Positions 1 through 64,000 of a stretch of 64,000 nucleotides of DNA are shown here, piece after piece. The DNA lies in contig NZ_QNRR01000007.1 in the NCBI RefSeq assembly GCF_003315205.1, positions 310,001-374,000 on the forward strand, written 5' to 3'. This DNA comes from Roseimicrobium gellanilyticum (lineage in GTDB: Bacteria > Verrucomicrobiota > Verrucomicrobiia > Verrucomicrobiales > Verrucomicrobiaceae). The notes under the pieces are model-generated. The model was not told where the DNA came from, searched no databases, and worked only from the letters and a program-made list of their open reading frames with translations. Position 1 is the stretch's first letter, and every line of letters starts with the position of its first letter. A program made the translations under genes and the position numbers.

Positions 1-736
1 CGATGCTGCGAGCACCGAGGGTCACGCCATGATAGATCTTCACGTTGTTGCCAATGCGGCAGGTCTCGCCAATCACCACGCCCGTGCCGTGATCGATGAA
101 GAAGTGTGTCCCGATGCTGGCACCGGGATGGATGTCGATTCCCGTACGAGAGTGAGCCCACTCCGTCATCATGCGAGGAATGACAGGGGCGCCCGCCTTG
201 TGCAGCAGGTGCGCGCAACGCTGGATTGCGATGGCTTCGATGCAGGGATACGAGAGAATGATTTCTTCGCGGCTGACCGCGGAGGGATCGCCATCATAGG
301 CGCACTCCACATCTGTGAGCAGCAACTCACGAACCCCTGGAAGCGTCTGGCAGAACTTGCGGAGGATGGGAGGGGTTTTGCCAGTGGGCTTTTTGGGGTC
401 ACCAATGCGCACCGCCTTGCGCACCTGGTCCTCAAGCCGCAGCATCACACGCGAGAAGCGCTGGCTGGTCACTTCTACCAGCAACCCGTGGTGCAGCGCA
501 TCCTCATCGTGGAAGCCGGGGAAGAGGATCTGCAGAAGTTCCTCGCAGATCTGGCCCACGGCGCCCTTGGAGGGCATGTTGTGGGAATCGCTATTGTTCA
601 GACCGCCGACATTCTCATAGGAGTCGAGCAGTGCCGGAACGTATTGTCCATAGGGGAGGGCTTCCCAGGGAGCGGCCACATCTTCTTCAAGACTGCGGCC
701 ACTGATTCGTTCCGTTTGTTTGGGAGACGCACTCAC
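1..736 (-). CDS. cysE: Serine O-acetyltransferase, partial (C-terminus off the window)
   Basis: Transfers acetyl from acetyl-CoA to L-serine, giving O-acetylserine, the precursor of cysteine. The minus strand is open from a GTG at 736 to the window edge, giving about 245 residues: an N-terminal helical region followed by left-handed beta-helix hexapeptide repeats with the family's catalytic region (HPGASIGTHFFIDHGTGVV, then GNNVKIYHGVTLGA). The long N-terminus resembles the EpsC/SAT branch rather than short E. coli CysE. It is the last visible gene of the encapsulin operon, 49 bp after the rhodanese. A serine acetyltransferase is a known companion of family 2A encapsulins, and it would supply cysteine to the shell-enclosed desulfurase. 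The GTG start is the best available in frame but is uncertain. A large plus-strand ORF over the same bases is a shadow. Confidence 0.9.
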   Translation of the reverse strand, partial: MSASPKQTERISGRSLEEDVAAPWEALPYGQYVPALLDSYENVGGLNNSDSHNMPSKGAVGQICEELLQILFPGFHDEDALHHGLLVEVTSQRFSRVMLRLEDQVRKAVRIGDPKKPTGKTPPILRKFCQTLPGVRELLLTDVECAYDGDPSAVSREEIILSYPCIEAIAIQRCAHLLHKAGAPVIPRMMTEWAHSRTGIDIHPGASIGTHFFIDHGTGVVIGETCRIGNNVKIYHGVTLGARSI

Positions 737-785
737 AAGTGTGGAGGCATGCACAAGCTTTGAGGGGGGAGGGGGCCAGTATCGG

Positions 786-1346
786 TTAACTGGCTGATTG
801 ACCACGGTTGCTCGAGGGCGCACGCTGATTCCACGGCGCTTTGGCAAGGAGCAGGCCCATGCCACAGAAGTCCGTGATGCCCGCGAATACAAGACCGGCG
901 CCGACGAAGCCCGAGAGCCACACAAAAGCCGGATGCACAAACCACCCGAGCAGCACGCCGATGAAGACCAACGACCCTGCCACGATGCGCACCTGGCGCT
1001 CGAGGCTGATGACTTTCACCTGCCCACGATTCACCGGCAGTCCGGCGGAGATCCACGCGAGAGTGCCGCCTTCCACCACGATGGGTTGGGCAAAACCTTC
1101 CGCGGCGAGCTTTTCCGCAGCTTTCGCGGCTCGCTGGCCACTGCGGCAGAGGATGTACACGGGCTTGTCCTTGCTGGCGGTGCCGGAACTGGCCAGTGAA
1201 GAGGGGGCGAGTTTATCCAGCGGTTCGAGGCGAGCCTGGGGTACATGCACTTCGGCATATTCCACAGGGGTGCGCACATCAATGACCACGCTGCCGGGTT
1301 CTGCGGCGAGGCGCTGGCTGAGTTCGTTGGGGGAAATGGTCTTCAT
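786..1346 (-). CDS. Rhodanese-domain membrane protein (rhodanese + DUF2892)
   Basis: 186 residues. Residues 1-105 form a rhodanese domain with the active-site loop CRSGQRAA (Cys67), which carries persulfide sulfur. Residues about 115-175 are two hydrophobic segments of the DUF2892 type (VFIGVLLGWFVHPAFVWL and FVGAGLVFAGITDFCGMGLL), so the rhodanese is probably tethered to the cytoplasmic membrane. It lies 93 bp downstream of the cysteine desulfurase in the encapsulin operon; a rhodanese is a recurrent member of family 2A encapsulin loci. Likely role: accepting or handing on sulfane sulfur made by the desulfurase (inference). GAGG stands 7 bases before the ATG. Confidence 0.9.
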   Translation of the reverse strand: MKTISPNELSQRLAAEPGSVVIDVRTPVEYAEVHVPQARLEPLDKLAPSSLASSGTASKDKPVYILCRSGQRAAKAAEKLAAEGFAQPIVVEGGTLAWISAGLPVNRGQVKVISLERQVRIVAGSLVFIGVLLGWFVHPAFVWLSGFVGAGLVFAGITDFCGMGLLLAKAPWNQRAPSSNRGQSAS

Positions 1347-1439
1347 GGGGAAACCTCGCAGAGGAGTGGAAGATTGGAAGAAATTGAAGAAGGGCCTCTG
1401 GTATTCTACGCTCCAGCTGAGATCATGGTTATTTGAGGT

Positions 1440-3092
1440 TCAGTTCCGGGGCAGGCGCTTCAGGACATCTACGAGGGTATCCACTTCGTCGCGAGTGTTG
1501 TAGAAGGCCAGCGAGGGGCGCACGCTGCCCTCGACGCCGAACTTGCGCTGCGCGGGCTGGGCGCAGTGATGTCCCGCGCGCACCGCGATGCCGTGCTTGT
1601 CCAGGTGCCTTGCGATGTCGACATTGGGGATGCCGGGGATTACAAAGGAAAGCACGCTGGCTTTGTTGGCGGCTGTACCGATGGGCCGGATTCCGGGAAT
1701 GGTGGCAAGCGACTCGGTGGCGTATTCCAGCAACGCATGTTCATACGCGGCGATGGCGGGCATGCCGATGGACATGAGGTATTCCACCGCTGCACCCAGA
1801 CCCACCACACCGGCAATGTCCGGCGTGCCGGCCTCGAACTTTTCCGGAGGTTCGTTGTAGACCGTCTTCGCAAAGGTCACGTCCTTGATCATATGTCCAC
1901 CGCCCTGCCACGGAGGCATTCCGCTCAGGAGCGAGCTTTTGCCGTAGAGCACTCCGATGCCCGTGGGTCCGAAGATTTTGTGACCTGACAGCGTGTAGAA
2001 GTCCGCATCCAGTGCCTGTACATTCACCGGCATGTGCGGGGTGGATTGGGCGCCATCCACCAGCACTGGCACGCCGAAGGCATGCGCGAGCGCGATGACC
2101 TGCTCCACGGGATTCACCGTTCCGAGGGCATTGGAGACATGCGTGATGGCGACGAGCTTCGTGCGGCCATTGAGCAGGGTGGCAAATTGATCGAGGATCA
2201 ACTCGCCACGATCATTGATGGGAGCCACGCGGATGGTGGCGCCTGTCTGCTCCGCGAGAAGCTGCCAGGGTACGATGTTCGCATGGTGCTCCATGTGCGT
2301 GATGAGGATTTCATCACCAGCGCCAATGTTTTTCCTGCCGTAGCTCTGCGCCACGAGGTTGATGGCCTCTGTCGTACCACGGACGAAGACGATCTCCTTC
2401 GCGCTGGATGCCCCGAGGAACTTGCGCACGCTCTCGCGAGCGTTTTCGAAGAGATCCGTGGAACGCGCTGCCAGAGCGTGTGCGGCGCGATGGATGTTGG
2501 AGTTGTCCCGGCTGTAGAAGGATGATGTCGCATCGATCACTGCCTTCGGCTTGTGTGTGGTAGCGGCGTTGTCCAGCCAGATGAGTGGACGCCCATTCAC
2601 CTGTTGATGCAATGCAGGAAAATCGCTGCGAACGGAATGGACATCGAACGCACGGGCAGACGGTATGCCTGAAGCCGACGGTCTTGATGAGCCCAAGCTG
2701 CTTGAGAGCTCCTGTACTTGCGCCGCTTCCCGTGGCAGGAAGTAGTAGCGCTCACTCACGGGGAGTGATGACGATTGTTTTTCAGGCGCACCGAGCACGC
2801 TCACGGCATGTCCTTCTGCACCGAAGAGCACATGAGGATTGCCGAAGGCGTACTCGCCGTCATCTGCGGAAGATGCGCTTTTGACCGGTTGGGTATCCAC
2901 ATTCGGATGAAGAGAATCCAAGGTGGGATGCACAGGTGGCGCCACATCAGGTTGTCGCGGAGCGAGTGTGGCTATCGAAGGCGTGCCCGGAGCCGTGGGA
3001 TGTTGGCTATTCCCCCGGTAGAATTCACCCAACAGCCGATGGATGAGCGAGGTGTCCACCCCGCCGAAGGATGGCTCAGGCGGAGTAGTCAT
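1440..3092 (-). CDS. Cysteine desulfurase, encapsulin family 2A cargo enzyme
   Basis: PLP-dependent removal of sulfur from cysteine, giving alanine and enzyme-bound persulfide. The C-terminal 400 residues are a SufS/CsdA-like class V aminotransferase fold: LDNAATTHKPKAV, the PLP lysine in LSGHKIFGPTG, and the persulfide cysteine in RAGHHCAQP. The first 150 or so residues are proline/serine-rich and disordered, which plain SufS lacks. Two short conserved islands in it, IHRLLGEFYRG near the start and SERYYFLPREAA further on, match in position and character the conserved motifs described in the N-terminal targeting region of family 2A cargo desulfurases. ATG at 3092 is preferred over an upstream codon at 3137: it begins just before the targeting motif and overlaps srpI by only 17 bp, giving 550 residues and translational coupling. 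Confidence 0.93.
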   Translation of the reverse strand: MTTPPEPSFGGVDTSLIHRLLGEFYRGNSQHPTAPGTPSIATLAPRQPDVAPPVHPTLDSLHPNVDTQPVKSASSADDGEYAFGNPHVLFGAEGHAVSVLGAPEKQSSSLPVSERYYFLPREAAQVQELSSSLGSSRPSASGIPSARAFDVHSVRSDFPALHQQVNGRPLIWLDNAATTHKPKAVIDATSSFYSRDNSNIHRAAHALAARSTDLFENARESVRKFLGASSAKEIVFVRGTTEAINLVAQSYGRKNIGAGDEILITHMEHHANIVPWQLLAEQTGATIRVAPINDRGELILDQFATLLNGRTKLVAITHVSNALGTVNPVEQVIALAHAFGVPVLVDGAQSTPHMPVNVQALDADFYTLSGHKIFGPTGIGVLYGKSSLLSGMPPWQGGGHMIKDVTFAKTVYNEPPEKFEAGTPDIAGVVGLGAAVEYLMSIGMPAIAAYEHALLEYATESLATIPGIRPIGTAANKASVLSFVIPGIPNVDIARHLDKHGIAVRAGHHCAQPAQRKFGVEGSVRPSLAFYNTRDEVDTLVDVLKRLPRN

Positions 3093-3996
3093 AGTAGTTG
3101 CCCACGAAAACGTTATCCAGTCGCGCGATGGCATCATGCGTGAGCACGGCCGCGGAGAAATAGCGGGTCACCAGGTGGGAGGCCACGGAGTGTTCGTTGG
3201 TTCCCATGTAGCGGACTGAGAGACCGGGCTCGACCTCGCCAGTGACTCCGGTTTTCTGCAATGCGACCACCCCTTGTTCGGCTTCTCCAAGGCGCAGCAG
3301 GATGATGGTGGTCTTGTCGTCCTCGAGCGGAAGTTTGTCACTGGGCACCAAAGGAATGCCGCGCCAGGTGATGAAGGGCGAGCCAAGGATATTCACCGTG
3401 GGTGGTGGCACGCCACGACGGGTGGCCTCACGACCAAAGGCCGCGATGGCCTTGGGATGCGCGAGGAAGAAGGCAGGCTTCTTCCACACGAGGCGGAGCA
3501 ATTCATCAAGGTCGTCCGGTGTGGGAGGTCCACTCAGGGTATTGATGCGCTGGCTGTCCACCACTTCCCTGAGCAGGCCGAAGTTGGGATTGTTCAGCAG
3601 CTCCCATTCTTCGCGTTCCTTCACCGCTTCCACCACCAGGCGCACTTGCTGGCGAAGCTGATCGATCTCATTGCTGTAGAGATCGGTCACTCGGGTGTGG
3701 GTGTTCAGAATTGTCTGGATGGTGCTCAGGTGGTACTCGCGCGGGTTTTCATCGTAGTCCACGAATGTGGAGGGCAGCTTGGGCTCTCCGCCTTCCACAG
3801 TGAGCAATTCCACGGTGGCCCGGTCGGTTTTCTGAACCTGGTTCACGCGGTACACTCCGCCATCAATATCAATCCAGGGCAGCAGCTTGAGCAGCCAGCG
3901 CGGGGTGATTTCATCCCACTGGGGGACGGTGACGGTGGCGGTGGCGAGGTTGCGTGCCGCGGCGGCGGTGAGACTGAAATGATTGGGATCGCTCAT
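3076..3996 (-). CDS. srpI: Family 2A encapsulin shell protein (SrpI type)
   Basis: 306 residues, the usual length for SrpI-like family 2A encapsulins, which have the HK97 phage capsid fold and assemble into hollow protein shells. Recognised from the N-terminal arm with LTAAAARNLATAT, the RWLLKLLPWIDIDGGVYRVN stretch, the E-loop-like segment around YDENPREYHLSTIQTILNTH, and the C-terminal end with YMGTNEHSVASHLVTRYFS. It is the first gene of the operon, followed with overlap by its cargo cysteine desulfurase, then rhodanese and serine acetyltransferase. In cyanobacteria SrpI is induced by sulfate limitation; whether that holds here cannot be read from the sequence. The annotation as shell protein is firm, the exact regulation unknown. 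Confidence 0.93.
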   Translation of the reverse strand: MSDPNHFSLTAAAARNLATATVTVPQWDEITPRWLLKLLPWIDIDGGVYRVNQVQKTDRATVELLTVEGGEPKLPSTFVDYDENPREYHLSTIQTILNTHTRVTDLYSNEIDQLRQQVRLVVEAVKEREEWELLNNPNFGLLREVVDSQRINTLSGPPTPDDLDELLRLVWKKPAFFLAHPKAIAAFGREATRRGVPPPTVNILGSPFITWRGIPLVPSDKLPLEDDKTTIILLRLGEAEQGVVALQKTGVTGEVEPGLSVRYMGTNEHSVASHLVTRYFSAAVLTHDAIARLDNVFVGNYYDYSA

Positions 3997-4359
3997 GAGT
4001 TGGCTGTGTGTTGCTGTGCCAACAACACGGCAGCCGGCGGGCGGCCATCAGCAGGAGAGGAGTCTGCCAGATGGGAAATCTGCCAGACCGTGTGGGATGA
4101 GCCGCGGCCAAGCGCTGCCGTAGGTCAGCACAAGGTGGGTGGTGGTCCGCCGCTCAATTCGAATCGTGGCGCAGGCCGTTGATTCTTCACACAAGCTCAA
4201 ATGAGATCGTCGCCCTCTAGGTGTGAAGTCCCTGTAAATTGCCCTGTCTCACAGAAAAACAACCGGAAATGGCGGATTTTTCACCAGTGAGGTGTGGCTT
4301 CCATGGGTGTGGAACTGCATCTTTGGCAGCTTTTCCACGGTCTCTTCTCGAAGGAGAAG
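3997..4359. other. Upstream region of the encapsulin operon, no gene seen
   Basis: 360 bp between the srpI start and the left attachment repeat. It must hold the promoter of the minus-strand encapsulin operon, but no convincing -35/-10 pair, operator or riboswitch could be picked out by eye. Short ORFs here have no recognisable product. This is the original chromosomal neighbour of the tRNA before insertion: excising the element would place it about 20 bp from the tRNA-Phe 3' end. Confidence 0.5.
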
Positions 4360-4396
4360 AGAGGTGGCTCGAGCCGGAATCGAACCAGCGACACGA
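4360..4396. repeat. Left attachment site (37-bp tRNA-Phe 3' fragment)
   Basis: Identical over 37 bp to 58572-58608. It contains the reverse complement of the tRNA-Phe acceptor 3' strand and T-arm (GGTTCGATTCCGGCTCGAGC). Identity stops abruptly on both sides (GAGA versus AAAG before, TTTCGC versus GGATTT after), as expected of a site-specific recombination crossover region rather than a tRNA gene duplication. Confidence 0.88.
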
Positions 4397-4515
4397 TTTC
4401 GCGGGGTTTGGACAGCGTCGGCGGGCGAAATAGTACTCGTTTCCAGTGATTTACGACATCTTGGAACATTGCTGCACGTTGACAGGTGTTACCTCATGTG
4501 TTACCTGATCTCGCC

Positions 4516-5754
4516 ATGGCTTCGGTGCACAGACCCGATGGGTACCCCTTTTACTTTGCTCACTTCCGGCTTCCTGTCGGGAAAAAGCCGGATGGAGCGA
4601 CGATTTGGAAGCAATTCAAAAGAAGCACCGGCAAAGAACGGCCCGATGAGGCAATGGTGGAGGCCAAACGCATCGAACGCGAAGAGAAAAAGAAGTCAAC
4701 GTTCACGGAAGAGAGCGCGCTTGAGGTGATGCATCTTTTGCAGTCTGCTGGAAAGCAAGCTGCCAGGGGGCTCCTGAATCAACAAAGCGCCCAGGCGTTC
4801 CTCAGCAAATTGACGGAAATCAGCATTGGCGAGCCTCTGGTCGTTTACACCGTTGAAAAGTGGTTTTCCACGTGGCTAGCCGGGAAGGACAAAAGCCGCT
4901 CTAGAGGCACCTACTTGAGGTATCAGGGAATCGTTGACGGGTTTCTTGCATCACTGCCAGAGCGACGGAAGAGGCAGCCCCTGGAAAGCCTGACAGTTGG
5001 GGATATCGAGGCATTCAGGGACGCTGAGATCGCAGCCGGAAAATCGGCGTCCAGCGTTAACTTGGCTGTCAAAACCGTTCGAAGCGTGCTCAAGCGTGCG
5101 GTTCCCCTCGGGTTGATAAAGGCAAATCCAGCCGATGCCATGGACAGTCTTCCTGAAAAGCGCATCGTTAAGTCAACCTTTGACTTACCTGCCGTACGAG
5201 CCCTTCTCACAGCGGCCGAAGGAGATTGGAAGGGCGCCATTCTTGTTGGCTATCTGACTGGTGCTCGACTTGGCGATGTCACAAACCTACAATGGAGCAG
5301 CTTCGACTTTACCGGTCGCCGACTGATTTTTACAGCAGGGAAAACCGGTCAGTCGGTAGAACTGCCATTACATGAGTCGCTTAAAGCACACTTCGAGCCT
5401 TTGGTTCCCCGGGATGGTAAGGGGCCTGTCTTCGTGACATTGACTGGAAAGACAGCAGGGGGAAGAAATGGTCTGAGTCGACAGTTCTCTGCGCTTCTTA
5501 AAAAGGCTGGTATTCAAGGCAAGTCGTATGAGGCCGCGGGCAAATCTGGGCGCACACGCAACACTCTGACCTTTCACAGCCTGCGCCACAGTTTCAATTC
5601 AGCCCTCGCGAACGCCGGAGTAGCGCAAGAAATCCGCATGAAACTCACGGGGCATCTTGATGCGAAAGTCAATTCCATTTACACGCATACGGAGTTGGAA
5701 ACCCTTCGGTTGGCTATTGGCAAGCTTCCGGAAATTACGATCCAACCCGTTTGA
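4516..5754 (+). CDS. Tyrosine recombinase (phage-type integrase)
   Basis: 412 residues from ATG 4516 (an in-frame ATG at 4486 would add 10 residues; neither has a strong Shine-Dalgarno, and MASVHRPDGYPFYFAHFRLP looks like the natural N-terminus). N-terminal SAM-like core-binding domain around residues 125-210; C-terminal catalytic domain with LTGARLGDVTNLQW (box I Arg), HSLRHS (H-x-x-R), TGH and the nucleophile in NSIYTHTELETLR. All catalytic residues are present, so the enzyme is probably active and should recombine the 37-bp repeats. It lies just inside the left repeat, at the end away from the intact tRNA. Just after its stop comes a second, homologous integrase tail in another frame. Confidence 0.92.
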   Translation: MASVHRPDGYPFYFAHFRLPVGKKPDGATIWKQFKRSTGKERPDEAMVEAKRIEREEKKKSTFTEESALEVMHLLQSAGKQAARGLLNQQSAQAFLSKLTEISIGEPLVVYTVEKWFSTWLAGKDKSRSRGTYLRYQGIVDGFLASLPERRKRQPLESLTVGDIEAFRDAEIAAGKSASSVNLAVKTVRSVLKRAVPLGLIKANPADAMDSLPEKRIVKSTFDLPAVRALLTAAEGDWKGAILVGYLTGARLGDVTNLQWSSFDFTGRRLIFTAGKTGQSVELPLHESLKAHFEPLVPRDGKGPVFVTLTGKTAGGRNGLSRQFSALLKKAGIQGKSYEAAGKSGRTRNTLTFHSLRHSFNSALANAGVAQEIRMKLTGHLDAKVNSIYTHTELETLRLAIGKLPEITIQPV

Positions 5755-5756
5755 GT

Positions 5757-5885
5757 TTCGTTGGCCACGCTGATGCAGAGACCAACGCCGGCTACTCCCA
5801 TGCAGAGCTTCAATCACTCAGGGCCGCGGTAGACCTTGTGCCTGGGATGGGGAAGGAGAGTTCGGACGGGACGGACGCGATTTGA
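5757..5885 (+). pseudogene. Relic of a second integrase C-terminus
   Basis: Directly after the integrase stop, another frame encodes FVGHADAETNAGYSHAELQ and SLRAAVDLVPG before a TGA. This parallels the intact enzyme's own end (TGHLDAKVNSIYTHTELETL), with the catalytic G-H and Tyr in register. It has no start or upstream catalytic boxes, so it is a leftover tail, from an earlier integrase at this site or from recombination between two integrase genes. The first TCGGAC-type motif of the island (5861-5877) overlaps its end. Confidence 0.75.
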
Positions 5886-5928
5886 GAAGTCGTGGTGGGA
5901 AATGGGAAAGCGAGGGAGTGAAACGCGA

Positions 5929-6498
5929 CTATGGCATCGTTCCGTTCGATTCTGCATGTTCCTTCTCAAGCAAAGCCTTTCGCATTGATTCCATAAACGC
6001 TCTTGCTTCCTCGTCTGTAAGAGGCTGCTCCATGTGAATCATCTTGTCGATGTCCTGATACTCGTCGAGGAGTTCCGTGAATCTTCCATGATGTTGTTGC
6101 CAGTAAGGTCCGAGGTCTGCCTTCGCTGACACGATGTCTTTCTCGGACCAATACTCTGTTTGAGTCGCGAGGAACCACTTTTCAAAACCAGGGTGCATTG
6201 GTGGAAGAGAGACTGTTGGCATTTCCAGCGTTGGTGCCTCGTGTTCAGGAATTAGCTTAAGTTCGATGAGGGCTCGGAATGCCGTGTAAACGTTGATTTC
6301 AAACCACTCTCCGTTGGTCCTGTGCGCCCGGAAATGATGGTGCAGTGCCTTTTCAGCTTTGGCTTCGTTCGGTAAGTGGATGGTCAGAACCAATCCGCAG
6401 GGCTCTGGACTCGCGGTGTAGATAGTCCTGAAGCGAGAGAGAGGGTTTGCAGAGTAACCAATCTTAATCTTGCTGCCGGATTGGATGAAGTAGAGCAT
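5929..6498 (-). CDS. T5orf172/GIY-YIG-like domain protein
   Basis: 189 residues from ATG 6498. A longer reading to 6693 would run into the upstream gene and lacks family similarity, so the internal ATG just before the domain is preferred. Residues 1-70 fit the T5orf172 (MUG113) group of GIY-YIG-related domains: MLYFIQSGSKIKIGYSANPL, then a conserved Arg (SRFRTI) and a GEWFEI glutamate stretch. Such domains occur in phage and mobile-element proteins, some as nucleases. The C-terminal 110 residues are acidic and helical with no recognised domain. It follows the 318-residue PD-(D/E)XK-like gene by 25 bp and is probably cotranscribed with it. Function: nucleic-acid binding or cleavage is likely, target unknown. 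Confidence 0.75.
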   Translation of the reverse strand: MLYFIQSGSKIKIGYSANPLSRFRTIYTASPEPCGLVLTIHLPNEAKAEKALHHHFRAHRTNGEWFEINVYTAFRALIELKLIPEHEAPTLEMPTVSLPPMHPGFEKWFLATQTEYWSEKDIVSAKADLGPYWQQHHGRFTELLDEYQDIDKMIHMEQPLTDEEARAFMESMRKALLEKEHAESNGTMP

Positions 6499-6523
6499 TT
6501 GTTGAGGGAGTGTTTGAACTACT

Positions 6524-7480
6524 CTACCCCGGCTTGTTCTGATCTTCAGCCGAGATTTTGTCGATGAATTCAGGCATGTCCGACATCTTGAAGTTCCGTC
6601 GCTCTTCCGACTTTCGCCACACATGGCGGATAATGCCGATGTGACAACGGTCTTCTTCATCGCCGTCATTGTAGAACAGCTTTGGGAATCCATTGCCCGC
6701 AGGGCGCATTACAGATTCCGGTTCCTCCCCATGGTGTTCGCTCCACAAGAAGACTGCGTCTATGGTCGGTGTGCGCTCTAAGAATGCGTCTGCTTCGCGT
6801 ACGAGTGCTGTATCGATAGGAGCGAGAACGGTGAGACCCACGAGATTTAGCTCGCCTTCATGGCGCAGTGGAAACTTCGGCGCGATGTCATCGAAGGGCC
6901 CTGCTCGGGCTGGTGAGTATTTGGAGCCGTCTACTCTTCGAATCCAGTCACCAGATCGGTATTTTACTTCGAGGTTGATTACTTGCGCACTCGATCTGAA
7001 CCTCCAATCGGGTCTCTTTTTGCAGCCGGGGAAGGGTCTTGGTTCAATCTCGACGTCTTGGGGTTGCTTGAACCTCGAGAGCCAGAGCATTTGCTGAATG
7101 CAGGCGTTGTGCTGGCTGCCTAATAGTTCGTCTCTAAACTTTCTGGGCCATTTTCCCGGAAGTAGCATGGCGCCAATCTTGCAAGCTTTTGAGAGCCTGA
7201 CCAAGTCTCCCCAGTTTAGTCCGATTCCGTGAGCTGTTAGAGCGTCGGCTACCCCTTCTTCTCCGGACTCGACTCCAAAGTCACTCGTTGGAAGTTCGTA
7301 GTATGGAATCCAAAGCTTCTTGTAAAAAGGAGCCGCGTGGAGCCGAAGGTCAAATCCGATGGCCATCATGTCTTCGCAGACCAACTGGGCACGAATGGCA
7401 GCTTCATGTGCAGACAGAATAGGACGCTCAGAACCGAAGGGTGCCTTGGCAAGAATGGATTCGAGTTCCTTTGATTCCAC
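6524..7480 (-). CDS. Hypothetical protein with a PD-(D/E)XK nuclease-like motif
   Basis: 318 residues, family not recognised. The middle holds KKRPDWRFRSS followed by VINLEVKYRSGDW: an Asp, then Glu-x-Lys on a predicted beta strand, the arrangement of PD-(D/E)XK nucleases. The N-terminal 130 residues are helical; the C-terminus is mixed with an acidic patch. Shares an apparent transcript with the downstream T5orf172 protein. Within the island's defence-like block a nuclease effector or restriction-type protein would fit, but this rests on one motif and the context. Confidence 0.6.
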   Translation of the reverse strand: MESKELESILAKAPFGSERPILSAHEAAIRAQLVCEDMMAIGFDLRLHAAPFYKKLWIPYYELPTSDFGVESGEEGVADALTAHGIGLNWGDLVRLSKACKIGAMLLPGKWPRKFRDELLGSQHNACIQQMLWLSRFKQPQDVEIEPRPFPGCKKRPDWRFRSSAQVINLEVKYRSGDWIRRVDGSKYSPARAGPFDDIAPKFPLRHEGELNLVGLTVLAPIDTALVREADAFLERTPTIDAVFLWSEHHGEEPESVMRPAGNGFPKLFYNDGDEEDRCHIGIIRHVWRKSEERRNFKMSDMPEFIDKISAEDQNKPG

Positions 7481-7538
7481 GTGAGTTGCTTACTTGCTTA
7501 AGGAGAAGGGCTGGGGTTCGTTTTGCTCAGTGGCGGCT

Positions 7539-7934
7539 TCATGTCCACAGGCGCCTCGCGAGTTCTGCTCCTACAATGAGAAATCCAGTGACGAGAAAAG
7601 CTGTCTTCAACAGAAAACAAGTGTAGGCAGGACGATCAACACTCCTGGGCTTCTCAATTTCTCCTTCGATGGTGTTGGTCGTCGTCTTCAGCCTTTCTTC
7701 TTCTTTCTCAGTGAACCGTTTGAGACTCAGTGCGCCGAGAAGTGGCTGAAGGATATCGCAGATGAAGTAAGAGACAAAGGCAGACAATGACACGTAGACC
7801 AGGAGTGGGAATGTGAACTCACCGTCCTTAAAGAGCCAGCAGATGCCGACGCCTGCGAACCCCAGAGTACGCCCGTGTTCGGTTAGATCACGGGTGTACA
7901 CTTGGTATTGAGCCCAAAGTTCCTTGCCGGTCAT
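7539..7934 (-). CDS. Small membrane protein, unknown function
   Basis: 131 residues with about three transmembrane stretches: TLGFAGVGICWLF, FPLLVYVSLSAFVSYFICDI and, near the C-terminus, FLLKTAFLVTGFLIVGAEL, with a charged loop (residues 70-95) between. No family recognised. Its ATG overlaps the stop of a 31-residue proline-rich ORF by ATGA, so the two are probably translated together. Located among nuclease-like and regulatory genes of the island's left arm. Confidence 0.65.
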   Translation of the reverse strand: MTGKELWAQYQVYTRDLTEHGRTLGFAGVGICWLFKDGEFTFPLLVYVSLSAFVSYFICDILQPLLGALSLKRFTEKEEERLKTTTNTIEGEIEKPRSVDRPAYTCFLLKTAFLVTGFLIVGAELARRLWT

Positions 7935-8026
7935 CGAGTAGGAGGAATGGGTGGGGTACGTGTACCAGGGTTATTTGTTGGAGGTGGCGGGGGAGGTGGT
8001 GGTGGTGGAGGATTTGAATTGTTCAT
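7931..8026 (-). CDS. Proline-rich microORF overlapping the next gene
   Basis: 31 codons starting ATG 8026: MNNSN, then eleven consecutive prolines, then TNNPGTRTPPIPPTR. Its stop TGA shares ATGA with the start of the membrane protein at 7934, the usual sign of translational coupling. Eleven prolines in a row would normally stall ribosomes and need EF-P, so the ORF could act as a leader peptide that sets translation of the membrane protein. The G-rich tract on the plus strand (7981-8010) is explained by the proline codons. No clear Shine-Dalgarno precedes it, so expression is uncertain. Confidence 0.45.
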   Translation of the reverse strand: MNNSNPPPPPPPPPPPTNNPGTRTPPIPPTR

Positions 8027-8132
8027 TGAGAACTAGGTTGAACACAGCGATGATGTGCAAGCAGGAGGAACCAGCTTGTGGTATTGACAACGGCAAAGGG
8101 TAGATGGTTAAGTATTACTCCATCCACCCTGA

Positions 8133-8324
8133 CTATTGGTGTCGCTTCTGCTTATCGAGATGCTCACGCACTTTGTCGGCGCCACTGCCAACGGCTCTCA
8201 CCGCATCACGGAGCTCGGTCGGTGTACATCCCAGTCGCTTGCTCCAGTCTCTCACTTCATAGTCCTCAGTGAGGCTAATCTTGCTGGCGTCTTGTGGACG
8301 GCGTTTCGTAAGGTCATCGCTCAT
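8133..8324 (-). CDS. DUF3606 family protein
   Basis: 63 residues from ATG 8324. Matches the small DUF3606 family: KRRPQDASKISLTEDYEVRD, then WSKRLGCTPTELRDAVRAVG, and a basic C-terminus. These proteins are common in proteobacterial and verrucomicrobial genomes and mobile elements; the helical C-terminal part resembles a small DNA-binding fold, but the function is unknown. A longer reading from 8414 overlaps the upstream gene and is unlikely. Confidence 0.75.
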   Translation of the reverse strand: MSDDLTKRRPQDASKISLTEDYEVRDWSKRLGCTPTELRDAVRAVGSGADKVREHLDKQKRHQ

Positions 8325-8379
8325 GGTAGTCTCTTTTGGTTTGTTGAACTGAGTGTCTTCGTGAAATGGCTTCCAATGC

Positions 8380-8586
8380 TTAGGAGGTGTGACACTGAGG
8401 CGAGCAGTAAACACATCCGTTGACCTGCCGGTGGTGCTGTCGGGCTGCCTGAACCGCGGATGAGCACTGGGTGTGATAGCCCAGGTCCGTCTTGCGGATG
8501 GCTAGTCTCAGCCAGTTGCAGTTCTCCTTGTGTACTTCGTGGTCCCCATTGTTCTGGGCGGTATCGTTGACGTAGTATCTGTCCAT
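8380..8586 (-). CDS. Small Cys/His-rich conserved hypothetical protein
   Basis: 68 residues from ATG 8586 (MDRYYVNDTAQNNGDHEVHK). Conserved-looking pattern: HEVHKENCNWLR, then GYHTQCSSAVQAA and a C-terminal NGCVYCSPQCHTS with closely spaced cysteines. It belongs to a widespread group of tiny proteins of unknown role with an N-terminal YYVN..N..NG..HEVH pattern. The cysteines could bind a metal. It runs divergently from the WYL regulator gene 105 bp away. Confidence 0.65.
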   Translation of the reverse strand: MDRYYVNDTAQNNGDHEVHKENCNWLRLAIRKTDLGYHTQCSSAVQAARQHHRQVNGCVYCSPQCHTS

Positions 8587-8662
8587 TGTGCTTTGGGTAT
8601 GTAGGGTTCTCAGCTTTGCGCCTACATCTTCGCACAGGGGGTGGGACAAATACTGGGTGACG

Positions 8663-8689
8663 TGGAAAAAAGTTTTGCTATTATTTCCA
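8663..8689. promoter_or_regulatory. Candidate operator before the WYL regulator gene
   Basis: An inverted repeat TGGAAA-N15-TTTCCA ends 2 bp before the WYL-domain start codon, inside a divergent 105-bp spacer. Autoregulation by the WYL protein from such a site would be usual, but only the repeat itself is seen. Confidence 0.3.
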
Positions 8690-8691
8690 TA

Positions 8692-9738
8692 ATGACCAAG
8701 CGTGCAAGTCAGCAGTGGCAGATGCCGAAGAACTCTCCACGCCGGGGGGCTAGCAGGCCGGCCTTCTTACGCATTATGGAGATTCACAAGTGCATCGTTG
8801 CAGGTAATTACCCAAATTGTGCGAGCCTTGCTGCAGAGATTGAAGTCAGTGAAAAGTCGATACAGCGCGACATCAGTTTCATGCGTGATCAGTGGGGGCT
8901 TCCCCTGGAGTATGACGAAGTTAGACACGGGTATCGGTACACTAAGCCTGTGCATGATTTTCCCATCCTACAGTTGTCCAAAGACGATCTCGTAGCCCTA
9001 TTCTTAGCTCGTCACGCCCTTGAACCTCTGCGAGGCACTGTTCTCGAAGGCATGCTAACGGAGAGCTTTAGAAAGATTGCGGATGCCTGTCCTGGAATTG
9101 TTTCATTTCAATGGCAAGACCTGGACGAAGCCTTTTCTGTCAAAGCCGCAGGCGTACTAACTGCAGATGTCACCTTATTTAATCAACTTCTCACAGCCGT
9201 TGGTGAATGCAAAGTGGTGAGCTTCCGATATGAGGGGCTTAAGGGCAAGGGTAAAGAGCTTCGGAAAGTGAACCCATACCATCTTGGCCAAATCGACCAT
9301 GGGTGGTATCTGCTTGCATGGGACAACGCGAGAAATGCAATGAGAACATTCGCTCTTCAAAGGATCTCCGATGTGCAGGTTCTTGAGGACGCGTTCGTGC
9401 GGGACCCGAACTTCAAGGCGACTGAGCATCTGAATCGCGGGTTTGGTGTATGGAGCTATGATGCTCACGAGAAGGCGAAGACCTACGATGTGACAATCCG
9501 GTTTTACGATTATGCAGCACGAATTGTCGGCGAGCGGGTTTGGCATCCATCACAATCAATTTCTAAGAGCGGAAAAGACGGAGCAATTGAGTTCAAGGTA
9601 AGGCTCCCAGGTCTAGAAGAAATCACTCGATGGGTGCTGAGTTGGGGAAGCAAGGCAGTGGTTCTTGGTCCCAAGGAATTGAAGGACAATGTCACTCGTG
9701 AACTGAATGCCATGGTGAGGTCTTACGGAAAGGACTAG
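8692..9738 (+). CDS. WYL-domain transcriptional regulator
   Basis: 348 residues from ATG 8692. An N-terminal winged helix (RIMEIHKCIVAGNYPNCASL, then VSEKSIQRDISFMRDQWG), a WYL domain carrying the name motif in DHGWYLLAWD, and a C-terminal WCX-type extension ending around WVLSWGSKAVVLGPKEL. Proteins of this layout (DeoR-like YafY/BrxR/CapW group) often repress phage-defence or DNA-repair loci and sense nucleic-acid ligands through the WYL domain. Here it stands tail to tail, 77 bp apart, with the large helicase-nuclease gene and close to several nuclease-like genes, so it may control one of these modules. Direct evidence for its target is lacking. Confidence 0.85.
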   Translation: MTKRASQQWQMPKNSPRRGASRPAFLRIMEIHKCIVAGNYPNCASLAAEIEVSEKSIQRDISFMRDQWGLPLEYDEVRHGYRYTKPVHDFPILQLSKDDLVALFLARHALEPLRGTVLEGMLTESFRKIADACPGIVSFQWQDLDEAFSVKAAGVLTADVTLFNQLLTAVGECKVVSFRYEGLKGKGKELRKVNPYHLGQIDHGWYLLAWDNARNAMRTFALQRISDVQVLEDAFVRDPNFKATEHLNRGFGVWSYDAHEKAKTYDVTIRFYDYAARIVGERVWHPSQSISKSGKDGAIEFKVRLPGLEEITRWVLSWGSKAVVLGPKELKDNVTRELNAMVRSYGKD

Positions 9739-9815
9739 CCAATGCTGCTACGCCGCCTTCTCCCTTTCCATCGGCGACAGTCTCTGCATCTTGCCCCTGT
9801 CGAAGGTCAGCACTT

Positions 9816-12800
9816 TTACCCCCGCTCTGTTGGGCCTTCAATGCGCAATGCGGTATCAAGCTGACCTACCGTTCGCTTCCAATTCCGTTTGAACCTTGAG
9901 TCCTCCTGCCGGTCACACAGCCAACCCCTATCGTACCACTCATAGTAGGGGATGTGCACGATGTTCCACCCTGCTCGGCGGAGAACGGCCACCCGCTCAA
10001 GATGTGCCTCGCCGTAGTTTCTGCCGGTGCCTTGGTCAAAGTGGTGCTGGCCATCGACCTCCACTGCCACGCTCTTGCCAGTCAAAGCACAATGAAGGAC
10101 AAAGTCCAATCGCTTCTGCCCACAACTCTCCAACCTGGTGCCTGCGGCAACCTGATTGAAAATCTGAATCTGATACCTGTCGGCGCGGTCGGCACAATAC
10201 TCTTCGAGATATTCTGCAACCCGTTGCTCGAACTCCGACTCCATCAGCTCTTGCCTGTACCGTTCGCGATTGAAGCTCCAGTCGTATCGGCGCACTGAAG
10301 TCTCTGAACTTAGTCCGTCAGAGTCTTCCTCGGCCCCTACTCCGAAGTGATTCAAATAGGCCTTCAGGACCTTGGCAGTTGGGGGTAGCCCGCCATACAC
10401 GAAGTATGTGTAGTCGATGGCTCTGCTCGTCGCCACATTGACACGCCTTTTGTCAGACCAGAAGTTCCCGCCACGTGAAACGCCATCGTGAGCAATTGTG
10501 AGGATCATGATATTGCGCTCACTACCTTGAAACTCCTCAGTAGTCCCAATTTGCAGTTTGTAGGTGGCACGCTCCACCGCATCGAAGTAGTCCTCCTCGA
10601 AAATCTTCTCCCGAAGGTAGTTGCGTTGGTCAGTTGTGAATGAAAGGACGCCAATAGACGGAGGTCTGCTTTCCGTGAATCCATGTTGCTTTAGTGCAGG
10701 TAGTTTCAGCCAGGCCCGCTCCCTGATCAATTGTGAGAGAATCTCCAAGACCTTCTTCACTTCTTCCTCGACCACCTTCTGAGTCGAAAGATTTCCCTCT
10801 TCATCCAATCTGCCGCGCTTGCCGCCCGTTTGAAATGCTGAGAAACACTTCTTCTGAACATGAGCAGGCGTCTCGCGCATCAGCTTCAAATTGCAGTCGT
10901 AGAAATGGTCACTCGTGAAGGATGACAGTGCAGGCATCGATCGGAAATGTTCCTTCAACAACGTCGAAGACATCGGCAGACCAGGCGATTCAGTGATGAA
11001 ATCCAGCACCGAGTCCTTGCTGAGAATCATCTTCTTGCTCAAGGCGTCCTGAAATTTGTCGGCACCACAGTGTCGATTCCAAATGAGTTGTTCCAAAGTT
11101 CGATTGACCGAGAACATCCCGGCCGAATCCAGGCCAAGCTGTTTTTTGTCACCAACGACGCAGAAACGCGTGCCACGGTAGAGCGCGGGCAGCACCTCGG
11201 CAATGTTCACCTGCGATGCTTCATCCACGATGACCAGATCAAACATTTCCGCGTGGAACGGCAGATAGCCGCCGAGGAATCGCATCTCTCCGGCCCAGAG
11301 TGGAAACGCTGTTAGTAGCTGTTCATACTGCAGAGCCCCCATTATTTGCTGCAATTTTTCCGCGCTTCGCCAATGCCAGAGCCGAGCAAAAGACTTCAGG
11401 TCCGCTTCCGCTTCTTTCGCATGAGCAAGCACTTGAGCGTCAAACAAGGTCTGCACATATCTCGATTGCTGTCGTTCCAGGTCCTCGGAATGATGATCCA
11501 GCGAATCACGTGCTGCCTTCAACGAGCCAGGAGCAATCAGCTTTTTGCAGAGGTCAGCCTTCTGCCATTCAGCAATCAACCCCAGCGTCTTCCGAGCGTA
11601 AATCAGGGAATGGTCGTGGTGGTCCGCAAGCAGACGGGCAGGATCAAGGTGAAAATCGCGATGCAGAGTACTGAGCAGGCGTTGCAACCAGACCTTCTGA
11701 CCTCGAAGGAGTTTGCAGTTTTGCTCCACAAACTTCTGCCCGTACAAAACTTCACCCTGTGAAAGGGCCGCATCCCATTGTTCGTCTGTATCGACTCGCT
11801 TAGGTTTGGAGAAGTCGAATTGTTCGGGCACCTCCGAAGACAGAAGCTTCCGTCGCCTCACGAATTCTCTGTGCTTTTCTAAATACTCGTGATCACGCTG
11901 AATATGGGACTGAATTTGCTTCTTCTGCCCATCCAGCAGGAAGCACTTGGACGCGACAGCGCCACGCGCGGTCTTGGCCTCTAAGCCAAGCTGAGCAAGA
12001 CGGGAGCGAATGTCATGTCTCGCGACGTCCTGGCTCACTCCAGCCAAATAGTCCGCCATCTTCTGGCGGCCCTCAGTGTCATCACCTGCGTAGATTACTT
12101 TGTGCCGGCCAGTGTATCGTTCAACCATCTGCTGAACCACCGCTACAGCGTCCTTCTTCTGCGACACAAGAAGCACTTTCTTGCCGAGTAGGATAGCAGA
12201 GAGCATCAACGCCGTGATCGTGTGTGATTTACCTGTGCCAGGTGGCCCTTCGATGTACGACACCTCTTCTTCCCAAGCCCTCGCAACCGCTTCCCGTTGC
12301 TCCAAAGACAGTGATAGTGGAAGCAGTTGAATGGTTTCCTCCAGCTTCGCACGATCCTCAAGAGACCGATTGAGCGCGATTCGTCCGTCCAAAACCAGAC
12401 CGCCCACCAACTTCTTCAACAAGGAGTTCTGAATGCCGTGGCTTTCACATTCTTCCACGAGATGCTTGATCGCATTGTAAGTGCTGATCTCCGTGGGGAC
12501 AGGCGCGGCAAATACAAACGCCTGGGGGTAGAAGAATAGTTTGCCAGATGTCTGAAGCTCTTTCAGGCGCTTCTCCAGCTTGCTCACCCCAGGCGTGAAG
12601 TCGAACTTGTCACCAGCTGCGAAATGCACCCTGTTCTTGATGGAATCAAGACGGAGCCATATCTCGTTGCGGAAGAATCCTGTAATCGCAGGCTCTGCAA
12701 CGGCCGCCTGTCCGAGTAGGGCACTGCGCCAATCGCGATTGCCACAGTTTTTCTCCAACTTGTCATCAGCCTCGCCCAGGACTGTATGAGCATTCTGCAA

Positions 12801-13277
12801 CAATGGCCCGTAATGCGCCAGATTCGAGTCTTCTTGGATATCGTCCTCAGGCGTGGGCACCGATTTCCCAACAAGGTCAGCCAGCAGCTCCAAATTGAGT
12901 TGCACTGACTCCCACTCGACCTGGGGTTCCACTCCATCCCCATCAAAGGAAATTGGCGCGTAGAACACTGGGGCACCAATGCGTGAAGTCGCTCCTCCGG
13001 CAGCAGCAGACCGCATCGATCCAGTGATCATGCCGAAGCCAACGTACAGTTGCTTCGATGGATCTCTCCGTAATCGTTGCTTCGAAGACCGGAAGAAGCC
13101 AGATCCGTGAAACTCGTTGTGTTCCGTGTAGTTGAAATAGAAAGTGGGATTTGCAGAAGTGCCCTTCAGGACATTCTTGATCCCTCCACGGACCAGAATC
13201 TTTCGAGTGACATCCCGAAGGTACCGCAAGTAGCCAGCTACTTGGTTGTCCTGTGCGTTATTGGAGTCCTGGGGCAT
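9816..13277 (-). CDS. SF1 helicase with C-terminal PD-(D/E)XK nuclease domain (defence-like)
   Basis: 1153 residues. N-terminal 320 residues of unknown fold; then a superfamily 1 (DNA2/UPF1, COG1112-like) helicase: Walker A GPPGTGKS at 344-351, VIVDEASQ at 683-690, VVGDKKQL at 707-714, a glutamine/glutamate motif in TTEEFQGSERNIMIL, and VNVATSRAID. A coiled insert (about 430-660) separates motif I from motif II. The last 120 residues form a DUF559/Vsr-like nuclease: QKRLDFVLH then SVAVEVDGQHH, with a conserved VAVLRRAGWNIVHIPY end. COG1112 helicases joined to nucleases occur in antiphage systems such as Mokosh, where the partner domain is PLD-type; here it is PD-(D/E)XK-like. It starts 6 bp after the upstream membrane coiled-coil gene, so the two form an operon. 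Function as defence is inferred. Confidence 0.82.
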   Translation of the reverse strand: MPQDSNNAQDNQVAGYLRYLRDVTRKILVRGGIKNVLKGTSANPTFYFNYTEHNEFHGSGFFRSSKQRLRRDPSKQLYVGFGMITGSMRSAAAGGATSRIGAPVFYAPISFDGDGVEPQVEWESVQLNLELLADLVGKSVPTPEDDIQEDSNLAHYGPLLQNAHTVLGEADDKLEKNCGNRDWRSALLGQAAVAEPAITGFFRNEIWLRLDSIKNRVHFAAGDKFDFTPGVSKLEKRLKELQTSGKLFFYPQAFVFAAPVPTEISTYNAIKHLVEECESHGIQNSLLKKLVGGLVLDGRIALNRSLEDRAKLEETIQLLPLSLSLEQREAVARAWEEEVSYIEGPPGTGKSHTITALMLSAILLGKKVLLVSQKKDAVAVVQQMVERYTGRHKVIYAGDDTEGRQKMADYLAGVSQDVARHDIRSRLAQLGLEAKTARGAVASKCFLLDGQKKQIQSHIQRDHEYLEKHREFVRRRKLLSSEVPEQFDFSKPKRVDTDEQWDAALSQGEVLYGQKFVEQNCKLLRGQKVWLQRLLSTLHRDFHLDPARLLADHHDHSLIYARKTLGLIAEWQKADLCKKLIAPGSLKAARDSLDHHSEDLERQQSRYVQTLFDAQVLAHAKEAEADLKSFARLWHWRSAEKLQQIMGALQYEQLLTAFPLWAGEMRFLGGYLPFHAEMFDLVIVDEASQVNIAEVLPALYRGTRFCVVGDKKQLGLDSAGMFSVNRTLEQLIWNRHCGADKFQDALSKKMILSKDSVLDFITESPGLPMSSTLLKEHFRSMPALSSFTSDHFYDCNLKLMRETPAHVQKKCFSAFQTGGKRGRLDEEGNLSTQKVVEEEVKKVLEILSQLIRERAWLKLPALKQHGFTESRPPSIGVLSFTTDQRNYLREKIFEEDYFDAVERATYKLQIGTTEEFQGSERNIMILTIAHDGVSRGGNFWSDKRRVNVATSRAIDYTYFVYGGLPPTAKVLKAYLNHFGVGAEEDSDGLSSETSVRRYDWSFNRERYRQELMESEFEQRVAEYLEEYCADRADRYQIQIFNQVAAGTRLESCGQKRLDFVLHCALTGKSVAVEVDGQHHFDQGTGRNYGEAHLERVAVLRRAGWNIVHIPYYEWYDRGWLCDRQEDSRFKRNWKRTVGQLDTALRIEGPTERG

Positions 13278-13283
13278 CGGGAA

Positions 13284-13784
13284 TCACAATGTGATCGGCT
13301 CATCCATTTTTTGGAGGACGCTTTTGATCTCGGCATGCATTTGCTCGCCTTCTGCCTCAACTTTCTCGAGGATGTCCTCTTTGGACTTCGTCACTGCTTC
13401 AAGAACCTTCTTGAGCAGGTCTGATGTGCGTCCGGTTGCATCCGCCATCCCTTGCAGGTGGGCCTGACTGCGCTGCTTGGAGTCCCCGAGCAAATCCTGA
13501 GCATCAGAAGAGGTTTTTACCAGCAATCCCTGAATCTCTTGGCTCAGTCTAGAGGTGGACGACTCTTGATGCTCCTGGATGCGAGCCAACACCTCACTCA
13601 AGGTGCTGGACAAGGAAGCCGCTAGGTCATGGGTGCCCTGCTGCTGTTCGGCAATTTGACGTTCTGCATTGGAAGCAAGCTCCACGTGAAGTGCCTCAAG
13701 AGCCTTCGCCGTCCGAGAATATAGCAACATCACCAGCGCGCAGATGACAGCGGCTGCTCCAACGCAGTAGATTATTGGTTCCAT
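13284..13784 (-). CDS. Membrane-anchored coiled-coil protein, partner of the helicase-nuclease
   Basis: 166 residues. One N-terminal transmembrane segment (IIYCVGAAAVICALVMLLYS), then an almost unbroken helical region rich in Glu, Gln, Ser and Ala (residues 27-160), as in coiled-coil or apolipoprotein-like proteins. No enzymatic motif. The gene ends 6 bp before the helicase-nuclease starts, so both are expected to be cotranscribed. A membrane-tethered rod next to a helicase recalls the logic of membrane-sensing defence systems, but MotA/ZorA signatures are absent and the role remains open. Confidence 0.75.
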   Translation of the reverse strand: MEPIIYCVGAAAVICALVMLLYSRTAKALEALHVELASNAERQIAEQQQGTHDLAASLSSTLSEVLARIQEHQESSTSRLSQEIQGLLVKTSSDAQDLLGDSKQRSQAHLQGMADATGRTSDLLKKVLEAVTKSKEDILEKVEAEGEQMHAEIKSVLQKMDEPITL

Positions 13785-13940
13785 GAATCAAGTTTAGGCC
13801 AGCATTGCAAAAGGCTTCACTGGTCGCAAGCGAAAACCCCTGTCTAGGCAGTGGGTGTCATGTCAGAAAAACGCAGGGGGTGTTTCTGGCTGTGCACCTG
13901 CTGCTACACTGGCGCATTTACTTGAGCATGAGTCGATTGC

Positions 13941-14062
13941 GAGAAAACCTCGAACCTTACTAGAAAGTCCAATAATCGGGGAAGAAGGGGCTTTTGCAAA
14001 ATTCTACACAGGCCACTACCAGTTCTCCAATGGACTCGTGAAGACGGTCCGTAACGTCCGAG
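13941..14062. repeat. Island repeat element, copy 1 (A-B-A' layout)
   Basis: About 120 bp. It holds the shared core TTGCAAAATTCTACACAGGC (13994-14013), a conserved stretch around TCCAATGGACT, and ends with GGTCCGTAACGTCCGAG (14046-14062). The left end (around CCTCGAACC) is degenerate compared with copies at 16544 and 17153. Lies in the 400-bp gap upstream of the membrane coiled-coil gene, where no gene was recognised. Confidence 0.7.
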
Positions 14063-14181
14063 CTCATAGTCAAGCGAGCTAAGCGCCCGCGGCAAGCAGG
14101 AACCAGAAGGTCGCGAGACCTTCTTTGCTGAACCAGTTGTATTCAAACTGAACCAGCAGCACGCCGCGTTATGAAACCATT

Positions 14182-14505
14182 TTGGAGCAGAAGCTCGAAC
14201 AAATCAAAGCCCGAAATCTACCTATAGTGGCAAGTCGAGTGAACCTAGAGGTGCCGGTCGTTGGACGCCTTCGGTATGATACCAAGGGTGAAACAGTGAG
14301 TTCCAGCGATTTATACTTCCTAAATTGCCAGGCGGAATGGGACGCGCAGGAACCTAAGCCCAAAATTCGGCTTGTAGTGATGGGACTTGGACGGGTGGGG
14401 AGGGCAAAGATGCTCGCAACCAGCGATATGACCGTGAAACCTCTGTGGGACGAACGCCTCGAACTCTTTGAAAAGCGTGTGTTGGGATTAGCTCACAAGA
14501 AGTAG
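14182..14505 (+). CDS. Hypothetical protein, possibly truncated
   Basis: 107 residues from a TTG (14182); the frame opens just upstream after a stop near 14150 and offers no ATG before the conserved-looking part. Contains LPIVASRVNLEVPVVGRLRY and LVVMGLGRVGRAKML. No family recognised. The lack of a normal start and the neighbouring repeat element suggest that it may be the 3' remainder of a longer gene. Ordinary amino-acid composition argues for coding, but only weakly. Confidence 0.4.
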   Translation: MEQKLEQIKARNLPIVASRVNLEVPVVGRLRYDTKGETVSSSDLYFLNCQAEWDAQEPKPKIRLVVMGLGRVGRAKMLATSDMTVKPLWDERLELFEKRVLGLAHKK

Positions 14506-14710
14506 GCACGCAGGGCATTCAGACCTGGTTGCGCATTGACCGGGTTTGAATACGGACAGCTCGACTATGTTTTGAAACTGTGTTGGAGGGAAGTGGAGGA
14601 GATTTGAGCCACTGCAGAATCCTTCGTCTCCAAAGGCTTGCGTTTTCCGGTGAGAAACCGTTAGAACTTACGCGTAGCGGCAGATAGAAAGCTTACGCCA
14701 TTTATTCGCT

Positions 14711-15832
14711 ATGGAACTACAAATCTCAAGAGACGGAGTGGTTATACAAGCACTTGAACTTGAGGGACTGGCCGGAGCTGTTGCAGACGGGACAATCCTC
14801 CAAACTGACTACGGATGGCACGAGGGGATGACGGATTGGAAGCTTGTGAGCGAACTTGTATCTCCTGCTGTGCCTAAGAAACGGAGGAAGACCGCAAAGT
14901 CTTCCGAGGCGAAGAAGGACTGGCGACAAGATCCAGCGACAGAAAAGCAAATTGAGTTCCTTAAATCGTTCGGAGTGACTCCTGCACCGAACCTAAAAAA
15001 AGGAGAGGCATCGGAGTTGATCGATCGATGTATCAATGACCCCGAAGCGCGAAGGATTCAGGATGAGAAACGCTTTGCTGATTGGGAGGCGGTGATGAAG
15101 CGACAGCGCCAGGAGCGCGCTGCCTCGGGAGCTTTCTCATTTAGGAAGGATTTTGAGAAGGCAAAGACCGAGGTTGCGAAAGAGATGGATCGCATTTCTA
15201 AGAGTAAGGTGGCTGCTGCTTCCAAAAAGAAGGAGCTAGCATTGCTTCAAAAGCGGCTGACACACGCGGTCGGAGCTGAAAAGGAGGAGATTGAAGAGCA
15301 GATCGAGGACATAGAATGCGACCTAATTGACCTTGAATGCGATCCGATTGACCTCCAATGCTGCAAGGAGGAGTTGAAGGAAGCGGAAACTGTCCGGATC
15401 AAATTCTGGAAGGCTACTTTCAAAAGGGATTGGATTCAATCTGACGATGCCATGGAATACGACGTGTTGGTTGATGTAAGCACCACCATCGATAAGCTCT
15501 ACGAGGAGTACGGCCAATACTTCAAGAGTCCCACCAATAAGCAGATTAAGGACGTTCTTGAGTCGTTAGACAGCGCCTCGCTCGATTGGGATAGAGCGCA
15601 ACCCGATGCGTTCTTCGCTCGCCTTCACCACATCTCTCCTAGTCAGATGAAGGTAGGCGCAGGAATTCGAACATCTAAAAGTTCAACATCTCGTACGAAG
15701 GCGGGCAAGGGGAAAGGATGTTTGGTTGTCCTGCTTTCTGGAGTGCTTCTCTTTGTGACGATGGTCGTTGTACTTGCGTACATTGCGGACCAGGCGTCAC
15801 CAAGAAATGATGGTTCTAGAATGGTTGGGTAA
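14711..15832 (+). CDS. Coiled-coil membrane protein with N-terminal GYF_2-like domain
   Basis: 373 residues. Residues 1-50 look like a divergent GYF_2/DUF4339 module (ADGTILQTDYGWHEGMTDWK); residues 75-110 resemble the short helical module ATEKQIEFLKSFGV found in bacterial helicases and membrane proteins; 120-245 is a charged coiled coil; and residues 338-360 (GCLVVLLSGVLLFVTMVVVL) form a single C-terminal transmembrane segment. No enzymatic motif. It faces, tail to tail with a 13-bp gap, another GYF_2 protein. Function unknown; the layout suggests a membrane-tethered adaptor. Confidence 0.7.
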   Translation: MELQISRDGVVIQALELEGLAGAVADGTILQTDYGWHEGMTDWKLVSELVSPAVPKKRRKTAKSSEAKKDWRQDPATEKQIEFLKSFGVTPAPNLKKGEASELIDRCINDPEARRIQDEKRFADWEAVMKRQRQERAASGAFSFRKDFEKAKTEVAKEMDRISKSKVAAASKKKELALLQKRLTHAVGAEKEEIEEQIEDIECDLIDLECDPIDLQCCKEELKEAETVRIKFWKATFKRDWIQSDDAMEYDVLVDVSTTIDKLYEEYGQYFKSPTNKQIKDVLESLDSASLDWDRAQPDAFFARLHHISPSQMKVGAGIRTSKSSTSRTKAGKGKGCLVVLLSGVLLFVTMVVVLAYIADQASPRNDGSRMVG

Positions 15833-15845
15833 AAGCTGGATTGAT

Positions 15846-16478
15846 TCATTGAGAGGCTGAGAGCGGTATCCATTCTTCCGTTCCCTCTTTACAGCACAGT
15901 GTCTCCGGTGATGCGACACCTGTGTCCTTGAGGGCTTGCAGTTGCTCTTGCGAGAAGGGCCCTTTTACCTCTTCGGAAATGAATAGGTACATTCCTACGG
16001 CCTTTGGTTGTGAGACCGGATGGACGCCTGCAGTGGGATCAATTTCCTCACCGGTGTACTCAGGCGAGAGTTTGATCTCGTCACTGAGCTGATCCAGTTT
16101 CGCGATCACATTCTGGATGTTCTCTTTCAGCACGGCATAGGGCTCCGATCTTGACGCCTTGAACGCGCGCCCAATTTTGCTCGTAGACGGCATCGAGCTC
16201 TTTGGTGTACCCTTGAGGCCACTCAGTAACGAACGGCCGATCTCTTCGAAAGCTTCTCGTTTGAGATCCGCAGCCGACTTGCCGTTGCTACTACGAACAA
16301 TGAACGGCGTGATGTCGCGTTTAAGCGCCATCAGTTGCCGTCGCATCTCACGTATGTCAGCCAATACCTTCTTGCCGCTAGCACGGTCGTTCCAGCGAAT
16401 TGCAAGATTGACCATGCCATCGGAAAGGTCATCGCCGAGTATTTGAGCAAATCGCTGGTTCGCTTCTGCTGCAGTCAT
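15846..16478 (-). CDS. GYF_2-domain protein, unknown function
   Basis: 210 residues, no transmembrane segment. The N-terminal 120 residues are helical and basic (RWNDRASGKKVLADIREMRR); the C-terminal 50 residues are a clear GYF_2 (DUF4339) domain: YLFISEEVKGPFSQEQLQAL followed by CCKEGTEEWIPL. GYF_2 domains are peptide-binding-like modules frequent in Verrucomicrobia and Planctomycetes. Four genes in this island carry one. Confidence 0.7.
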   Translation of the reverse strand: MTAAEANQRFAQILGDDLSDGMVNLAIRWNDRASGKKVLADIREMRRQLMALKRDITPFIVRSSNGKSAADLKREAFEEIGRSLLSGLKGTPKSSMPSTSKIGRAFKASRSEPYAVLKENIQNVIAKLDQLSDEIKLSPEYTGEEIDPTAGVHPVSQPKAVGMYLFISEEVKGPFSQEQLQALKDTGVASPETLCCKEGTEEWIPLSASQ

Positions 16479-16543
16479 GAAAGAGGGGTGTAGCTTTGTT
16501 CCTATACGCTAACAAACGTGCCCACAATTCAAGAGGGTAGTCG

Positions 16544-16680
16544 TCGGACGTCTCGGACCGTGTTTTTAAAATGCGACTGGAACGGCAGTGGGAAGGGGAG
16601 ACCAGGCTGTGCAAAGTTCTCCACAAGCACTCACGCAGATTTCCCAATGAACTTCAGAAAGACGGTCCGTAACGTCCGAG
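16544..16680. repeat. Island repeat element, copy 2 (best complete copy)
   Basis: 137 bp. Left end TCGGACGTCTCGGACC (16544-16559); middle core TGTGCAAAGTTCTCCACAAGC at 16608-16628 in the same place as other copies; right end GGTCCGTAACGTCCGAG (16664-16680). The ends are inverted relative to one another, as in a small inverted-repeat element. It shares AACTTCAGAAAGACGGTCCG with copy 3 apart from single changes. Directly followed by a broken gene fragment, again as in copy 3. Confidence 0.75.
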
Positions 16681-16880
16681 GCCAGTCGCGAGAATCTTGG
16701 TGTCAGGAAACAGCCTATACTCCGCGAAATGCGGGAACCGATGAACGTCCCGGAGGTAAAAAGGTAACACCCTAAGCTTATTGAATCGATCTATACCATC
16801 AAACCATTTGGGGATAGAACAGGCTCTTGAGGACGTCTGCGTTCCTCACCTCCAAAGCGATGCCGAGTGTTCAGCCTCGT
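16681..16880 (+). pseudogene. Broken copy of a small helical-repeat gene
   Basis: In one frame the sequence reads LREMREPMNVPEVKR, a stop codon, then HPKLIESIYTIKPF; after a one-base shift it continues GIEQALEDVCVPHL. The order matches the parallel fragment at 17286-17412 (KREPLNVSAVKR, PKLIESVYAI) and the general pattern of short HTH-like repeats in which a GEPLN..AVKR.HP.LI..VYA.PFWGWKQALEDAG unit recurs. An internal stop plus a frameshift show decay. Family role unknown; similar modules sit in proteins linked to mobile DNA. Confidence 0.55.
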
Positions 16881-16910
16881 CAAACAGGCTGTAGAGTGGT
16901 ATGGTAGCGA

Positions 16911-17138
16911 ATGATTGAGACCAAACCGACGCCGAGTGAGATAAAGGCCCGTATTCGCGCAAGCAAGCAGAGGCCGAAGAAAGTTCCGTCTAAATGCAAT
17001 TCGTGCAACGGTACCGGCGAAGCCATTTCTCCTGGACGTTACGCATCTCGTTGCCCTGACTGCTTTGGTTCTGGATTCGCGCGGCAATCACCTGATCAAC
17101 AGATGGGTGCCTTTGTGTTTGGCTCCGCTCAGCGTTGA
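16911..17138 (+). CDS. Small zinc-knuckle-like protein
   Basis: 75 residues. Two spaced Cys-rich motifs, CNSCNGTGEA and CPDCFGSGFA, have the CxxCxGxG pattern of DnaJ-type zinc knuckles, preceded by a basic helix (KARIRASKQRPKK). Such miniature CxxCxGxG proteins are common and mostly uncharacterised. No good Shine-Dalgarno was seen before ATG 16911, and the gene sits between two repeat elements. Confidence 0.5.
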   Translation: MIETKPTPSEIKARIRASKQRPKKVPSKCNSCNGTGEAISPGRYASRCPDCFGSGFARQSPDQQMGAFVFGSAQR

Positions 17139-17152
17139 ATTTTCCTCCAGAA

Positions 17153-17282
17153 CCGGGACGTCTCGAACCCCCGAAACTCCGATTGAGGCTGAGAGGAAGG
17201 GGAGTCGAGCGTGTGCAAAATTCTACACAGGCTGGCACCAAATCTCCCATGGACTTCAGAAAGATGGTCCGTAGCGTCCGAG
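17153..17282. repeat. Island repeat element, copy 3
   Basis: 130 bp. Left end CCGGGACGTCTCGAACCC (17153-17170), core GTGTGCAAAATTCTACACAG at 17211-17230, then CCCATGGACTTCAGAAAGAT and right end GGTCCGTAGCGTCCGAG (17266-17282). An ATG with AGAGG just before it follows at 17286 and opens the truncated gene fragment. Confidence 0.75.
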
Positions 17283-17285
17283 AGG

Positions 17286-17412
17286 ATGGCAAACCAAGCC
17301 AAACAACGGATCATCCGTCAGATCACTCGCCTTCACGCAAAGCGGGAACCGTTGAACGTGTCGGCGGTAAAGAGAAATATCCGAAGCTCATTGAATCGGT
17401 CTACGCCATCTC
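17286..17412 (+). pseudogene. 5' fragment of a small helical-repeat gene, cut at the cargo junction
   Basis: Starts MANQAKQRIIRQITRLHA then KREPLNVSAVKR; a shift near the next bases (GTAAAGAGAAATATCC) restores KYPKLIESVYAI, and the similarity to the decayed copy at 16681 stops at about 17412. From there on the sequence belongs to the oxidoreductase gene on the other strand, whose last codons overlap this fragment. This point is therefore the likely junction of the metabolic cargo block. Confidence 0.55.
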
Positions 17413-18516
17413 AGCGAGTGCCGTCGCTGCGGTGGCCATCGCGACGGAATCGCGACCGTTTTGTTCGGTGATTTTCCGGAGGTGGGAGCGGTCGCGCAGC
17501 CAGGCAAGCTGGTCTGCGAAAAGGGAGCGCAGCAGTTCGCAGTAGCGGCGCATCTTGTCCTCCTCGGGATGATGGTGGAGGTCAATCTGCTGGAAGAGAT
17601 CGAGCTCCTGGAAGCGACTGCGGGCGGATCGTTCGCTTCCGCCCCAGGTCCTCAGCACATCCAGCCGGGAGCCGGGAAACATCTCCATGAGTGTGCGCGT
17701 CTGCTCCTCGTTCACCACCGCACGAATGCGGGCACGGACGGGCACCCATTCTTCGAGGGTGACATCTCCCCGCTCGAACAGCAGACGGAATTCCTGCCGA
17801 TCAAGGCGTGAGGGCTGGGTGAAGCTGTGGTGGAAATGTACCAGCGCACCCGTCGCATGGCGCACGGTACATTGCACCATCTCTTCGATGCCTGACACTG
17901 GCCGCAAGGAACGCTGGGCTGCCACCACCTCTCCCTGGCCCAGCCAGCCGGCGAAAAGGTCAAAGAAGTGGACGCCGTGCTCGACGAAAATGCCGCCGCT
18001 TTTTCCGCGGTCCCAGAACCAATGATTGGGACCGAGACCTTCGTCGCTGGCGAAGTTCTCCAATCGTCCATAGAGGCAGGCACCGAGCACGCGGGACTCC
18101 ACGAGACGGGTAATGACGTCGGACAGCGGATTGTAGCGCTGCATGAGATTTGCGATGCAGAGCAGGTCCCGGGATTTAGCCAGAGCGAGAAGTTCGTCCG
18201 CTTCAGCGATGGTCATGGAGAGCGGTTTTTCGCAGATGACATGCTTGCCCGCTTCCAGAGCGGCACGCGCCTGGGAGAAGTGAAGAAACGGAGGCGTGGC
18301 AATGTACACGAGATCCACGCCGGGGTCCGTGAGCAGAGCCTCCTCACTCATGACGTCAGCAACGCCGAAGCGCTTTGCCATGGCCAAGGCAGCCTCGCGG
18401 TGAGTGCCTGCGATGCCCACGAGCTGGGTGCCGGGGACTTGAAGGAACTGTTGAAGCGCGAAGAGACCGAAGCCCCCAGCGCCAATGGCGCCGATGCGCA
18501 CGGTTTCATATCTCAT
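17401..18516 (-). CDS. Gfo/Idh/MocA-family oxidoreductase
   Basis: 371 residues from ATG 18516 (MRYETVRIGAIGAGGFG); a longer reading to 18573 adds an unlikely N-terminus. N-terminal Rossmann fold with GAIGAGGFG for NAD(P), and the family motif CEKPLSMTIAEAD with the catalytic-region lysine. The C-terminal alpha/beta domain contains GGIFVEHGVHFFDLFAGWLG, with the conserved histidine. Acts on a sugar or polyol, substrate unknown. It follows the GH130 gene by 66 bp on the same strand, which suggests a shared role in carbohydrate metabolism. Its last codons overlap the truncated gene fragment at the junction, so the natural C-terminus may have been altered. Confidence 0.9.
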   Translation of the reverse strand: MRYETVRIGAIGAGGFGLFALQQFLQVPGTQLVGIAGTHREAALAMAKRFGVADVMSEEALLTDPGVDLVYIATPPFLHFSQARAALEAGKHVICEKPLSMTIAEADELLALAKSRDLLCIANLMQRYNPLSDVITRLVESRVLGACLYGRLENFASDEGLGPNHWFWDRGKSGGIFVEHGVHFFDLFAGWLGQGEVVAAQRSLRPVSGIEEMVQCTVRHATGALVHFHHSFTQPSRLDRQEFRLLFERGDVTLEEWVPVRARIRAVVNEEQTRTLMEMFPGSRLDVLRTWGGSERSARSRFQELDLFQQIDLHHHPEEDKMRRYCELLRSLFADQLAWLRDRSHLRKITEQNGRDSVAMATAATALAEMA

Positions 18517-18582
18517 GGTAGATGGCAGGTTGGGACAGGACGCGAAAGATAACGACACCAAACTGGGTGACAAAGCAGGGCA

Positions 18583-20049
18583 TCACACCGGCTCAGCTCG
18601 CAGTGCGGCCAGCAGGTCATCCAGCGACATGCTCGCGATGGCAGATGCCTTGTCGCTCATGGCATAGGGCAGGATGAGCTGGCGACCATGCAGCATGGAA
18701 CCGCAACTGTAGACGACGTTCGGCACATACCCTTCGCGCTCGTTGCCTTCTGGGGCGAGGAGTGGCTGGCGCAGACGTGCGATAACCTTCCTTGGATCCT
18801 CAAGATCGAGCAGCACGACTCCGATGCAGTATTTTCTCATGGGTCCAACCCCATGAGTAATAACGAGCCAACCGGCCTCTGTCTCGATGGGTGAGCCGCA
18901 GTTGCCCACCTTCACGGATTCCCACATCTCCGAGGGACGGAGGATCACTTCCGGGTCATTCCAGTGATGGGGATCGTCCGAAAACATGATGAAGAGGTTC
19001 TCATCGTCCTGCCGCGAAAGCATCACGTAACGCCCCTGGATACGCCGGGGGAAGAGCGCCATGCCCTTGTTCTGCACGGCACTGCCATTGAGGGTGAGGA
19101 TGCGGAAATGGAGGAAGTCCTTTGTCTCGATAAGCATGGGCAGGATGGCCCGCCCATTGTAGGCTGTGTAGGTGGCGTAATACATCACCGCCCCATCGTC
19201 ATCCACAAAGCGGACAAAGCGTGCGTCCTCGATGCCATTAGTTTCATTCGGAGAGACGGGGAAAATGATACGCTCACTGATGGCGAGCTTGTTGGAGAAG
19301 CTGAGCTCATAGTTGGAGTCGGCCAGCCACTGGATGCACTCCAGTGTGCGGGTGAGATCGCGTGTGGTAGGCTGGTGCTCACGCCGCACGGTGCTGATGC
19401 TTTTGTTCAGGTCACTGAGTGTGAAATCCTCTGCCAGCGGGGCCATGACGGCATCGGCATGGCCTCCGTCGAATCCCATCTCAGCCAGCTTGATGATGAA
19501 ACGTCGTCTTCTGTAAGTGGGATTGGGGACGACAACGGGCACCGTGACGAAGCGTGACACGGGGTCCAGTGCGATATTTCCGTCTGGCGAGATGGTGCCG
19601 ACGCGGAATTCGATGGAGGAGATATGCCCCTCGCCCGTGGCGCGGAGGCTCATGACGAAGCGCAGGGCCCCAGCATCAAGACCGCTCTGGTCTGGATGGG
19701 GTACAATGGAGGGATTGAAGATGGCAGCGGACTCCAGCGCATATTCACCGGAGAACAAAGCGCCAATGAGCATTTTTCGTTCGTTGGAGAGTGGGCGCTG
19801 GGTGAACACATGCCGCTCCACCTTCTGAAAATGCCCAAGCAGCAGCGATGCGATGTCGAAGTGGCGTCCCTCGAACTCCTGCTTCACTGCATCCAACTGA
19901 TGGCAGACCTCCTCTTCCGTAAGAGCGAGCGCCCGACCGATGATGGTGGTGATGCGATGGATTTCCGCAGGGATGAATGGACGAATGATTACCCTTGCGC
20001 TTTCGGGAAGGAGCGTCACCTCGTGACGCCGGAGGTGAACAGGACTCAT
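18583..20049 (-). CDS. Glycoside hydrolase family 130 enzyme (phosphorylase-like)
   Basis: 488 residues. A five-bladed beta-propeller family; GH130 members are mostly beta-mannoside phosphorylases. Recognised from FNPSIVPHPDQ, GIEDARFVRFVDDDG (family acidic motif), YATYTAYNG, KGMALFPRRIQGRYVMLSR and WLVITHGVGPMR. The N-terminal 150 residues are the extension seen in larger GH130 members linked to glycosyltransferases. Its ATG overlaps the stop of the upstream GT4 gene by 4 bp (ATGA), so both are translated together. Probably processes the glycan or disaccharide made by that partner; substrate not determinable here. Confidence 0.88.
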   Translation of the reverse strand: MSPVHLRRHEVTLLPESARVIIRPFIPAEIHRITTIIGRALALTEEEVCHQLDAVKQEFEGRHFDIASLLLGHFQKVERHVFTQRPLSNERKMLIGALFSGEYALESAAIFNPSIVPHPDQSGLDAGALRFVMSLRATGEGHISSIEFRVGTISPDGNIALDPVSRFVTVPVVVPNPTYRRRRFIIKLAEMGFDGGHADAVMAPLAEDFTLSDLNKSISTVRREHQPTTRDLTRTLECIQWLADSNYELSFSNKLAISERIIFPVSPNETNGIEDARFVRFVDDDGAVMYYATYTAYNGRAILPMLIETKDFLHFRILTLNGSAVQNKGMALFPRRIQGRYVMLSRQDDENLFIMFSDDPHHWNDPEVILRPSEMWESVKVGNCGSPIETEAGWLVITHGVGPMRKYCIGVVLLDLEDPRKVIARLRQPLLAPEGNEREGYVPNVVYSCGSMLHGRQLILPYAMSDKASAIASMSLDDLLAALRAEPV

Positions 20050-22328
20050 GAAGTAAGATGCGGCAATGGTGGAGTGGGATGTGCAGCGCCTGCCATTTCG
20101 GCAAGTGCCAGGTGAAAGGCCAGCGTGGACTCCGCACCCTGATTTTCGTTCACGCGATCATGATGCAAGCCATCGCTGCAACCGCCTGTGGTGAAGTCAT
20201 AAAGCGCCAGACCCAGATCGTTGCGCCCAAGGAACCATTCGAAGGCGCGCTTCGCCTCACGCGACCATGAAGCATCCTGGGTGGCACGGAAGGCTTCAAA
20301 ACACGCAGACACCATGGCTTGTGCTTCTACCGGCTGTTGGTCGAAGTCGGCGCGTGCACCATCCCGCACATAGAATCCATTGCTGCCAATGGGGCGGTAG
20401 CAGCCTGTCTGCGTCTTCTGGATCGACACCAGCCAACCGAGTGACTTGAGCCCGATTTCCATCGCCACCTTATCTCGCGACCATTGGCTGCTGAGAATGA
20501 GTGCCTGGCAAAGGCGTGCATTGTCATAGGTGACATAGGGCTCAAACCACGGCCAGTTTGCGGTCGCGCAGGTGTTCCAGAGATCCACGAGCCGGTTCGT
20601 GAGCAACGCACGCATGGCGGCGAGTTCCGGAGTGCAATTGAACTGGCGCAGATACTCGTGGATGCCCAGCAGGGTGAAGCTCCACGCACGGGGTGAGGTG
20701 AAGGAAGAAACCGCCTCCAGTCCTCGCTCGAATAGTTGCGCCGAAAGCCTGCGGTGGCCTTCATTGCGAGAGTGGCCCGCGCCCACTCCAGCAGCCCACA
20801 ATGCCCGAGCATGGCTGTCTTCACTCCCATATTCCTCCAGCCACTGGCGCCCGTGGCTCATGAAATTGCGGAAGCGGCCACTGCCGTAGTCGAGCGCTGC
20901 GGCGAGAAATGCAAGGTAGCTGGTGGCCAGGGTGCCGAGATTCTCCGCCGGCGGATCACCTCCAATCTCCTCAAGCATGTTGCACAGGATGAAGGCGCGC
21001 GCGTTGTCATCCGTGCAGTAGCCCTCATGGAAGTTCGGCACATTGAAGATCGCGTGCTGGAAGATGCCTGTGCCATCGCTCATACGCACCACGTGGTCCA
21101 GGCGCAGGGGTGGGAGGGCGTAGGGACGGCTGTTGAGGGTCCACCCCGCGAAGGCAGTGCGAGGAGTGGCCCTTCGCGTCGCACGGGCTTGTTGAAAGGA
21201 TTCCAGGTAACGCTCTGCCACAGCGGGCCAGATCATCTCGCGACCCATGGCATAGGCGTCGGCACGCATCCTTTCCATGTGCAGAGGATCATCGAGCAGT
21301 TTGCAGACAGCGTCTGCAATCGCTTGGGAATCGCGGAAAGGCACGAGTTCCCCACGCCCGTCTGCCAGGAGTTCCTGCGCGTGCCAGTAGGGTGTGGAGA
21401 CCACGGCTTTCCCAGCTCCGAACACGTAAGCCAGTGTCCCGGAGGTGATCTGGGCTTCATTCAGATACGGTGTGAGATAGATGTCCGTCGCGCCGATGAA
21501 TTCTTTGAGGTCGTCCTGCGAGACGAAGCGGTTGTAGAAGATGATGTGATCTTTCACGCCCCGGTCTTCCGCGAGGCGTTCGAGGCTAAGGCGGTAGCGC
21601 TCCCCCTCACGTTCCAGTAGATGGGGGTGCGTGGCACCCAGCACCAAGTACACCACGTCAGGATGGCGCTGAACGATCTGTGGCAATGCTTCTATCACAT
21701 GCTCGATTCCCTTGCCCGGGCCGAGTAACCCAAAGGTGAGGAGTACCTGCCGACCCTTCACGCCAAACTGCTCCTTGTAACCACCGGAATCCGCAAAGGG
21801 CATATTCAGGATGCCATGTGGAATGAGGTCCACCTTCGCTTCCGGAATCCGGTAAGTCTCACGGAGGATCTCAGCTCCCTTGTGCGCCATGACCACGAGG
21901 CGATCACTGCGTTCGGCCAATTCCTCCATCACCCTCCGCTGCACGGGATTCGGCTCCCGGAGAATGGTGTGCAGCGTGGTCACCACTGGCATCCGCAATT
22001 CCTTGATGAGGGCGAGAAGATGGCTCCCACTCGGGCCGCCATAGATTCCGAATTCGTGCTGCACGCAGAGCACATCAACGTTGTTGAAGTTCAGAAAGTC
22101 CGCGGCACGCCTATAGGAATCGAGGTCCTTCTCCAACAACTCAAATCGGACGCGCGGCGGATAGTCGTACCCTTCCGTGCGGTCATTCACCGCGCCCGCA
22201 AAACACTCCGCGTCATGAGCTGCGAGCGACACCGATTCGCAGAGGTCATGGGTGAATGTGGCAATTCCACAAAGCCTTGGCAGGTAATTGCCGAGGAACG
22301 CGATTCGCTGAAGGCCAGGGGTGCTCAG
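20046..22328 (-). CDS. GT4-family glycosyltransferase with C-terminal helical domain
   Basis: About 760 residues. Residues 1-370 are a GT-B glycosyltransferase: near the N-terminus IAFLGNYLPRLCGIATFTHD (nucleotide-sugar glycine loop), VLCVQHEFGIYGGPSGSH, LLTFGLLGPGKGIEHVIEAL, VYLVLGATHPH and the E-x7-E region around TPYLNEAQITSGTLAYVFGA. Residues 390-750 are an alpha/alpha-barrel-like domain seen fused in this subgroup. No ATG, GTG or TTG lies upstream of the conserved N-terminus in frame; the first usual start (GTG 22232) would delete the glycine loop. A CTG at 22328, with GAGAGG six bases before it, is the best candidate start. Overlaps the GH130 start (ATGA). Acceptor unknown. Confidence 0.85.
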   Translation of the reverse strand: MSTPGLQRIAFLGNYLPRLCGIATFTHDLCESVSLAAHDAECFAGAVNDRTEGYDYPPRVRFELLEKDLDSYRRAADFLNFNNVDVLCVQHEFGIYGGPSGSHLLALIKELRMPVVTTLHTILREPNPVQRRVMEELAERSDRLVVMAHKGAEILRETYRIPEAKVDLIPHGILNMPFADSGGYKEQFGVKGRQVLLTFGLLGPGKGIEHVIEALPQIVQRHPDVVYLVLGATHPHLLEREGERYRLSLERLAEDRGVKDHIIFYNRFVSQDDLKEFIGATDIYLTPYLNEAQITSGTLAYVFGAGKAVVSTPYWHAQELLADGRGELVPFRDSQAIADAVCKLLDDPLHMERMRADAYAMGREMIWPAVAERYLESFQQARATRRATPRTAFAGWTLNSRPYALPPLRLDHVVRMSDGTGIFQHAIFNVPNFHEGYCTDDNARAFILCNMLEEIGGDPPAENLGTLATSYLAFLAAALDYGSGRFRNFMSHGRQWLEEYGSEDSHARALWAAGVGAGHSRNEGHRRLSAQLFERGLEAVSSFTSPRAWSFTLLGIHEYLRQFNCTPELAAMRALLTNRLVDLWNTCATANWPWFEPYVTYDNARLCQALILSSQWSRDKVAMEIGLKSLGWLVSIQKTQTGCYRPIGSNGFYVRDGARADFDQQPVEAQAMVSACFEAFRATQDASWSREAKRAFEWFLGRNDLGLALYDFTTGGCSDGLHHDRVNENQGAESTLAFHLALAEMAGAAHPTPPLPHLTS

Positions 22329-22561
22329 GACAATCCTCTCACATGAATGGACATGCCCTACAAGACAACCTGCATGACATAAAGCAACCGAGTTTGCTGA
22401 TCTTCGGCCAGGAGTGGCGAGTCATTACGCCAACAACTATGCGGCCATCATGACTCGATCTCGATCATGTGGCACCCGCTCAGTATCAAGTCGTGAGAAC
22501 CATTGGCGCGCTGCGATGAAGACAACTATGCTGAGAAAAGAGCAAGTAGGCTGATCGACCA

Positions 22562-22750
22562 CTAGGGATAAATCAGCTTCCAGTTAGCTGGAAAACTCTC
22601 CAGCTCAGTCTGCAAATCAGCAACTTTCATCGCGCAAACACTGCGCTTGGGAGAGGCAGTCACATGCAGGAACGTTAGCGCCGCGGTCGCAATCTTGAGT
22701 CTTGACTGCAACGCTTTGAACTTTGCGACGTTCTCAAGCGTTGGCTCCAT
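22562..22750 (-). CDS. Possible small hypothetical protein
   Basis: 62 residues from ATG 22750 (MEPTLENVAKFKALQSRLKI). Helical N-terminus, no family recognised, no partner gene. It lies in an otherwise empty 590-bp stretch between the GT4 gene and the TPR-like gene, in which nothing else was identified. Coding status is doubtful. Confidence 0.25.
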   Translation of the reverse strand: MEPTLENVAKFKALQSRLKIATAALTFLHVTASPKRSVCAMKVADLQTELESFPANWKLIYP

Positions 22751-22946
22751 TCTTAAAGCGTAACACCAAAGTGTCGCGCGGCTAGGAATTTCGCCTCCTC
22801 CATACGACTGTGCAGATTGCACATCTCGAGGCTTGTGGTGTCTTTGAAAGGGGTTAACCCCACCAATGTGAGATCTGGTATGCCAATTTACGTTCATCCT
22901 GCCATCCGGTTACCCGAGGCTTGTTCCACCTTTGTCCTGGAGACGC

Positions 22947-23315
22947 CTACCATATGTCCTTGAGAGCTTCGTCATTTGCCACATCAAACCTTCCGTCGAG
23001 GTCCGCTGCAATGCAGTGTCTCACCGCTTCCATCGCGGCATCGTAGTCACCGTCTCCTGCCTCAATGACAGCCAGTCTGTACCAAAGGTCCGCCCGCATG
23101 GGATAGTCGACTGTAGCGCTTTTGGCGAGGCGTCTTCCGTCTGCCCATTGCTCCATGCCAGTGTACACGACCAACCTGCGATCCAATACATCGGGATGCC
23201 TTCTCCAATGCTTGGGTATTCGGCGTAAGGTGTCAGAGGCATCAGCCCACATCTTCAGTGTCAAATATCCATCCGCAAGATCCAGCGCGGCGGCTAGTGC
23301 AAAGATTGCTCTCAT
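22947..23315 (-). CDS. TPR-like helical repeat protein
   Basis: 122 residues from ATG 23315. Alpha-helical repeats of TPR type: ALDLADGYLTLKMWADASDT, LVVYTGMEQWADGRRLAKS, and a final unit with LWYRLAVIEAGDGDYDAAME, where the G-Y-A positions of the TPR consensus are visible. No signal peptide. Follows the PtsI-like gene by 57 bp on the same strand, so possibly cotranscribed. Protein-protein contact is the likely job; partner unknown. Confidence 0.65.
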   Translation of the reverse strand: MRAIFALAAALDLADGYLTLKMWADASDTLRRIPKHWRRHPDVLDRRLVVYTGMEQWADGRRLAKSATVDYPMRADLWYRLAVIEAGDGDYDAAMEAVRHCIAADLDGRFDVANDEALKDIW

Positions 23316-23372
23316 GATGGTCTCAGGTGGGAATTTGATAAGCAAACGGTCAGGCTCGGACGAGTCGATGCA

Positions 23373-25007
23373 TCAAGCTGAGGAAATGGTCCGGATTGCC
23401 TGCTTTACGTCCGGAATCAGTGGTGGCGCCACACTCAGCGTTCGAACCCCGAGATGCACGAGGGTTGGAATGGCATTCAAGTGCCCGGCAAGTTCTCCGC
23501 AGATGGACACAGGCGTATCACCCGCTTCTGCAACCACCATCCGTATCAGCCGAAGCACGGCAGGGTGATCTTCGATAAAGTAGTCATTCACGAGTGGATT
23601 TTCACGGCCCGCCGCCATGGTATATTGCGTGAGGTCATTGGTCCCAATGCTGAGGAAGTCGGCGTGTTTGATGATTTCCTCCACGCCAAGTGCGGCCGCC
23701 GGGGTTTCAATCATCGCTCCCAGCTTTGGGAGTCGTCGAATGCCCTCCTGTTCTGCGATCGAGCACATCTTCTTCCGTATTTCCTCCATCTCGGAAGCTA
23801 ATGTCACCATTGGCACAAGAACGTGGACTTCGCGGCTCAGACCAAACTGCAGGAGGGCCTTCAGTTGTGCATCCAATAGTTCAGGAAAACGGAGTAAGAG
23901 GCGAACACCTCTGCAACCGAGAAACGGATCATCCTCAACGGGAAAGTTGAGATAGGAAACCGGCTTGTCGGCACCGAGATCCAGGAGACGCACCGTTAGT
24001 GGCTTCGAGCCGAATCCGCTAAACATGGCGTTCAGTTCCGATAGCAACTCTGCAGTCGATGGCGGAGTGTTGCGTGAGAGGTAGTATTGCTCAAGGCGAT
24101 ACAAACCGATGCCGTCGGCCCCCGTTTCCTCGGCGACGGCCACATCCCGACGTGTGCTTACGTTGGCCAAAACTTCCACGCGCTGACCATTCATGGTAGC
24201 GGCCACCACACGGGCGCTTTGTCTCGCACTTTTCCTCAGGGTGTGGATGTGGCTTCTACGCTCCTCAAAACTCTTCAAGGCTTCAACGCTCGGGTTCAGG
24301 ACTATCTGGCCGGAGTCCCCGTCTACGATGAGTTCCTGTTCATCACTGATGTTGGTCGTTGCTCCTGCGATTTGGGCCACGGTAGGTATTCCGAGAGCTC
24401 GTGCGAGCAAGGCTGCATGAGACCCTGGCCCCCCGAACTCCAGCACAATTCCGGCCACATCAAGGTCGGGCAGAGCCACTGTTTCCGAAGGGAGCAGCCG
24501 ATGCGCGACGAGTACCCTTCCTTTTGGCATCATTTCGAGAGCGGTTGTTTTCACGCCCGCGATGGCCCGGAGGAGGCGACCTTCAAGGTCAGCGATATCA
24601 TCGGCCCGCTCCTGAACCAACTGCTTAGGATGTGCCCGGAACTTCTGCTCCCACCGCTGGAAAACATGCGCCAAGGCTTGAGCGGCCCCGACGAGTTTAT
24701 CCTCAATTTGACTGCGAATCTCGCTCCTCAAACTGGCGTCTTGAAGCATGGCCTCGTGAGCTCCAAAGATTGCAGCGAGCTTCGGCCCAGAATGTTGCTC
24801 AATTCTTAGTGCCGAAAGCTTGAGGTCTTCGAGCACTGAAACCAGTGCATGATCCACACTGTCAAACTCACGCTCTATTTGATGAGTGGCGATAGCCCGT
24901 GGCTCGCTCAGGGCATCAAGGATGTTGCGATGTACGAACGCCTTTCCGCGCGCCAGGCCGGGGGACGTCGCGCGACCTGGGATTTTGATGTCTTCATCTT
25001 CACTCAT
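23373..25007 (-). CDS. ptsI: Phosphoenolpyruvate-protein phosphotransferase (PTS enzyme I type)
   Basis: 544 residues from ATG 25007 (a GTG at 25025 is an alternative). Enzyme I layout: N-terminal HPr-binding helices, swivelling phosphohistidine domain with GGPGSHAALLARALGIPTV, and C-terminal PEP-binding barrel with GCRGVRLLLRFPELL, GAMIETPAAAL, FLSIGTNDLTQYTMA and the catalytic Cys in VSICGELAG. The active-site His is present, but the usual Thr-Ser before it is Gly-Ser, a departure from the PTS signature. No HPr or sugar permease gene is nearby, so it could serve a regulatory (nitrogen-PTS-like) chain or be an accessory copy. Confidence 0.9.
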   Translation of the reverse strand: MSEDEDIKIPGRATSPGLARGKAFVHRNILDALSEPRAIATHQIEREFDSVDHALVSVLEDLKLSALRIEQHSGPKLAAIFGAHEAMLQDASLRSEIRSQIEDKLVGAAQALAHVFQRWEQKFRAHPKQLVQERADDIADLEGRLLRAIAGVKTTALEMMPKGRVLVAHRLLPSETVALPDLDVAGIVLEFGGPGSHAALLARALGIPTVAQIAGATTNISDEQELIVDGDSGQIVLNPSVEALKSFEERRSHIHTLRKSARQSARVVAATMNGQRVEVLANVSTRRDVAVAEETGADGIGLYRLEQYYLSRNTPPSTAELLSELNAMFSGFGSKPLTVRLLDLGADKPVSYLNFPVEDDPFLGCRGVRLLLRFPELLDAQLKALLQFGLSREVHVLVPMVTLASEMEEIRKKMCSIAEQEGIRRLPKLGAMIETPAAALGVEEIIKHADFLSIGTNDLTQYTMAAGRENPLVNDYFIEDHPAVLRLIRMVVAEAGDTPVSICGELAGHLNAIPTLVHLGVRTLSVAPPLIPDVKQAIRTISSA

Positions 25008-25025
25008 ATCCCTAGACCGGTTCAC

Positions 25026-25542
25026 AACTGAATGAAGTGAGGACAGTCAAATGCACCCCCAATCTCGTCGGTATGCGGTTTCCCACTTTGCCAAAAACGG
25101 CGCAATGGGAAGACGCACCATATCCACCAGACATGTTCGCACCACGTGCGCTTACCCACACACAACTTCCTCTGACTTCACTGAGACGTAAAGACAAATA
25201 TGAACAATATGTTTGCGGGACGTAAGTTGGGATGAATCCCTGCCGCTGCAATGACTCCCCCGCGCGGAGGTGTGGCGGTAAGGGAATTGGCTGATCATCA
25301 AGCATCTCAAGCGTCTGTTACACAAAATCGTGGGACCTTCACGTGCCCCCAAGCACAGTGCCTTAAAGACGGAAAGGCTCCTCGAAGAGTTCTGCCGATT
25401 GCAGTTGACTTAACGAGCCGATGCCAGACCTTCACTCAAGGTCGGATTCTCTCTCCGTTCCCTGCAACGCTTCGCGGGCTGCGATCCCGTTCCAATGCGC
25501 AAGGTTTTACCGGCGTAGTTGTTTGAGGCGAGGATACACCAA
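25026..25542. other. 517-bp stretch without a recognised gene
   Basis: Only short, unconvincing ORFs on both strands. No tRNA, strong hairpin terminator or TCGGAC-type motif seen. It presumably contains the promoter of the PtsI-like gene on the minus strand. Confidence 0.4.
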
Positions 25543-25752
25543 ATGAAGATCTACAGGATTGAGTTGAGGTACGTAGGAGTCGTGTTTGTCGAGGCGGACG
25601 GGGTGATGGAGTCGGAGTTTTCCATCACGTTTCATAAGGATGGCACGGTCGTAGCCAGCTATCCCGCCTATGCAATCAGTGCGTATGGTGAAGTTCCATC
25701 GATGAGTGTTTCAGAACGACGCGGACATAATGTCCCCAGCCTTCCAAACTAG
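25543..25752 (+). CDS. Small hypothetical protein
   Basis: 69 residues from ATG 25543 (MKIYRIELRYVGVVFVEADG). Predicted beta-rich, with an alternating pattern (SEFSITFHKDGTVVASY). No family recognised. Weak ribosome-binding signal; convergent with the desaturase gene 98 bp away. Confidence 0.4.
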   Translation: MKIYRIELRYVGVVFVEADGVMESEFSITFHKDGTVVASYPAYAISAYGEVPSMSVSERRGHNVPSLPN

Positions 25753-25850
25753 AGGCTCTGAGCGAAAGCAGAAGAAAGCCAAGCATTCCCCTGCGTAATG
25801 CTCTGGCTGGAAGACAGGAAGACGGAGGCAATGTGTGATCCTTTGAATTG

Positions 25851-26945
25851 TCATTCCTGATGCGGCCTTTCTTTACTCGATGCTTCGCTCTTGCCGCTCC
25901 GCGACTGGTCCAACTGCCTTCGAGCCGCTTTGGCCGCTTTGAAGCCCACAAGCTTCTTGCGGGTTTCGTCCCACAAACGAAAGGTGAGCGACTTCATGCT
26001 TCTGCCCAAGGTCAAGGGCTTGACGGCTTGAAAGAGGGGCTCGGCTTTGTGGGCTTTTTCGAGTCTGTAATTTGGTATGCGGGGACTCAGGTGATGAATA
26101 TGGTGAAACCCAATGTTTCCCGAGAACCACTGGAGGATTTTTGGCAGCTTGTAGAAGGAACTGCCATGGAGAGCGGCTTCCGCGAAATCCCACTCCGGAT
26201 GACGCTCCCAGTAGACATCTTCAAACTGATGTTGGACGTAAAAGAGCCACACCCCCGCAGTGCTGGCCACCAGTAGAACAATGAATTGAATGATGAGATA
26301 TGCCTTGATGCCAAAGGTCCAGGCAAGCAGGCAGGCCAGCATGACGATGCCGAGATTGGTGACATGCACCCAGCACCGTTCGCGTTCCTTTGCGTCCCGG
26401 GCTGGAAGTCGATGCAGAATAAGGAACAAAGTCAGCGGAGCCACGACAAAGAGAATGACGGGACTGCGGGAGAGCCGGTAGGAGAAGCGCTTCCATCGGG
26501 ACGCTTCAAGGTATTCATGCACCGTCAGAGTCCAAACATCTCCCATGCCCCTTCGGTCCAGATTACCAGCGCTCGCATGATGAATGGAGTGTTCCCACTT
26601 CCAGTGGTGATAGGGTGTGAAAGTGAGTACCCCAGCGATGAATCCCACGACCTCATTGGCCCGTCGAGATTTGAAGAACGAGCCATGCGTGCAGTCATGG
26701 AAGATGACAAAAATCCGCACGAGGAACGCGCCTGCAAGGACCGCCAGCGGAACCACCAGCCACCAGGAAATTCCAAGCAAAAGATACATGAACACCCACA
26801 GAGCAACGTACGGCACCAGTGTGTTCGTGAGCTGCCAGACGCTTCCTGAAACCGTCGGATCCTGGTATTTGCGTACAACGTCCTTCCACTCCTCCAGCTC
26901 TGGAGCAGTTGGCACTTCTCCATGCGATGTCTCTGAGGGCTCCAT
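25851..26945 (-). CDS. Membrane fatty acid desaturase
   Basis: 364 residues from ATG 26945. Di-iron acyl-lipid desaturase of the delta-12/omega-3 type: histidine boxes HDCTHGSFF, HHWKWEHSIHHA and, near the C-terminus, GFHHIHHLSPRIPNY. Four or more transmembrane helices (LTNTLVPYVALWVFMYLLLG, WWLVVPLAVLAGAFLVRIFV, PVILFVVAPLTLFLIL, YLIIQFIVLLVASTAGVWLF). Introduces a double bond into membrane lipid acyl chains, usually in response to cold. Stands alone, divergent from the zinc-peptidase gene; electron donor not nearby. The basic, Gln/Ser-rich tail after residue 330 is ordinary for the family. Confidence 0.92.
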   Translation of the reverse strand: MEPSETSHGEVPTAPELEEWKDVVRKYQDPTVSGSVWQLTNTLVPYVALWVFMYLLLGISWWLVVPLAVLAGAFLVRIFVIFHDCTHGSFFKSRRANEVVGFIAGVLTFTPYHHWKWEHSIHHASAGNLDRRGMGDVWTLTVHEYLEASRWKRFSYRLSRSPVILFVVAPLTLFLILHRLPARDAKERERCWVHVTNLGIVMLACLLAWTFGIKAYLIIQFIVLLVASTAGVWLFYVQHQFEDVYWERHPEWDFAEAALHGSSFYKLPKILQWFSGNIGFHHIHHLSPRIPNYRLEKAHKAEPLFQAVKPLTLGRSMKSLTFRLWDETRKKLVGFKAAKAARRQLDQSRSGKSEASSKERPHQE

Positions 26946-27075
26946 ACGCATTAAATCAGGTTCCGGGGCATCTTGAAAGTCGGCGCCAACGAAAGATCCT
27001 CAATTATACTTCGCGTTCAGCGTGGTCAGTGGCGGTGCTAGTCCCTCAGCCCCCAGTCCCCCAGTCCAGTCTCCG

Positions 27076-28140
27076 ATGCAACGATTCATTTGTAATTGTG
27101 GAAATGTTCTATTCTTTGGCAGCGCACGTTGCCTGAGTTGCGCGGCAGAGGTGGGGTTCGATCCTCAAAACGGGAGGATGATGCATTTGTCTGCGACGCG
27201 GGGATTGAAACTTTGCGAAAACGGTACGCGATATGGAGTTTGCAACTGGTTGGTGGGCGCAGACTCCGGCAACAGCCTTTGTCTTGCCTGTCGCATGAAT
27301 CAATTGGTGCCGGATCTAAGCTGGGATCGGAACAGGTTTCTTTGGGGACGAATGGAGACAGCAAAGCGAAGGCTCATCTATACCTTACTGGGGTTGGGCA
27401 TTCCGCTGCCTTCGAAGTCCGAAGAGCCGCAAACAGGTCTTTCGTTTGAGATTGTGAGTACGGTGTTGAACCCTTCCGTGACCACAGGCCACTTGAATGG
27501 CGTCATCACCGTGAATCTTGAGGAGGCAGATGATACCTACCGCCAAATAAACCGCCAACAACTAGGCGAGAACAGTCGCACGTTGCTTGGTCACTTCCGG
27601 CATGAAAGCGCACACTACCTCTGGGGCCGCTTTTTATCCAGCCTGGACTGGGGTGATCCGGGTCGAGTGGCCTTTCGCGAGAGGTTTGGCAATGAATGGC
27701 TGGACTATGGAGTCGCCCTAGGCAGCCACTATCGCCTCGGAGCGCCAAGAGGCTGGGAGCAAAGATTCATCAGCGCCTATGCCGCATCACATCCATGGGA
27801 GGACTGGGCGGAAACATGGGCGCACTACTTGCAGATGATTGATGGGTTGGAGACCTGCGAGGCCATGGGCATTCAGGTCAAAAATCTCAACTTGCCACTG
27901 GTCGTGACACCCTCCGAGGCCGGCTTTCTCCCCGGTTGCCTCCCACAGTCTCCCAGCGATGACGATGCTTTCCTGGCGATGCTGCAGCGTTGGACGTGCC
28001 TCTCGAGGGCGCTCAACGAAATCGCGAGCAGTTCAGGCGAGCCAATTCTTTATCCGTTTGTCGTTTCAACCACCGTCGCACAGAAACTGCGGCTGGCCCA
28101 CTTTTTTGCCGTCTTATGGGGAACACGCACTAGGCTCTGA
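27076..28140 (+). CDS. Putative zinc-binding metallopeptidase
   Basis: 354 residues from ATG 27076 (MQRFICNCGNVLFFGS). N-terminal four-cysteine ribbon (CNCGN and CLSCAAEVG, with CNWLVGA and CLACRMN beyond) and a catalytic HESAH in GHFRHESAHYLWGRF, followed by a downstream acidic motif WEDWAETWAHYL. This is the layout of the zinc-ribbon plus putative peptidase family (formerly DUF2248) found widely in soil and aquatic bacteria. Cytoplasmic, substrate unknown. Last gene of the cargo block: after it the island's plasmid-like genes begin. Confidence 0.85.
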   Translation: MQRFICNCGNVLFFGSARCLSCAAEVGFDPQNGRMMHLSATRGLKLCENGTRYGVCNWLVGADSGNSLCLACRMNQLVPDLSWDRNRFLWGRMETAKRRLIYTLLGLGIPLPSKSEEPQTGLSFEIVSTVLNPSVTTGHLNGVITVNLEEADDTYRQINRQQLGENSRTLLGHFRHESAHYLWGRFLSSLDWGDPGRVAFRERFGNEWLDYGVALGSHYRLGAPRGWEQRFISAYAASHPWEDWAETWAHYLQMIDGLETCEAMGIQVKNLNLPLVVTPSEAGFLPGCLPQSPSDDDAFLAMLQRWTCLSRALNEIASSSGEPILYPFVVSTTVAQKLRLAHFFAVLWGTRTRL

Positions 28141-28217
28141 CCGAACAGCTAAAAAAGGGTTCCCCTGAAAGCTGAAACCTCAAAGGTCGAAGCAAACAGG
28201 AGTTCCCTTCCCTCGAA

Positions 28218-28979
28218 TCAATTCAATCCCACGTGAACATCCAACAGTCCATGGAGGGCTTCCGTCCTTTTCGGTAACTCTGCGAGACTGCCGTCTTTGA
28301 GACTTTCGGTGAAGGAATTGAACAGCGACCACACATTCCTCTCCTCAAAAACGGAATGCCTGGGTTTCCGCCACTCATGCAGCACAGATGGAATCAGGCG
28401 GTTGCTGCACACGCCGACATCAGTAGCCCGAATGACAAGGTCGTGGGCTTGGATGTCGTCGAGGTCAGCTTTCTTGTAGGCGGCGATGCGTTTGTCCTGG
28501 TGATGCCACTTCTCCATCAATTGGCCAATGGCTCTACCGGTGATGAAGGGCAGGTCACGAACGATGTGGCGGGTGTGTTTCCGGGCGAACTTCACATCTC
28601 CACCAAAGGAGAGATTGTCGCAGACGAACACTGAGGCGCCGGCAACAAGACCAGCTGGGAAGGTCTTGTCGTGGCTATTCCTGAGACCGAGAACCCAGGT
28701 GTAGTCGTCTGAGGCTTGTTTGCCCTGCACCTCCATCAGACCAAAGTACCTGCTTCCATTGTGGCTGAGGCTGTGAGCGACAGCGCCAATGGTGAGGTTG
28801 GTCTTGGAGAGGGTGTCCTGGACTTCGTTGATGAGGTTGAGGTGGGGAATTGGTTGCCAGGTCTCAGTTGGTCTCGGGGTTCTGACCCGTTTGACTTCAT
28901 CGAGGCTGGCTTCTCGACCACCACAATGCAGGATGAGATTGCACTTGGGTCTTTTGAGGGGTGTTTCTTGTTGGTACAT
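28218..28979 (-). CDS. DUF932 protein, plasmid/phage type
   Basis: 253 residues. Matches the DUF932 group of mobile-element proteins: VFVCDNLSFGGDVKFARKHT, DLPFITGRAIGQLMEKWHHQ, AHDLVIRATDVGVCSNRLIP and VWSLFNSFTESLKDG. Common on plasmids and integrative elements; molecular role not established. It is transcribed divergently from a small zinc-finger gene and has a terminator-like hairpin in its leader, 30 bases before the ATG. Confidence 0.82.
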   Translation of the reverse strand: MYQQETPLKRPKCNLILHCGGREASLDEVKRVRTPRPTETWQPIPHLNLINEVQDTLSKTNLTIGAVAHSLSHNGSRYFGLMEVQGKQASDDYTWVLGLRNSHDKTFPAGLVAGASVFVCDNLSFGGDVKFARKHTRHIVRDLPFITGRAIGQLMEKWHHQDKRIAAYKKADLDDIQAHDLVIRATDVGVCSNRLIPSVLHEWRKPRHSVFEERNVWSLFNSFTESLKDGSLAELPKRTEALHGLLDVHVGLN

Positions 28980-29008
28980 GGGCGTATGGGGTTGGAGTTT
29001 TGGGCATG

Positions 29009-29040
29009 AAAAAACCCATGGCCTTTGAGGCGCATGGGTT
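29009..29040 (-). terminator. Leader hairpin with U-tract before the DUF932 gene
   Basis: On the minus strand AACCCATG pairs with CATGGGTT (GCGCCTCAAAGGC between) and is followed by TTTTTTC, an intrinsic-terminator shape. No minus-strand gene lies upstream, since the neighbour is divergent, so it sits inside the DUF932 leader and could act as an attenuator. The same ACCCATG/CATGGGT stem recurs before the beta-clamp gene. Confidence 0.6.
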
Positions 29041-29144
29041 GGGTGAGGGAGGGCTTGGAAGTTGCCTCGGGAAACGCGTTGATTATGAGATGGTTAACCG
29101 GTGATAGAGAGGGAAATGTCGACGGTGTTGAATATTAACTTTTT

Positions 29145-29156
29145 CATGCTAGCATG
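29145..29156. promoter_or_regulatory. Palindrome between divergent genes, candidate operator
   Basis: A perfect 12-bp palindrome CATGCTAGCATG lies 20 bp before the zinc-finger gene start, in the spacer shared with the DUF932 gene. It could be a repressor site covering both promoters. No regulator is assigned. Confidence 0.35.
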
Positions 29157-29176
29157 CCGGAGGGAGGCAAAAAGTG

Positions 29177-29473
29177 ATGAGACGCAAGAGGAACGATAAG
29201 TCAGGCTGCACGAGGTGTTGTAGTGCAGCGGCGCCTGGCAAGCTAATGTGCGAGAGGCATACCAGACTTCGTCATGAGGAATCAAAGAGGCGCTACGGAA
29301 AGCGGATGGCCCCAGAGAACAGGCGACTTTGTACGCAATGCGGGAAGAGACCGCGGTATTCTGAACGAAAGCGTTGTTTGGATTGTTTGGTGTACCATCA
29401 GGAGGATATGAAGACGCGTCGAAGGTCTCCCAAGGTAGGCTCAGCGCAGATGGAATTGACACTGCCGAGTTGA
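29177..29473 (+). CDS. Small Cys-rich, basic protein (zinc-finger-like)
   Basis: 98 residues from ATG 29177, with AGGGAGG 9 bases upstream. Two Cys clusters: CTRCCSAAAPGKLMCERH and CTQCGKRPRYSERKRCLDC, separated by a strongly basic helix (RLRHEESKRRYGKR). The pattern suits two zinc-binding knuckles and nucleic-acid binding; similar small proteins accompany plasmid and phage genes. A TCGGAC-type motif follows the stop by 8 bp. Confidence 0.65.
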   Translation: MRRKRNDKSGCTRCCSAAAPGKLMCERHTRLRHEESKRRYGKRMAPENRRLCTQCGKRPRYSERKRCLDCLVYHQEDMKTRRRSPKVGSAQMELTLPS

Positions 29474-29480
29474 CACTAGG

Positions 29481-29499
29481 TCTCGGACATTTCGGACGT
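29481..29499. repeat. TCGGAC-N3-TCGGAC motif (isolated copy)
   Basis: TCTCGGACATTTCGGACGT, just after the zinc-finger gene stop. No B core (TGCAAAATTCTACACA) nearby. Confidence 0.6.
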
Positions 29500-29817
29500 C
29501 ATTTACCAAGTGCCCTACTCATTGACTTCAGCCGCCGTGGGTAGTGGGATCCTTCTTGAGTCACGATGATGCGATAGGAGGGCGAGATGACCGCTTCTGT
29601 AGCTTAGTTGCACTCACTCGGGTGCAGCTGGCCATTCCTGATTAAGACAGAAGATCTCTGGAATGGTAAGACCCTCTTGATGCACTAGGGCATCGTCTTT
29701 CACGAGCGCATGTGGCAAGCACTTTAGAGACTCGGGTAAAGGCGTTGTTGCCCACGGGTTGAAGTAAATTGTTGCTCGTCGTTTGACGAGAGCGTGTGAC
29801 GCTATCCCATTGAAAAT
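29500..29817. other. 318-bp stretch without a recognised gene
   Basis: Lies between the convergent ends of the zinc-finger gene and the PD-(D/E)XK-like gene. Only short unsupported ORFs; no tRNA or strong hairpin seen. Confidence 0.4.
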
Positions 29818-30879
29818 TCATGCACCGCTGACCCTTGTGTATTGCGGTCCACCTCGACCGAGCCACGCACCATTTGGCAGCCTCTCCGTTGTCACTGGTT
29901 CCGACTCATTGGCAATGTCTATTCTAAATGTTTCAGTTCCAAACAGAGCTTGAACTTCATCGAGCCGGTCCAGGAATGGAGTGCTAAAGTTCACAGCAAT
30001 GAGAAGAGGTTTATCAAGCTGACCGTATCTGTGGCCTTTCGAGACAATGGCTTCGCGAATCGGATCTGAATGGGTGACGAACGAGAGCGGGCGCTGAGTG
30101 ATTCCAATTAATGATTTAGATTTGCCGCGGTTCCGTTGACTTATGGGCCTGGGGCGCAAGCGAAGTTTCCAATCTTCGTGCTCCCAGAAGAAGTTGTTTG
30201 TCGCAAATTCGTCCGGATGCCTGGGAACTTTGTCAGGGTCCAAGGTATCAAGCCATTTGAGCACGGCGGAAATCAGTTTGCGCTTGCTCGGCTGGGTTTG
30301 TGGCAAGCCAGAATGTTGGATGTCGACCCAAAAGTTATCATGCCGAGCCTCGCGAATGGCGTCCAATGTGGTTTCGATCATGCGAGATTTTCCACTTAGA
30401 GTCCCGCCTTCTTCTGATGCCAAAACAGCTTCCAGGTAGAATTGAAAACCGTCTTGCCCGGTCACGAGAAAGTCCGGCCGAGCCGTAGATCCATTGGCCA
30501 GTTCCGGATGCGGTTGCAAATCGTAACCGAGTTTTTTGAGAATGGAGTAGACCAGCAATTCAAAAACCGCGGAGTGAAACAGTGTATCGTCACCGCACCT
30601 AACTCTTGACCGAAGTTCAGGAAGAGCGTCTTGTGGATACGCTGACGCAAGTTGCTCTAACATGCACCTCACAGTATCGAATTCTTGGCGCGATGAGCGA
30701 TTCAAGAATACAAATTCACTTTCGCCGCTGAGCTTAGGCGATGAATTTTGTCTGAGAGTCTGGTCGAAGAGCATTGTGTAATCGCGCCGTTGAGATTGAA
30801 GAGCACTGTTGCTTCGCAGCGAATTGAGGAGCTTGTAGCCGACTCTTGTAGGATGCTGCAACCTTGCTCTCGTACGCAT
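29818..30879 (-). CDS. Hypothetical protein with PD-(D/E)XK-like core
   Basis: 353 residues from ATG 30879 (MRTRARLQHPTRVGYKLLNS). An upstream start at 30975 would put a TCGGAC-type repeat inside the coding part, so it is disfavoured. Central motif: FHSAVFELLVYSILKKLGYD, then STARPDFLVTGQDGFQFYLEAV, with Glu (helix), Asp (PDF) and Glu (YLEA) spaced as in restriction-endonuclease-like folds; the usual Lys after the last acid is not obvious (EAVLAS). Family not recognised. Base composition is lower in GC than the cargo block. A nuclease or nuclease-derived role is a guess from the fold signature. Confidence 0.55.
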   Translation of the reverse strand: MRTRARLQHPTRVGYKLLNSLRSNSALQSQRRDYTMLFDQTLRQNSSPKLSGESEFVFLNRSSRQEFDTVRCMLEQLASAYPQDALPELRSRVRCGDDTLFHSAVFELLVYSILKKLGYDLQPHPELANGSTARPDFLVTGQDGFQFYLEAVLASEEGGTLSGKSRMIETTLDAIREARHDNFWVDIQHSGLPQTQPSKRKLISAVLKWLDTLDPDKVPRHPDEFATNNFFWEHEDWKLRLRPRPISQRNRGKSKSLIGITQRPLSFVTHSDPIREAIVSKGHRYGQLDKPLLIAVNFSTPFLDRLDEVQALFGTETFRIDIANESEPVTTERLPNGAWLGRGGPQYTRVSGA

Positions 30880-30890
30880 TTTGTAAAGCA

Positions 30891-30907
30891 CGTCCGAACC
30901 GTCCGAG
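30891..30907. repeat. TCGGAC-N3-TCGGAC motif before a gene start
   Basis: CGTCCGAACCGTCCGAG on the plus strand, 11 bp upstream of the ATG at 30879 of the minus-strand gene. This is one of the few copies placed at a 5' end. Confidence 0.6.
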
Positions 30908-30971
30908 AGAAAGGCTGACCCCTGTGAGGATACAGCCCTTCTCTTTTTTGGTATCTGGGGGGAGGTGTGAA

Positions 30972-32438
30972 TCAAATGCGCATCGATTGGAGACCGCGGT
31001 GATGCTGCCTGAGGGTTTGCATCTCCTTAGTCCCGGATTTCTGGGAGCGTTGGATGTTGCGCAGCTTGGTGCCCAGGTCCCGGAGCTTCTCATTGGACTG
31101 GAGATGACAGACTCGAATCTCATCTACGACTGTGATGGCCTGTTCGATGAGAGTAGCTGCCGGTGTTAGTTCTGAAGGCTGTTGTTCTGGCTGGTGATTG
31201 TTTGGCATGGGTTGATGTTTCCTTTCTGGTGGTGTTGGAGATGGTGAGAATGCAGGTATTGGCGTTTCCCTGGGTGATGGCGCCGGAGCCTTGGGTTGTG
31301 ATGAAGCTGGCCCATCAGGTCTCACCGGCATCACAATGATTTGTCTTCCGCCGAGGTAGAACCTGAGCGGGGAGAGTTCACCAATGATACCGATGGTGCT
31401 GAGGCCGAACTGCAGCGCCTTGAGGAGGAGCCGGCGATCCACGAAGATGGTTACCGGCTTTCCTTCGGCTTTGCAGTGGGGCAGGGGAACATGAGTCCAG
31501 GGAGCTTCCGCAGTACTTTTGTAGACCAGCCTGCATTGCATCCCCTGGTACTCAATGCCAAGGGTGTGGTACTGCTCATCGTGGTTGGGCATCCGTTCGA
31601 TGAGCTGAATCACGGCATCGAGCTTGTCGGGATCCAAGGTGAGGATGGTCTTGGCTTCTCGTGGGTTCGGAATGACCTGCCGCCAGTTCGGGTAGTTGCC
31701 TTCGATGAGTCTCGTGATGAATCTCCATCTTCTGCTACTGATCTGGAGAAGTTGGTTTTTGCCGTCCGAAGCGTCCGAGAGTTTCATTTGCCATGCACCG
31801 TCCAGATTGAAGTCTTTCCACCCCAGGAACTTGTGTTTCGGGATGATGATGGACTTTTGGAAGGGTAGGTTGAAGGAGTTGCTGCTGAACAAATGCCTGC
31901 CATCCGTGCCCACGAGGTAATGAGCTTTGGGCTGGCTGACATCGATGCAGGCGCCATTGAGGACATACCTGCTTTCGTCGGTGCTGGAACAGGCCATTGC
32001 TTCATGGAGGGCCAGACGGAAGGATTCATTTACCGGTACAGGGTTTGCCTGAATCCTGGGGATAGCAGGGAACTCCTGAAGCGGGAATGACTGTACCTTG
32101 GTTTCTCCGAGCTGGTCACCGAGGTTGAAGCGCAAAATGACGTCTTCCTTGGCGCTGGACTCAAGATGGATGCTGTCTCCTTTGTTACTGGACTTGGTGA
32201 GCTTGGAAAGTTCTTCGAATGTAATCAACAGGGATAGAGGTTCTCCTTTAGTGGGCTGTTCTAGGCGCACGGTCACGAACCGGTCGAGGTCAGTAGCCGT
32301 GAGACAGATCCAGCCATCAGGAGTTCTCTCGATCTTGAGGGTCTTGATGACGGGGAGGGTGGATTTATTGACGATGATTTTGCCCAATCCAGCGAGAGCC
32401 GGTTTGAGCTCTGAGACGGGCAGGGTAATGGGATGCAT
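30972..32438 (-). CDS. dnaN: DNA polymerase III beta-clamp homologue (element-encoded)
   Basis: 488 residues from ATG 32438, with AAGGAA before it. Residues 1-375 are a three-domain sliding clamp: LPVSELKPALAGLGKIIVNK, TLPVIKTLKIERTPDG, the middle domain with YVLNGACIDVSQPKAHYLVG then TDGRHLFSS, and RRWRFITRLIEGNYPNWRQV. The C-terminal 110 residues are not clamp: a Pro/Ser-rich linker (PAPSPRETPIPAFSPSPTPP), then a helical end. Chromosomal clamps end at about 365-380 residues, so the tail is unusual. Clamps on mobile elements may load the element's own replication factors. A terminator-like hairpin precedes the start by 34 bases. Confidence 0.85.
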   Translation of the reverse strand: MHPITLPVSELKPALAGLGKIIVNKSTLPVIKTLKIERTPDGWICLTATDLDRFVTVRLEQPTKGEPLSLLITFEELSKLTKSSNKGDSIHLESSAKEDVILRFNLGDQLGETKVQSFPLQEFPAIPRIQANPVPVNESFRLALHEAMACSSTDESRYVLNGACIDVSQPKAHYLVGTDGRHLFSSNSFNLPFQKSIIIPKHKFLGWKDFNLDGAWQMKLSDASDGKNQLLQISSRRWRFITRLIEGNYPNWRQVIPNPREAKTILTLDPDKLDAVIQLIERMPNHDEQYHTLGIEYQGMQCRLVYKSTAEAPWTHVPLPHCKAEGKPVTIFVDRRLLLKALQFGLSTIGIIGELSPLRFYLGGRQIIVMPVRPDGPASSQPKAPAPSPRETPIPAFSPSPTPPERKHQPMPNNHQPEQQPSELTPAATLIEQAITVVDEIRVCHLQSNEKLRDLGTKLRNIQRSQKSGTKEMQTLRQHHRGLQSMRI

Positions 32439-32471
32439 GGGGTGGGGTTCCTTTCTGTTCGGGGTGAAAAT

Positions 32472-32506
32472 GAAAAACCCATGCTTCCGCAGAGGGAGGC
32501 ATGGGT
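32472..32506 (-). terminator. Leader hairpin with U-tract before the beta-clamp gene
   Basis: Minus strand: ACCCATGCCTCC pairs with GGAAGCATGGGT (one mismatch) and is followed by TTTTTC. No minus-strand gene lies upstream because the next gene is divergent, so it is in the clamp leader, 34 bases before the ATG. The stem is nearly the same as at 29009-29040, suggesting shared control of the two genes. Confidence 0.6.
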
Positions 32507-32627
32507 CGGAATTCAGGGGGCGAAAGGCAGCATCACGGGATGCAAGACCCCGGTTTGTCAGTTCAAACGCCAAAAAACTGTTGCAGCCACTAGCAAAGTC
32601 TTTTTAGCTTCAAGCTGAGGAAATAAT

Positions 32628-33713
32628 ATGCTCGATGAGTTTGTAGCAAAGAAGCCGAGGGAGAGTGCAGGAACGCGCTCGTCCAATCGGTTCGACTACC
32701 AACTTAGTTGGGCATTTTGTCTACTGCTGAACATGGAGAAATCAGGTCGTGACTATCTCCTTGTTTTGGACTATCACGACGACGTGGTGGTGTTTGACTC
32801 GGAAACTGCTCCGTCCAAAGCAGACTTTTACCAAGTGAAGACTGACACTCGGAATCGCTGGACGCTAACAAGACTTCTCGAGAAGGCAGGAGATTCTACA
32901 CATTCAATTTTAGGAAAACTTTACGGCCATCGGTTGGAGTTTGCTCAAAAGGCAAGCACGCTGAATTTTGTATCCAACCAGCTCTTTAGCTTAAAGACGC
33001 TTAAGTCTCCTGACCGCGCGAGCGATGTCGAACTGTGCACCTTGGCGGAACTCTGTGCCGATTCCCTCCTTGAAATTAAGCATCAACTTAAAGCCGAGCA
33101 TGCACTGTCAGAAGACCCTGTCATAGGGTTGGAAGTAATTCTGAAAAGGGAGGAAATAATCGCTGCAGGACACAAATTGTATGCTGAAGGCGCCCTGTCT
33201 CGCTTCCTGTCCGAACAGTATGGGAACAAACCGTACTCTGTCTCGCACGCTTTCACGGCACTTATAGACCTCCTGCGCAGGAGATCTCATTGCGAGGATG
33301 AACTTACTTCTGTGCAAGATTTGAAACTGAAAAAGTCGGTGGGGCGGGCCGAGTTCCGAGCATTGATTGAAAAAGTTGGTCAATCTGCCTCATCGGAGAC
33401 TTGGCGAACAATGGAGGCGTTGTTGATCCAAGGCGGAACAAATATGCTTAAGCTCAGTCGTTACAAGAACGCTTGGAACACCCGTGAAGTTGAATTGCTA
33501 GATCCATCGAATTTGGTTGTGCAATCAACACAGCGTGAGATAGAGCGCGTCGTTGAAAGAGTAATCGAAGCGGCGCCCGATGCCTCAATAGTTGATTGGT
33601 TGAACGAGGCGAACACACAATGCTTGCCCGTGCTAGAGCGGCTTGGCGTGCCTCTTGGCGACGACCAAATGACCGGCGCGATTTTATCGTCAATAAGCAC
33701 AGAATTCCAGTGA
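32628..33713 (+). CDS. DUF4297 nuclease, Lamassu-type effector (LmuA-like)
   Basis: 361 residues. The N-terminal 75 residues fit DUF4297/Cap4-type dsDNA endonuclease: GTRSSNRFDYQLSWAFCLLL, then an Asp and KADFYQVKTDTR (QVKT at 69-72), the PD-(D/E)XK core. The remaining 280 residues are helical, probably joining it to its partner. The SMC-like ATPase gene follows by 48 bp. In Lamassu systems the SMC-type ATPase senses invading DNA and releases the nuclease effector, which destroys DNA and stops phage or plasmid spread. GC content is clearly lower than in the chromosomal flanks, a sign of transfer. It could also be an ABC-3C-type effector. Confidence 0.75.
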   Translation: MLDEFVAKKPRESAGTRSSNRFDYQLSWAFCLLLNMEKSGRDYLLVLDYHDDVVVFDSETAPSKADFYQVKTDTRNRWTLTRLLEKAGDSTHSILGKLYGHRLEFAQKASTLNFVSNQLFSLKTLKSPDRASDVELCTLAELCADSLLEIKHQLKAEHALSEDPVIGLEVILKREEIIAAGHKLYAEGALSRFLSEQYGNKPYSVSHAFTALIDLLRRRSHCEDELTSVQDLKLKKSVGRAEFRALIEKVGQSASSETWRTMEALLIQGGTNMLKLSRYKNAWNTREVELLDPSNLVVQSTQREIERVVERVIEAAPDASIVDWLNEANTQCLPVLERLGVPLGDDQMTGAILSSISTEFQ

Positions 33714-33761
33714 AGGCACGTTCATTTCGAATCTTAGTCCGAAACCTTCGGAAGCACAAAC

Positions 33762-35486
33762 ATGACAACCTTGCGATACAGGCGTTTGGTCATCTTATCA
33801 AAAACAGAAAGGAGAGCGAGATGCATCGACTTTCACCCTCGAGCAACAGTGATCACCGGACCCAACCACCTGGGGAAGTCCTTTCTGATAAAGACCCTCT
33901 TTTGGACTCTGGGAGCTGACAGTCGCTACAGCGACGCATGGAAAGCCGCGCGGGTATCAAGCTTGTTGTACTTTACTTTAGGAGATGAAGATTATGCCAT
34001 ACTGAGAGACGGAAAGGAATTCACCATTTTTGATGGCGATGATCAAGCCATCGCCCAGTTTGGAAGCGTGTCTTCTGGGCTAGGACCGTTCCTCGCTGGC
34101 AAATTGCACTTCGGGTTGCGGCTTTTCAGTAAGGGGAGTGAGAAATCTGTCGTTCCTCCACCCGCATTCTATTTTCTTCCTTTCTACTTGGACCAAGACT
34201 CTAGTTGGACCCGTACTTGGGACTCGTTCAAAAATCTTGAGCAGATGAGAAATTGGAAGAACGATGTTCCTGACTATCATTCAGGAATAAAACCAAACTC
34301 GTACTACGAGCTTGGCTCTGAACAAAGCCAGTTGATAAAAGTACGCGATAGCACCCAGTCAGAGTTGGACATGGTCCGGAGAATTAGGGATGAACTCGTT
34401 GGTCAACTCGAGTCAGTTCCATTTACCATTGATCTGGCAGCATTCGAAGAGGAGGTCACAGCAGTTCTACTTGAATGCGAGAAAATCCAGCGCACAGCTG
34501 ATGGTGTTAGAGACAACTTGGTGAAGCTTCACAACGATCGGATGCTTGTGGAAGCGCAGACTGAGATGGTGACTAGTTCTTTACGAGAACTTGGGAAAGA
34601 TTATGCGTTCATTAAATCGGCGGATGAGCACGTGAACTGCCCGCTATGCCAGGCAACGTACCCGAGTGACTTTAGTGAAGTCTTTGAAATAGCCCTCGAT
34701 CAAGACAGGTGTGAAGAACTCTTATCGAGACTGCGTGAAGAACGCTCAAACATCAGCGATGCGATCTCGAAGGAGAGTGCCAAGCATTCGAACCATCAGG
34801 TAGAAGTAGCGAAAATCCGTGCCATCCTTGAGAAGAAGAAAGAACAGGTTTCTCTTGGGGATCTCATCGAGAGCGAAAGTCGAAAGGAAGTGTCGACAAG
34901 ACTTAAAGGCAAGATCTCGTCACTCAACGACAAGCTGTTAGAGGCTCAGAGCAATCTCGACGCTGTGAATCGCAAGCTGAAGGCGCTTGTTTCTAAAGAG
35001 AAGAAACGTGAAATCCTTCGTCATTTCAAACAGGAGATGCGTGAAAATTTCCTAAAGTTGGGAATTCCCCTGATGAACGAGGATAAGTTGAACAAGATCT
35101 CGCCGAGCATCACGCTGGGTGGCAGTTATCAGCCTCGAGCTTTGTTGGCATACTGGTTTAGTATTCTCGCATTGATTAAGAGGAGGGCTGATGAGAACGA
35201 TGCTCCTGTCTTCGCTCCGATTATCATTGATTCGCCAATTCAGCAGGATCAAGACACCGAACATCATTTAAGAATCATGCAATTCATCAAGGAGAAGCTT
35301 CCTGAGGGCGCGCAACTGATAGTCGGTGTCGTTGATGACAAGGATGTCGATTATGGAGGCAAGGCGATACGGCTGAATAACGAGAAGAGGTCAGTTCTGC
35401 TGGCAGAGGAATACGAGACACTTTTTTCAGAGCTTGAGCCGTATATCCAGCGTTCGTACCAGTTCCGAGATGGAACTCTACTTTAA
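33762..35486 (+). CDS. SMC/Rad50-like ATPase, Lamassu-type sensor (LmuB-like)
   Basis: 574 residues. Walker A ITGPNHLGKS (about 31-40), then a long coiled coil with a CPLC zinc-hook-like turn near its middle, a second coiled arm, a degenerate signature region in LGGSYQPRALLAYWFSILAL, and Walker B PIIIDSPIQQDQD near 490. This is the Rad50/SMC plan in miniature. It lies 48 bp after the DUF4297 nuclease, as in two-gene Lamassu systems (LmuA-LmuB); no LmuC was seen. The ATPase would sense unusual DNA ends or structures and control the nuclease. Lower GC than the flanks, like its partner. Confidence 0.75.
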   Translation: MTTLRYRRLVILSKTERRARCIDFHPRATVITGPNHLGKSFLIKTLFWTLGADSRYSDAWKAARVSSLLYFTLGDEDYAILRDGKEFTIFDGDDQAIAQFGSVSSGLGPFLAGKLHFGLRLFSKGSEKSVVPPPAFYFLPFYLDQDSSWTRTWDSFKNLEQMRNWKNDVPDYHSGIKPNSYYELGSEQSQLIKVRDSTQSELDMVRRIRDELVGQLESVPFTIDLAAFEEEVTAVLLECEKIQRTADGVRDNLVKLHNDRMLVEAQTEMVTSSLRELGKDYAFIKSADEHVNCPLCQATYPSDFSEVFEIALDQDRCEELLSRLREERSNISDAISKESAKHSNHQVEVAKIRAILEKKKEQVSLGDLIESESRKEVSTRLKGKISSLNDKLLEAQSNLDAVNRKLKALVSKEKKREILRHFKQEMRENFLKLGIPLMNEDKLNKISPSITLGGSYQPRALLAYWFSILALIKRRADENDAPVFAPIIIDSPIQQDQDTEHHLRIMQFIKEKLPEGAQLIVGVVDDKDVDYGGKAIRLNNEKRSVLLAEEYETLFSELEPYIQRSYQFRDGTLL

Positions 35487-35487
35487 A

Positions 35488-35526
35488 GGTGAGAGAAACT
35501 CACCCACCAAATGAATGATGGGTGAG
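35488..35526. terminator. Overlapping hairpins after the Lamassu-like operon
   Basis: GGTGAG-AGAAA-CTCACC forms one stem; the same CTCACCCA can instead pair with TGGGTGAG 12 bases on. They start 2 bp after the ATPase stop, in a convergent gap. No T-run, so termination strength is unclear, but mutually exclusive stems at an operon end are notable. Confidence 0.4.
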
Positions 35527-35536
35527 CCACTCCAGC

Positions 35537-35558
35537 CTGTGCAAAATTCTACACAAGC
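35537..35558. repeat. Partial island repeat element (B core only)
   Basis: CTGTGCAAAATTCTACACAA and two more matching bases, the B core of the repeat elements at 13941, 16544 and 17153. The TCGGAC ends are missing; the next gene's stop lies 7 bp away. Confidence 0.6.
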
Positions 35559-35564
35559 TGCCTC

Positions 35565-36107
35565 TCAATAATACCGGTCCTCATACGATCCCCGTCTCCC
35601 GTCCCTCATTCGGCGCATCAACAGCAGGGATTTGCCCAGATAGACCAGGCCGCTGATGAGTCCGATGAAGATGAGTGCCGAAAGCGGGAAAAGGACGACG
35701 CTGGCCGTAGTGGCTGCAATCAACGCGGCCCAGGTGACGAACTGACCCAAAGTAAGGGTCACCAAAGGCATCACCAGAATCGACGGGATGAGCAGGCACG
35801 CAAACACCTTGGCATTGAAGCGCAGCCATTCCCGGAGGTAGCCTTTGGGAGATAGCCAATGTTCCGTGGAAAGCGTGGTGTAGCGAAATACCTCTGCAGA
35901 CCTTTCCACGCCGTTCAGCTCCGGCAGGTCAGGGTCTACCTTCGGTGCCTCCAGCTTTTCGGGGTTCCAGTGACGGGAGAGATAGAGACGAAGACGGCGC
36001 ACCCAGTTTTTGGGTTTCTGCCGGCGTTCAGGAGGGAGCACTTCCAGTCGGTGGTCATGATCTTCCTCCTCGTCTTCAGGCCAGGGATGGTTAGGGTTGG
36101 TGTTCAT
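35565..36107 (-). CDS. Membrane protein, unknown function
   Basis: 180 residues. Acidic, charged N-terminus (MNTNPNHPWPEDEEEDHDH), a basic stretch (RRQKPKNWVRRLRLYLSRHW), then two or three transmembrane segments at about 98-165 (FACLLIPSILVMPLVTLTLG; FPLSALIFIGLISGLVYLG). No signal peptide, no known domain. Overlaps the upstream small membrane gene by 17 bp, so both are made from one transcript that may begin with the RecB-type nuclease operon. Confidence 0.65.
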   Translation of the reverse strand: MNTNPNHPWPEDEEEDHDHRLEVLPPERRQKPKNWVRRLRLYLSRHWNPEKLEAPKVDPDLPELNGVERSAEVFRYTTLSTEHWLSPKGYLREWLRFNAKVFACLLIPSILVMPLVTLTLGQFVTWAALIAATTASVVLFPLSALIFIGLISGLVYLGKSLLLMRRMRDGRRGSYEDRYY

Positions 36108-36354
36108 GATGGCGGCGGATTTTTGAGCCTAGGGCGGTTCCGATGACGAGAAGCAGCACACAGCCGATTCCGAGGATACCTATGATGACGGAGAGGGAAT
36201 CGTTGGCTTTGCGCTGTTGGGTAAGTTCCTGTTCGACCTGGACCAGCCTTTTCTGCGAGGGGTCTTCCTTCTTGTCGAACCAGCCTCCATGAACGGGAGG
36301 GATCGTGGCAGTGAGCAGGAACACGATGATGAGCTTGAGTAGGATGTGTTTCAT
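36091..36354 (-). CDS. Small exported or membrane protein
   Basis: 87 residues. Signal-peptide-like start (KHILLKLIIVFLLTATIPPV), a hydrophilic middle (residues 25-52, rich in Lys, Glu and Gln) and a transmembrane helix (VIIGILGIGCVLLLVIGTAL) with a basic His-rich tail. Unknown function. It overlaps the next gene by 17 bp; a terminator-like hairpin ends 17 bp before its ATG. Confidence 0.6.
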   Translation of the reverse strand: MKHILLKLIIVFLLTATIPPVHGGWFDKKEDPSQKRLVQVEQELTQQRKANDSLSVIIGILGIGCVLLLVIGTALGSKIRRHHEHQP

Positions 36355-36370
36355 GTGAATTGGGGAAAAT

Positions 36371-36409
36371 GAAAAAGCCAGCCACCTCCGGTTAGGGAGA
36401 TGACTGGCT
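36371..36409 (-). terminator. Intrinsic-terminator-like hairpin between operon genes
   Basis: Minus strand: AGCCAGTCATCTCC pairs with GGAGGTGGCTGGCT and is followed by TTTTTC. It lies between the RecB-type nuclease gene and the small membrane gene, 17 bases before the latter's ATG. It could end the nuclease transcript or act as a leader attenuator. Confidence 0.65.
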
Positions 36410-36461
36410 CGGTGGTTTTTTGGGGGTGGGGTTTTAGCGGGGGTTTTGACCTGTGGTGTTT

Positions 36462-37319
36462 TTAGGACCAGCGCCGGCAGTTATCGAAGAACTCACAGCT
36501 CATGCAGCCGAACCCAGGGGAGGGGACAAAATCCTTTCTCTCCAGTCCTTCCACATAGGCTTCCATCAGGTGAAACAGCCGGGTTTCTTGGCTATCACTC
36601 ATGGGAGGCAGTTCAATGATGCTGAGCTTGGGGTTTTTCAGCTTCACCAATGAATGCAGTTCAATGCCGAGTTCGCGCTGGCCATTGGCTTCGCGATAGA
36701 GCACAGCATAGGTGCATGTCTGGACTTCGTGGGTATGCGCTGACTGTTCTTCCTTGGGGGTGGTGCCAGAGGTCTTGTAATCGACTACCCGGCGTTGTTG
36801 CACCAGATCCAGCACTCCCACGAGCTTCGGTAAACCATGGTTTCCCAAGTCTGCTTCGATGGGGACCTCGACTGCTTCTGGTTTGATGGCCAGGTAGAGC
36901 CCGTATTGACGCATGTAGGTTTCCAGGAGCCGCCAGCCTGTCAGCTTTTCGGCTTCCTCTTCACCTTCCCAGTTTACGGGTTCTTCCTTGGATTGCTCCT
37001 CCCATGCCCTCGAGAACTCATCATGGAGCTCTTTCAGGGACAGGAGGCGGTTTTCCTTCCAGCGGGTCTTGTTCCAGGCTTTGAGGGTTTCATGGACCGC
37101 ATTGCCTAGGAACAATGCTGCCGTTTTGGCCTTCTTGATTTGAGCCACGTAGCGGTAGTAGAACTTCAGCCGGCATTGCAGAAACGTGCCCAGCCGTGAG
37201 GAAGAGACGATTTTCTGCAGACCGGCGATGGTTTCAGCTTCGCTGGGTGGTTTGGTTTCTGGCTTCTCAATGGACTGGATCTTTTCGCGTGGGGGTATGG
37301 CAGCAAGGAGTGAGTTCAT
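36462..37319 (-). CDS. RecB-family PD-(D/E)XK nuclease (PDDEXK_1, Cas4-like)
   Basis: 285 residues. Conserved start SSSRLGTFLQCRLKFYYRYV with the first FeS-type cysteine, a His in LGNAVHETL, catalytic acid VGVLDLVQQRRVVDYKTSG (D, then D-x-K), a Gln motif (EVQTCTYAVLY), and C-terminal cysteines in FGCMSCEFFDNC that complete a 4Fe-4S site. This is the fold of AddB/Cas4/RecB-type exonucleases, common in phages and elements for end processing or recombination. Its ATG overlaps the upstream gene by ATGA. Confidence 0.85.
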   Translation of the reverse strand: MNSLLAAIPPREKIQSIEKPETKPPSEAETIAGLQKIVSSSRLGTFLQCRLKFYYRYVAQIKKAKTAALFLGNAVHETLKAWNKTRWKENRLLSLKELHDEFSRAWEEQSKEEPVNWEGEEEAEKLTGWRLLETYMRQYGLYLAIKPEAVEVPIEADLGNHGLPKLVGVLDLVQQRRVVDYKTSGTTPKEEQSAHTHEVQTCTYAVLYREANGQRELGIELHSLVKLKNPKLSIIELPPMSDSQETRLFHLMEAYVEGLERKDFVPSPGFGCMSCEFFDNCRRWS

Positions 37320-37900
37320 GAGGGTTGTTGTTGGTTGCGGGGTTGAGACCAGCGAGTGCGGCCTGAGGGTTTTCCTGCTTTGGCCAGCAATTCCTCAATC
37401 AATTGGGAAGCCTGCATCTTGTTGAGATGCTTCACTCCGAGCTGATAGAGCTGCTGAGACAGGTCCTCGACTTCCTGCTTGTCGATGTTGTTCTCGTTGA
37501 CGATGCGAAGAATGAACCCGCGCTGTCCGTCGGTGCAGTTCCATGAGTCACTGTTCCCATTGCTGGATCTGGAGTGACCGTCGGAACCCTTGTGGTGGCC
37601 TTGGCTGCACCCGTTGCGGTGAGAGCCGTTGCCGTTCTGATGCTGTTGATGAGGGCCGCCTTGCTGGGTATCCTGTCCCTGACCTATGGCGTCGATGCCA
37701 AAGAACTCATCGGGGACAAAACCGACCTGCTTGATTTCCTTGTCGACGGACTGCTGAAGAAGCTGATAGAGCTTTGCGCACTCCGCTTGTACTTGGGAAA
37801 GGTCAGTCAGTTCCACCTCAACAGACACGCTGAAGAAGTGGGAGCTGAACCCTGGAAGACCGAGCTTTTTGCTGTAGTTGGCACTGAGGGTAACTGCCAT
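37316..37900 (-). CDS. Conserved element protein, unknown function
   Basis: 194 residues. A recognisable N-terminal part (MAVTLSANYSKKLGLPGFSS, FFSVSVEVELTDLSQVQ) of a type met in phage and plasmid genes beside RecB-type nucleases; then a low-complexity region rich in Gln, His, Gly, Asn and Ser (residues 72-125); then a helical end (EVEDLSQQLYQLGVKHLNKM). A single-stranded-DNA or annealing-related role is conceivable because of the neighbour, but nothing in the sequence proves it. Overlaps the nuclease gene by 4 bp, and a terminator-like hairpin precedes its start by 33 bases. Confidence 0.6.
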   Translation of the reverse strand: MAVTLSANYSKKLGLPGFSSHFFSVSVEVELTDLSQVQAECAKLYQLLQQSVDKEIKQVGFVPDEFFGIDAIGQGQDTQQGGPHQQHQNGNGSHRNGCSQGHHKGSDGHSRSSNGNSDSWNCTDGQRGFILRIVNENNIDKQEVEDLSQQLYQLGVKHLNKMQASQLIEELLAKAGKPSGRTRWSQPRNQQQPS

Positions 37901-37932
37901 GAGGCTGGGTATTCGGGCTGAGATGTAGGCAC

Positions 37933-37963
37933 AAAAAAGCCGGCGCCCTTGCGGGAACCGGCT
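37933..37963 (-). terminator. Intrinsic-terminator-like hairpin upstream of the nuclease operon
   Basis: Minus strand: AGCCGG-TTCCCGCAAGGGCG-CCGGCT followed by TTTTTTG, 30 bp after the stop of the small DNA-binding gene and 33 bases before the next ATG. Confidence 0.7.
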
Positions 37964-37992
37964 CGTGAGTGTCTGGTTTGTTGGTGAAATCC

Positions 37993-38208
37993 CTACGCAG
38001 CTTTGGATGGCTGCGAGGGATACGGCGGTGGGTCTTCTGCCACCCGAAGGGTTTCAGCTTGTCTCCATCCCTCCGTGTCCCTGAGAGCCTGGCACAGCAG
38101 ATGGTCCGTGAGTTTGGTCATGGGCATCTTCCGTGCTTTAGCTTCATGGTAGAGGGCGGAAACAACGAACCGGGACATGGCAGGAGAGTAATGGCGTGGT
38201 CTGGCCAT
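37993..38208 (-). CDS. Small ribbon-helix-helix-like protein
   Basis: 71 residues, basic start (MARPRHYSPAMSRFVVSALY), then helices EAKARKMPMTKLTDHLLCQA and a Pro-rich end. The strand-helix-helix pattern and size suit a ribbon-helix-helix regulator, but it is not a clear match. AAAGGAG precedes the ATG. It is first in the string of minus-strand genes down to 35565. Confidence 0.55.
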   Translation of the reverse strand: MARPRHYSPAMSRFVVSALYHEAKARKMPMTKLTDHLLCQALRDTEGWRQAETLRVAEDPPPYPSQPSKAA

Positions 38209-38276
38209 TGGGGTCTCCTTTGGATTTGAGGAACCGCCTTTGCTTTGGTGCTTCGGGCTTGGGTTCCTCTTGATGT

Positions 38277-38288
38277 ATTATACCAGCA
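38277..38288 (-). promoter_or_regulatory. Extended -10 promoter element
   Basis: Minus strand TGGTATAAT: a perfect TATAAT with the TGn extension, about 70 bp before the small RHH-like gene at 38208. No good -35 at the usual spacing. A leader with a GGAACC/GGTTCC stem lies between it and the gene. Confidence 0.45.
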
Positions 38289-38296
38289 TCGGCGAT

Positions 38297-38824
38297 CTAT
38301 TTCACCCTGATACCTTCCCACCGTTCCGGGTCCTGGCGGCTGAAGAGTTCCCAACGCATTTTGGTGCCTGTGGCGGTCTGTTTTGAGAACTCCACCCGCA
38401 TTTGTCCTAGCATGGTTTCTACTTTTCCGTTTCCGATGTCCTTGATGGGGTATGGTTTCGAACGAGAACCGCCCAAGTCAACGAACTGGTATGCGTCAGG
38501 TGAGATGAGGATGCGCCTCATGAACCTGCCCTCGTAGAACAATTCCCACTCACCTAGGTACCATTGACCAGGTGCGGGAATGTTCAGGAGAGCGAGTTCC
38601 GCTTCAATCTTCTTCAAGAGGTCAGGGTTGGGCTTGAGCTTGCTTTCCTTCACTTGGGTGTGGAGGGATGAAAGCACTTCGCCATACCGCCTGTTGAGGT
38701 CCTGCTGCGCCTTTTGATATTGCTGCTTCTTGGTGTTGAAGTCCTGCTCAAGCGAATCGGAATTGGCCTGAGCAAAGACGGATGAACTGATGAGGATAAG
38801 TTTGAGGATGATGAGTCTGTCCAT
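38297..38824 (-). CDS. Secreted hypothetical protein
   Basis: 175 residues. Signal peptide (LIILKLILISSSVFAQA), helical first half (residues 25-85, Gln/Lys-rich), beta-rich second half with GQWYLGEWELFYEGRFMRR and GSRSKPYPI. No family recognised. Placed with the PH-like membrane protein and the PrsW protease on the same strand. Confidence 0.6.
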   Translation of the reverse strand: MDRLIILKLILISSSVFAQANSDSLEQDFNTKKQQYQKAQQDLNRRYGEVLSSLHTQVKESKLKPNPDLLKKIEAELALLNIPAPGQWYLGEWELFYEGRFMRRILISPDAYQFVDLGGSRSKPYPIKDIGNGKVETMLGQMRVEFSKQTATGTKMRWELFSRQDPERWEGIRVK

Positions 38825-38899
38825 AGTTGGATGAGCAAGGGTTAAGGTTTCTTGTCATCCTGCTATACCGCCAACTCAGCCGAGAAATGGGGGAGGGGG

Positions 38900-39691
38900 T
38901 CAGTTGCTTCCTTGAGGCCGATACTTGTAGACCTCTCGTTGCGCGGCAGGATCTTCCCACCACGCCTTCTTTCTCTTGCTCTCCGATGAGGACTCTTGCC
39001 ACGCTACGATGGCGATGCCGATGAAGATACCGATGACTCCTAGAACGAGCGAGAGACCTTTGATGAAGTGACCATGAAGTATGCCTTTACGGGAAAGGAC
39101 CGAACCAAGAATGAAGCCGGCAGTGCCAAACAGTGGTGGACACACGATGAGCGCCAGCAGTGAGCACAAATACCCGACGACGGTCAGCACCTTCAAAATG
39201 CCCGTACTAGCCGGAGCAGGCAGTGGAGGCGGAAGCATCGGTGGTGGACTGGCATCCGCCTGCGCTTTATATTGCGTGACCTTCGCTAGAAGTTCTCTGG
39301 GTGGAGTTTTGAGCGCGGGAAGGGTGATTTTTGCTCCGGACTGGGTATTGCTCGGAAGTATGTAGATGGAGAGTTTTTCGTTCTGAAGATTGGGACGGCC
39401 GAGCTGCCATCCCGTCTTGGCAAGTTCGAATCGCCCTACCTCGGACCAACGATAGGACGAAGGCACGTAGTAGTCGGTAAGATGGAATCCCTGCTCGTCG
39501 ATTTTCAATGCAGTGGAGCCTGGCAACGCACGTAGTCCAAGGGTAACCACCGTCGTTAGGCACATCACCAATGCAAGGAAGGTGAGCGCCCCACCTAGAC
39601 CCACCAACAGCACCAAGGTGGTCATTGCGATGGCAAAAAGCGTGAACAGGCACGAACCGAGTCGAGCCGGCGGAATGACTTCTACCTTCAT
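38900..39691 (-). CDS. Membrane protein with cytoplasmic PH-like region
   Basis: 263 residues. Two N-terminal transmembrane segments (residues 12-55), a soluble part that looks like a bacterial PH/YcxB-like fold (ALKIDEQGFHLTDYYVPSSY, RWSEVGRFEL, LPALKTPPRELLA), a Pro-rich spacer (PPPMLPPPLPAP) and two further transmembrane segments (about 170-230), with a basic cytoplasmic tail. Lies 15 bp after the PrsW gene, so probably cotranscribed with it. Function unknown. Confidence 0.65.
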   Translation of the reverse strand: MKVEVIPPARLGSCLFTLFAIAMTTLVLLVGLGGALTFLALVMCLTTVVTLGLRALPGSTALKIDEQGFHLTDYYVPSSYRWSEVGRFELAKTGWQLGRPNLQNEKLSIYILPSNTQSGAKITLPALKTPPRELLAKVTQYKAQADASPPPMLPPPLPAPASTGILKVLTVVGYLCSLLALIVCPPLFGTAGFILGSVLSRKGILHGHFIKGLSLVLGVIGIFIGIAIVAWQESSSESKRKKAWWEDPAAQREVYKYRPQGSN

Positions 39692-39706
39692 GGAGACGGG
39701 CGGGGA

Positions 39707-41254
39707 TTAGGCTGACCGAACCGGTTCCTGTTCCGGTGCCTCTTCATCTTGGCTGGTAGGAAGGGGGCACTCCTGCGCCTCTCGAATTTCCTTCAACCCC
39801 ATCTGCACCAAGCTGAGGACCACTACCCAGGCGATGAACCCGATGATTACGTACTTCCCGAGTTGGCCAAGAAAGTCTCCTAAAAGGGGGATTTGCAGCG
39901 GCGAATTCCAGACGGTATGCAGGATAACGGCGGTCAAGAACACCCGGAGAAATCTGCTGTCGCGAAGCATCTCAAACTGGAACCGGGAGTTCCCTTTCAC
40001 TCGCCAGAGGGCTGCACCAACCATGGCTGTGAGGATGCCATGTCCTCCTAACGGTGTGACAATGCCCCTCATGAGAAGAGTGATTTCTACCCCATTGCTG
40101 TAGCCTGAGAAGAGGGATTCGAAGGCGTAGCCCGCAGTCTCAATCACTGCAAAGCTGGTTCCCACACAGGCGCCGAAGAGCATGCCATTGAGGCTCCATG
40201 GGTATCGAGGGTTGCCTACGATGACCAGCAACGCTAGAAGCTTAGCTGACTCCTCGACAATGCCCGCTACTGATGCACCCATCCACGAAAGTCCGATGGA
40301 GTCCGACCAACTGGAAAAGAACATGGTGATGAGCAGGGAGAGCATGCCGCCGATGAGCATGACCCGAATCATCTGGTACAGAAACACATTCCTGGGAGCG
40401 TTGAACTCGAAGAACAGAACCAGCACTGAAAGCGGCACTGCGAATGAACCCACGAGAATGACTCCAGGGATGAGCCTCAGGTTTTCGAAGTGGGAGCAGG
40501 CATAGTAGAGTCCTGCAAAAGCGGCTAGGGAGAGAAGTAGGGCGCGAAAGAACACCCAAGGCTGCGGCCATCTGGTATCGATGTCCTGAAGAGCTGGGGT
40601 AGTGGCTGGACTTCCCGTGGCAAAGTGGACTTCAAAATCATCCTGGGTGCGCTTCTGGAAGACAGCGGAGAAGAGATTGCCTGCCCTGAAGTCCTGCAGC
40701 TGTTCTAGGCCAGCCGCGGAACTGATTCTGTCAGCCATGTTGCCAATGACCGCGCCGGCGCCAGCCTTGAGGTCTCGGGGTACTTCTACCTGCCAGAGAG
40801 ACCGGCCAATGCGGAGCTGTTGTTTGGAGCCAATGAGTCCTGAGGTGAAAGGCAGACCATCCAGGTACAAGCCAGCACCGTCCAAGGCTTCAGCTGTCAC
40901 CTTCCTCTGGCTTACCGTGACCTGAACATGGCGGGGTAGGGCATCAGGGTCATCACTCAGGACGTTTGATTCTGAGGCCGTTCCGATGATTACAGGTTGA
41001 TTTTCAGTGAGTTGAACGCGTTTCCCTGAATCCGGACCGCTGATGCACTGAAGGTAAGCAACGCCACGGGGAAGGGATTTCGACTGTCGTTCACCTTGGA
41101 GCCGCAGGAGTTCTTCAATGGGTAACCACTGAGCGGTCTTCTGGTCCCACGTCAGGTCAGTCAGAGCAAAAGTATCAGCGTGGAGGTGTTCTTGAAGCGC
41201 AGTGCTGGTAAGGGGCCCATACTGTTGGCCGTCTTTCTGGACGTAGAATTCCAT
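39707..41254 (-). CDS. PrsW-family intramembrane protease with GYF_2 and FHA domains
   Basis: 515 residues, three parts. Residues 1-52: GYF_2 domain (MEFYVQKDGQQYGPLTSTAL, with a WDQKTAQWLPIEEL end). Residues 65-160: FHA-like domain (VIIGTASESNVL, PRHVQVTV). Residues 225-490: polytopic PrsW core with EESAKLLALL (E-E-x-x-K), FAVIETAGYAFESL and H residues in GGHGILTAM and LHTVWNS. PrsW enzymes cut membrane substrates such as anti-sigma factors; the GYF_2 and FHA modules would recruit peptide or phosphothreonine partners. This domain combination on an island is unusual. Divergent from the XRE gene across a palindromic operator. Confidence 0.82.
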   Translation of the reverse strand: MEFYVQKDGQQYGPLTSTALQEHLHADTFALTDLTWDQKTAQWLPIEELLRLQGERQSKSLPRGVAYLQCISGPDSGKRVQLTENQPVIIGTASESNVLSDDPDALPRHVQVTVSQRKVTAEALDGAGLYLDGLPFTSGLIGSKQQLRIGRSLWQVEVPRDLKAGAGAVIGNMADRISSAAGLEQLQDFRAGNLFSAVFQKRTQDDFEVHFATGSPATTPALQDIDTRWPQPWVFFRALLLSLAAFAGLYYACSHFENLRLIPGVILVGSFAVPLSVLVLFFEFNAPRNVFLYQMIRVMLIGGMLSLLITMFFSSWSDSIGLSWMGASVAGIVEESAKLLALLVIVGNPRYPWSLNGMLFGACVGTSFAVIETAGYAFESLFSGYSNGVEITLLMRGIVTPLGGHGILTAMVGAALWRVKGNSRFQFEMLRDSRFLRVFLTAVILHTVWNSPLQIPLLGDFLGQLGKYVIIGFIAWVVVLSLVQMGLKEIREAQECPLPTSQDEEAPEQEPVRSA

Positions 41255-41313
41255 GGCTGTTCCTCCGATAGTCCAGTCGAGTAAATGAAGGCTGGGGGAG
41301 GGTCAAGGCAAAT

Positions 41314-41329
41314 ATTCCGTATCCGGAAT
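41314..41329. promoter_or_regulatory. Palindromic candidate operator of the XRE regulator
   Basis: ATTCCG-TATC-CGGAAT, a perfect 6-4-6 inverted repeat, in the 98-bp spacer between the divergent PrsW gene and the XRE gene (24 bp before the latter). Such spacing suits a small XRE dimer repressing both promoters. Confidence 0.5.
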
Positions 41330-41352
41330 GAGAACTCGCTAATTCTCTGCGG

Positions 41353-41556
41353 GTGGCATCGGAGTTGGATGAAAAATTGGCTACCTTTCTGCGCAAGAAG
41401 CGCGGAAAGACGACCTATGCCGCATTCTCCAGGAAGATCGGATTGCCTGCTTCCACAATCTTCCGATTAGAGCAATGCCAACAAAGTATCACCCTCGGAA
41501 GATTGCAGACAGTCTTGGATCGCCTGAGGTGTACCCTTGACGATATTTTTGGATAA
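41353..41556 (+). CDS. XRE-family HTH regulator
   Basis: 67 residues from GTG 41353. An almost pure helix-turn-helix: ATFLRKKRGKTTYAAFSRKI, GLPASTIFRLEQCQQSITLG, TVLDRLRCTLDDIFG. Typical of controller proteins of restriction-modification, toxin-antitoxin or defence loci. It ends 66 bp before the convergent end of the helicase-nuclease gene. A palindrome just upstream is a likely self-regulatory site. Confidence 0.82.
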   Translation: MASELDEKLATFLRKKRGKTTYAAFSRKIGLPASTIFRLEQCQQSITLGRLQTVLDRLRCTLDDIFG

Positions 41557-41621
41557 CCTGCCGCAAGAACTGTCGGATTGCTCGCACTCTGCACTTCTAT
41601 CGCACAGTTTGAAAGTCCCTT

Positions 41622-44123
41622 CTATTCATCTTGGAAAGGTACGAGGTATTCTTGAGCAAAACGACCAGCCTCAAAGCGACACTTTAAGAGCAAGTTGCTA
41701 CATTCGTTTACAAGCTCGTCGTCAGGCAACTGAGATTCGCACAATGTTGAAAGTAAGACTCTCAGGTCCGAGATCAAAGACCCTAGCGCAGGATATGTAA
41801 GCGCATGAGAGGCCCCAGCTACTGCCGCCCGAGTCGCTTGGTTGCTCGGATGCACCGATACTCTCACACATTTGTAGCCTGCATAAAACTTCGCAAACCA
41901 CTCTGAAGCTACCAGCAGTTGGCCGTGCTGGTTTTTTGTCAAGGCGTTCGCCTCCTTTTTCCTGCTTTTTGCTTCGATCACGAGACCTGTCTTTCCTGGC
42001 AAAAGCCAAAGGACATCCGGTCCCTCGCCATTTACATCACGCCTCTCACAAACAAATCCCAGGTACCTTCCAAGCACACATAGGGACTCCTCAAACTGGT
42101 TTGCGGAAGCTTGGTGATTTAGAAATGACACAGCGTCTTCAAATGCCTGGATCACTCCCCGCCGATTTCGATAACCTTTGATCTGATTGATGACTCCATG
42201 CGGCTGGGAGCCGGGCAACGGTAGAGACCTGTAAGGCTCGCGAATCTTTGGACGAAGCAAATTTCGATTGTGCCCAAATGCGGACCTTTGAAGCTCCTCC
42301 GCTCTGTCTTCATTGCCCCAGTTGTTTGAGATTCTCCCCGCAAACTGTTCTAGCCAGCCGCGCATTTGAGCGTCTAAACCATCTCCTGTAGAAGTGATCT
42401 TAACAAGTGCTCCAATGGCCTTGTCATGATAACCGTCCTGCCACAGGGTGAACGCTTTCCGCTCTGCGGCGGCGATTTGGTATCGGCTCCCGTCAGCAGG
42501 ATCCTCCGATACTAACTCTGCGAGAGTTTCAGCATGGTACTGAGTCCAATCAGTGTCACGGTGGAAACAACGAAGCACTGTCTGGCGCAGATCCTCTAAG
42601 TTCTCGACCGCCTTGCTGACATCGGCTCCCATGTCAAGTTGGGCTCTCGTGGCGCTGGTGAGGAATCTAAAATTTGCTTCCCTAGCAACCCAAGATGCGA
42701 GATCAGAGCCTACTAACAGTACCACGCAAAAATCACCTGACCCGCGAGCGCCCCTTCCAATTCCCTGTTCAATGCGCTGGGCGAGAATCCGAGTAATAGT
42801 CGTGCCACCGTACAGCGCACTTGCTCTGTACAGTTCATAGTTTGAAGTTCCCGATGGAAGACCGCTCATCACAAGTAGACGACAGGAATTCCCGGGTAAG
42901 TCAATTCCGTCGTACCTGTTAGAGAAAACAAAAGGGCCTAGATCGGTAAGGTTCTGTAGGGCATCTACTGCTTTCTCGACTTGTTCTGGTCCGACCGCGA
43001 CTGTCGCGACTTCCGACCACTGTTTTGCCGCAGTGTCTGAACCTACGAGGATGGCGCAACCGTAACCCTCCGTGGTGGCACTAGCACTCAATTCCCTAAC
43101 AGTCTTTCGAATATTGAAATTGAAGCGCATTAGATCCGGAATCAGAATCATGCGTTCACTGATGCCAGCAAGCGACCGCGATTTAAGTGGATCAGAGACA
43201 GCTACGGCGTCAGCGTCAAAACATCTAATGATTTCGCTGTCATCCGCAATGGTGGCGGACATGTAGACCCGCCTCTGAGCATCGGAAAACGCTGGGAACA
43301 TGTTCACCAATGGCAAAATCGGCGTGATTGTGAACGCAGAGCGGCTTATTAGCGCATGGCAGAACGAGAGACTGTCTCGAAGTAAAGGCCAAACCAGTTT
43401 GAATGTTTCGCCTTCAGGGCGGAGTTGTTCTCGCACGGCGTCCAGCTGCTCTTGCCAACTCCAATAAGGCACCTCCAATACCGCGAACTCAGACCCGCTA
43501 AGGATGTCGTCAAAGGTTCCGAGCTTGTCGATCCTGTTGAATGCATTGCGAAACAACATCGCCAAACTCTGGTATAACCCTCGATGAGCTTCTGCCGATA
43601 TCGAGAGAGTGAATGCGTCTCTAACCACGGAAAACGCAGCATGCGCATCGTCTAGAATCACAGTGGAAACCGTTGGACCCATTCGCTGCCCTCGCACGCC
43701 AAATTTGCTAAGGCCATGAAATAGAGCGTTGTATGTCGCCACCATAACCGAGGTGCCATTGGTGAACTGCTCATTTAGGTCCTTACCTTTCTCGTAGCCC
43801 ACAGCGCGGATTCCATAAGACTTCGCTTTCTCAAGTGTCTGATTCACAAGCTGAACCGTAGGTGTAAGGTACAATACTGGCTCACGAGTCTCGGTCAGTG
43901 ATGACTGTGCGATCAGCAGTCCAACTAGAGTTTTCCCACCGCCAGTATGAAGCTTCACCACCACGTCTTTCTGCTGACGACGACCATACCAGGCTTGCAG
44001 GACCTCAGCTTGACTTGTGTAGAGGTCGTTGATTCCAGGCGGCTTTGGTAACCGCCGGAATATTTCAAGCGGATCCACAGTGGCAGGATTGCGAGGAGAG
44101 GTTCTAAGGCTTTTGAAATCCAT
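41622..44123 (-). CDS. DEAD/DEAH-type helicase with C-terminal nuclease-like domain
   Basis: 833 residues. SF2 helicase: Walker A LHTGGGKT (58-65), TPTVQLVNQ (Ia), VILDDAHAAF (motif II as DDAH), YMSATI (III) and QRIEQGIGRGARG (VI). Residues 500-650 are helical. Residues 680-760 carry ERRDVNGEGPDVLWLLPG, then GLVIEAKSRKK, an Asp plus Glu-x-Lys pair as in PD-(D/E)XK nucleases, followed by a long helical end. Restriction-like helicases with a C-terminal nuclease are frequent in antiphage islands. No HamA-like gene is beside it, so Hachiman is not supported; it may act alone or with the XRE regulator. Confidence 0.8.
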   Translation of the reverse strand: MDFKSLRTSPRNPATVDPLEIFRRLPKPPGINDLYTSQAEVLQAWYGRRQQKDVVVKLHTGGGKTLVGLLIAQSSLTETREPVLYLTPTVQLVNQTLEKAKSYGIRAVGYEKGKDLNEQFTNGTSVMVATYNALFHGLSKFGVRGQRMGPTVSTVILDDAHAAFSVVRDAFTLSISAEAHRGLYQSLAMLFRNAFNRIDKLGTFDDILSGSEFAVLEVPYWSWQEQLDAVREQLRPEGETFKLVWPLLRDSLSFCHALISRSAFTITPILPLVNMFPAFSDAQRRVYMSATIADDSEIIRCFDADAVAVSDPLKSRSLAGISERMILIPDLMRFNFNIRKTVRELSASATTEGYGCAILVGSDTAAKQWSEVATVAVGPEQVEKAVDALQNLTDLGPFVFSNRYDGIDLPGNSCRLLVMSGLPSGTSNYELYRASALYGGTTITRILAQRIEQGIGRGARGSGDFCVVLLVGSDLASWVAREANFRFLTSATRAQLDMGADVSKAVENLEDLRQTVLRCFHRDTDWTQYHAETLAELVSEDPADGSRYQIAAAERKAFTLWQDGYHDKAIGALVKITSTGDGLDAQMRGWLEQFAGRISNNWGNEDRAEELQRSAFGHNRNLLRPKIREPYRSLPLPGSQPHGVINQIKGYRNRRGVIQAFEDAVSFLNHQASANQFEESLCVLGRYLGFVCERRDVNGEGPDVLWLLPGKTGLVIEAKSRKKEANALTKNQHGQLLVASEWFAKFYAGYKCVRVSVHPSNQATRAAVAGASHALTYPALGSLISDLRVLLSTLCESQLPDDELVNECSNLLLKCRFEAGRFAQEYLVPFQDE

Positions 44124-44391
44124 GGACTACGGTGCTTGAGATGTTTACTCTATTGTAATGCAATTCAAGGTGCACATTTCCTTGGGGGCAAGAAGATTCT
44201 TCTCATTGGGGAATAAGGGGAAGCGCGTGCTTGCGGCCGATTCTCGGAAGTAGGCAACCCAGCACCTCAATGCGGTGGAGAAACACGGAATTCCGTGGCA
44301 CCATCTATTCTGATGGGAAAGACCGACATTATGGAGGAAATATTTGACTTGATTCAACATTAACTTCCACCCAAAATTGCGCTCAGCTGCC

Positions 44392-44925
44392 ATGAAAGCC
44401 TTTGTGTTGCCCGTCTTTCTGCTGCTTCTGGCGATTGCATGTTTGTCGGCAGAATCAACGCCAACCGAACTCTCCCTCAACGACGGTAGCCGAATCAAGG
44501 GGAGGGTGATGTCTGTCACCGCATCTGAAGTCACCGTGATGGCTGACTTTGGCGTGTTGCGTATCGATTTGGCGAAGTTGACTCCAGAATCCAGGGCCAA
44601 GCTCGCGGAGGCCAACAAGCCTGACACGGAGGCGCTTCTTCGTAGAGTCGCTGAGCTAGAAGCCAGGGTCTCTCAGCTACAGCAGGAGAACGAGCAGCTA
44701 CGCCGGCAGGTGGTTTCTGTCCGCTCTACCCCACCTTCTTACCGTCCTTCCACTTCCGGAGTCCAGAGCCTCACCACTTCGGGAGGCGGCTCAACAGCGA
44801 CCGCAGGTAGAGCCGTAAGCATCAGTTCGACTGGCAAAAGACACAATTCAGGATGCCGATACTATGCGGGTGGCCGACCCTGTGGTCCTACTGACGGAAT
44901 TGCATGCAAACTCTGCGGTGGCTAG
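44392..44925 (+). CDS. Secreted protein with Cys-rich C-terminal motif
   Basis: 177 residues from ATG 44392. Signal peptide (AFVLPVFLLLLAIACLSAES), an SH3-like beta domain (SLNDGSRIKGRVMSVTASE, GVLRIDLAKL), a short leucine-rich coiled coil (VAELEARVSQLQQENEQLRR), a Ser/Thr/Gly-rich linker and a C-terminal motif HNSGCRYYAGGRPCGP followed by CKLCGG. The last motif recurs as a closing module in secreted verrucomicrobial proteins (from memory of the family). Overlaps the next gene by 22 bp, so the two are coupled. Confidence 0.7.
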   Translation: MKAFVLPVFLLLLAIACLSAESTPTELSLNDGSRIKGRVMSVTASEVTVMADFGVLRIDLAKLTPESRAKLAEANKPDTEALLRRVAELEARVSQLQQENEQLRRQVVSVRSTPPSYRPSTSGVQSLTTSGGGSTATAGRAVSISSTGKRHNSGCRYYAGGRPCGPTDGIACKLCGG

Positions 44926-45746
44926 CACTAGGACTCTTCCTCCTCCTTCCGCTGGCGTCGAGTCAGGGTGGGGAAGTCGTGAGGGTGGTGACCTGGAATC
45001 TGGAGTGGTTCCCAGGAAAGAAGCCGAACGCGACCCAAGAACAAAGGGATCAGCACTTCTTGGAAGTTGCCTCCGTGGTTCCTCAATTCCGCGCCGACAT
45101 CCTCATCCTTCAGGAGGTCCGTGACTTGGATTCAGTGGAAAAGTTGGCAAAGCTTCTTCCGGGGTTTGAAGTCCATGTGGTAAGCAGTTTTAAAGACCAA
45201 GTAGGAGGAGTGGTGGGGCTTCAACAGATTGCCATCCTTTCTCGTTTCAAGGCCGAAGGTGCCTGGGCAGAATCATGGAAGCGGGGGTGGGTCAATGCTC
45301 CGAGAGGGTACGCCTACGCCAAGCTGATGGTCTCTGGGAAGCCGTTGCACGTGTATGGAATCCATCTCAAAAGCAACCTGGGTGACGCCATTGCCAATAC
45401 GTCAAAGCGCGAAGACGCCGTGGAACAATTGCTGGATCACATCAAGACCCAGGCCAAGGAGGGAGAAGCTGTAGTGGTCGGCGGAGACTTCAACGTGTCC
45501 AAGGAACAGTCTGCGCATGCCGGCGATACCACTCTGTCGAAAATGGAGCTGGCTGGGTTTTTCTGGAGTTTCGAAGGGGTGCCGCTCCAGGACAGAATCA
45601 CCATTCCGGGAAACGGAAGATACCCGGATGCTTGCTTTGACCATCTTTACCTAAGGGACCTTGGTAGACCTGTGGCGTGGGTGCTCAAGGATATCCCTGG
45701 AAGCGATCATTTTCCGGTGGTGGTGGACGTCGCTGTACCATGGTAA
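44904..45746 (+). CDS. Secreted endonuclease/exonuclease/phosphatase-family protein
   Basis: 280 residues. Signal peptide (LALGLFLLLPLASSQGGE) and an EEP fold: VTWNLEWFPG, ILILQEVRD, YGIHLKSN, VVVGGDFNVS and GSDHFPVVVDVAV, the catalytic set (N, E, H, N-D, D-H) of Mg-dependent phosphodiesterases. Could be an extracellular or periplasmic DNase or phosphatase. Lies between two other exported proteins; the start overlaps the preceding gene by 22 bp. Confidence 0.88.
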   Translation: MQTLRWLALGLFLLLPLASSQGGEVVRVVTWNLEWFPGKKPNATQEQRDQHFLEVASVVPQFRADILILQEVRDLDSVEKLAKLLPGFEVHVVSSFKDQVGGVVGLQQIAILSRFKAEGAWAESWKRGWVNAPRGYAYAKLMVSGKPLHVYGIHLKSNLGDAIANTSKREDAVEQLLDHIKTQAKEGEAVVVGGDFNVSKEQSAHAGDTTLSKMELAGFFWSFEGVPLQDRITIPGNGRYPDACFDHLYLRDLGRPVAWVLKDIPGSDHFPVVVDVAVPW

Positions 45747-45826
45747 AATTGGAAGGTTTGGACCTGTCCAGTAGTGGAGGACGCAACTGCGCTTGACAAG
45801 TGAACGGTGCGGCGTCACTTGGATAA

Positions 45827-46924
45827 ATGAATGCTCTGCTGCATCCTGCGGTTCTTGTGAGCCTCCTTCTTATTCTCTGGGGTGGCCAGTCACTTGCGCA
45901 ATCCCCTAATCAGCAAGCGAGGGGCTTGGCAATCGTGAAAGAACTGCCAAGCGACAAAGATGAATTTGCGACGAGCTTTCACTTTCTAAGTTGCAAAAGA
46001 TTTGGGGTTACCACCAACTTCGTTCTCAATTCCGCCTCGCCTCTGACTGTGGAAAATTACAAGATATGTGCGGTGGCCGAGTTCGGTGACTTGACCACGC
46101 GGGACCTGATTACGGAAGAGGACCGGCAATACCTCGAACTCAAGCGTAATGAATTTCAGGAGCTAAGTCAGAAATATCCGACTGCGCGGGGCAAGTTGAA
46201 GCCCGTTATGGAGACTGTGATCCATCTTCAGAGTCAGTTGGATTCGGGACAAGTTCGCTATCGAGGAGGGTGGACTAGCAAAGTGAGCTTTGATGCAATG
46301 GTGGAATCAAAGAGGAAGGCCGCAGAAAAAGAAGCTGCCGACTACGCAAGGGAACTTCAGGATGTTCAGGCTCGTGAGAAAAACCTCGCTTCCGCCAGAA
46401 CAAATCTTGCCGGCAGATGGTTGTTAAGAGATCACGTTGAGTACATAGATAGGCTAGCGCGTCAAGGTATCAAGATGAGTGGAATCTCGCTGCTGCCAAT
46501 TCCGGAGAACATCATCCAGGATGCGCTCCATTTACCCATACGGAACTGGAAGGATGTCGTATTGAAAGAGGCGAAGGGAGCCATGGGGCCTGCCATCCTT
46601 TGCGTGATGCAACCTCAGGGAGCGTATTCCATGAGATTAGCGTTCACAATTGCAAGTGATGATGAGAAAATTGCTAACGCAGACGATTTGAAGGGAGCAT
46701 TGAAAGTTCTCGCTTCAATAGACAACGAGTTGGCCGGTTGGCTTCCGGGGGCGGTCGCGGCAGCTCTCATTAAACTGGATCTAAATGAAAGAAACGGGGA
46801 TAGAGACGCGGAAGTCACAATTGACCGCGATTTCGGTAACCGGGAATGCGAATTGCGGGTGCTTCCGAGATCTACTCACGAAGACGGTACCATCTACTCG
46901 CTCGTCTGCCTAACTGTTCATTAA
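45827..46924 (+). CDS. Secreted hypothetical protein
   Basis: 365 residues. Signal peptide (VLVSLLLILWGGQSLAQS); middle coiled-coil part (MVESKRKAAEKEAADYAREL); mixed alpha/beta end. No known domain. It ends 7 bp before the GYF_2 trypsin-like protease gene, so they form an operon and the protein may be a partner or substrate of that protease (inference). GC content is lower than in the cargo block. Confidence 0.65.
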   Translation: MNALLHPAVLVSLLLILWGGQSLAQSPNQQARGLAIVKELPSDKDEFATSFHFLSCKRFGVTTNFVLNSASPLTVENYKICAVAEFGDLTTRDLITEEDRQYLELKRNEFQELSQKYPTARGKLKPVMETVIHLQSQLDSGQVRYRGGWTSKVSFDAMVESKRKAAEKEAADYARELQDVQAREKNLASARTNLAGRWLLRDHVEYIDRLARQGIKMSGISLLPIPENIIQDALHLPIRNWKDVVLKEAKGAMGPAILCVMQPQGAYSMRLAFTIASDDEKIANADDLKGALKVLASIDNELAGWLPGAVAAALIKLDLNERNGDRDAEVTIDRDFGNRECELRVLPRSTHEDGTIYSLVCLTVH

Positions 46925-46931
46925 CACTCCG

Positions 46932-48407
46932 ATGAATTACTACTACGTCAGCAGTGATTCCAACGTGGTTGGTCCGATGCCGGAAGAGGCGATACGCGGC
47001 CTTTGGAGGGGTGGAGTTTTGGGCGATTTATCGCTAGTTGCTCGTGAGGGCTCTGAAGAATGGAGAACCTTTGCAGAGACTTTCGAAACGGAATGTAGGA
47101 ACAAAAGCAAGGCGCTGTCGAACCCTAGACGGTATGGCATTTTGATTATGGCATGTGCGGGTGCACTTATCTGCCTGGGTCTTATTGTGGCCATGAGTGG
47201 TCTGACAATCGGGCACTCCGCTAACGCGCCAGTCCCTTCATTGGCGACTCCTGAGCCAGGGGAGGACGTCACAAAAGTGAAGCCTCTTGCTCCTCTGCCA
47301 AGAGCGGAATCCCCTGAGTTGAAACAGAGTTCTCAATCTGAGGTTATGTCGTCGAGTAATCCCAGTTCCATCTCTCCGGGAGTTGCACATCATAACACCG
47401 CGCCTGTACGGTCCGAGGGCAATTCACCTGAAGCACGACTAGACGCGAAGCCATCCGACCCTGAGGATTCGCCGAATTTGCTGGCAGAATGGTACGATGC
47501 TGGATATCACCAAGGTGCAACAGTAAAAAAAGTCTACGAGGCGTTTGGTGTGACGCCTGAAACGTCCAAGGGTGGTCTGTTCCAGATTCTCAAAAGCTTG
47601 GGGGTAGAAGCTTCTGAAATTCGCAGTGACCAAAGGAACGCTTGCGTAGAGGGATATGGTCATGCGCTGGCAAGCAAGCCTAGCGCAATGGAGATTTCAC
47701 CAAAACAAAAGGCGTCTGTGCTTCCGCGTGCACTCAGGGGATACCATCTGTTCAAAGGTGAGCTTGTTGAAGATGACGCTGGAGACTTTGCTGGGCGCGC
47801 AAGGGCAGCCACGGTGATCATTTTCAGCTTGTCGAACGATTCAGTTGGACAGGGGTCGGGCTTTTTCATTGCGCCTGGAATTCTACTGACTAACCGTCAC
47901 GTTGTCGAAGATGGAGAGAGGTTGCGAGTGCGAATGCCTGATCGGTCATTTGTTGCCGCGGAACTTATCAGGGCATCTACAACTGCTGATGTTGCGCTTC
48001 TGAGAATTGAGTTGACCAACCATCCCATTCTAAAGCTGTCTAGCTCACAGGAGGTCAAAGTCGGTTCGAACATCTGTGCGGTAGGCTTTCCCGAGTCTTT
48101 CTTGCTTCTTGAAAGTAGTGGCGAGTTTGATAAGATGGAAGCTCTTAAAAGGCTGGACTCTACAAGCACCTACGGACGAATTGGGGGAAGAATGACGTTT
48201 GACTCCACAAAATGCTTCCATGTGGATCTAAACATTAATCATGGCAACAGTGGTGGTCCGGTCGTCAATACAAGTGGAGATGTTGTGGGCATTAGTACCT
48301 ACGGTTTAGGGGACAGAAGGGGAGTGCAAGGACTTAACTATGCGATAGAGAGCGACATAGCGCGACAGTTTGTTCGTAGCGTTTTGCCGGACCTTCGTAT
48401 CGATTGA
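46932..48407 (+). CDS. Membrane-bound trypsin-like serine protease with GYF_2 domain
   Basis: 491 residues. GYF_2 domain at 1-55 (YYVSSDSNVVGPMPEEAIRG), transmembrane helix at about 72-95 (ILIMACAGALICLGLIVAMS), a Ser/Pro-rich linker, a helical middle, and an S1C (DegP-like) protease at 295-485: GSGFFIAPGILLTNRHVVED (His), TTADVALLRIEL (Asp), NINHGNSGGPVVNTSGDVVG (Ser). No PDZ domain follows, unlike DegP. The GYF_2 part would be cytoplasmic and the protease on the outer side of the membrane, which suggests signalling across it. Operon with the exported protein before it. Confidence 0.85.
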   Translation: MNYYYVSSDSNVVGPMPEEAIRGLWRGGVLGDLSLVAREGSEEWRTFAETFETECRNKSKALSNPRRYGILIMACAGALICLGLIVAMSGLTIGHSANAPVPSLATPEPGEDVTKVKPLAPLPRAESPELKQSSQSEVMSSSNPSSISPGVAHHNTAPVRSEGNSPEARLDAKPSDPEDSPNLLAEWYDAGYHQGATVKKVYEAFGVTPETSKGGLFQILKSLGVEASEIRSDQRNACVEGYGHALASKPSAMEISPKQKASVLPRALRGYHLFKGELVEDDAGDFAGRARAATVIIFSLSNDSVGQGSGFFIAPGILLTNRHVVEDGERLRVRMPDRSFVAAELIRASTTADVALLRIELTNHPILKLSSSQEVKVGSNICAVGFPESFLLLESSGEFDKMEALKRLDSTSTYGRIGGRMTFDSTKCFHVDLNINHGNSGGPVVNTSGDVVGISTYGLGDRRGVQGLNYAIESDIARQFVRSVLPDLRID

Positions 48408-48457
48408 GGTCGTTCGATTCTGGATGACAACAAGAGCTTCACTTTTAGAATCATGAG

Positions 48458-48919
48458 ATGCTCTCCACCATCACCGGACTCAAAGACGATCTGGCCAAGC
48501 TCGCCGGCGTACTCAATCAATTCAAAAGCGAAACCGTACAGGTGAAGCTTCTGGAGCAATTCTTCGCAATAGGCCCGACACCAGGCTCTGAACTCGTCAA
48601 TCCCGTTGCGACGACAAAGCCCCGTAGGGGAAGGCCACCAAAGGCTCAGGTAGGAAGTGTCCAATCACCCTCGACGCCATTTAGGAAAAAGGGCAAGCGT
48701 TCAGCGATAGGTGCAACGGGTGCCTTGAATGCACTTCTCGGCCAGGGGTACTTCAAAAGCCGGCGGACCATTGCTGACATCACCGCCGCCTGCGAATCCA
48801 AGGCGGGAGTCACCATCAAGGTAACAAACCTTTCGGGTCCTCTGGCTAGGTTTGTAGAGGAGCGAAGACTGCAGCGCGCCAAGAACAAGGACGATAAGTT
48901 CGAGTATTGGGCGAAGTGA
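48458..48919 (+). CDS. DNA-binding-like protein with AT-hook motif
   Basis: 153 residues. A short N-terminal coiled coil, a basic AT-hook-like motif (KPRRGRPPKAQ, about 53-63) and a conserved C-terminal domain (ALNALLGQGYFKSRRTIADI, VTNLSGPLARFVEERRLQRA, KFEYWAK) that resembles a winged helix found in many mobile-element proteins. DNA binding is likely, target unknown. Ends 14 bp before the DUF488 gene, so cotranscribed. Confidence 0.65.
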   Translation: MLSTITGLKDDLAKLAGVLNQFKSETVQVKLLEQFFAIGPTPGSELVNPVATTKPRRGRPPKAQVGSVQSPSTPFRKKGKRSAIGATGALNALLGQGYFKSRRTIADITAACESKAGVTIKVTNLSGPLARFVEERRLQRAKNKDDKFEYWAK

Positions 48920-48932
48920 GCAGGAATCCGCA

Positions 48933-49694
48933 ATGGCTGTCGATTCTTCACCTAATACCGTTTTCAGCCTAGGCTACTGGGGCTGGGGTAATCATACGGA
49001 AAAGCTTGTTGAGTTGATTGATGGTTCAGAGGCATCACTACGATTCGGGAAGCCTGTCTACGTGGACATCCGGTTGCGCAAGGCGGTTCGAGCGAAGGGC
49101 TTTCAAGGAGCGAGATTTGCTCAGACGGTTGGGGGAGGCCGATACCATCACATTCCTGGCTTGGGTAATTTGAGTGTCCGAACTGGTGCCAACTCAATCC
49201 GGATTAAGCAACCGGGAGATGTGAAGTCGCTGATGCAAATCGTGCTGGCTGCGAGAAAGGAGAGAAGAAGGGTGGTGCTCTTCTGCGCATGTGAAGAACC
49301 GTGTTGGTGCCATCGACGGATAATCTCGCGACTGTTAGTGGGCCATGCAATTCAGGAAAGAGTGCACCTGACGTGTGTTGAGTGGCCTGGTGGAAGTCCT
49401 GAGTTCCATGAGTTGGAAGTTTCCAAAGTTACTTTCGACACTGTGTGGCGAGGTCAGGGGACAATTGCTTTGAGTCGGAAACTCAATCACCTTCGGGTAT
49501 TGCCATGGTACAGTGTGCTTAGGATTAAGCACGGAGAGCGCATCAAGGACATTTTCACGGGGCGCGCAATCTACAGAAAGGGCTGGCGCCTTCCATATTT
49601 CCAGGATGTGGAAGACGCCCCGCGGAGAGTTCAGCGAATTGAAGCAAGGCTTCTGCAGCACGATTGGGGGTATGCACCGCAATCAACTTACTGA
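48933..49694 (+). CDS. DUF488-family protein
   Basis: 253 residues. DUF488 signature: VYVDIRLRKAVRAKGFQGAR, TVGGGRYHHIPGLGN, VVLFCACEEPCWCHRRIISR, with the Cys-rich CACEEPCWCHR loop. The family is present in many elements and beside DNA-modification or repair genes; proposed functions (DNA-base or nucleotide chemistry) are not settled. The C-terminal 100 residues are an extra domain (VWRGQGTIALSRKLNHLRVL). Operon with the AT-hook protein and a 72-residue ORF. Confidence 0.82.
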   Translation: MAVDSSPNTVFSLGYWGWGNHTEKLVELIDGSEASLRFGKPVYVDIRLRKAVRAKGFQGARFAQTVGGGRYHHIPGLGNLSVRTGANSIRIKQPGDVKSLMQIVLAARKERRRVVLFCACEEPCWCHRRIISRLLVGHAIQERVHLTCVEWPGGSPEFHELEVSKVTFDTVWRGQGTIALSRKLNHLRVLPWYSVLRIKHGERIKDIFTGRAIYRKGWRLPYFQDVEDAPRRVQRIEARLLQHDWGYAPQSTY

Positions 49695-49707
49695 AAGGAG
49701 TTGAGCC

Positions 49708-49926
49708 ATGGACGCACCAGATCTCTACCTGCCAATACCACCGCATCAGGTTCTCTTCACCTACAGCGAATGCTATGCGCAGGCGGAACGTAATATGAGA
49801 ATTCACCGCTTTGGTCGGCTTCATTCACCAGAGCAGAGTTTGGTGATGTTCTTCTGCCGATTACCCTCAGATGAAGCAGAACCACATTGGGAGCAAAGGG
49901 ACGTGCCTCCCGAAGGGAGGATCTGA
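49708..49926 (+). CDS. Small hypothetical protein
   Basis: 72 residues, strong AAAGGAG nine bases before the ATG. MDAPDLYLPIPPHQVLFTYS, SECYAQAERNMRIHRFGRLH, no family recognised. Follows the DUF488 gene by 13 bp, so probably the last gene of that operon. Confidence 0.6.
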   Translation: MDAPDLYLPIPPHQVLFTYSECYAQAERNMRIHRFGRLHSPEQSLVMFFCRLPSDEAEPHWEQRDVPPEGRI

Positions 49927-50584
49927 TTCTAAAAGCACTCAAGGAGATCCGCGTCCCGGTTGTGCTCGAGAGTACCTGGAAGCAAAGGGTATAACGAGCA
50001 TCGTGGCCGGCATCACAGGGAATGCCAAGCGAGCCGCCATGGGGTTTGTCTGGGTGCGTTCTGATGGTGCTTTGGCGATTTTGAGGCCAGGCTAATTAAT
50101 CCTGCGCGTAGAGACGGCCGATGCTGCAAAGCTTGAATCTGACCTTGAACCCGGGGAGGGGAGAGTTCCGAAGTTCTGAATCTATTTCTCCCCTTGGCAC
50201 TCCGAAAAACTCCGGGAGGTTTCGCGCCTACCGCTCGTATTCAGTCGGGAGGAACATTGGCCGCGTTCTATTTTCAATTAGGAACGTGAAGTGCGAATAA
50301 CAACATTTTAAATTTTTTCGGTGACCCAATTAACTGTGCACTGTTTTCGCGTTCCTGAGGCTTGTCACCTGATCAAGCTGAGGGAGTTACGAGGTGAATA
50401 TTGAAGGTTCTTCACCCCTTGAAAATTTTGGTGGTTGAGTGGGGATGTGCTCTTGGCAGTGGTGCTGACAGTCGTACGCATGTGTGTCTGAGCCAAGCTC
50501 ATAGGATGTCACGGCTGGCGAAAACGACTTAGCAGAACCCCGTTCGGACGTCTCGGACAGGATTCTGCCAGTCGGTTGGAAGAA
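49927..50584. other. 658-bp AT-richer stretch without a recognised gene
   Basis: Between the DUF488 operon and the convergent end of the primase operon. Contains the low-GC tract AACATTTTAAATTTTTTCGG near 50303 and one TCGGAC-type motif at 50543-50560. Only short unsupported ORFs. A transfer origin, replication origin or small RNA could be here, but nothing specific was identified. Confidence 0.4.
50543..50560. repeat. TCGGAC-N3-TCGGAC motif (isolated copy)
   Basis: TTCGGACGTCTCGGACAG, identical through 15 bases to the left end of the repeat element at 16544. It lies 25 bp past the stop of the CHC2-like gene. Confidence 0.65.
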
Positions 50585-50926
50585 TTAGCCAGTTTGAGGA
50601 ACAGAATTTTCCCGGCTGCCTTGCTCAGGGGCGGATTCTCCAATGGTGCCAATCTTCAAAAGGACGCCACTGTCGGGTATGACCAGGCGTTTGATAGGGA
50701 ACTTGCAACTTGGTTTCCCACCCTTCTGCCCCAGCAATTGGAGAATACTTTGATTGTGAGCTTTGTCTCCAGAGAACGCCGCACATGCAAACCTACCGTC
50801 GGGGAAAACCACGAGATTGTTTCCCTTTCTGTCGGCATCGTTTGCTGCGCAGGCGGGGCATCTCGCTACGATGCGCCCGTCTTCCTTCTTCTCCACGTTG
50901 GTGAGCTTTGTCAGATTAATCTTCAT
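50585..50926 (-). CDS. Primase-type zinc-finger protein (CHC2-like)
   Basis: 113 residues. Resembles the zinc-binding N-terminal part of DNA primases: RIVARCPACAANDADRKGNN, VVFPDGRFACAAFSGDKAHN, then SILQLLGQKGG. The C-terminal 45 residues are not conserved in appearance. Overlaps the end of the large primase-helicase gene by 11 bp, so it would add the zinc module missing from that protein. Confidence 0.72.
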   Translation of the reverse strand: MKINLTKLTNVEKKEDGRIVARCPACAANDADRKGNNLVVFPDGRFACAAFSGDKAHNQSILQLLGQKGGKPSCKFPIKRLVIPDSGVLLKIGTIGESAPEQGSRENSVPQTG

Positions 50927-52916
50927 TGCACACCTCCGTCTTGAGTCTGATTCCTTTGTAGCCCCTTTGAGTGCCCGATCCTACTGGTATGTCATGCCTT
51001 AACGCAGCCTGATGTATTTCCATCATGTACCTCGGTAGCTGAGCATTTACGTCTTTCGGGTTCATTGGTTGCATGCCCTGCTGTTCGCAATAGGTATAGT
51101 ACCCTTGTTGAAGATATTTTACCGTCAGGGTGCATGACGGATTTTTGACTATTCCATCGCGCACAAATGCTTTCACGCTGTCTGACTGTTGAAGCAGCAA
51201 GTCTACGCGAGCCAGCTGGGTTTGCGTAAGGATGTAGTCCCCATGGTCTCTCAGCTCCCGTTGCAGCTTAATGGCGCCTTCGACCATCCAACGAAGTATT
51301 CCGGGACCTTCCTCTTTAAGAAGCTTTTCGGCGTAGCCCACAATCTTTCTTTCGACAGGTGGACGGTCATATTTGACTGCCAACAGGCGTCTGAACCAAG
51401 CACCCACATCACCTTCGAGACGCACATTCAAATCAGCATTGCATGTGATTCCCACGTTGAAGTTCCCACGTATTTGAACTCGGTTGTTAAACCCCTTCTT
51501 TTCGGCTTCCAATAGATCGCCACCAATCAAGGCTTTGACCACACTTGCGCTTTTGAGACTCATAAAATCGGCAGCTACATCCTTACCTGACAAGAGTGTC
51601 TTCCCATTGAAGGCGTAGAGCTCGAACGGTTTGCTCAATTGTTCAGTGCGTAGTTGTGCCACATTGTTCGTTCCGATGACACTTTCCAAGATAGTCATCA
51701 GGGTAGACTTCCCTCCGCCAGGAGTTCCCAGCAGCAGGAGCATCCGTTGAGCGTCGTTCCTACCCATCAAGACTGCGCCCGCCCATCGCTGTATCAGACT
51801 GATGTCTTCTTCATTCAATGCTGGCCCCAGGAGTTCGTTCAAGAACTGGGGGCATTGAGCTTCGGGGGCATACTCATAGGGACAAACGTTGCGGGAATAG
51901 AAATCAGGGTGAAATCCTCGCAGTTCGACATCATCACCCTCAAAACAAATCATGCCGTTCTTCACGTGGATGGCAGGAGGGCGATTGTGAAACACGCCCG
52001 GTTTCTCGGCCATGAAGCGAAGCTGATTAGTTAGGGAAGACGCCGTGTGGTCGTTGCAACGGTAATGTAGACTGGGAAGGCCGGAGTCTTTTGCTACTTC
52101 GCCGATTCTTTCCAGGAACTTTCGCTTGATGGTTTCGACCGTTGCAATATTCCAAATGCCTGAATCGGGATGGTACAGGAAAAACTCCCCAAGTGAGGAG
52201 TCGAATACCACTCGGTTCTCTAGCATAAAAGCTTCAACGAAGAACTTCTGATTGAGCGTTACTGTTCCTCTCTCGGAGATGGAGAACGGTTCACCTGCGT
52301 CTTCGGTCAGGAGGTCGAAATCTGATTTGACCCATGGGAGCTTCAGGTGGGACGGCCAATGAATGTCCTCGAATGAAATCTCAATCGGGGGTGCTCTATG
52401 AACGAAGCTATACTGGTTTCCTGAAGGATGGGTACCTTGGATGACCGATTGATTGCCGGTTGATCTCCACTCGCCCCAGGCATTTCCGGCCTCTGTGACG
52501 AATTTGATAGGCGCAGGGTAGGGGGAGGTCATCCGAACCCACAACTGCTCTCCACGAGCGCCCTTTGAGCGAAGCGTGGTGCGTAGGCGGGGATTGAGAG
52601 CGAGGAAGGGCTCTACCTCATCGTCGGAGTCAATGTCGATGGTGCACAGCCCTCCAGATGGGTCACCCAGAAGGACCCCGGTGTTCCCCGATTCACTGAG
52701 GTCGCGGAGGTAACAGGGGTTCTCCATCTCAGAGACATCAGTCTTCTGCCAGCCGCAGATTACCGGGTATTTTGTGCCGGCGGAGATTGGCAGGAGAATG
52801 ACGTCGGGTCCTAGGAGTTCCCTGAGGCTCTCTATACGGGCGGCCTGCGTTGTGTTTTCGTTTGCGGAGAGCTTCGGTGAGCTCTGGTCTGTCTCTTGTT
52901 TTTTTGTGTTTTCCAT
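50916..52916 (-). CDS. Prim-Pol / D5-type helicase replication protein (P4-like)
   Basis: 666 residues. N-terminal bifunctional primase-polymerase domain (about 30-220): VILLPISAGTKYPVICGWQK, the metal-binding DxD in LCTIDIDSDDEVE, RGEQLWVRMTS. Then D5_N and SF3 helicase: Walker A LLLGTPGGGKSTLM, KTLLSGKDVAADFM, FNVGITCNADLN, WFRRLLAVKYDRPP; a winged-helix end. It would prime and unwind at the element's own origin. A second D5-type helicase at 55255 is related. An HTH gene precedes it and the CHC2-like gene follows. Confidence 0.88.
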   Translation of the reverse strand: MENTKKQETDQSSPKLSANENTTQAARIESLRELLGPDVILLPISAGTKYPVICGWQKTDVSEMENPCYLRDLSESGNTGVLLGDPSGGLCTIDIDSDDEVEPFLALNPRLRTTLRSKGARGEQLWVRMTSPYPAPIKFVTEAGNAWGEWRSTGNQSVIQGTHPSGNQYSFVHRAPPIEISFEDIHWPSHLKLPWVKSDFDLLTEDAGEPFSISERGTVTLNQKFFVEAFMLENRVVFDSSLGEFFLYHPDSGIWNIATVETIKRKFLERIGEVAKDSGLPSLHYRCNDHTASSLTNQLRFMAEKPGVFHNRPPAIHVKNGMICFEGDDVELRGFHPDFYSRNVCPYEYAPEAQCPQFLNELLGPALNEEDISLIQRWAGAVLMGRNDAQRMLLLLGTPGGGKSTLMTILESVIGTNNVAQLRTEQLSKPFELYAFNGKTLLSGKDVAADFMSLKSASVVKALIGGDLLEAEKKGFNNRVQIRGNFNVGITCNADLNVRLEGDVGAWFRRLLAVKYDRPPVERKIVGYAEKLLKEEGPGILRWMVEGAIKLQRELRDHGDYILTQTQLARVDLLLQQSDSVKAFVRDGIVKNPSCTLTVKYLQQGYYTYCEQQGMQPMNPKDVNAQLPRYMMEIHQAALRHDIPVGSGTQRGYKGIRLKTEVCNED

Positions 52917-53035
52917 AATGAAATACTGACTGTCCGGTCGATTCCGTCGTAACCGGTGTGATGTGCCCGTTGAGCAAGCGTTTCTTGCATCCGCTCACGG
53001 AAGGCGAATTGATGTGGGTTAAACTCGGAGGCCAT
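52832..53035 (-). CDS. Possible small ORF linking the HTH and primase genes
   Basis: 67 residues from ATG 53035 (MASEFNPHQFAFRERMQETL), overlapping the HTH gene stop by 17 bp and the primase gene start by 85 bp in another frame. The first 40 residues look protein-like (hydrophilic helices), the rest is basic. May be a coupling leader that carries ribosomes to the primase start. Real product uncertain. Confidence 0.35.
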   Translation of the reverse strand: MASEFNPHQFAFRERMQETLAQRAHHTGYDGIDRTVSISLWKTQKNKRQTRAHRSSPQTKTQRRPPV

Positions 53036-53351
53036 ATGCATTGGCGAGGTCCACGATGAACGCCCTGAGCACCTCCGGTGCGATCAGGCGGAGACCATTG
53101 GAGCTTCTTTCGTAGGGAATCAGCTTCGGGTCTGTGATGGCGCGTGCTGCGGTATGTCGGTCTATCCCGAGTATCGTCGCAGCGGTAGGCAACGTGAGGT
53201 ACCTTGCACTGCTGTGGCTCGTCCTTTGTTTGGACTGAAACTCCTGGAAGCGGATGAAGCTTGCGGTGGGATTGATTCTGCGGAACAAGGGGGCGTATGA
53301 ACTTGCCTTGATAGCGGAAACTGAGTTTTTGATGCGTGTTGTTTTTTTCAT
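53019..53351 (-). CDS. Small HTH protein (excisionase-like)
   Basis: 110 residues. Basic N-terminus, then a MerR/Xis-like winged helix: ARYLTLPTAATILGIDRHTA, ARAITDPKLIPYERSSNGLR, LIAPEVLRAFIVDL. Small HTH genes of this kind precede D5-type primases in P4-like elements and act as excision or replication-control factors. The parallel gene at 56745 stands in the same place in the second module. Confidence 0.72.
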   Translation of the reverse strand: MKKTTRIKNSVSAIKASSYAPLFRRINPTASFIRFQEFQSKQRTSHSSARYLTLPTAATILGIDRHTAARAITDPKLIPYERSSNGLRLIAPEVLRAFIVDLANAYGLRV

Positions 53352-53406
53352 AAGATGGTCTTCTAACGCGCCTGAAAACAGCGGGTGTGCATGGCCACGA
53401 AGAGCG

Positions 53407-53457
53407 CGGAGTTGTACTCCGTTCTTTTAGGGCTTTGCCCAGCGGGGCTGTTTTTAG
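53407..53457 (+). terminator. Two hairpins with T-tracts in a long spacer
   Basis: CGGAGT-TGT-ACTCCG followed by TTCTTTT (53407-53428), then GCCC-AGCG-GGGC followed by TGTTTTT (53437-53455). Both are in plus orientation, but no plus-strand gene lies upstream, so they may end an unannotated short RNA starting near 53370 or be fortuitous. The 420-bp spacer 53352-53772 otherwise holds no recognised gene. Confidence 0.4.
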
Positions 53458-53672
53458 CTCCTTGCTGGGGTCCGTGCGGTGACTACCTAGTCAGGGTCGC
53501 GTTCAGAACTGGCGGGAAAATAACACGGCAATGCGAAAAGTCAACATGTCTTATGCATCTCTCTTAAAGATACCTATCTCCAGTGCACCTTATCGATAGC
53601 GCCGGTGTGCCTGACTATGGGGGTGAAATAGCCCCGGTGCTCGTGCAAACTCCCAACCGACTTGAGAAAAGT

Positions 53673-53690
53673 GGTCCGAGACGTCCGAGG
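53673..53690. repeat. TCGGAC-N3-TCGGAC motif (right-end type)
   Basis: GGTCCGAGACGTCCGAGG, the reverse complement of the TCGGACGTCTCGGACC left end. About 30 bp before it CGTGCAAACTCCCAACC recalls the B core weakly, so it may be a decayed repeat element. It lies 83 bp past the parB stop. Confidence 0.6.
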
Positions 53691-53772
53691 GGAGGTTGTA
53701 CCATGTCGAGGCGGATTCTAATGAAGAGATAGCCCCGTCCCAGCTGGTGGCCGGAACGAGGCTCATTATTGC

Positions 53773-54936
53773 TTAGATATCAATCTCCACGCCCAGGCTC
53801 TTAAGGGTTCGGAAGAAGTAGTCGCCGAACTCTTTCCATTCCTGAATTCGCTCCGCCGGAAAAGTATCGAGGGAGCGAAGGCCATCAGTGATGTTGTCGA
53901 GAAGGTCGATGGCCTGATCAAGGTCCTTCGCGTCCCATTTCCTGCGTGCCAGCTCCTCCGGTTCACCATCCTCTTCGACAAGAGGCGGTGCAGGGATGAC
54001 CTCATCCTCAGTGCCCCTGTCTTCCTCGACCGCCTCCGACTGAGAGGAACTCGCGATATAGGGGGCTGGGGCTGGCTTTGGCGCGTCAAATACCGCTTTC
54101 AGCGCACTTCCGAGTTCCGCTAGGTTTAGCCCCTTCCCGGTCGTGATCTGCTTTCTAGCGGTGCCTTGCATCCGAAAATGAGGGAGCTCCGGTTCCCCCT
54201 GCTCGTCTTCGACCTCGCCGGAGACATCAGTTTGGGCGGGACCTTCAGCTTCATCTTCCACATCGCTAACCTGCGTGCGAGCGCGCAAGGGTTGCAGCCC
54301 CTTTGTCTTCAAGACCTCTCCAGCGGCGTGGATCGACTCCTCATTAAGAATGCGGAGCAATTCATCAGCCTCGTCGATTGCGCCGTCGCGCCGGAGCTCA
54401 TCTGCTTTGTCCAGCACCTTCAATCCCATGGCCGCAGTGACGCCTGACAGGTCCACCTTCTTTGCGGCGATGTCGCGAGCTTTGCCTTTTTCAGCGGGTG
54501 CAAACTTCTTCACACCCTCCGGTCCGTTGGTGGATTGGCGGAGCTTGGCCTTCTCTGATTCGATGCGACGGTATTCTCGATACTCCCGAAGCTTTTGCTC
54601 GGTGGTTTTCGTCCTGTACTGATTTCCATCAAGGATTCTCTCATGAGCTTCATTCTCGGTGAGCGTCCTTGCGATGACGATGACAGGCACCGATTCCAGG
54701 CCGCATGCGACGGCTGCAGCATGCCTTCTGTGGCCGCTGATGATGGTGTTCTTGCTATCAATGATGATGGGGGTCCGGATTCCGTGCTCGCGTACGGATT
54801 CTTCAAGGCCCTGGTCGGCGTCTGTCTTCCCGTAAAGCTGCGCATTGAAAGGATGGGGAATGAGGGCAGCGGGGGAGATGTTCTTGTACTCGGAGCCGGA
54901 GACTGCTTCGTCGATGTTTGATGATGAAAATTTCAT
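53773..54936 (-). CDS. parB: ParB-like protein
   Basis: 387 residues from ATG 54936 (MKFSSSNIDEAVSGSEYKNI); an upstream reading to 55107 has a poor N-terminus. ParB/Srx N-terminal domain with HPFNAQLYGKT, LEESVREHGIRTPIIIDSKN, IISGHRRHAAAVACGLESVP and NEAHERILDGNQYRTKTTEQ. The C-terminal half is acidic and Pro-rich with a helical end. The ParA partner is not present. GHRRHAAA is the CTP-binding motif region of ParB-type proteins. Role: partition, plasmid-like copy control or transcription regulation of the element. Its DNA site is not known; the island's TCGGAC motif is one candidate. Confidence 0.85.
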   Translation of the reverse strand: MKFSSSNIDEAVSGSEYKNISPAALIPHPFNAQLYGKTDADQGLEESVREHGIRTPIIIDSKNTIISGHRRHAAAVACGLESVPVIVIARTLTENEAHERILDGNQYRTKTTEQKLREYREYRRIESEKAKLRQSTNGPEGVKKFAPAEKGKARDIAAKKVDLSGVTAAMGLKVLDKADELRRDGAIDEADELLRILNEESIHAAGEVLKTKGLQPLRARTQVSDVEDEAEGPAQTDVSGEVEDEQGEPELPHFRMQGTARKQITTGKGLNLAELGSALKAVFDAPKPAPAPYIASSSQSEAVEEDRGTEDEVIPAPPLVEEDGEPEELARRKWDAKDLDQAIDLLDNITDGLRSLDTFPAERIQEWKEFGDYFFRTLKSLGVEIDI

Positions 54937-55254
54937 GGTAGTAAAATTCTGTTTTTGCGATTGGATATAGGAACCGCCCCAGGGCATCGGGGCCAGCATT
55001 GCCGTCTCGAGTACGGCCGTCGCAAGAATTTCACCCTGACTCCGCCAGCGACCGTGTTTCGGATCGCGCTGGCTGGAGCTTGGCGCCTTCATCATCAAGG
55101 CTGCCACGGGTAAGAGAACGCAACTTCCAAGTGGAACTAGAGGTCACTAGGAAGTGAGTCGAGTATGCGCTATATGGTTATGTTATGCAACGGAAAAGTG
55201 TGTTTTATCTAACGAAAGATAGCAGCTAGATATCGACGGATATCGCCAAACATA
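54937..55254. other. Spacer between the helicase gene and parB, possible origin
   Basis: About 320 bp without a recognised gene between the D5-type helicase and parB. The part nearest the helicase end is AT-rich (GCTATATGGTTATGTTATGC, then TTTTATCTAACGAAAGATAG) and ends with a tandem GATATCGACG-GATATCG (55231-55248). AT-rich sequence plus short repeats beside parB and replication genes would suit an origin, but this is only a suggestion. Confidence 0.3.
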
Positions 55255-56748
55255 TTACGGTGCCTCTGTCGCATCGCGCTTGACGGCAATCCCGCGAAAA
55301 CCGCGGACTGACTTTCCATCCCGCTTGATGTCATGGCTCCGATGCAGGCCATGATGGGTTAACATGAGCTCTCCTAAGGCGTTTTGAAGCTTGCGCTCGG
55401 ACAGGGGCTTCCACCCGTGTTCGCGACACATCTCCGCATACGCGTGATAGATCTCCTCGACGCTCATGTCGTTCGTCCCTGGTGCCAGAGCATCGCGGAC
55501 AAACACCACTTCGCTTTGTGATGCATTGACGAAGTCCTGCCTGCGCGTCTTTTGCTCCTCGGTGAGGCTGAAGAATCCGGTGCGTAGAATTTCTTCCCTA
55601 GCCGCGAGGTAGCCCTCAACCAGCCAGCACAGAATTCCGTCTCCCTCTTCTTCCAGCAGCACCTTATCGAAGTTCGCGATGCGTTCGGAGGGGCTCTTGC
55701 TGAACTCGATGGGGATCATTCGTCTAAGCCACGCCTCGGCATCCCCTGCAATCTTGAGCAAGGGGAGTTCGTTGGCGGTGACGATGACGTTGAACTTGCC
55801 TTCGAGATGGTGCTTGCCTCCGAATTTCTGTTCCGTCTCAATGCGATCTGCCCCGGTGAGCCACTTTAGCGACGAGCCCCCATTCTGAAGGAAGTCAGGT
55901 GTGACGTCCTTCGCGACCAGCAGATCTTTGCCCTGGTACGAGTGCGTCTCGAATCGGGTAGAGAGCTGTTCCGTGCGCAGGTGAGCCATCCGGTGCGTGC
56001 CAATAATGGCCTCGAATACGGAGATAGCCGTACTTTTGCCAGTGCCGCCCTTCCCAGTGAGCACGAGAATGCCCTGCGCCGGATTCCCCGCCACGAGCAT
56101 GCTTCCCAGAACACGTTGAAGCAAAGGAAGGTCATCCTCATGCTTCAGCGCCGGTTTAAGCAGGTCTTCCACCCAACGCGGACATTGCAGCATCGGTTTC
56201 AAGTTCACAGGCATCTGCGCCGTAAACCGGTCTTCTGGCTGAGGCGCCCGGAGCTTGGGCTTGGAGCCTGAGAGATCCAGGACCCCATTTTTCACGAGCA
56301 GCAATCGAGGTTCGTGGTCGAAGTTATCGCCGAAGGAGCTGTAGCCCTTCAGGGTTTCGATGACCTTGCTGCTCATCTGGGGGGTCACCTTGTGATTGAG
56401 CTTCGAGAGGGGGATATCCCGCTCCCGTGCAAGCGTTTTCACAAGTTGATTAACCTCTCGAACGGCCTGATGGAAGTTCTTAGGCTTCCAGACGCCGGTG
56501 TCCTCACTGTACTGGCGGAGTTGCTGGGAGTTGTCGTCCCAACACACCCCAGCATGCTGTGCGTACCTCTGAGCCAAGGCTGTCCAGTTGAGGAGCACCG
56601 TTTTCTCGGTGTCCTCAAAGTATTCGCCTTCCCTCTGCTCAATGGCATCGAGAGGCGTGTTGACCTGCTCGTTCTCGGGTGGAAGTGAGGAATTACCGTC
56701 ACGACCGTCCGCCGAAGGCATGATTTCGTACTGGATGAGTTCGCTCAT
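55255..56748 (-). CDS. D5/P4-type SF3 helicase (second replication module)
   Basis: 497 residues. D5_N region (LLLVKNGVLDLSG, PVNLKPMLQCPRWVEDLLKP) and SF3 helicase with Walker A VLTGKGGTGKSTAI, LLVAKDVTPDFLQ, FNVIVTANELPLLK, WLRRMIPIEFSKSP, followed by a winged-helix end. It lacks the Prim-Pol domain of the protein at 50916, so priming must come from elsewhere, perhaps from that protein. The ATG overlaps the stop of the small HTH gene (56745-56748), giving tight coupling. Confidence 0.88.
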   Translation of the reverse strand: MSELIQYEIMPSADGRDGNSSLPPENEQVNTPLDAIEQREGEYFEDTEKTVLLNWTALAQRYAQHAGVCWDDNSQQLRQYSEDTGVWKPKNFHQAVREVNQLVKTLARERDIPLSKLNHKVTPQMSSKVIETLKGYSSFGDNFDHEPRLLLVKNGVLDLSGSKPKLRAPQPEDRFTAQMPVNLKPMLQCPRWVEDLLKPALKHEDDLPLLQRVLGSMLVAGNPAQGILVLTGKGGTGKSTAISVFEAIIGTHRMAHLRTEQLSTRFETHSYQGKDLLVAKDVTPDFLQNGGSSLKWLTGADRIETEQKFGGKHHLEGKFNVIVTANELPLLKIAGDAEAWLRRMIPIEFSKSPSERIANFDKVLLEEEGDGILCWLVEGYLAAREEILRTGFFSLTEEQKTRRQDFVNASQSEVVFVRDALAPGTNDMSVEEIYHAYAEMCREHGWKPLSERKLQNALGELMLTHHGLHRSHDIKRDGKSVRGFRGIAVKRDATEAP

Positions 56749-57062
56749 ACTGCCACCTCCTCGCCGTTGAGGCTGTTGAGGTAGTTCAGAAGCGAGCCCA
56801 CGTGGATCAGACGCACACCGCGAACGGCGTGCTTCTTCTTAAGCACGATGCTCTTTACCGGCGGCTTGTACCCATTGGCGGCACAAGGCAGAATGAGCTC
56901 GTTGAGTGCTGAGCGCGAGAGCCCTGTAAGAGGGCATTGCGCAGGTGATTTCGGGAGGCGGATGAAAGCCGGAAGGAGGTTGATTGCGGGACTATCTTCA
57001 GGCTCCGTGACCTCTGATTTTCGGGGACTTGATATTTTTGGTGGATGGAATTGGGTTAACAT
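56745..57062 (-). CDS. Small HTH protein (AlpA/excisionase-like)
   Basis: 105 residues from ATG 57062. C-terminal DNA-binding part: RLPKSPAQCPLTGLSRSALN, ELILPCAANGYKPPVKSIVL, KKKHAVRGVRLIHVGSLLNY. This Cys-Pro-Pro/Arg-Gly-Ile-Arg style HTH is common just upstream of D5-type helicases in verrucomicrobial elements. Likely excisionase or replication regulator. Overlaps the helicase gene by 4 bp. Confidence 0.72.
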   Translation of the reverse strand: MLTQFHPPKISSPRKSEVTEPEDSPAINLLPAFIRLPKSPAQCPLTGLSRSALNELILPCAANGYKPPVKSIVLKKKHAVRGVRLIHVGSLLNYLNSLNGEEVAV

Positions 57063-57117
57063 GACAACCCAGCCTTCCACAGTGAAAGTCGTCTCGCGAG
57101 ACGGCTAAAAAAGGCTT

Positions 57118-58017
57118 TTATGCGCTCCCAGTAAATCGGCGCGTGATCTCATCCAGAACGTGCTCCGCCTTCAGTTTTGCGAGCCGACGCTGTTCCATTC
57201 GGGACTGCATCGCCAAGAATGCCTTCGCTTTCGCCTTCTCGATGGCAGACCTCTCCGCATTGTCTATAATCTGTACGACACTCCGACCCGGCCCAGGAAC
57301 AAAGCCGTGTGTGATGAGCTGTTCTGCCTGCCTCCGAGCTCGGTTCCAGGAAGATTCACTGGCATACCTCGGCGCATGCTCACCGCAATGTTCGTCCCCT
57401 ACGGCGTTTAACGCGTCTTCCCAGTTGCCATAGTGACGCAACAATCGAAATGCACCCAGCAACTTTAGGAGCTCAAACGCATCCGTGCGTCCTCTGGTCT
57501 CCTTCACTGGGAAGAATGAAGGGCGGTGCCTCTCGAGCCACTTCTCAAAGCTTGCCTTCAGAGCTTCGTCACTTGCAGCCCAGTCCACTTCTATCGCGTG
57601 AACTGATGTCAATTCTTGAAATCCGGTGTCCTGTGGGAACTCTCGATACTCACCATCTTCATCGAAGAGGCGAGGGGGTGCAATCGTCAGCAATGGCCCT
57701 TCCAATGGGGCCACAGCTTTCATTGCCTTCGTCCTGATTTTGGCCGGGACTTTAAGCCATGGAATCTGAGGGAATTGTGAGAGTGTTGAGTAAAATGCAC
57801 TCCATCGCTTCTGCCAGTAGTAGTCTGCTGCGCAGGGATCTGAACAAGTGAGTGCCCATTCACTCTCCCGGCCATGTTTGACCTGTTCAATTGCCTTTTT
57901 CGATTCCCGAGCGAGCTCATATTCCAAGCAGTACTGCTTTTCATCACCGGGGCATTCGCTGAAGTCCCAATCTTCCTTGGAAAGCTTGGAGGGTGCTCGT
58001 TTCGCGGATCCATTCAT
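57118..58017 (-). CDS. Conserved element protein, unknown function
   Basis: 299 residues, no known domain. Hydrophilic, helical; notable parts are CPGDEKQYCLEYELARESKK (two cysteines), WAASDEALKASFEKWLERHR and LRHYGNWEDALNAVG. It starts the right-end replication module (57118 - HTH - D5 helicase - ParB) and may be its first gene. Similar proteins are met near integrases of verrucomicrobial islands (from memory, not checked). Confidence 0.55.
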   Translation of the reverse strand: MNGSAKRAPSKLSKEDWDFSECPGDEKQYCLEYELARESKKAIEQVKHGRESEWALTCSDPCAADYYWQKRWSAFYSTLSQFPQIPWLKVPAKIRTKAMKAVAPLEGPLLTIAPPRLFDEDGEYREFPQDTGFQELTSVHAIEVDWAASDEALKASFEKWLERHRPSFFPVKETRGRTDAFELLKLLGAFRLLRHYGNWEDALNAVGDEHCGEHAPRYASESSWNRARRQAEQLITHGFVPGPGRSVVQIIDNAERSAIEKAKAKAFLAMQSRMEQRRLAKLKAEHVLDEITRRFTGSA

Positions 58018-58167
58018 GCATCTGTGGCTTCTCTGATCGTTACGTCGGATAGCCTTGAATGGCGCTGAACCACGCTGAATTGTTTCGATTGTGAGTGACG
58101 GCTCGCTTTTTGAGCTCGGCTCCGCTTCGTCCGGCAGTCTCCGTGCTACCGAAGGTGTTCAAAGGAA

Positions 58168-58250
58168 ACGTCCGAACCGTCCGGGGATAGCCCCTTTCGG
58201 AAAGAGACATCCTGCGATGAAGCACAGGGGCTGGGAAGAATTTTACACTA
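58168..58250. repeat. Partial island repeat element in reverse orientation
   Basis: ACGTCCGAACCGTCCGGGG (58168-58186) followed after 49 bp by GAAGAATTTTACACT (58236-58250), the reverse complement of a B-core variant. Order and orientation match an inverted, decayed copy of the A-B-A' element; it closes the island next to the integrase relic. Confidence 0.6.
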
Positions 58251-58259
58251 CCAGAGTTC

Positions 58260-58460
58260 CTATGGCCCTTTCTGGGGTGCCGTAAAATCAGGCAAAGCCT
58301 CAGTCGCATTCTTCAGAGCTTCCTGGCCGACGTGGGTGTAGTGCTGGCTCATCTGTTCGCTGTCATGACCAATGAGCTCCATGACGACAGCCTGAGGGAT
58401 GCCGGCTTCTTTGAGTAGGGTGACAGCTGTGGACGCATAGCCGTTGCGTCGAAAAAATAA
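58260..58460 (-). pseudogene. Relic of a tyrosine recombinase C-terminus near the tRNA
   Basis: Minus strand reads NGYASTAVTLLKEAGIPQAV, VMELIGHDSEQMSQHYTHVG, QEALKNATEALPDF before a TAG. It carries the G-H box and catalytic Tyr (HYTHVG) of verrucomicrobial integrases, but the H-x-x-R box and the N-terminal domains are missing upstream, where the frame breaks. It is a remnant of an element that earlier occupied the same tRNA, or of the integrase of a second, tandem element whose other parts remain. Confidence 0.75.
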
Positions 58461-58571
58461 CTCCGTCCAAACATCTCCAAACGTAGTGAAATCTCCTCGA
58501 ACCTGTTACCCGAGGTCTTACCTACAGACCTTTTCAGCTATCTGGTGCCGACATAAACACCTCAAAATGAA

Positions 58572-58608
58572 AGAGGTGGCTCGAGCCGGAATCGAACCAG
58601 CGACACGA
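58572..58608. repeat. Right attachment site inside tRNA-Phe
   Basis: Identical to 4360-4396 over 37 bp; covers the 5-bp flank, acceptor 3' strand and T-arm up to the variable region of the tRNA gene. Integration there leaves the tRNA intact on this side. Confidence 0.88.
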
Positions 58609-58649
58609 GGATTTTCAATCCTCTGCTCTACCAACTGAGCTATCGAGCC
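58577..58649 (-). tRNA. tRNA-Phe (GAA anticodon)
   Basis: 73 nt on the minus strand: acceptor GGCTCGA/TCGAGCC, D-loop AGCTCAGTTGGTAGAGC, anticodon loop TTGAAAA with GAA, T-loop GGTTCGATTCCGG. 3' CCA is only partly encoded (ACC then T). Insertion target of the 54-kb element; the fragment at 4360 is the displaced copy of its 3' half. Confidence 0.95.
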
Positions 58650-58753
58650 TTTTCGGTTGGGGCGGGCAGTATGTCGTGTCGCGGGCTGCGTGCAAGGGGA
58701 AAGTGCTTTTTCTCAGCCTTGCTAAGCGAATTCCGTTTTTCTAAGGTGGCGGT

Positions 58754-59494
58754 ATGAAGTGGCTCATTCCCGGTGTGCTGGCATGGATGTGGGTGGTGAC
58801 ACTGAGTCCCCTGTGCGCCGTGGAGGTGGTGGAGGGGCCGGTGGTCACTGCGACCGATACCTCGGCCAGCATCACATGGAAGACGGATGTGGTCTGCGGC
58901 ACCCGGGCTTCGGTGGGACTGAGCCTGGAGAGCCTGATCCAGAAAGCAGAGGGACCCGTGGGGCTGGAGCACGAGGTGACTTTTTCCAACCTCAAGCCAG
59001 GCACCACCTATCACTACAGCATCGCCACCGCGAAAGTGAGGCTGAAGACTGGTACCTTCTCCACCAAGGAACCCGGCGTGGCCCGACCGCCACCCGCTGG
59101 AGGCAAGTCTCAGGCCACGACTGAAGCCGCCAAGCCAAAGGTAGAGACCAAAGCCAAGCCCATGGCTCCGCCTGCCCGGAAGACTTGGGGAAACCACCGT
59201 ACCTTGCAGGATCACTATGACCGCCACGGGCCTGATTTCGGCTCCGCTTCACCCGAGGATTACGCCCGTCAGGCATGGGAATTCCTGCAACGTGCGATGG
59301 ATGAAGGGCTCCCTGCCAAGCTAGACGATGCTGATGGCACCATCCGGGTCTGGGACCCAAAGAGCAAGGCCTTCGCTGCGTACAATCGGGATGGCACCAC
59401 GAAGACCTACTTCAAGCCGGGCAGCCCGGATTATTTCACCCGTCAGCCGGGGCGGAAAATCACCCTGAAGCGCCCTGTTAGCTCGCCCCGCTAG
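58754..59494 (+). CDS. Secreted fibronectin-III protein with toxin-like C-terminal domain
   Basis: 246 residues. Signal peptide (IPGVLAWMWVVTLSPLCA), a fibronectin type III-like domain (DTSASITWKTDVVCGTRASV, LKPGTTYHYSIAT), a Pro/Lys/Ala-rich linker (about 110-145), and a C-terminal domain with LQDHYDRHGPDFGSASPEDY, ARQAWEFLQRAMDEG, TIRVWDPKSKAFAAYN and TKTYFKPGSPDYF. The last part matches in pattern the BECR-fold (barnase/EndoU/colicin-like) RNase domains of polymorphic toxins: an H-x2-R-H region and a K-P-x-YF end. A zinc-ribbon gene follows; an immunity gene is not evident. Product could be an exported nuclease or a domesticated form. Confidence 0.72.
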   Translation: MKWLIPGVLAWMWVVTLSPLCAVEVVEGPVVTATDTSASITWKTDVVCGTRASVGLSLESLIQKAEGPVGLEHEVTFSNLKPGTTYHYSIATAKVRLKTGTFSTKEPGVARPPPAGGKSQATTEAAKPKVETKAKPMAPPARKTWGNHRTLQDHYDRHGPDFGSASPEDYARQAWEFLQRAMDEGLPAKLDDADGTIRVWDPKSKAFAAYNRDGTTKTYFKPGSPDYFTRQPGRKITLKRPVSSPR

Positions 59495-59526
59495 CCACTT
59501 TCACCAACTCATCTACTTCCACGATC

Positions 59527-59946
59527 ATGCACGTCTGCCCTGTGTGCGGTTATCCCAACCTCGCTGAACCTCCGAGATCCCCTTCGGGTGGTGGCTCCTA
59601 TGAAATCTGCCCCTCCTGCGGCTTCCAGTTTGGAGTGGATGATGACGACCGGGGGAAGACCTATGAAGAGGCTCGAAAGGCCTGGAAGGAGGCAGGCTCC
59701 CCCTGGTCCAGCAAGGGCATCCCTGCTCCCAAGGGATGGAATACCAAAGAGCAGCCCGCGACCTCGAACCCTGCTCCTCGGAAAGTTGCCCAAAAGCACC
59801 GGTCGCAACCAGTCAGGAAAGCCGCGGAAAAGGCCGTGAAGAGCCCTGCGAAAAAGGTGGGCAAGAAGGTGGCAAAGAAAGGCACTTCCTCCCGACGCAA
59901 AAAGCCCGTGCAAACTGCCAAGAAGAAGCCCCGCAACCGTCGCTGA
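59527..59946 (+). CDS. Zinc-ribbon protein with histone-H1-like basic tail
   Basis: 139 residues. N-terminal CPVCGYPNLAEPPRSPSGGG, CPSCGFQFGVDDDD with CxxC pairs (residues 4-7 and 28-31) that bind zinc, an acidic helix (EEARKAWKEAGSPW), and a C-terminal 75-residue tail of Lys/Arg/Ala/Pro (KKVGKKVAKKGTSSRRKKPV). The first half is a common short family of cysteine-rich proteins; the tail, unusual for it, suggests nucleic-acid binding. It follows the toxin-like gene by 32 bp, so the two may be functionally linked. Confidence 0.72.
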   Translation: MHVCPVCGYPNLAEPPRSPSGGGSYEICPSCGFQFGVDDDDRGKTYEEARKAWKEAGSPWSSKGIPAPKGWNTKEQPATSNPAPRKVAQKHRSQPVRKAAEKAVKSPAKKVGKKVAKKGTSSRRKKPVQTAKKKPRNRR

Positions 59947-60069
59947 GCCGCCGGGTTTTTCTTCCGTCATGGATTGGACTTCGCTCCATTGATTTCCCTT
60001 GCAGCTTTTGCTGCCACATGTCCCTATTCCCGATCCGCAGCTCTGCTTTCTCCCTTGCTCCCATCTCCC

Positions 60070-63000
60070 ATGGCGACCCTGCTATTTGTTATTGATGACG
60101 ACCAGGAAATTGTCGTCCCTCTTGCCGGCAACATCACACTTGGCAGCGCGGATGGGAACGACGTGGTCGTGGAGGATGCGAGTGTTTCTCCGAGTCATGC
60201 GGAGATCGTTTCCACGGCCAGCGGCGGGTTTCATCTGCGCGACCTCGGTTCGGTATCCGGCACGTTCGTCAATGGGGCGCGGGTGCGTTCGCGTGATCTG
60301 AAGGATGGGGATCAACTCACCTTCGGGGCGCTTCGTGGACGTTTCCTGGCTGGCGAGAAGCAGACCATCAGTGAACCGGTGCTGGCGCGGAACAGGACCT
60401 CCACCATCACGAGTCAGGTCCCTGAGCCCCCCAAGTCGAAAAAGGAGACAACAAGCATCAAGCTTGCGACCTCCGAGGTGAAGGTGCTCCCGGAGCCCGA
60501 TGGGCAGAAGGCCGTGGAGCAGAAGACTGCCGAACTGGCGGAACTCACAAGGAAGATCGAGGAGCAAAAGGCGAAGCTGGACGAGCAGACCGAGCAGGCT
60601 GACAAACAGCAAGCGAAGTTGGACGAGCAGACTGCGCACGCTGAGAAACAGAAGGCGAAGCTGGATGAGCAGATCGCAGAGGTGGAGAAGCAGCAGGCAA
60701 AGCTCGACGACCAGACTGCGCAGCTCGAGGAGCGGAAAGCGAAGCTCGAAGAAATCACGAGCCAGATTGAAGCGAAGGACAAAGAACTGGCTGAGGCCAA
60801 TACGCGCATTGAAGAGCGGCAGTCTGTCCTGACGGAGTCCGTGCGGCAGGCGGATCTGCGCAAGGCGGACCTGGAGAAAGCCAACACCCAACTGGACGAG
60901 AAGAAGAAGGAAATCTCCGAAGTCGGTCGCCAGCTCGAAGAGCGAAAGGAAGCGCTGAAGAAGGTTTCGGACGAACTTGGCTCTTCGAAGGATGAAGTGG
61001 CCAAGACTGGTAAGGAGCTGGTCTGCCTCAAGGACGAACACGAAAAGGTGCGTAAGGAAGGCGAGAAGCTCGCTGCGACACTCATGGGTGAAATGCAGGC
61101 CCAGCGGAAGGCGCATCAGGAGACTGAAGCCGCTCTTGAGGTCGTAAAGAAAAAATTCAGCGAGGCCGAGGCGGGATTGAAGGAAAAAGCCAGGCTCTTC
61201 AAAGAATCGGAGGGCAGGCTGGAATCATCGAAGAAGGACGTCGAAACTGTTTCCTCCGAGATCAACAAGCTGAAGTCGCAGGAGAAGAGCCTGCGCGATT
61301 CACTCACCGAGGTCGAAAGCAAGAAAAAGGAAGCTCAGAGTACACTGGAGTCTGTCCGCAAGGAGCAAACTGCAGCGAAGAAGGAGCAGGAAACCTTGCG
61401 CGAAGCCGTCGCGAAGAGTGTCGAGGAAAAGAAGTCGATGGCTGCGGAGATCGCCACTCTGCGTACCGACAAGAAGGACGCTGAGGACGCCCTGCGTCAT
61501 GCGGAGGGCGAGCTGCGGACCATGCAGAACGGCCTCTCGAAGCTGGCCCAGGCGCGGCAGGATCTGGAGAAGCAGACAGGCCGCCTGACTCAGGAGTCCT
61601 CTGAACTGCGACTGACCGTGCAGGGGCTGGAATCAACGCATGAATCCACCCTCAAGCTGCTGCGTGAAGGCGAAACCGGCTTGAAGGATGTGCTCAAGTC
61701 TGTGGAGCAGGCGCAGACGGAGAAGCACGCGCTGATGGCGGACATTGAGAAGCTGATTGCGCAGAAAGGGGAGATCGAAACCCAGACCATGCAGCTCGGC
61801 ACCGCTGCGGAAGATCGAAAACGCCAGCTCGAGCAACTCCAGAAGGAGCATGACGGTGCGGCGAAGCGCACCGAGGAGGCGAAGGCACGTGCCTCGGAGC
61901 AGGAGACCCGGGTGGAGAAGCTGCTGGGCAACGTCTCTGATCATGAGAAGAAGCTCTCCGAATTGGTGGCGGCTGCCACCGAGCATCGCCGAGTGGCAGA
62001 CTCGCTGGCCGAGCTTTGCCGTGCGGAGCAGGAGCGAGTCACCCAGGCAGAGGCCGCCGCTGTCGCCGGTGAGTTGAAGGCCACTGAAATCAAGGCTGCG
62101 ATCACGACCAAGGAGGATGATCTGGCCAGTCTCTCCAAGAAGGTGCAGCAACTGGGCGTGGAGAAGTCCGCCGCAGAAAAGAAGCAAAGCGAACTCGCGC
62201 AGAAGAATAAAGAACTGGAATCCAAGCTTGCGGAAGCTGCGACTCTCGAAAGTCGCATGGAGAAGCTTCGCGACGACCTCAAGTTGGTGGAACTTGGCAA
62301 GAAGCGCGTGGAAGGTGAGACCGCCACGCTGCAAAAATCCCTTGGTGAAACCAAGGCATCCCTGGAAGAAGTCACCAACGAGGTGGCAGAGGAAAAGTAC
62401 CGCCTCGCCGGATTGCAACGCGAGGTGCGGACTCTTCAAGACTCCAGGGCCGAGCTGCAAGAAGTCGAAGCGAGGTTGAAAGTTTCTGCCGCGAAGGTGC
62501 AGGAGTTGCTGGACCAGGAGGCCAGACTCAAGGACGTGGCCAACACCTTGCGCTCGCACGAGGAGTCCAAAGGACAACTGGAACGTGCACTGGAGACCAT
62601 TCGCAAACAAACAGGCGAGGCCAATGAGCGCCTGAAGAAGGTGGCTGGTGAAGAGCAGGGTGCAGCGTCTCGTTTGAAGACGCTGCAGGAGCAGGAATCG
62701 GCCCTGGCATCACGGGCCAAGGCACTTGAGACTGAGGTGGCGCGTCTGCTACCCTTGCAGGCGGAAGTGAAGAAGCTCCAGGATCTCGCCGCCCGCATGC
62801 AGTCCATGCAGTCCGAAACGAAGAATGCGGAAGTACAGCACCAGCAGGCTCGCAAGGGTGCAGACGATGCCCGTGCGATGCTCGGCAAGCTCTCGGCCGA
62901 AGAGAAGGCGGCGCAGGCGAAAGTGCAGGAACTGCAAGGCCGCTACAAGGCCACGGCTCTTTCCCTGGAAGAAACAGCTTCCACGCTGAAGCTCAAGGGG

Positions 63001-63258
63001 GCTGAACTGCAGAGCACCGAAAGCAAGGTGGTGGCCCTGCGGCGGGAACTCACCGATCTGGAAGCTCTCATCACGACGAAGAACACCGAAGTCAAGCGGC
63101 TGCAACACGTGACCACGGAGATGGAGATAGCGCAGAAGAGGCTCATTGAGCAGGACGCCCGTCTCGCCGAGGTGAAGCAAAACGCAGAACCCGCGAAGGA
63201 AGGCATCATGGCAAGACCCAATCTGCGCACCGTGGTGGTGCCAAGGAAGAGGGAGTAG
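60070..63258 (+). CDS. FHA-domain protein with giant coiled coil
   Basis: 1062 residues from ATG 60070 (MATLLFVIDDDQEIVVPLAG); an upstream ATG adds a non-conserved leader. Residues 1-95 form an FHA domain (LGSADGNDVVVEDASVSPSH, FVNGARVRSRDLKDGDQL) that binds phosphothreonine peptides. The rest, from about residue 130 to 1030, is one long coiled coil with repeated Lys/Glu/Gln heptads (AKLDEQTEQADKQQ repeats, about 155-260), ending in a short basic tail. No transmembrane segment. Likely a cytoplasmic scaffold; similar FHA-coiled-coil proteins occur in Verrucomicrobia. The antisense ORFs over it are codon-bias shadows. Confidence 0.85.
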   Translation: MATLLFVIDDDQEIVVPLAGNITLGSADGNDVVVEDASVSPSHAEIVSTASGGFHLRDLGSVSGTFVNGARVRSRDLKDGDQLTFGALRGRFLAGEKQTISEPVLARNRTSTITSQVPEPPKSKKETTSIKLATSEVKVLPEPDGQKAVEQKTAELAELTRKIEEQKAKLDEQTEQADKQQAKLDEQTAHAEKQKAKLDEQIAEVEKQQAKLDDQTAQLEERKAKLEEITSQIEAKDKELAEANTRIEERQSVLTESVRQADLRKADLEKANTQLDEKKKEISEVGRQLEERKEALKKVSDELGSSKDEVAKTGKELVCLKDEHEKVRKEGEKLAATLMGEMQAQRKAHQETEAALEVVKKKFSEAEAGLKEKARLFKESEGRLESSKKDVETVSSEINKLKSQEKSLRDSLTEVESKKKEAQSTLESVRKEQTAAKKEQETLREAVAKSVEEKKSMAAEIATLRTDKKDAEDALRHAEGELRTMQNGLSKLAQARQDLEKQTGRLTQESSELRLTVQGLESTHESTLKLLREGETGLKDVLKSVEQAQTEKHALMADIEKLIAQKGEIETQTMQLGTAAEDRKRQLEQLQKEHDGAAKRTEEAKARASEQETRVEKLLGNVSDHEKKLSELVAAATEHRRVADSLAELCRAEQERVTQAEAAAVAGELKATEIKAAITTKEDDLASLSKKVQQLGVEKSAAEKKQSELAQKNKELESKLAEAATLESRMEKLRDDLKLVELGKKRVEGETATLQKSLGETKASLEEVTNEVAEEKYRLAGLQREVRTLQDSRAELQEVEARLKVSAAKVQELLDQEARLKDVANTLRSHEESKGQLERALETIRKQTGEANERLKKVAGEEQGAASRLKTLQEQESALASRAKALETEVARLLPLQAEVKKLQDLAARMQSMQSETKNAEVQHQQARKGADDARAMLGKLSAEEKAAQAKVQELQGRYKATALSLEETASTLKLKGAELQSTESKVVALRRELTDLEALITTKNTEVKRLQHVTTEMEIAQKRLIEQDARLAEVKQNAEPAKEGIMARPNLRTVVVPRKRE

Positions 63259-63293
63259 CTGCCGGAGAGTTAGTTCATGACAGGAGAGGTCTA

Positions 63294-64000
63294 ATGCCTT
63301 CGTTACAGCGGGACATGACTTCTCGCTGGCTTTCTCTCTCCCTCGCTCTCTTTTCATGGTTGATGCTGTCCACTGCGGGCGGCGCTGCACCCCTGGAAGG
63401 CAAGAGACCAAACATCATTTTCATCCTGACCGATGACCAGGGGTATGGAGATCTGTCGGTGCACGGGAATCCTGTGCTGAAGACGCCCAACCTGGACAGG
63501 ATGCATGCGGAAAGTGTGCGCTTCACCAACTGGCACAACAGCCCCACGTGTGCGCCGACACGCTCAGCCTTGCTTACAGGACGTCATGAGTTCCGCAACG
63601 GCATCACGCACACCATCCTGGAGCGCGAGCGTCTGCGCCTCGATTCGGTGACTCTTGCGCAGGTGCTGCAGAAGGCTGGCTATGCCACGGGCATCTTCGG
63701 CAAGTGGCATCTCGGTGATGAGGAGGCGTATCGACCGGACAAGCGCGGCTTTGACGAAACCTTCATCCATGGTGCCGGGGGCATCGGCCAGAGCTATCCG
63801 GGAAGTTGTGGCGATGCTCCTGGGAACAGCTACTTTGATCCTGCCATTCTTCACAACGGGAAGTTTGAGAAGACCAAGGGCTACTGCACGGATGTCTTCT
63901 TCACACAGGCCACGAAATGGATCGAATCCACGAAGAGCCAGAAGGACAAGCCCTTCCTCTGCTGGCTGAGCACGAATGCACCGCATGGACCATACATTGC
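63294..64000 (+). CDS. Sulfatase, partial (C-terminus off the window)
   Basis: Starts ATG 63294 with AGGAGAGG six bases before it; the reading frame runs off the window. Signal peptide (LSLSLALFSWLMLSTAGGAA), then the formylglycine-dependent sulfatase N-terminus: NIIFILTDDQGYGDL (metal Asp-Asp), the modification motif in TCAPTRSALLTGRH (C-x-P-T-R), GIFGKWHLGD and NAPHGPYI. A secreted or periplasmic arylsulfatase-type enzyme acting on sulfated polysaccharides. Such genes are abundant in Verrucomicrobia, matching the host assignment. Confidence 0.92.
   Translation, partial: MPSLQRDMTSRWLSLSLALFSWLMLSTAGGAAPLEGKRPNIIFILTDDQGYGDLSVHGNPVLKTPNLDRMHAESVRFTNWHNSPTCAPTRSALLTGRHEFRNGITHTILERERLRLDSVTLAQVLQKAGYATGIFGKWHLGDEEAYRPDKRGFDETFIHGAGGIGQSYPGSCGDAPGNSYFDPAILHNGKFEKTKGYCTDVFFTQATKWIESTKSQKDKPFLCWLSTNAPHGPYI

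Follow-up and report, generated by a model that had tools for sequence, protein, structure and literature searches.

A conserved gene pair of a membrane rod and a UPF1-like helicase-nuclease as a candidate membrane-tethered defence system

The gene pair and its closest described counterparts

UPF1-like helicases of the COG1112 type are found in several defence systems, including Mokosh, Hhe and CoCoNuT. Hhe is a single-gene system with a DUF4011-helicase-Vsr architecture. In the type III-B CoCoNuTs, the UPF1-like helicase CnuH, for which a long helical insertion has been described, is fused to a Vsr-type nuclease and accompanied by a separate coiled-coil protein, CnuA (PMC11090510). How broad enzymes spare their host is a standing question for many DNA-targeting systems. 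In SNIPE (PD-lambda-1), a single TM segment anchors the nuclease at the inner membrane; the system cuts DNA during injection, and loss of the TM segment results in a toxic nuclease (PMC13190303). Zorya and Kiwa, for their part, couple a membrane protein with a separate nucleic-acid effector (PMC12904381).

Here we analyze a locus in a stretch of 64,000 nucleotides from Roseimicrobium gellanilyticum (contig NZ_QNRR01000007.1, positions 310,001 to 374,000; hereafter the window), which is best read as a helicase-nuclease of the COG1112 type whose membrane tether is supplied in trans, a combination that is apparently undescribed. The original prediction of two ORFs lying 6 bp apart held upon checking the coordinates: both have ATG starts and are separated by positions 13278-13283. 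The features of the locus are:

4397-17410, no strand: segment of lower GC that has no counterpart next to either flank in the congener G1446
4486-5754, + strand: tyrosine integrase at the edge of the segment (PF00589, 2.6e-17)
8641-9738, + strand: WYL-WCX regulator (Pfam), a neighbour not conserved with the pair
9816-13277, - strand: 1153-aa UPF1-like SF1 helicase with a C-terminal nuclease domain (ORF, Pfam, AlphaFold2 model)
9840-10244, - strand: Vsr/DUF559-type PD-(D/E)xK nuclease domain, about residues 1012-1146 of the helicase, with SEFE, LDF, VEVDG and H
11214-11225, - strand: motif II DEAS, residues 685-688 (DEAS or DESS in 12/12 members)
11358-12011, - strand: long helical insertion, residues 423-640 (as seen in the model's secondary structure)
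12225-12248, - strand: Walker A GPPGTGKS, residues 344-351 (invariant in 12/12 members)
12333-13277, - strand: N-terminal module, about residues 1-315 (separate gene in 4/12 members; DUF4011 match in L024)
13284-13784, - strand: rod gene, encoding a 166-aa single-pass membrane protein with a predicted cytoplasmic coiled rod (ORF, TM segment and periodicity, family synteny)
13287-13304, - strand: C-terminal tip DEPITL, rod residues 161-166, a putative docking peptide (leave-clade-out score matrix)
13719-13775, - strand: TM segment, rod residues 4-22, with K/R absent before and present after it (predicted N-out, C-in)

These features set the pair apart from each of the above systems. With Mokosh it shares the COG1112-type helicase core, the best PADLOC match being MkoA (1e-35, residues 677-953); however, this match spans the core only, and Pfam and PADLOC recovered no PLD nuclease or kinase domain in the helicase, the rod or their neighbours, bearing out the earlier observation that the pair has neither. 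In their stead it possesses the Vsr-type nuclease end and the membrane rod. Likewise, the Vsr-type nuclease and the DUF4011 match of a single member, L024, recall Hhe, but the window helicase falls about 650 residues short of the 1797-position Hhe model, scores 82.6 bits against an NCBIfam equivalog cut-off of 2000 and has a separate membrane partner. Matches to ProA and PLuB either fell under the curated cut-offs or covered the helicase core only. The closest architectural likeness to the CoCoNuT type III-B systems lies in the UPF1-like helicase with a helical insertion, the Vsr-type fusion and the separate coiled-coil protein; here, by contrast, the partner is membrane-anchored. McrC (CnuC; PF10117) went undetected in the 11 genomes carrying the family, whereas the control search was positive, a separation from the CoCoNuTs that is made on McrC alone. 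The single N-terminal TM segment that keeps the SNIPE nuclease at the inner membrane illustrates a similar principle (PMC13190303), but SNIPE is one polypeptide with DUF4041 and GIY-YIG domains, both of which are absent from the rod and the helicase according to Pfam, while the present system has a separate tether gene and an enzyme with a helicase motor. Finally, the rod weakly matches ZorA (1.2e-6, residues 293-437), but only its coiled tail, and it has no MotA/ExbB domain; neither the helicase nor any of the eight neighbours scanned matched a Zorya or Kiwa component. The claim that the pair is undescribed stood in the defence-system and domain libraries searched, and no account of such a membrane-rod and helicase pair was found in the open full-text literature, a scope that leaves aside subscription journals and preprints.

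The helicase family and its upstream partner

Relatives collected through protein, alignment and profile searches revealed a sharply delimited helicase family: the full-length relatives were recovered at E-values of 1e-117 or better, while other COG1112-type helicases scored 2e-37 or worse and aligned over the core only. Its 12 members span at least three phyla and comprise the window; L004 and L005, from the class of the window's genome; L024 from Ignavibacteria, with L116, L117, L118 and L119 from the same class as L024 and L122 from the same phylum; L025 and L026 from Nitrospirae; and L104 from an IMG/VR contig of putatively viral origin. A tree that also included 69 other helicases groups them on one branch (SH-aLRT 100), and hence a single gain of the rod suffices to explain its presence.

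We scored a locus as paired if the end of a TM-bearing ORF and the start of the first helicase gene lay no more than 60 bp apart, with the same rule applied to the family and the controls. By this rule the rod gene was found in 11 of the 12 family loci and in none of the 68 other COG1112-type helicase loci (Fisher p 1e-12, ignoring relatedness); in the former it encodes one TM segment and lies -4 to +20 bp upstream of the helicase. In the remaining locus, L026, the contig stops 556 bp upstream, and this short stretch contains an open 160-aa coil that ends in KEPLDI. The rod and the helicase thus constitute a real two-gene unit, as had been proposed; the converse outcome considered at that time, that the helicase homologues would never co-occur with the membrane gene, is the opposite of what is seen. 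As this gene order recurs in distant relatives, whose helicases are only 26-42% identical, the pairing exceeds what chance would produce. In the genomes sampled the pair is rare and patchily distributed across phyla. No record in the plasmid and phage collections covered 80% of the helicase protein, and scanning viral sequences a second time yielded nothing further.

Architecture of the rod and the helicase

The rods have a TM pattern and a C-terminal tip in common and are otherwise free in length. Every one of the 11 complete rods has one TM segment beginning at residue 3-11 (in the window, residues 4-22, mean Kyte-Doolittle 2.56), with no K/R before it and 2-5 directly after it. The K/R flank of a TM segment marks its cytoplasmic side (the positive-inside rule), a pattern by which the rods are predicted to be oriented N-out/C-in, with a mere 2-10 residues outside the membrane. 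The remainder is Pro-poor and displays a hydrophobic periodicity of 3.4-3.7 residues (p <=0.002 in 9/11 complete rods; in the window rod, reached by 0/500 shuffles), and the L025 rod additionally has internal repeats with a 45-residue period. The C-terminal tips (DEPITL, SEPIEF, KEPLDI, ETITLE, ETINIE, EESVKF, EESIRF, EASVKF and EEAAKL) are of the EPIxL/ESVKF type. When all 8-mers of a rod were ranked with a score matrix from which its clade had been left out, the C-terminal site came out on top in 10/12 rods, the conservation failing in L025, whose tail is extended, and in L104. Since the complete rods range from 75 to 340 aa while the last residues are constrained, the length is free, and the fourfold variation therefore speaks against a ruler mechanism. 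The tip itself is a likely docking peptide, judging from this pattern of conservation.

In the helicase, matches to AAA_11 (9.2e-17), AAA_12 (2.5e-20), AAA_19 and AAA_30 in Pfam identify a UPF1-like SF1 motor, the Walker A residues are where they had been placed by the original prediction, and the six motifs examined are kept in all 12 members. An AlphaFold2 model built from 11 sequences (mean pLDDT 74.4, pTM 0.75) matches UPF1 (2xzo; Z 24.1, rmsd 4.6, 462 residues), as well as SMUBP-2 and Dna2 (Z 22.7), and positions the long helical insertion after Walker A. The region N-terminal to the motor is a module of its own, for in L005, L118, L119 and L128 it is encoded by a separate gene, which is split off at one and the same position and overlaps or adjoins the motor gene. 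This recurrence also led us to reject a frameshift error as the cause of the split near residue 283 in L005 and to accept it as natural. Folded alone, the module gave a mean pLDDT of 66 and a best Z of 6.4 over 61 residues, which is not a usable match; by Pfam, DUF4011 passes the cut-off in L024 only (29.6 vs 22.2 bits) and the window helicase has no match to it.

Close to the C-terminus, Pfam detects RAP (1.2e-9) and REase_MTES_1575 (3.5e-5), the latter of the Vsr/DUF559-type PD-(D/E)xK group, in agreement with the DUF559-like nuclease end originally suggested. Nine members, the window among them, have the signature of this domain in full or almost in full, and its residues are altered in the other three, namely L024 (E to G), L104 (D to S) and L122 (D to E). 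Because of these alterations cleavage is not general to the family: what stays constant is the motor, and some lineages may do without cleavage.

Genomic context and proposed function

The pair sits in a segment of 13 kb, as both flanks but nothing between them match the congener G1446: positions 3-4396 of the window (83%) and 17411-22389 (about 90%) have their counterparts in separate places there, and no match was found between 4396 and 17411 in the stretches of G1446 compared. The segment has a GC fraction of about 0.51-0.54, against 0.59-0.61 on either side, and starts 90 bp ahead of the tyrosine integrase gene. As its flanks map to different places, G1446 provides neither a clean empty site nor an integration scar, and no convincing att-like direct repeats were seen at the ends of the segment. 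Several of the other loci have restriction-modification, methylase, toxin-antitoxin or phage-like genes close by, and the neighbours seen include a type II restriction-modification pair (near L129), a D12 adenine methylase, a ParE/Phd pair, a CHC2-type primase and a DUF2779 gene; the window itself also carries Lamassu LmuA/LmuB and a candidate helicase flagged by PADLOC. This neighbourhood would suit a role in defence. Throughout, the rod-helicase unit is what the loci have in common, while the genes around it differ.

The conservation of the two genes together in relatives from at least three phyla points to a membrane-tethered defence against invading genetic elements. A role against phages in particular would be consistent with the patchy distribution, the mobile segment and the defence and mobile-element genes near several loci. 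We accordingly give about an even chance to the pair being a horizontally moving, defence-type system of two genes that holds a helicase-nuclease at the inner membrane via a separate tether. Within this, docking, the membrane location of the enzyme, its substrate and its defence role are what we infer. The single-pass rod would have its N-terminus outside and its coiled part in the cytoplasm, as its sequence pattern indicates, and its tip might dock on the helicase, probably on the N-terminal module or the helical insertion, a proposal that draws on the conserved pairing and the conserved tip. The UPF1-like motor would then wait at the membrane, engage foreign nucleic acid as it enters, and translocate along or unwind it, thereby feeding the C-terminal PD-(D/E)xK nuclease; in the members with altered nuclease residues the block would rest on the motor alone. 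By analogy with SNIPE (PMC13190303), the tether would keep the enzyme away from the chromosome, thereby providing self/non-self discrimination. The full version of this proposal, in which a rod of free length with its docking peptide tethers the SF1 helicase-nuclease in trans and location alone achieves the discrimination, is tentative, and we place it somewhat short of an even chance.

A separate membrane gene with a putative docking tip would suit a sensor-inhibitor equally well as a tether. The rod might thus sense membrane damage, restrain the helicase-nuclease and free it on infection to bring about cell death in an abortive-type response, and membrane sensors do exist in Zorya and Kiwa (PMC12904381). 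Yet, with so short a stretch of the rod predicted to lie outside, there would be little available for sensing from there, and we deem this course unlikely. A different question is whether the membrane-held enzyme, with its RAP/Vsr-type nuclease, might attack the transcripts of incoming DNA, along the lines predicted for the CoCoNuTs. The closest solved structures are those of the RNA helicases UPF1, SMUBP-2 and Sen1/senataxin, the RAP match falls in the C-terminal region, and the CnuH-Vsr fusion of type III-B likewise goes with a separate coiled-coil protein (PMC11090510). Nevertheless, Dna2 fits the model almost as well as UPF1 and the fold therefore cannot settle between DNA and RNA; we consider an RNA target rather improbable.

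The same Dna2-like architecture, together with the location in an integrase-bearing segment, might also be accommodated by an accessory enzyme acting at the membrane in DNA repair, segregation or mobile-element maintenance. Such a function sits poorly with the rarity and patchy spread of the pair and with its constancy amidst varying neighbours, and strikes us as quite improbable. As for regulation, the original prediction had drawn attention to a WYL gene tail to tail with the helicase, and this gene is indeed there, with WYL (7.9e-18) and WCX (5e-18) domains, 77 bp from the helicase stop. WYL proteins such as BrxR control defence loci (PMC9122589), and a three-component system with this protein as its dedicated regulator might be entertained. 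However, the suggestion that it belongs to the system did not survive comparison, no WYL homologue being found near any other family member, and its tail-to-tail orientation means that it is not at the promoter of the operon; a dedicated regulator of this kind is thus very improbable.

Returning to the membrane-tethered defence system as the preferred reading, each family member with intact flanks encodes its anchor in a gene of its own, and the localisation therefore lends itself to direct testing. If this reading is true, a motor enzyme would join the membrane-localised class that has so far been represented by SNIPE, Zorya and Kiwa.

Genes and repeats of the variable segment

Several further features lie in the lower-GC, integrase-bearing segment that houses the rod and helicase genes. 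On its reverse strand, a GIY-YIG-type gene with T5orf172/MUG113 matches (window 5929-6693) is overlapped by an ORF of 318 aa (6524-7480, reverse strand), which matched no family. Two adjacent genes, arranged end-to-end (14711-15832, forward; 15846-16478, reverse), both encode GYF_2 domains, with a C-terminal TM segment in one of them. The segment also contains dispersed repeats (13990-14062, 16644-16680 and 17209-17282), 37-47 bp long, that have diverged and are 70-89% alike; they occur both immediately upstream of the rod gene and at the segment's right edge.

A Lamassu-type system, nuclease and helicase genes, and a putative second element

Elsewhere in the window, a Lamassu-type system of two genes (32628-35486, forward strand) comprises LmuA, a Cap4 nuclease (PADLOC, 3.4e-74), and LmuB, an SMC-like ATPase (PADLOC, 4.3e-178). 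The reverse strand carries a PDDEXK_1/Cas4-like nuclease (36462-37319; 6.9e-29) and a DEAD-type helicase of 833 aa (41622-44123), which is matched end to end by the PADLOC defence candidate PDC-S28 (6.2e-269). Farther along, replication genes of the Prim-Pol/D5 type, a ParB_N gene and a further D5 gene, the last adjoining a tRNA-Phe (58575-58649), form a group (50916-58649) that looks like a second integrated element.

Variation among related loci

At L117, an ignavibacterial locus, a 349-aa gene (4911-5960, forward strand) lies 126 bp downstream of the helicase; its product begins with a PIN-like stretch (LLDTNIWIDLAE), and searches against Pfam and PADLOC returned no match in either. The rod of the Nitrospirae locus L025 (3148-4170, forward strand; 340 aa) is made of internal repeats with a period of 45 residues, which implies that the rods of this family can grow longer by repeat expansion.
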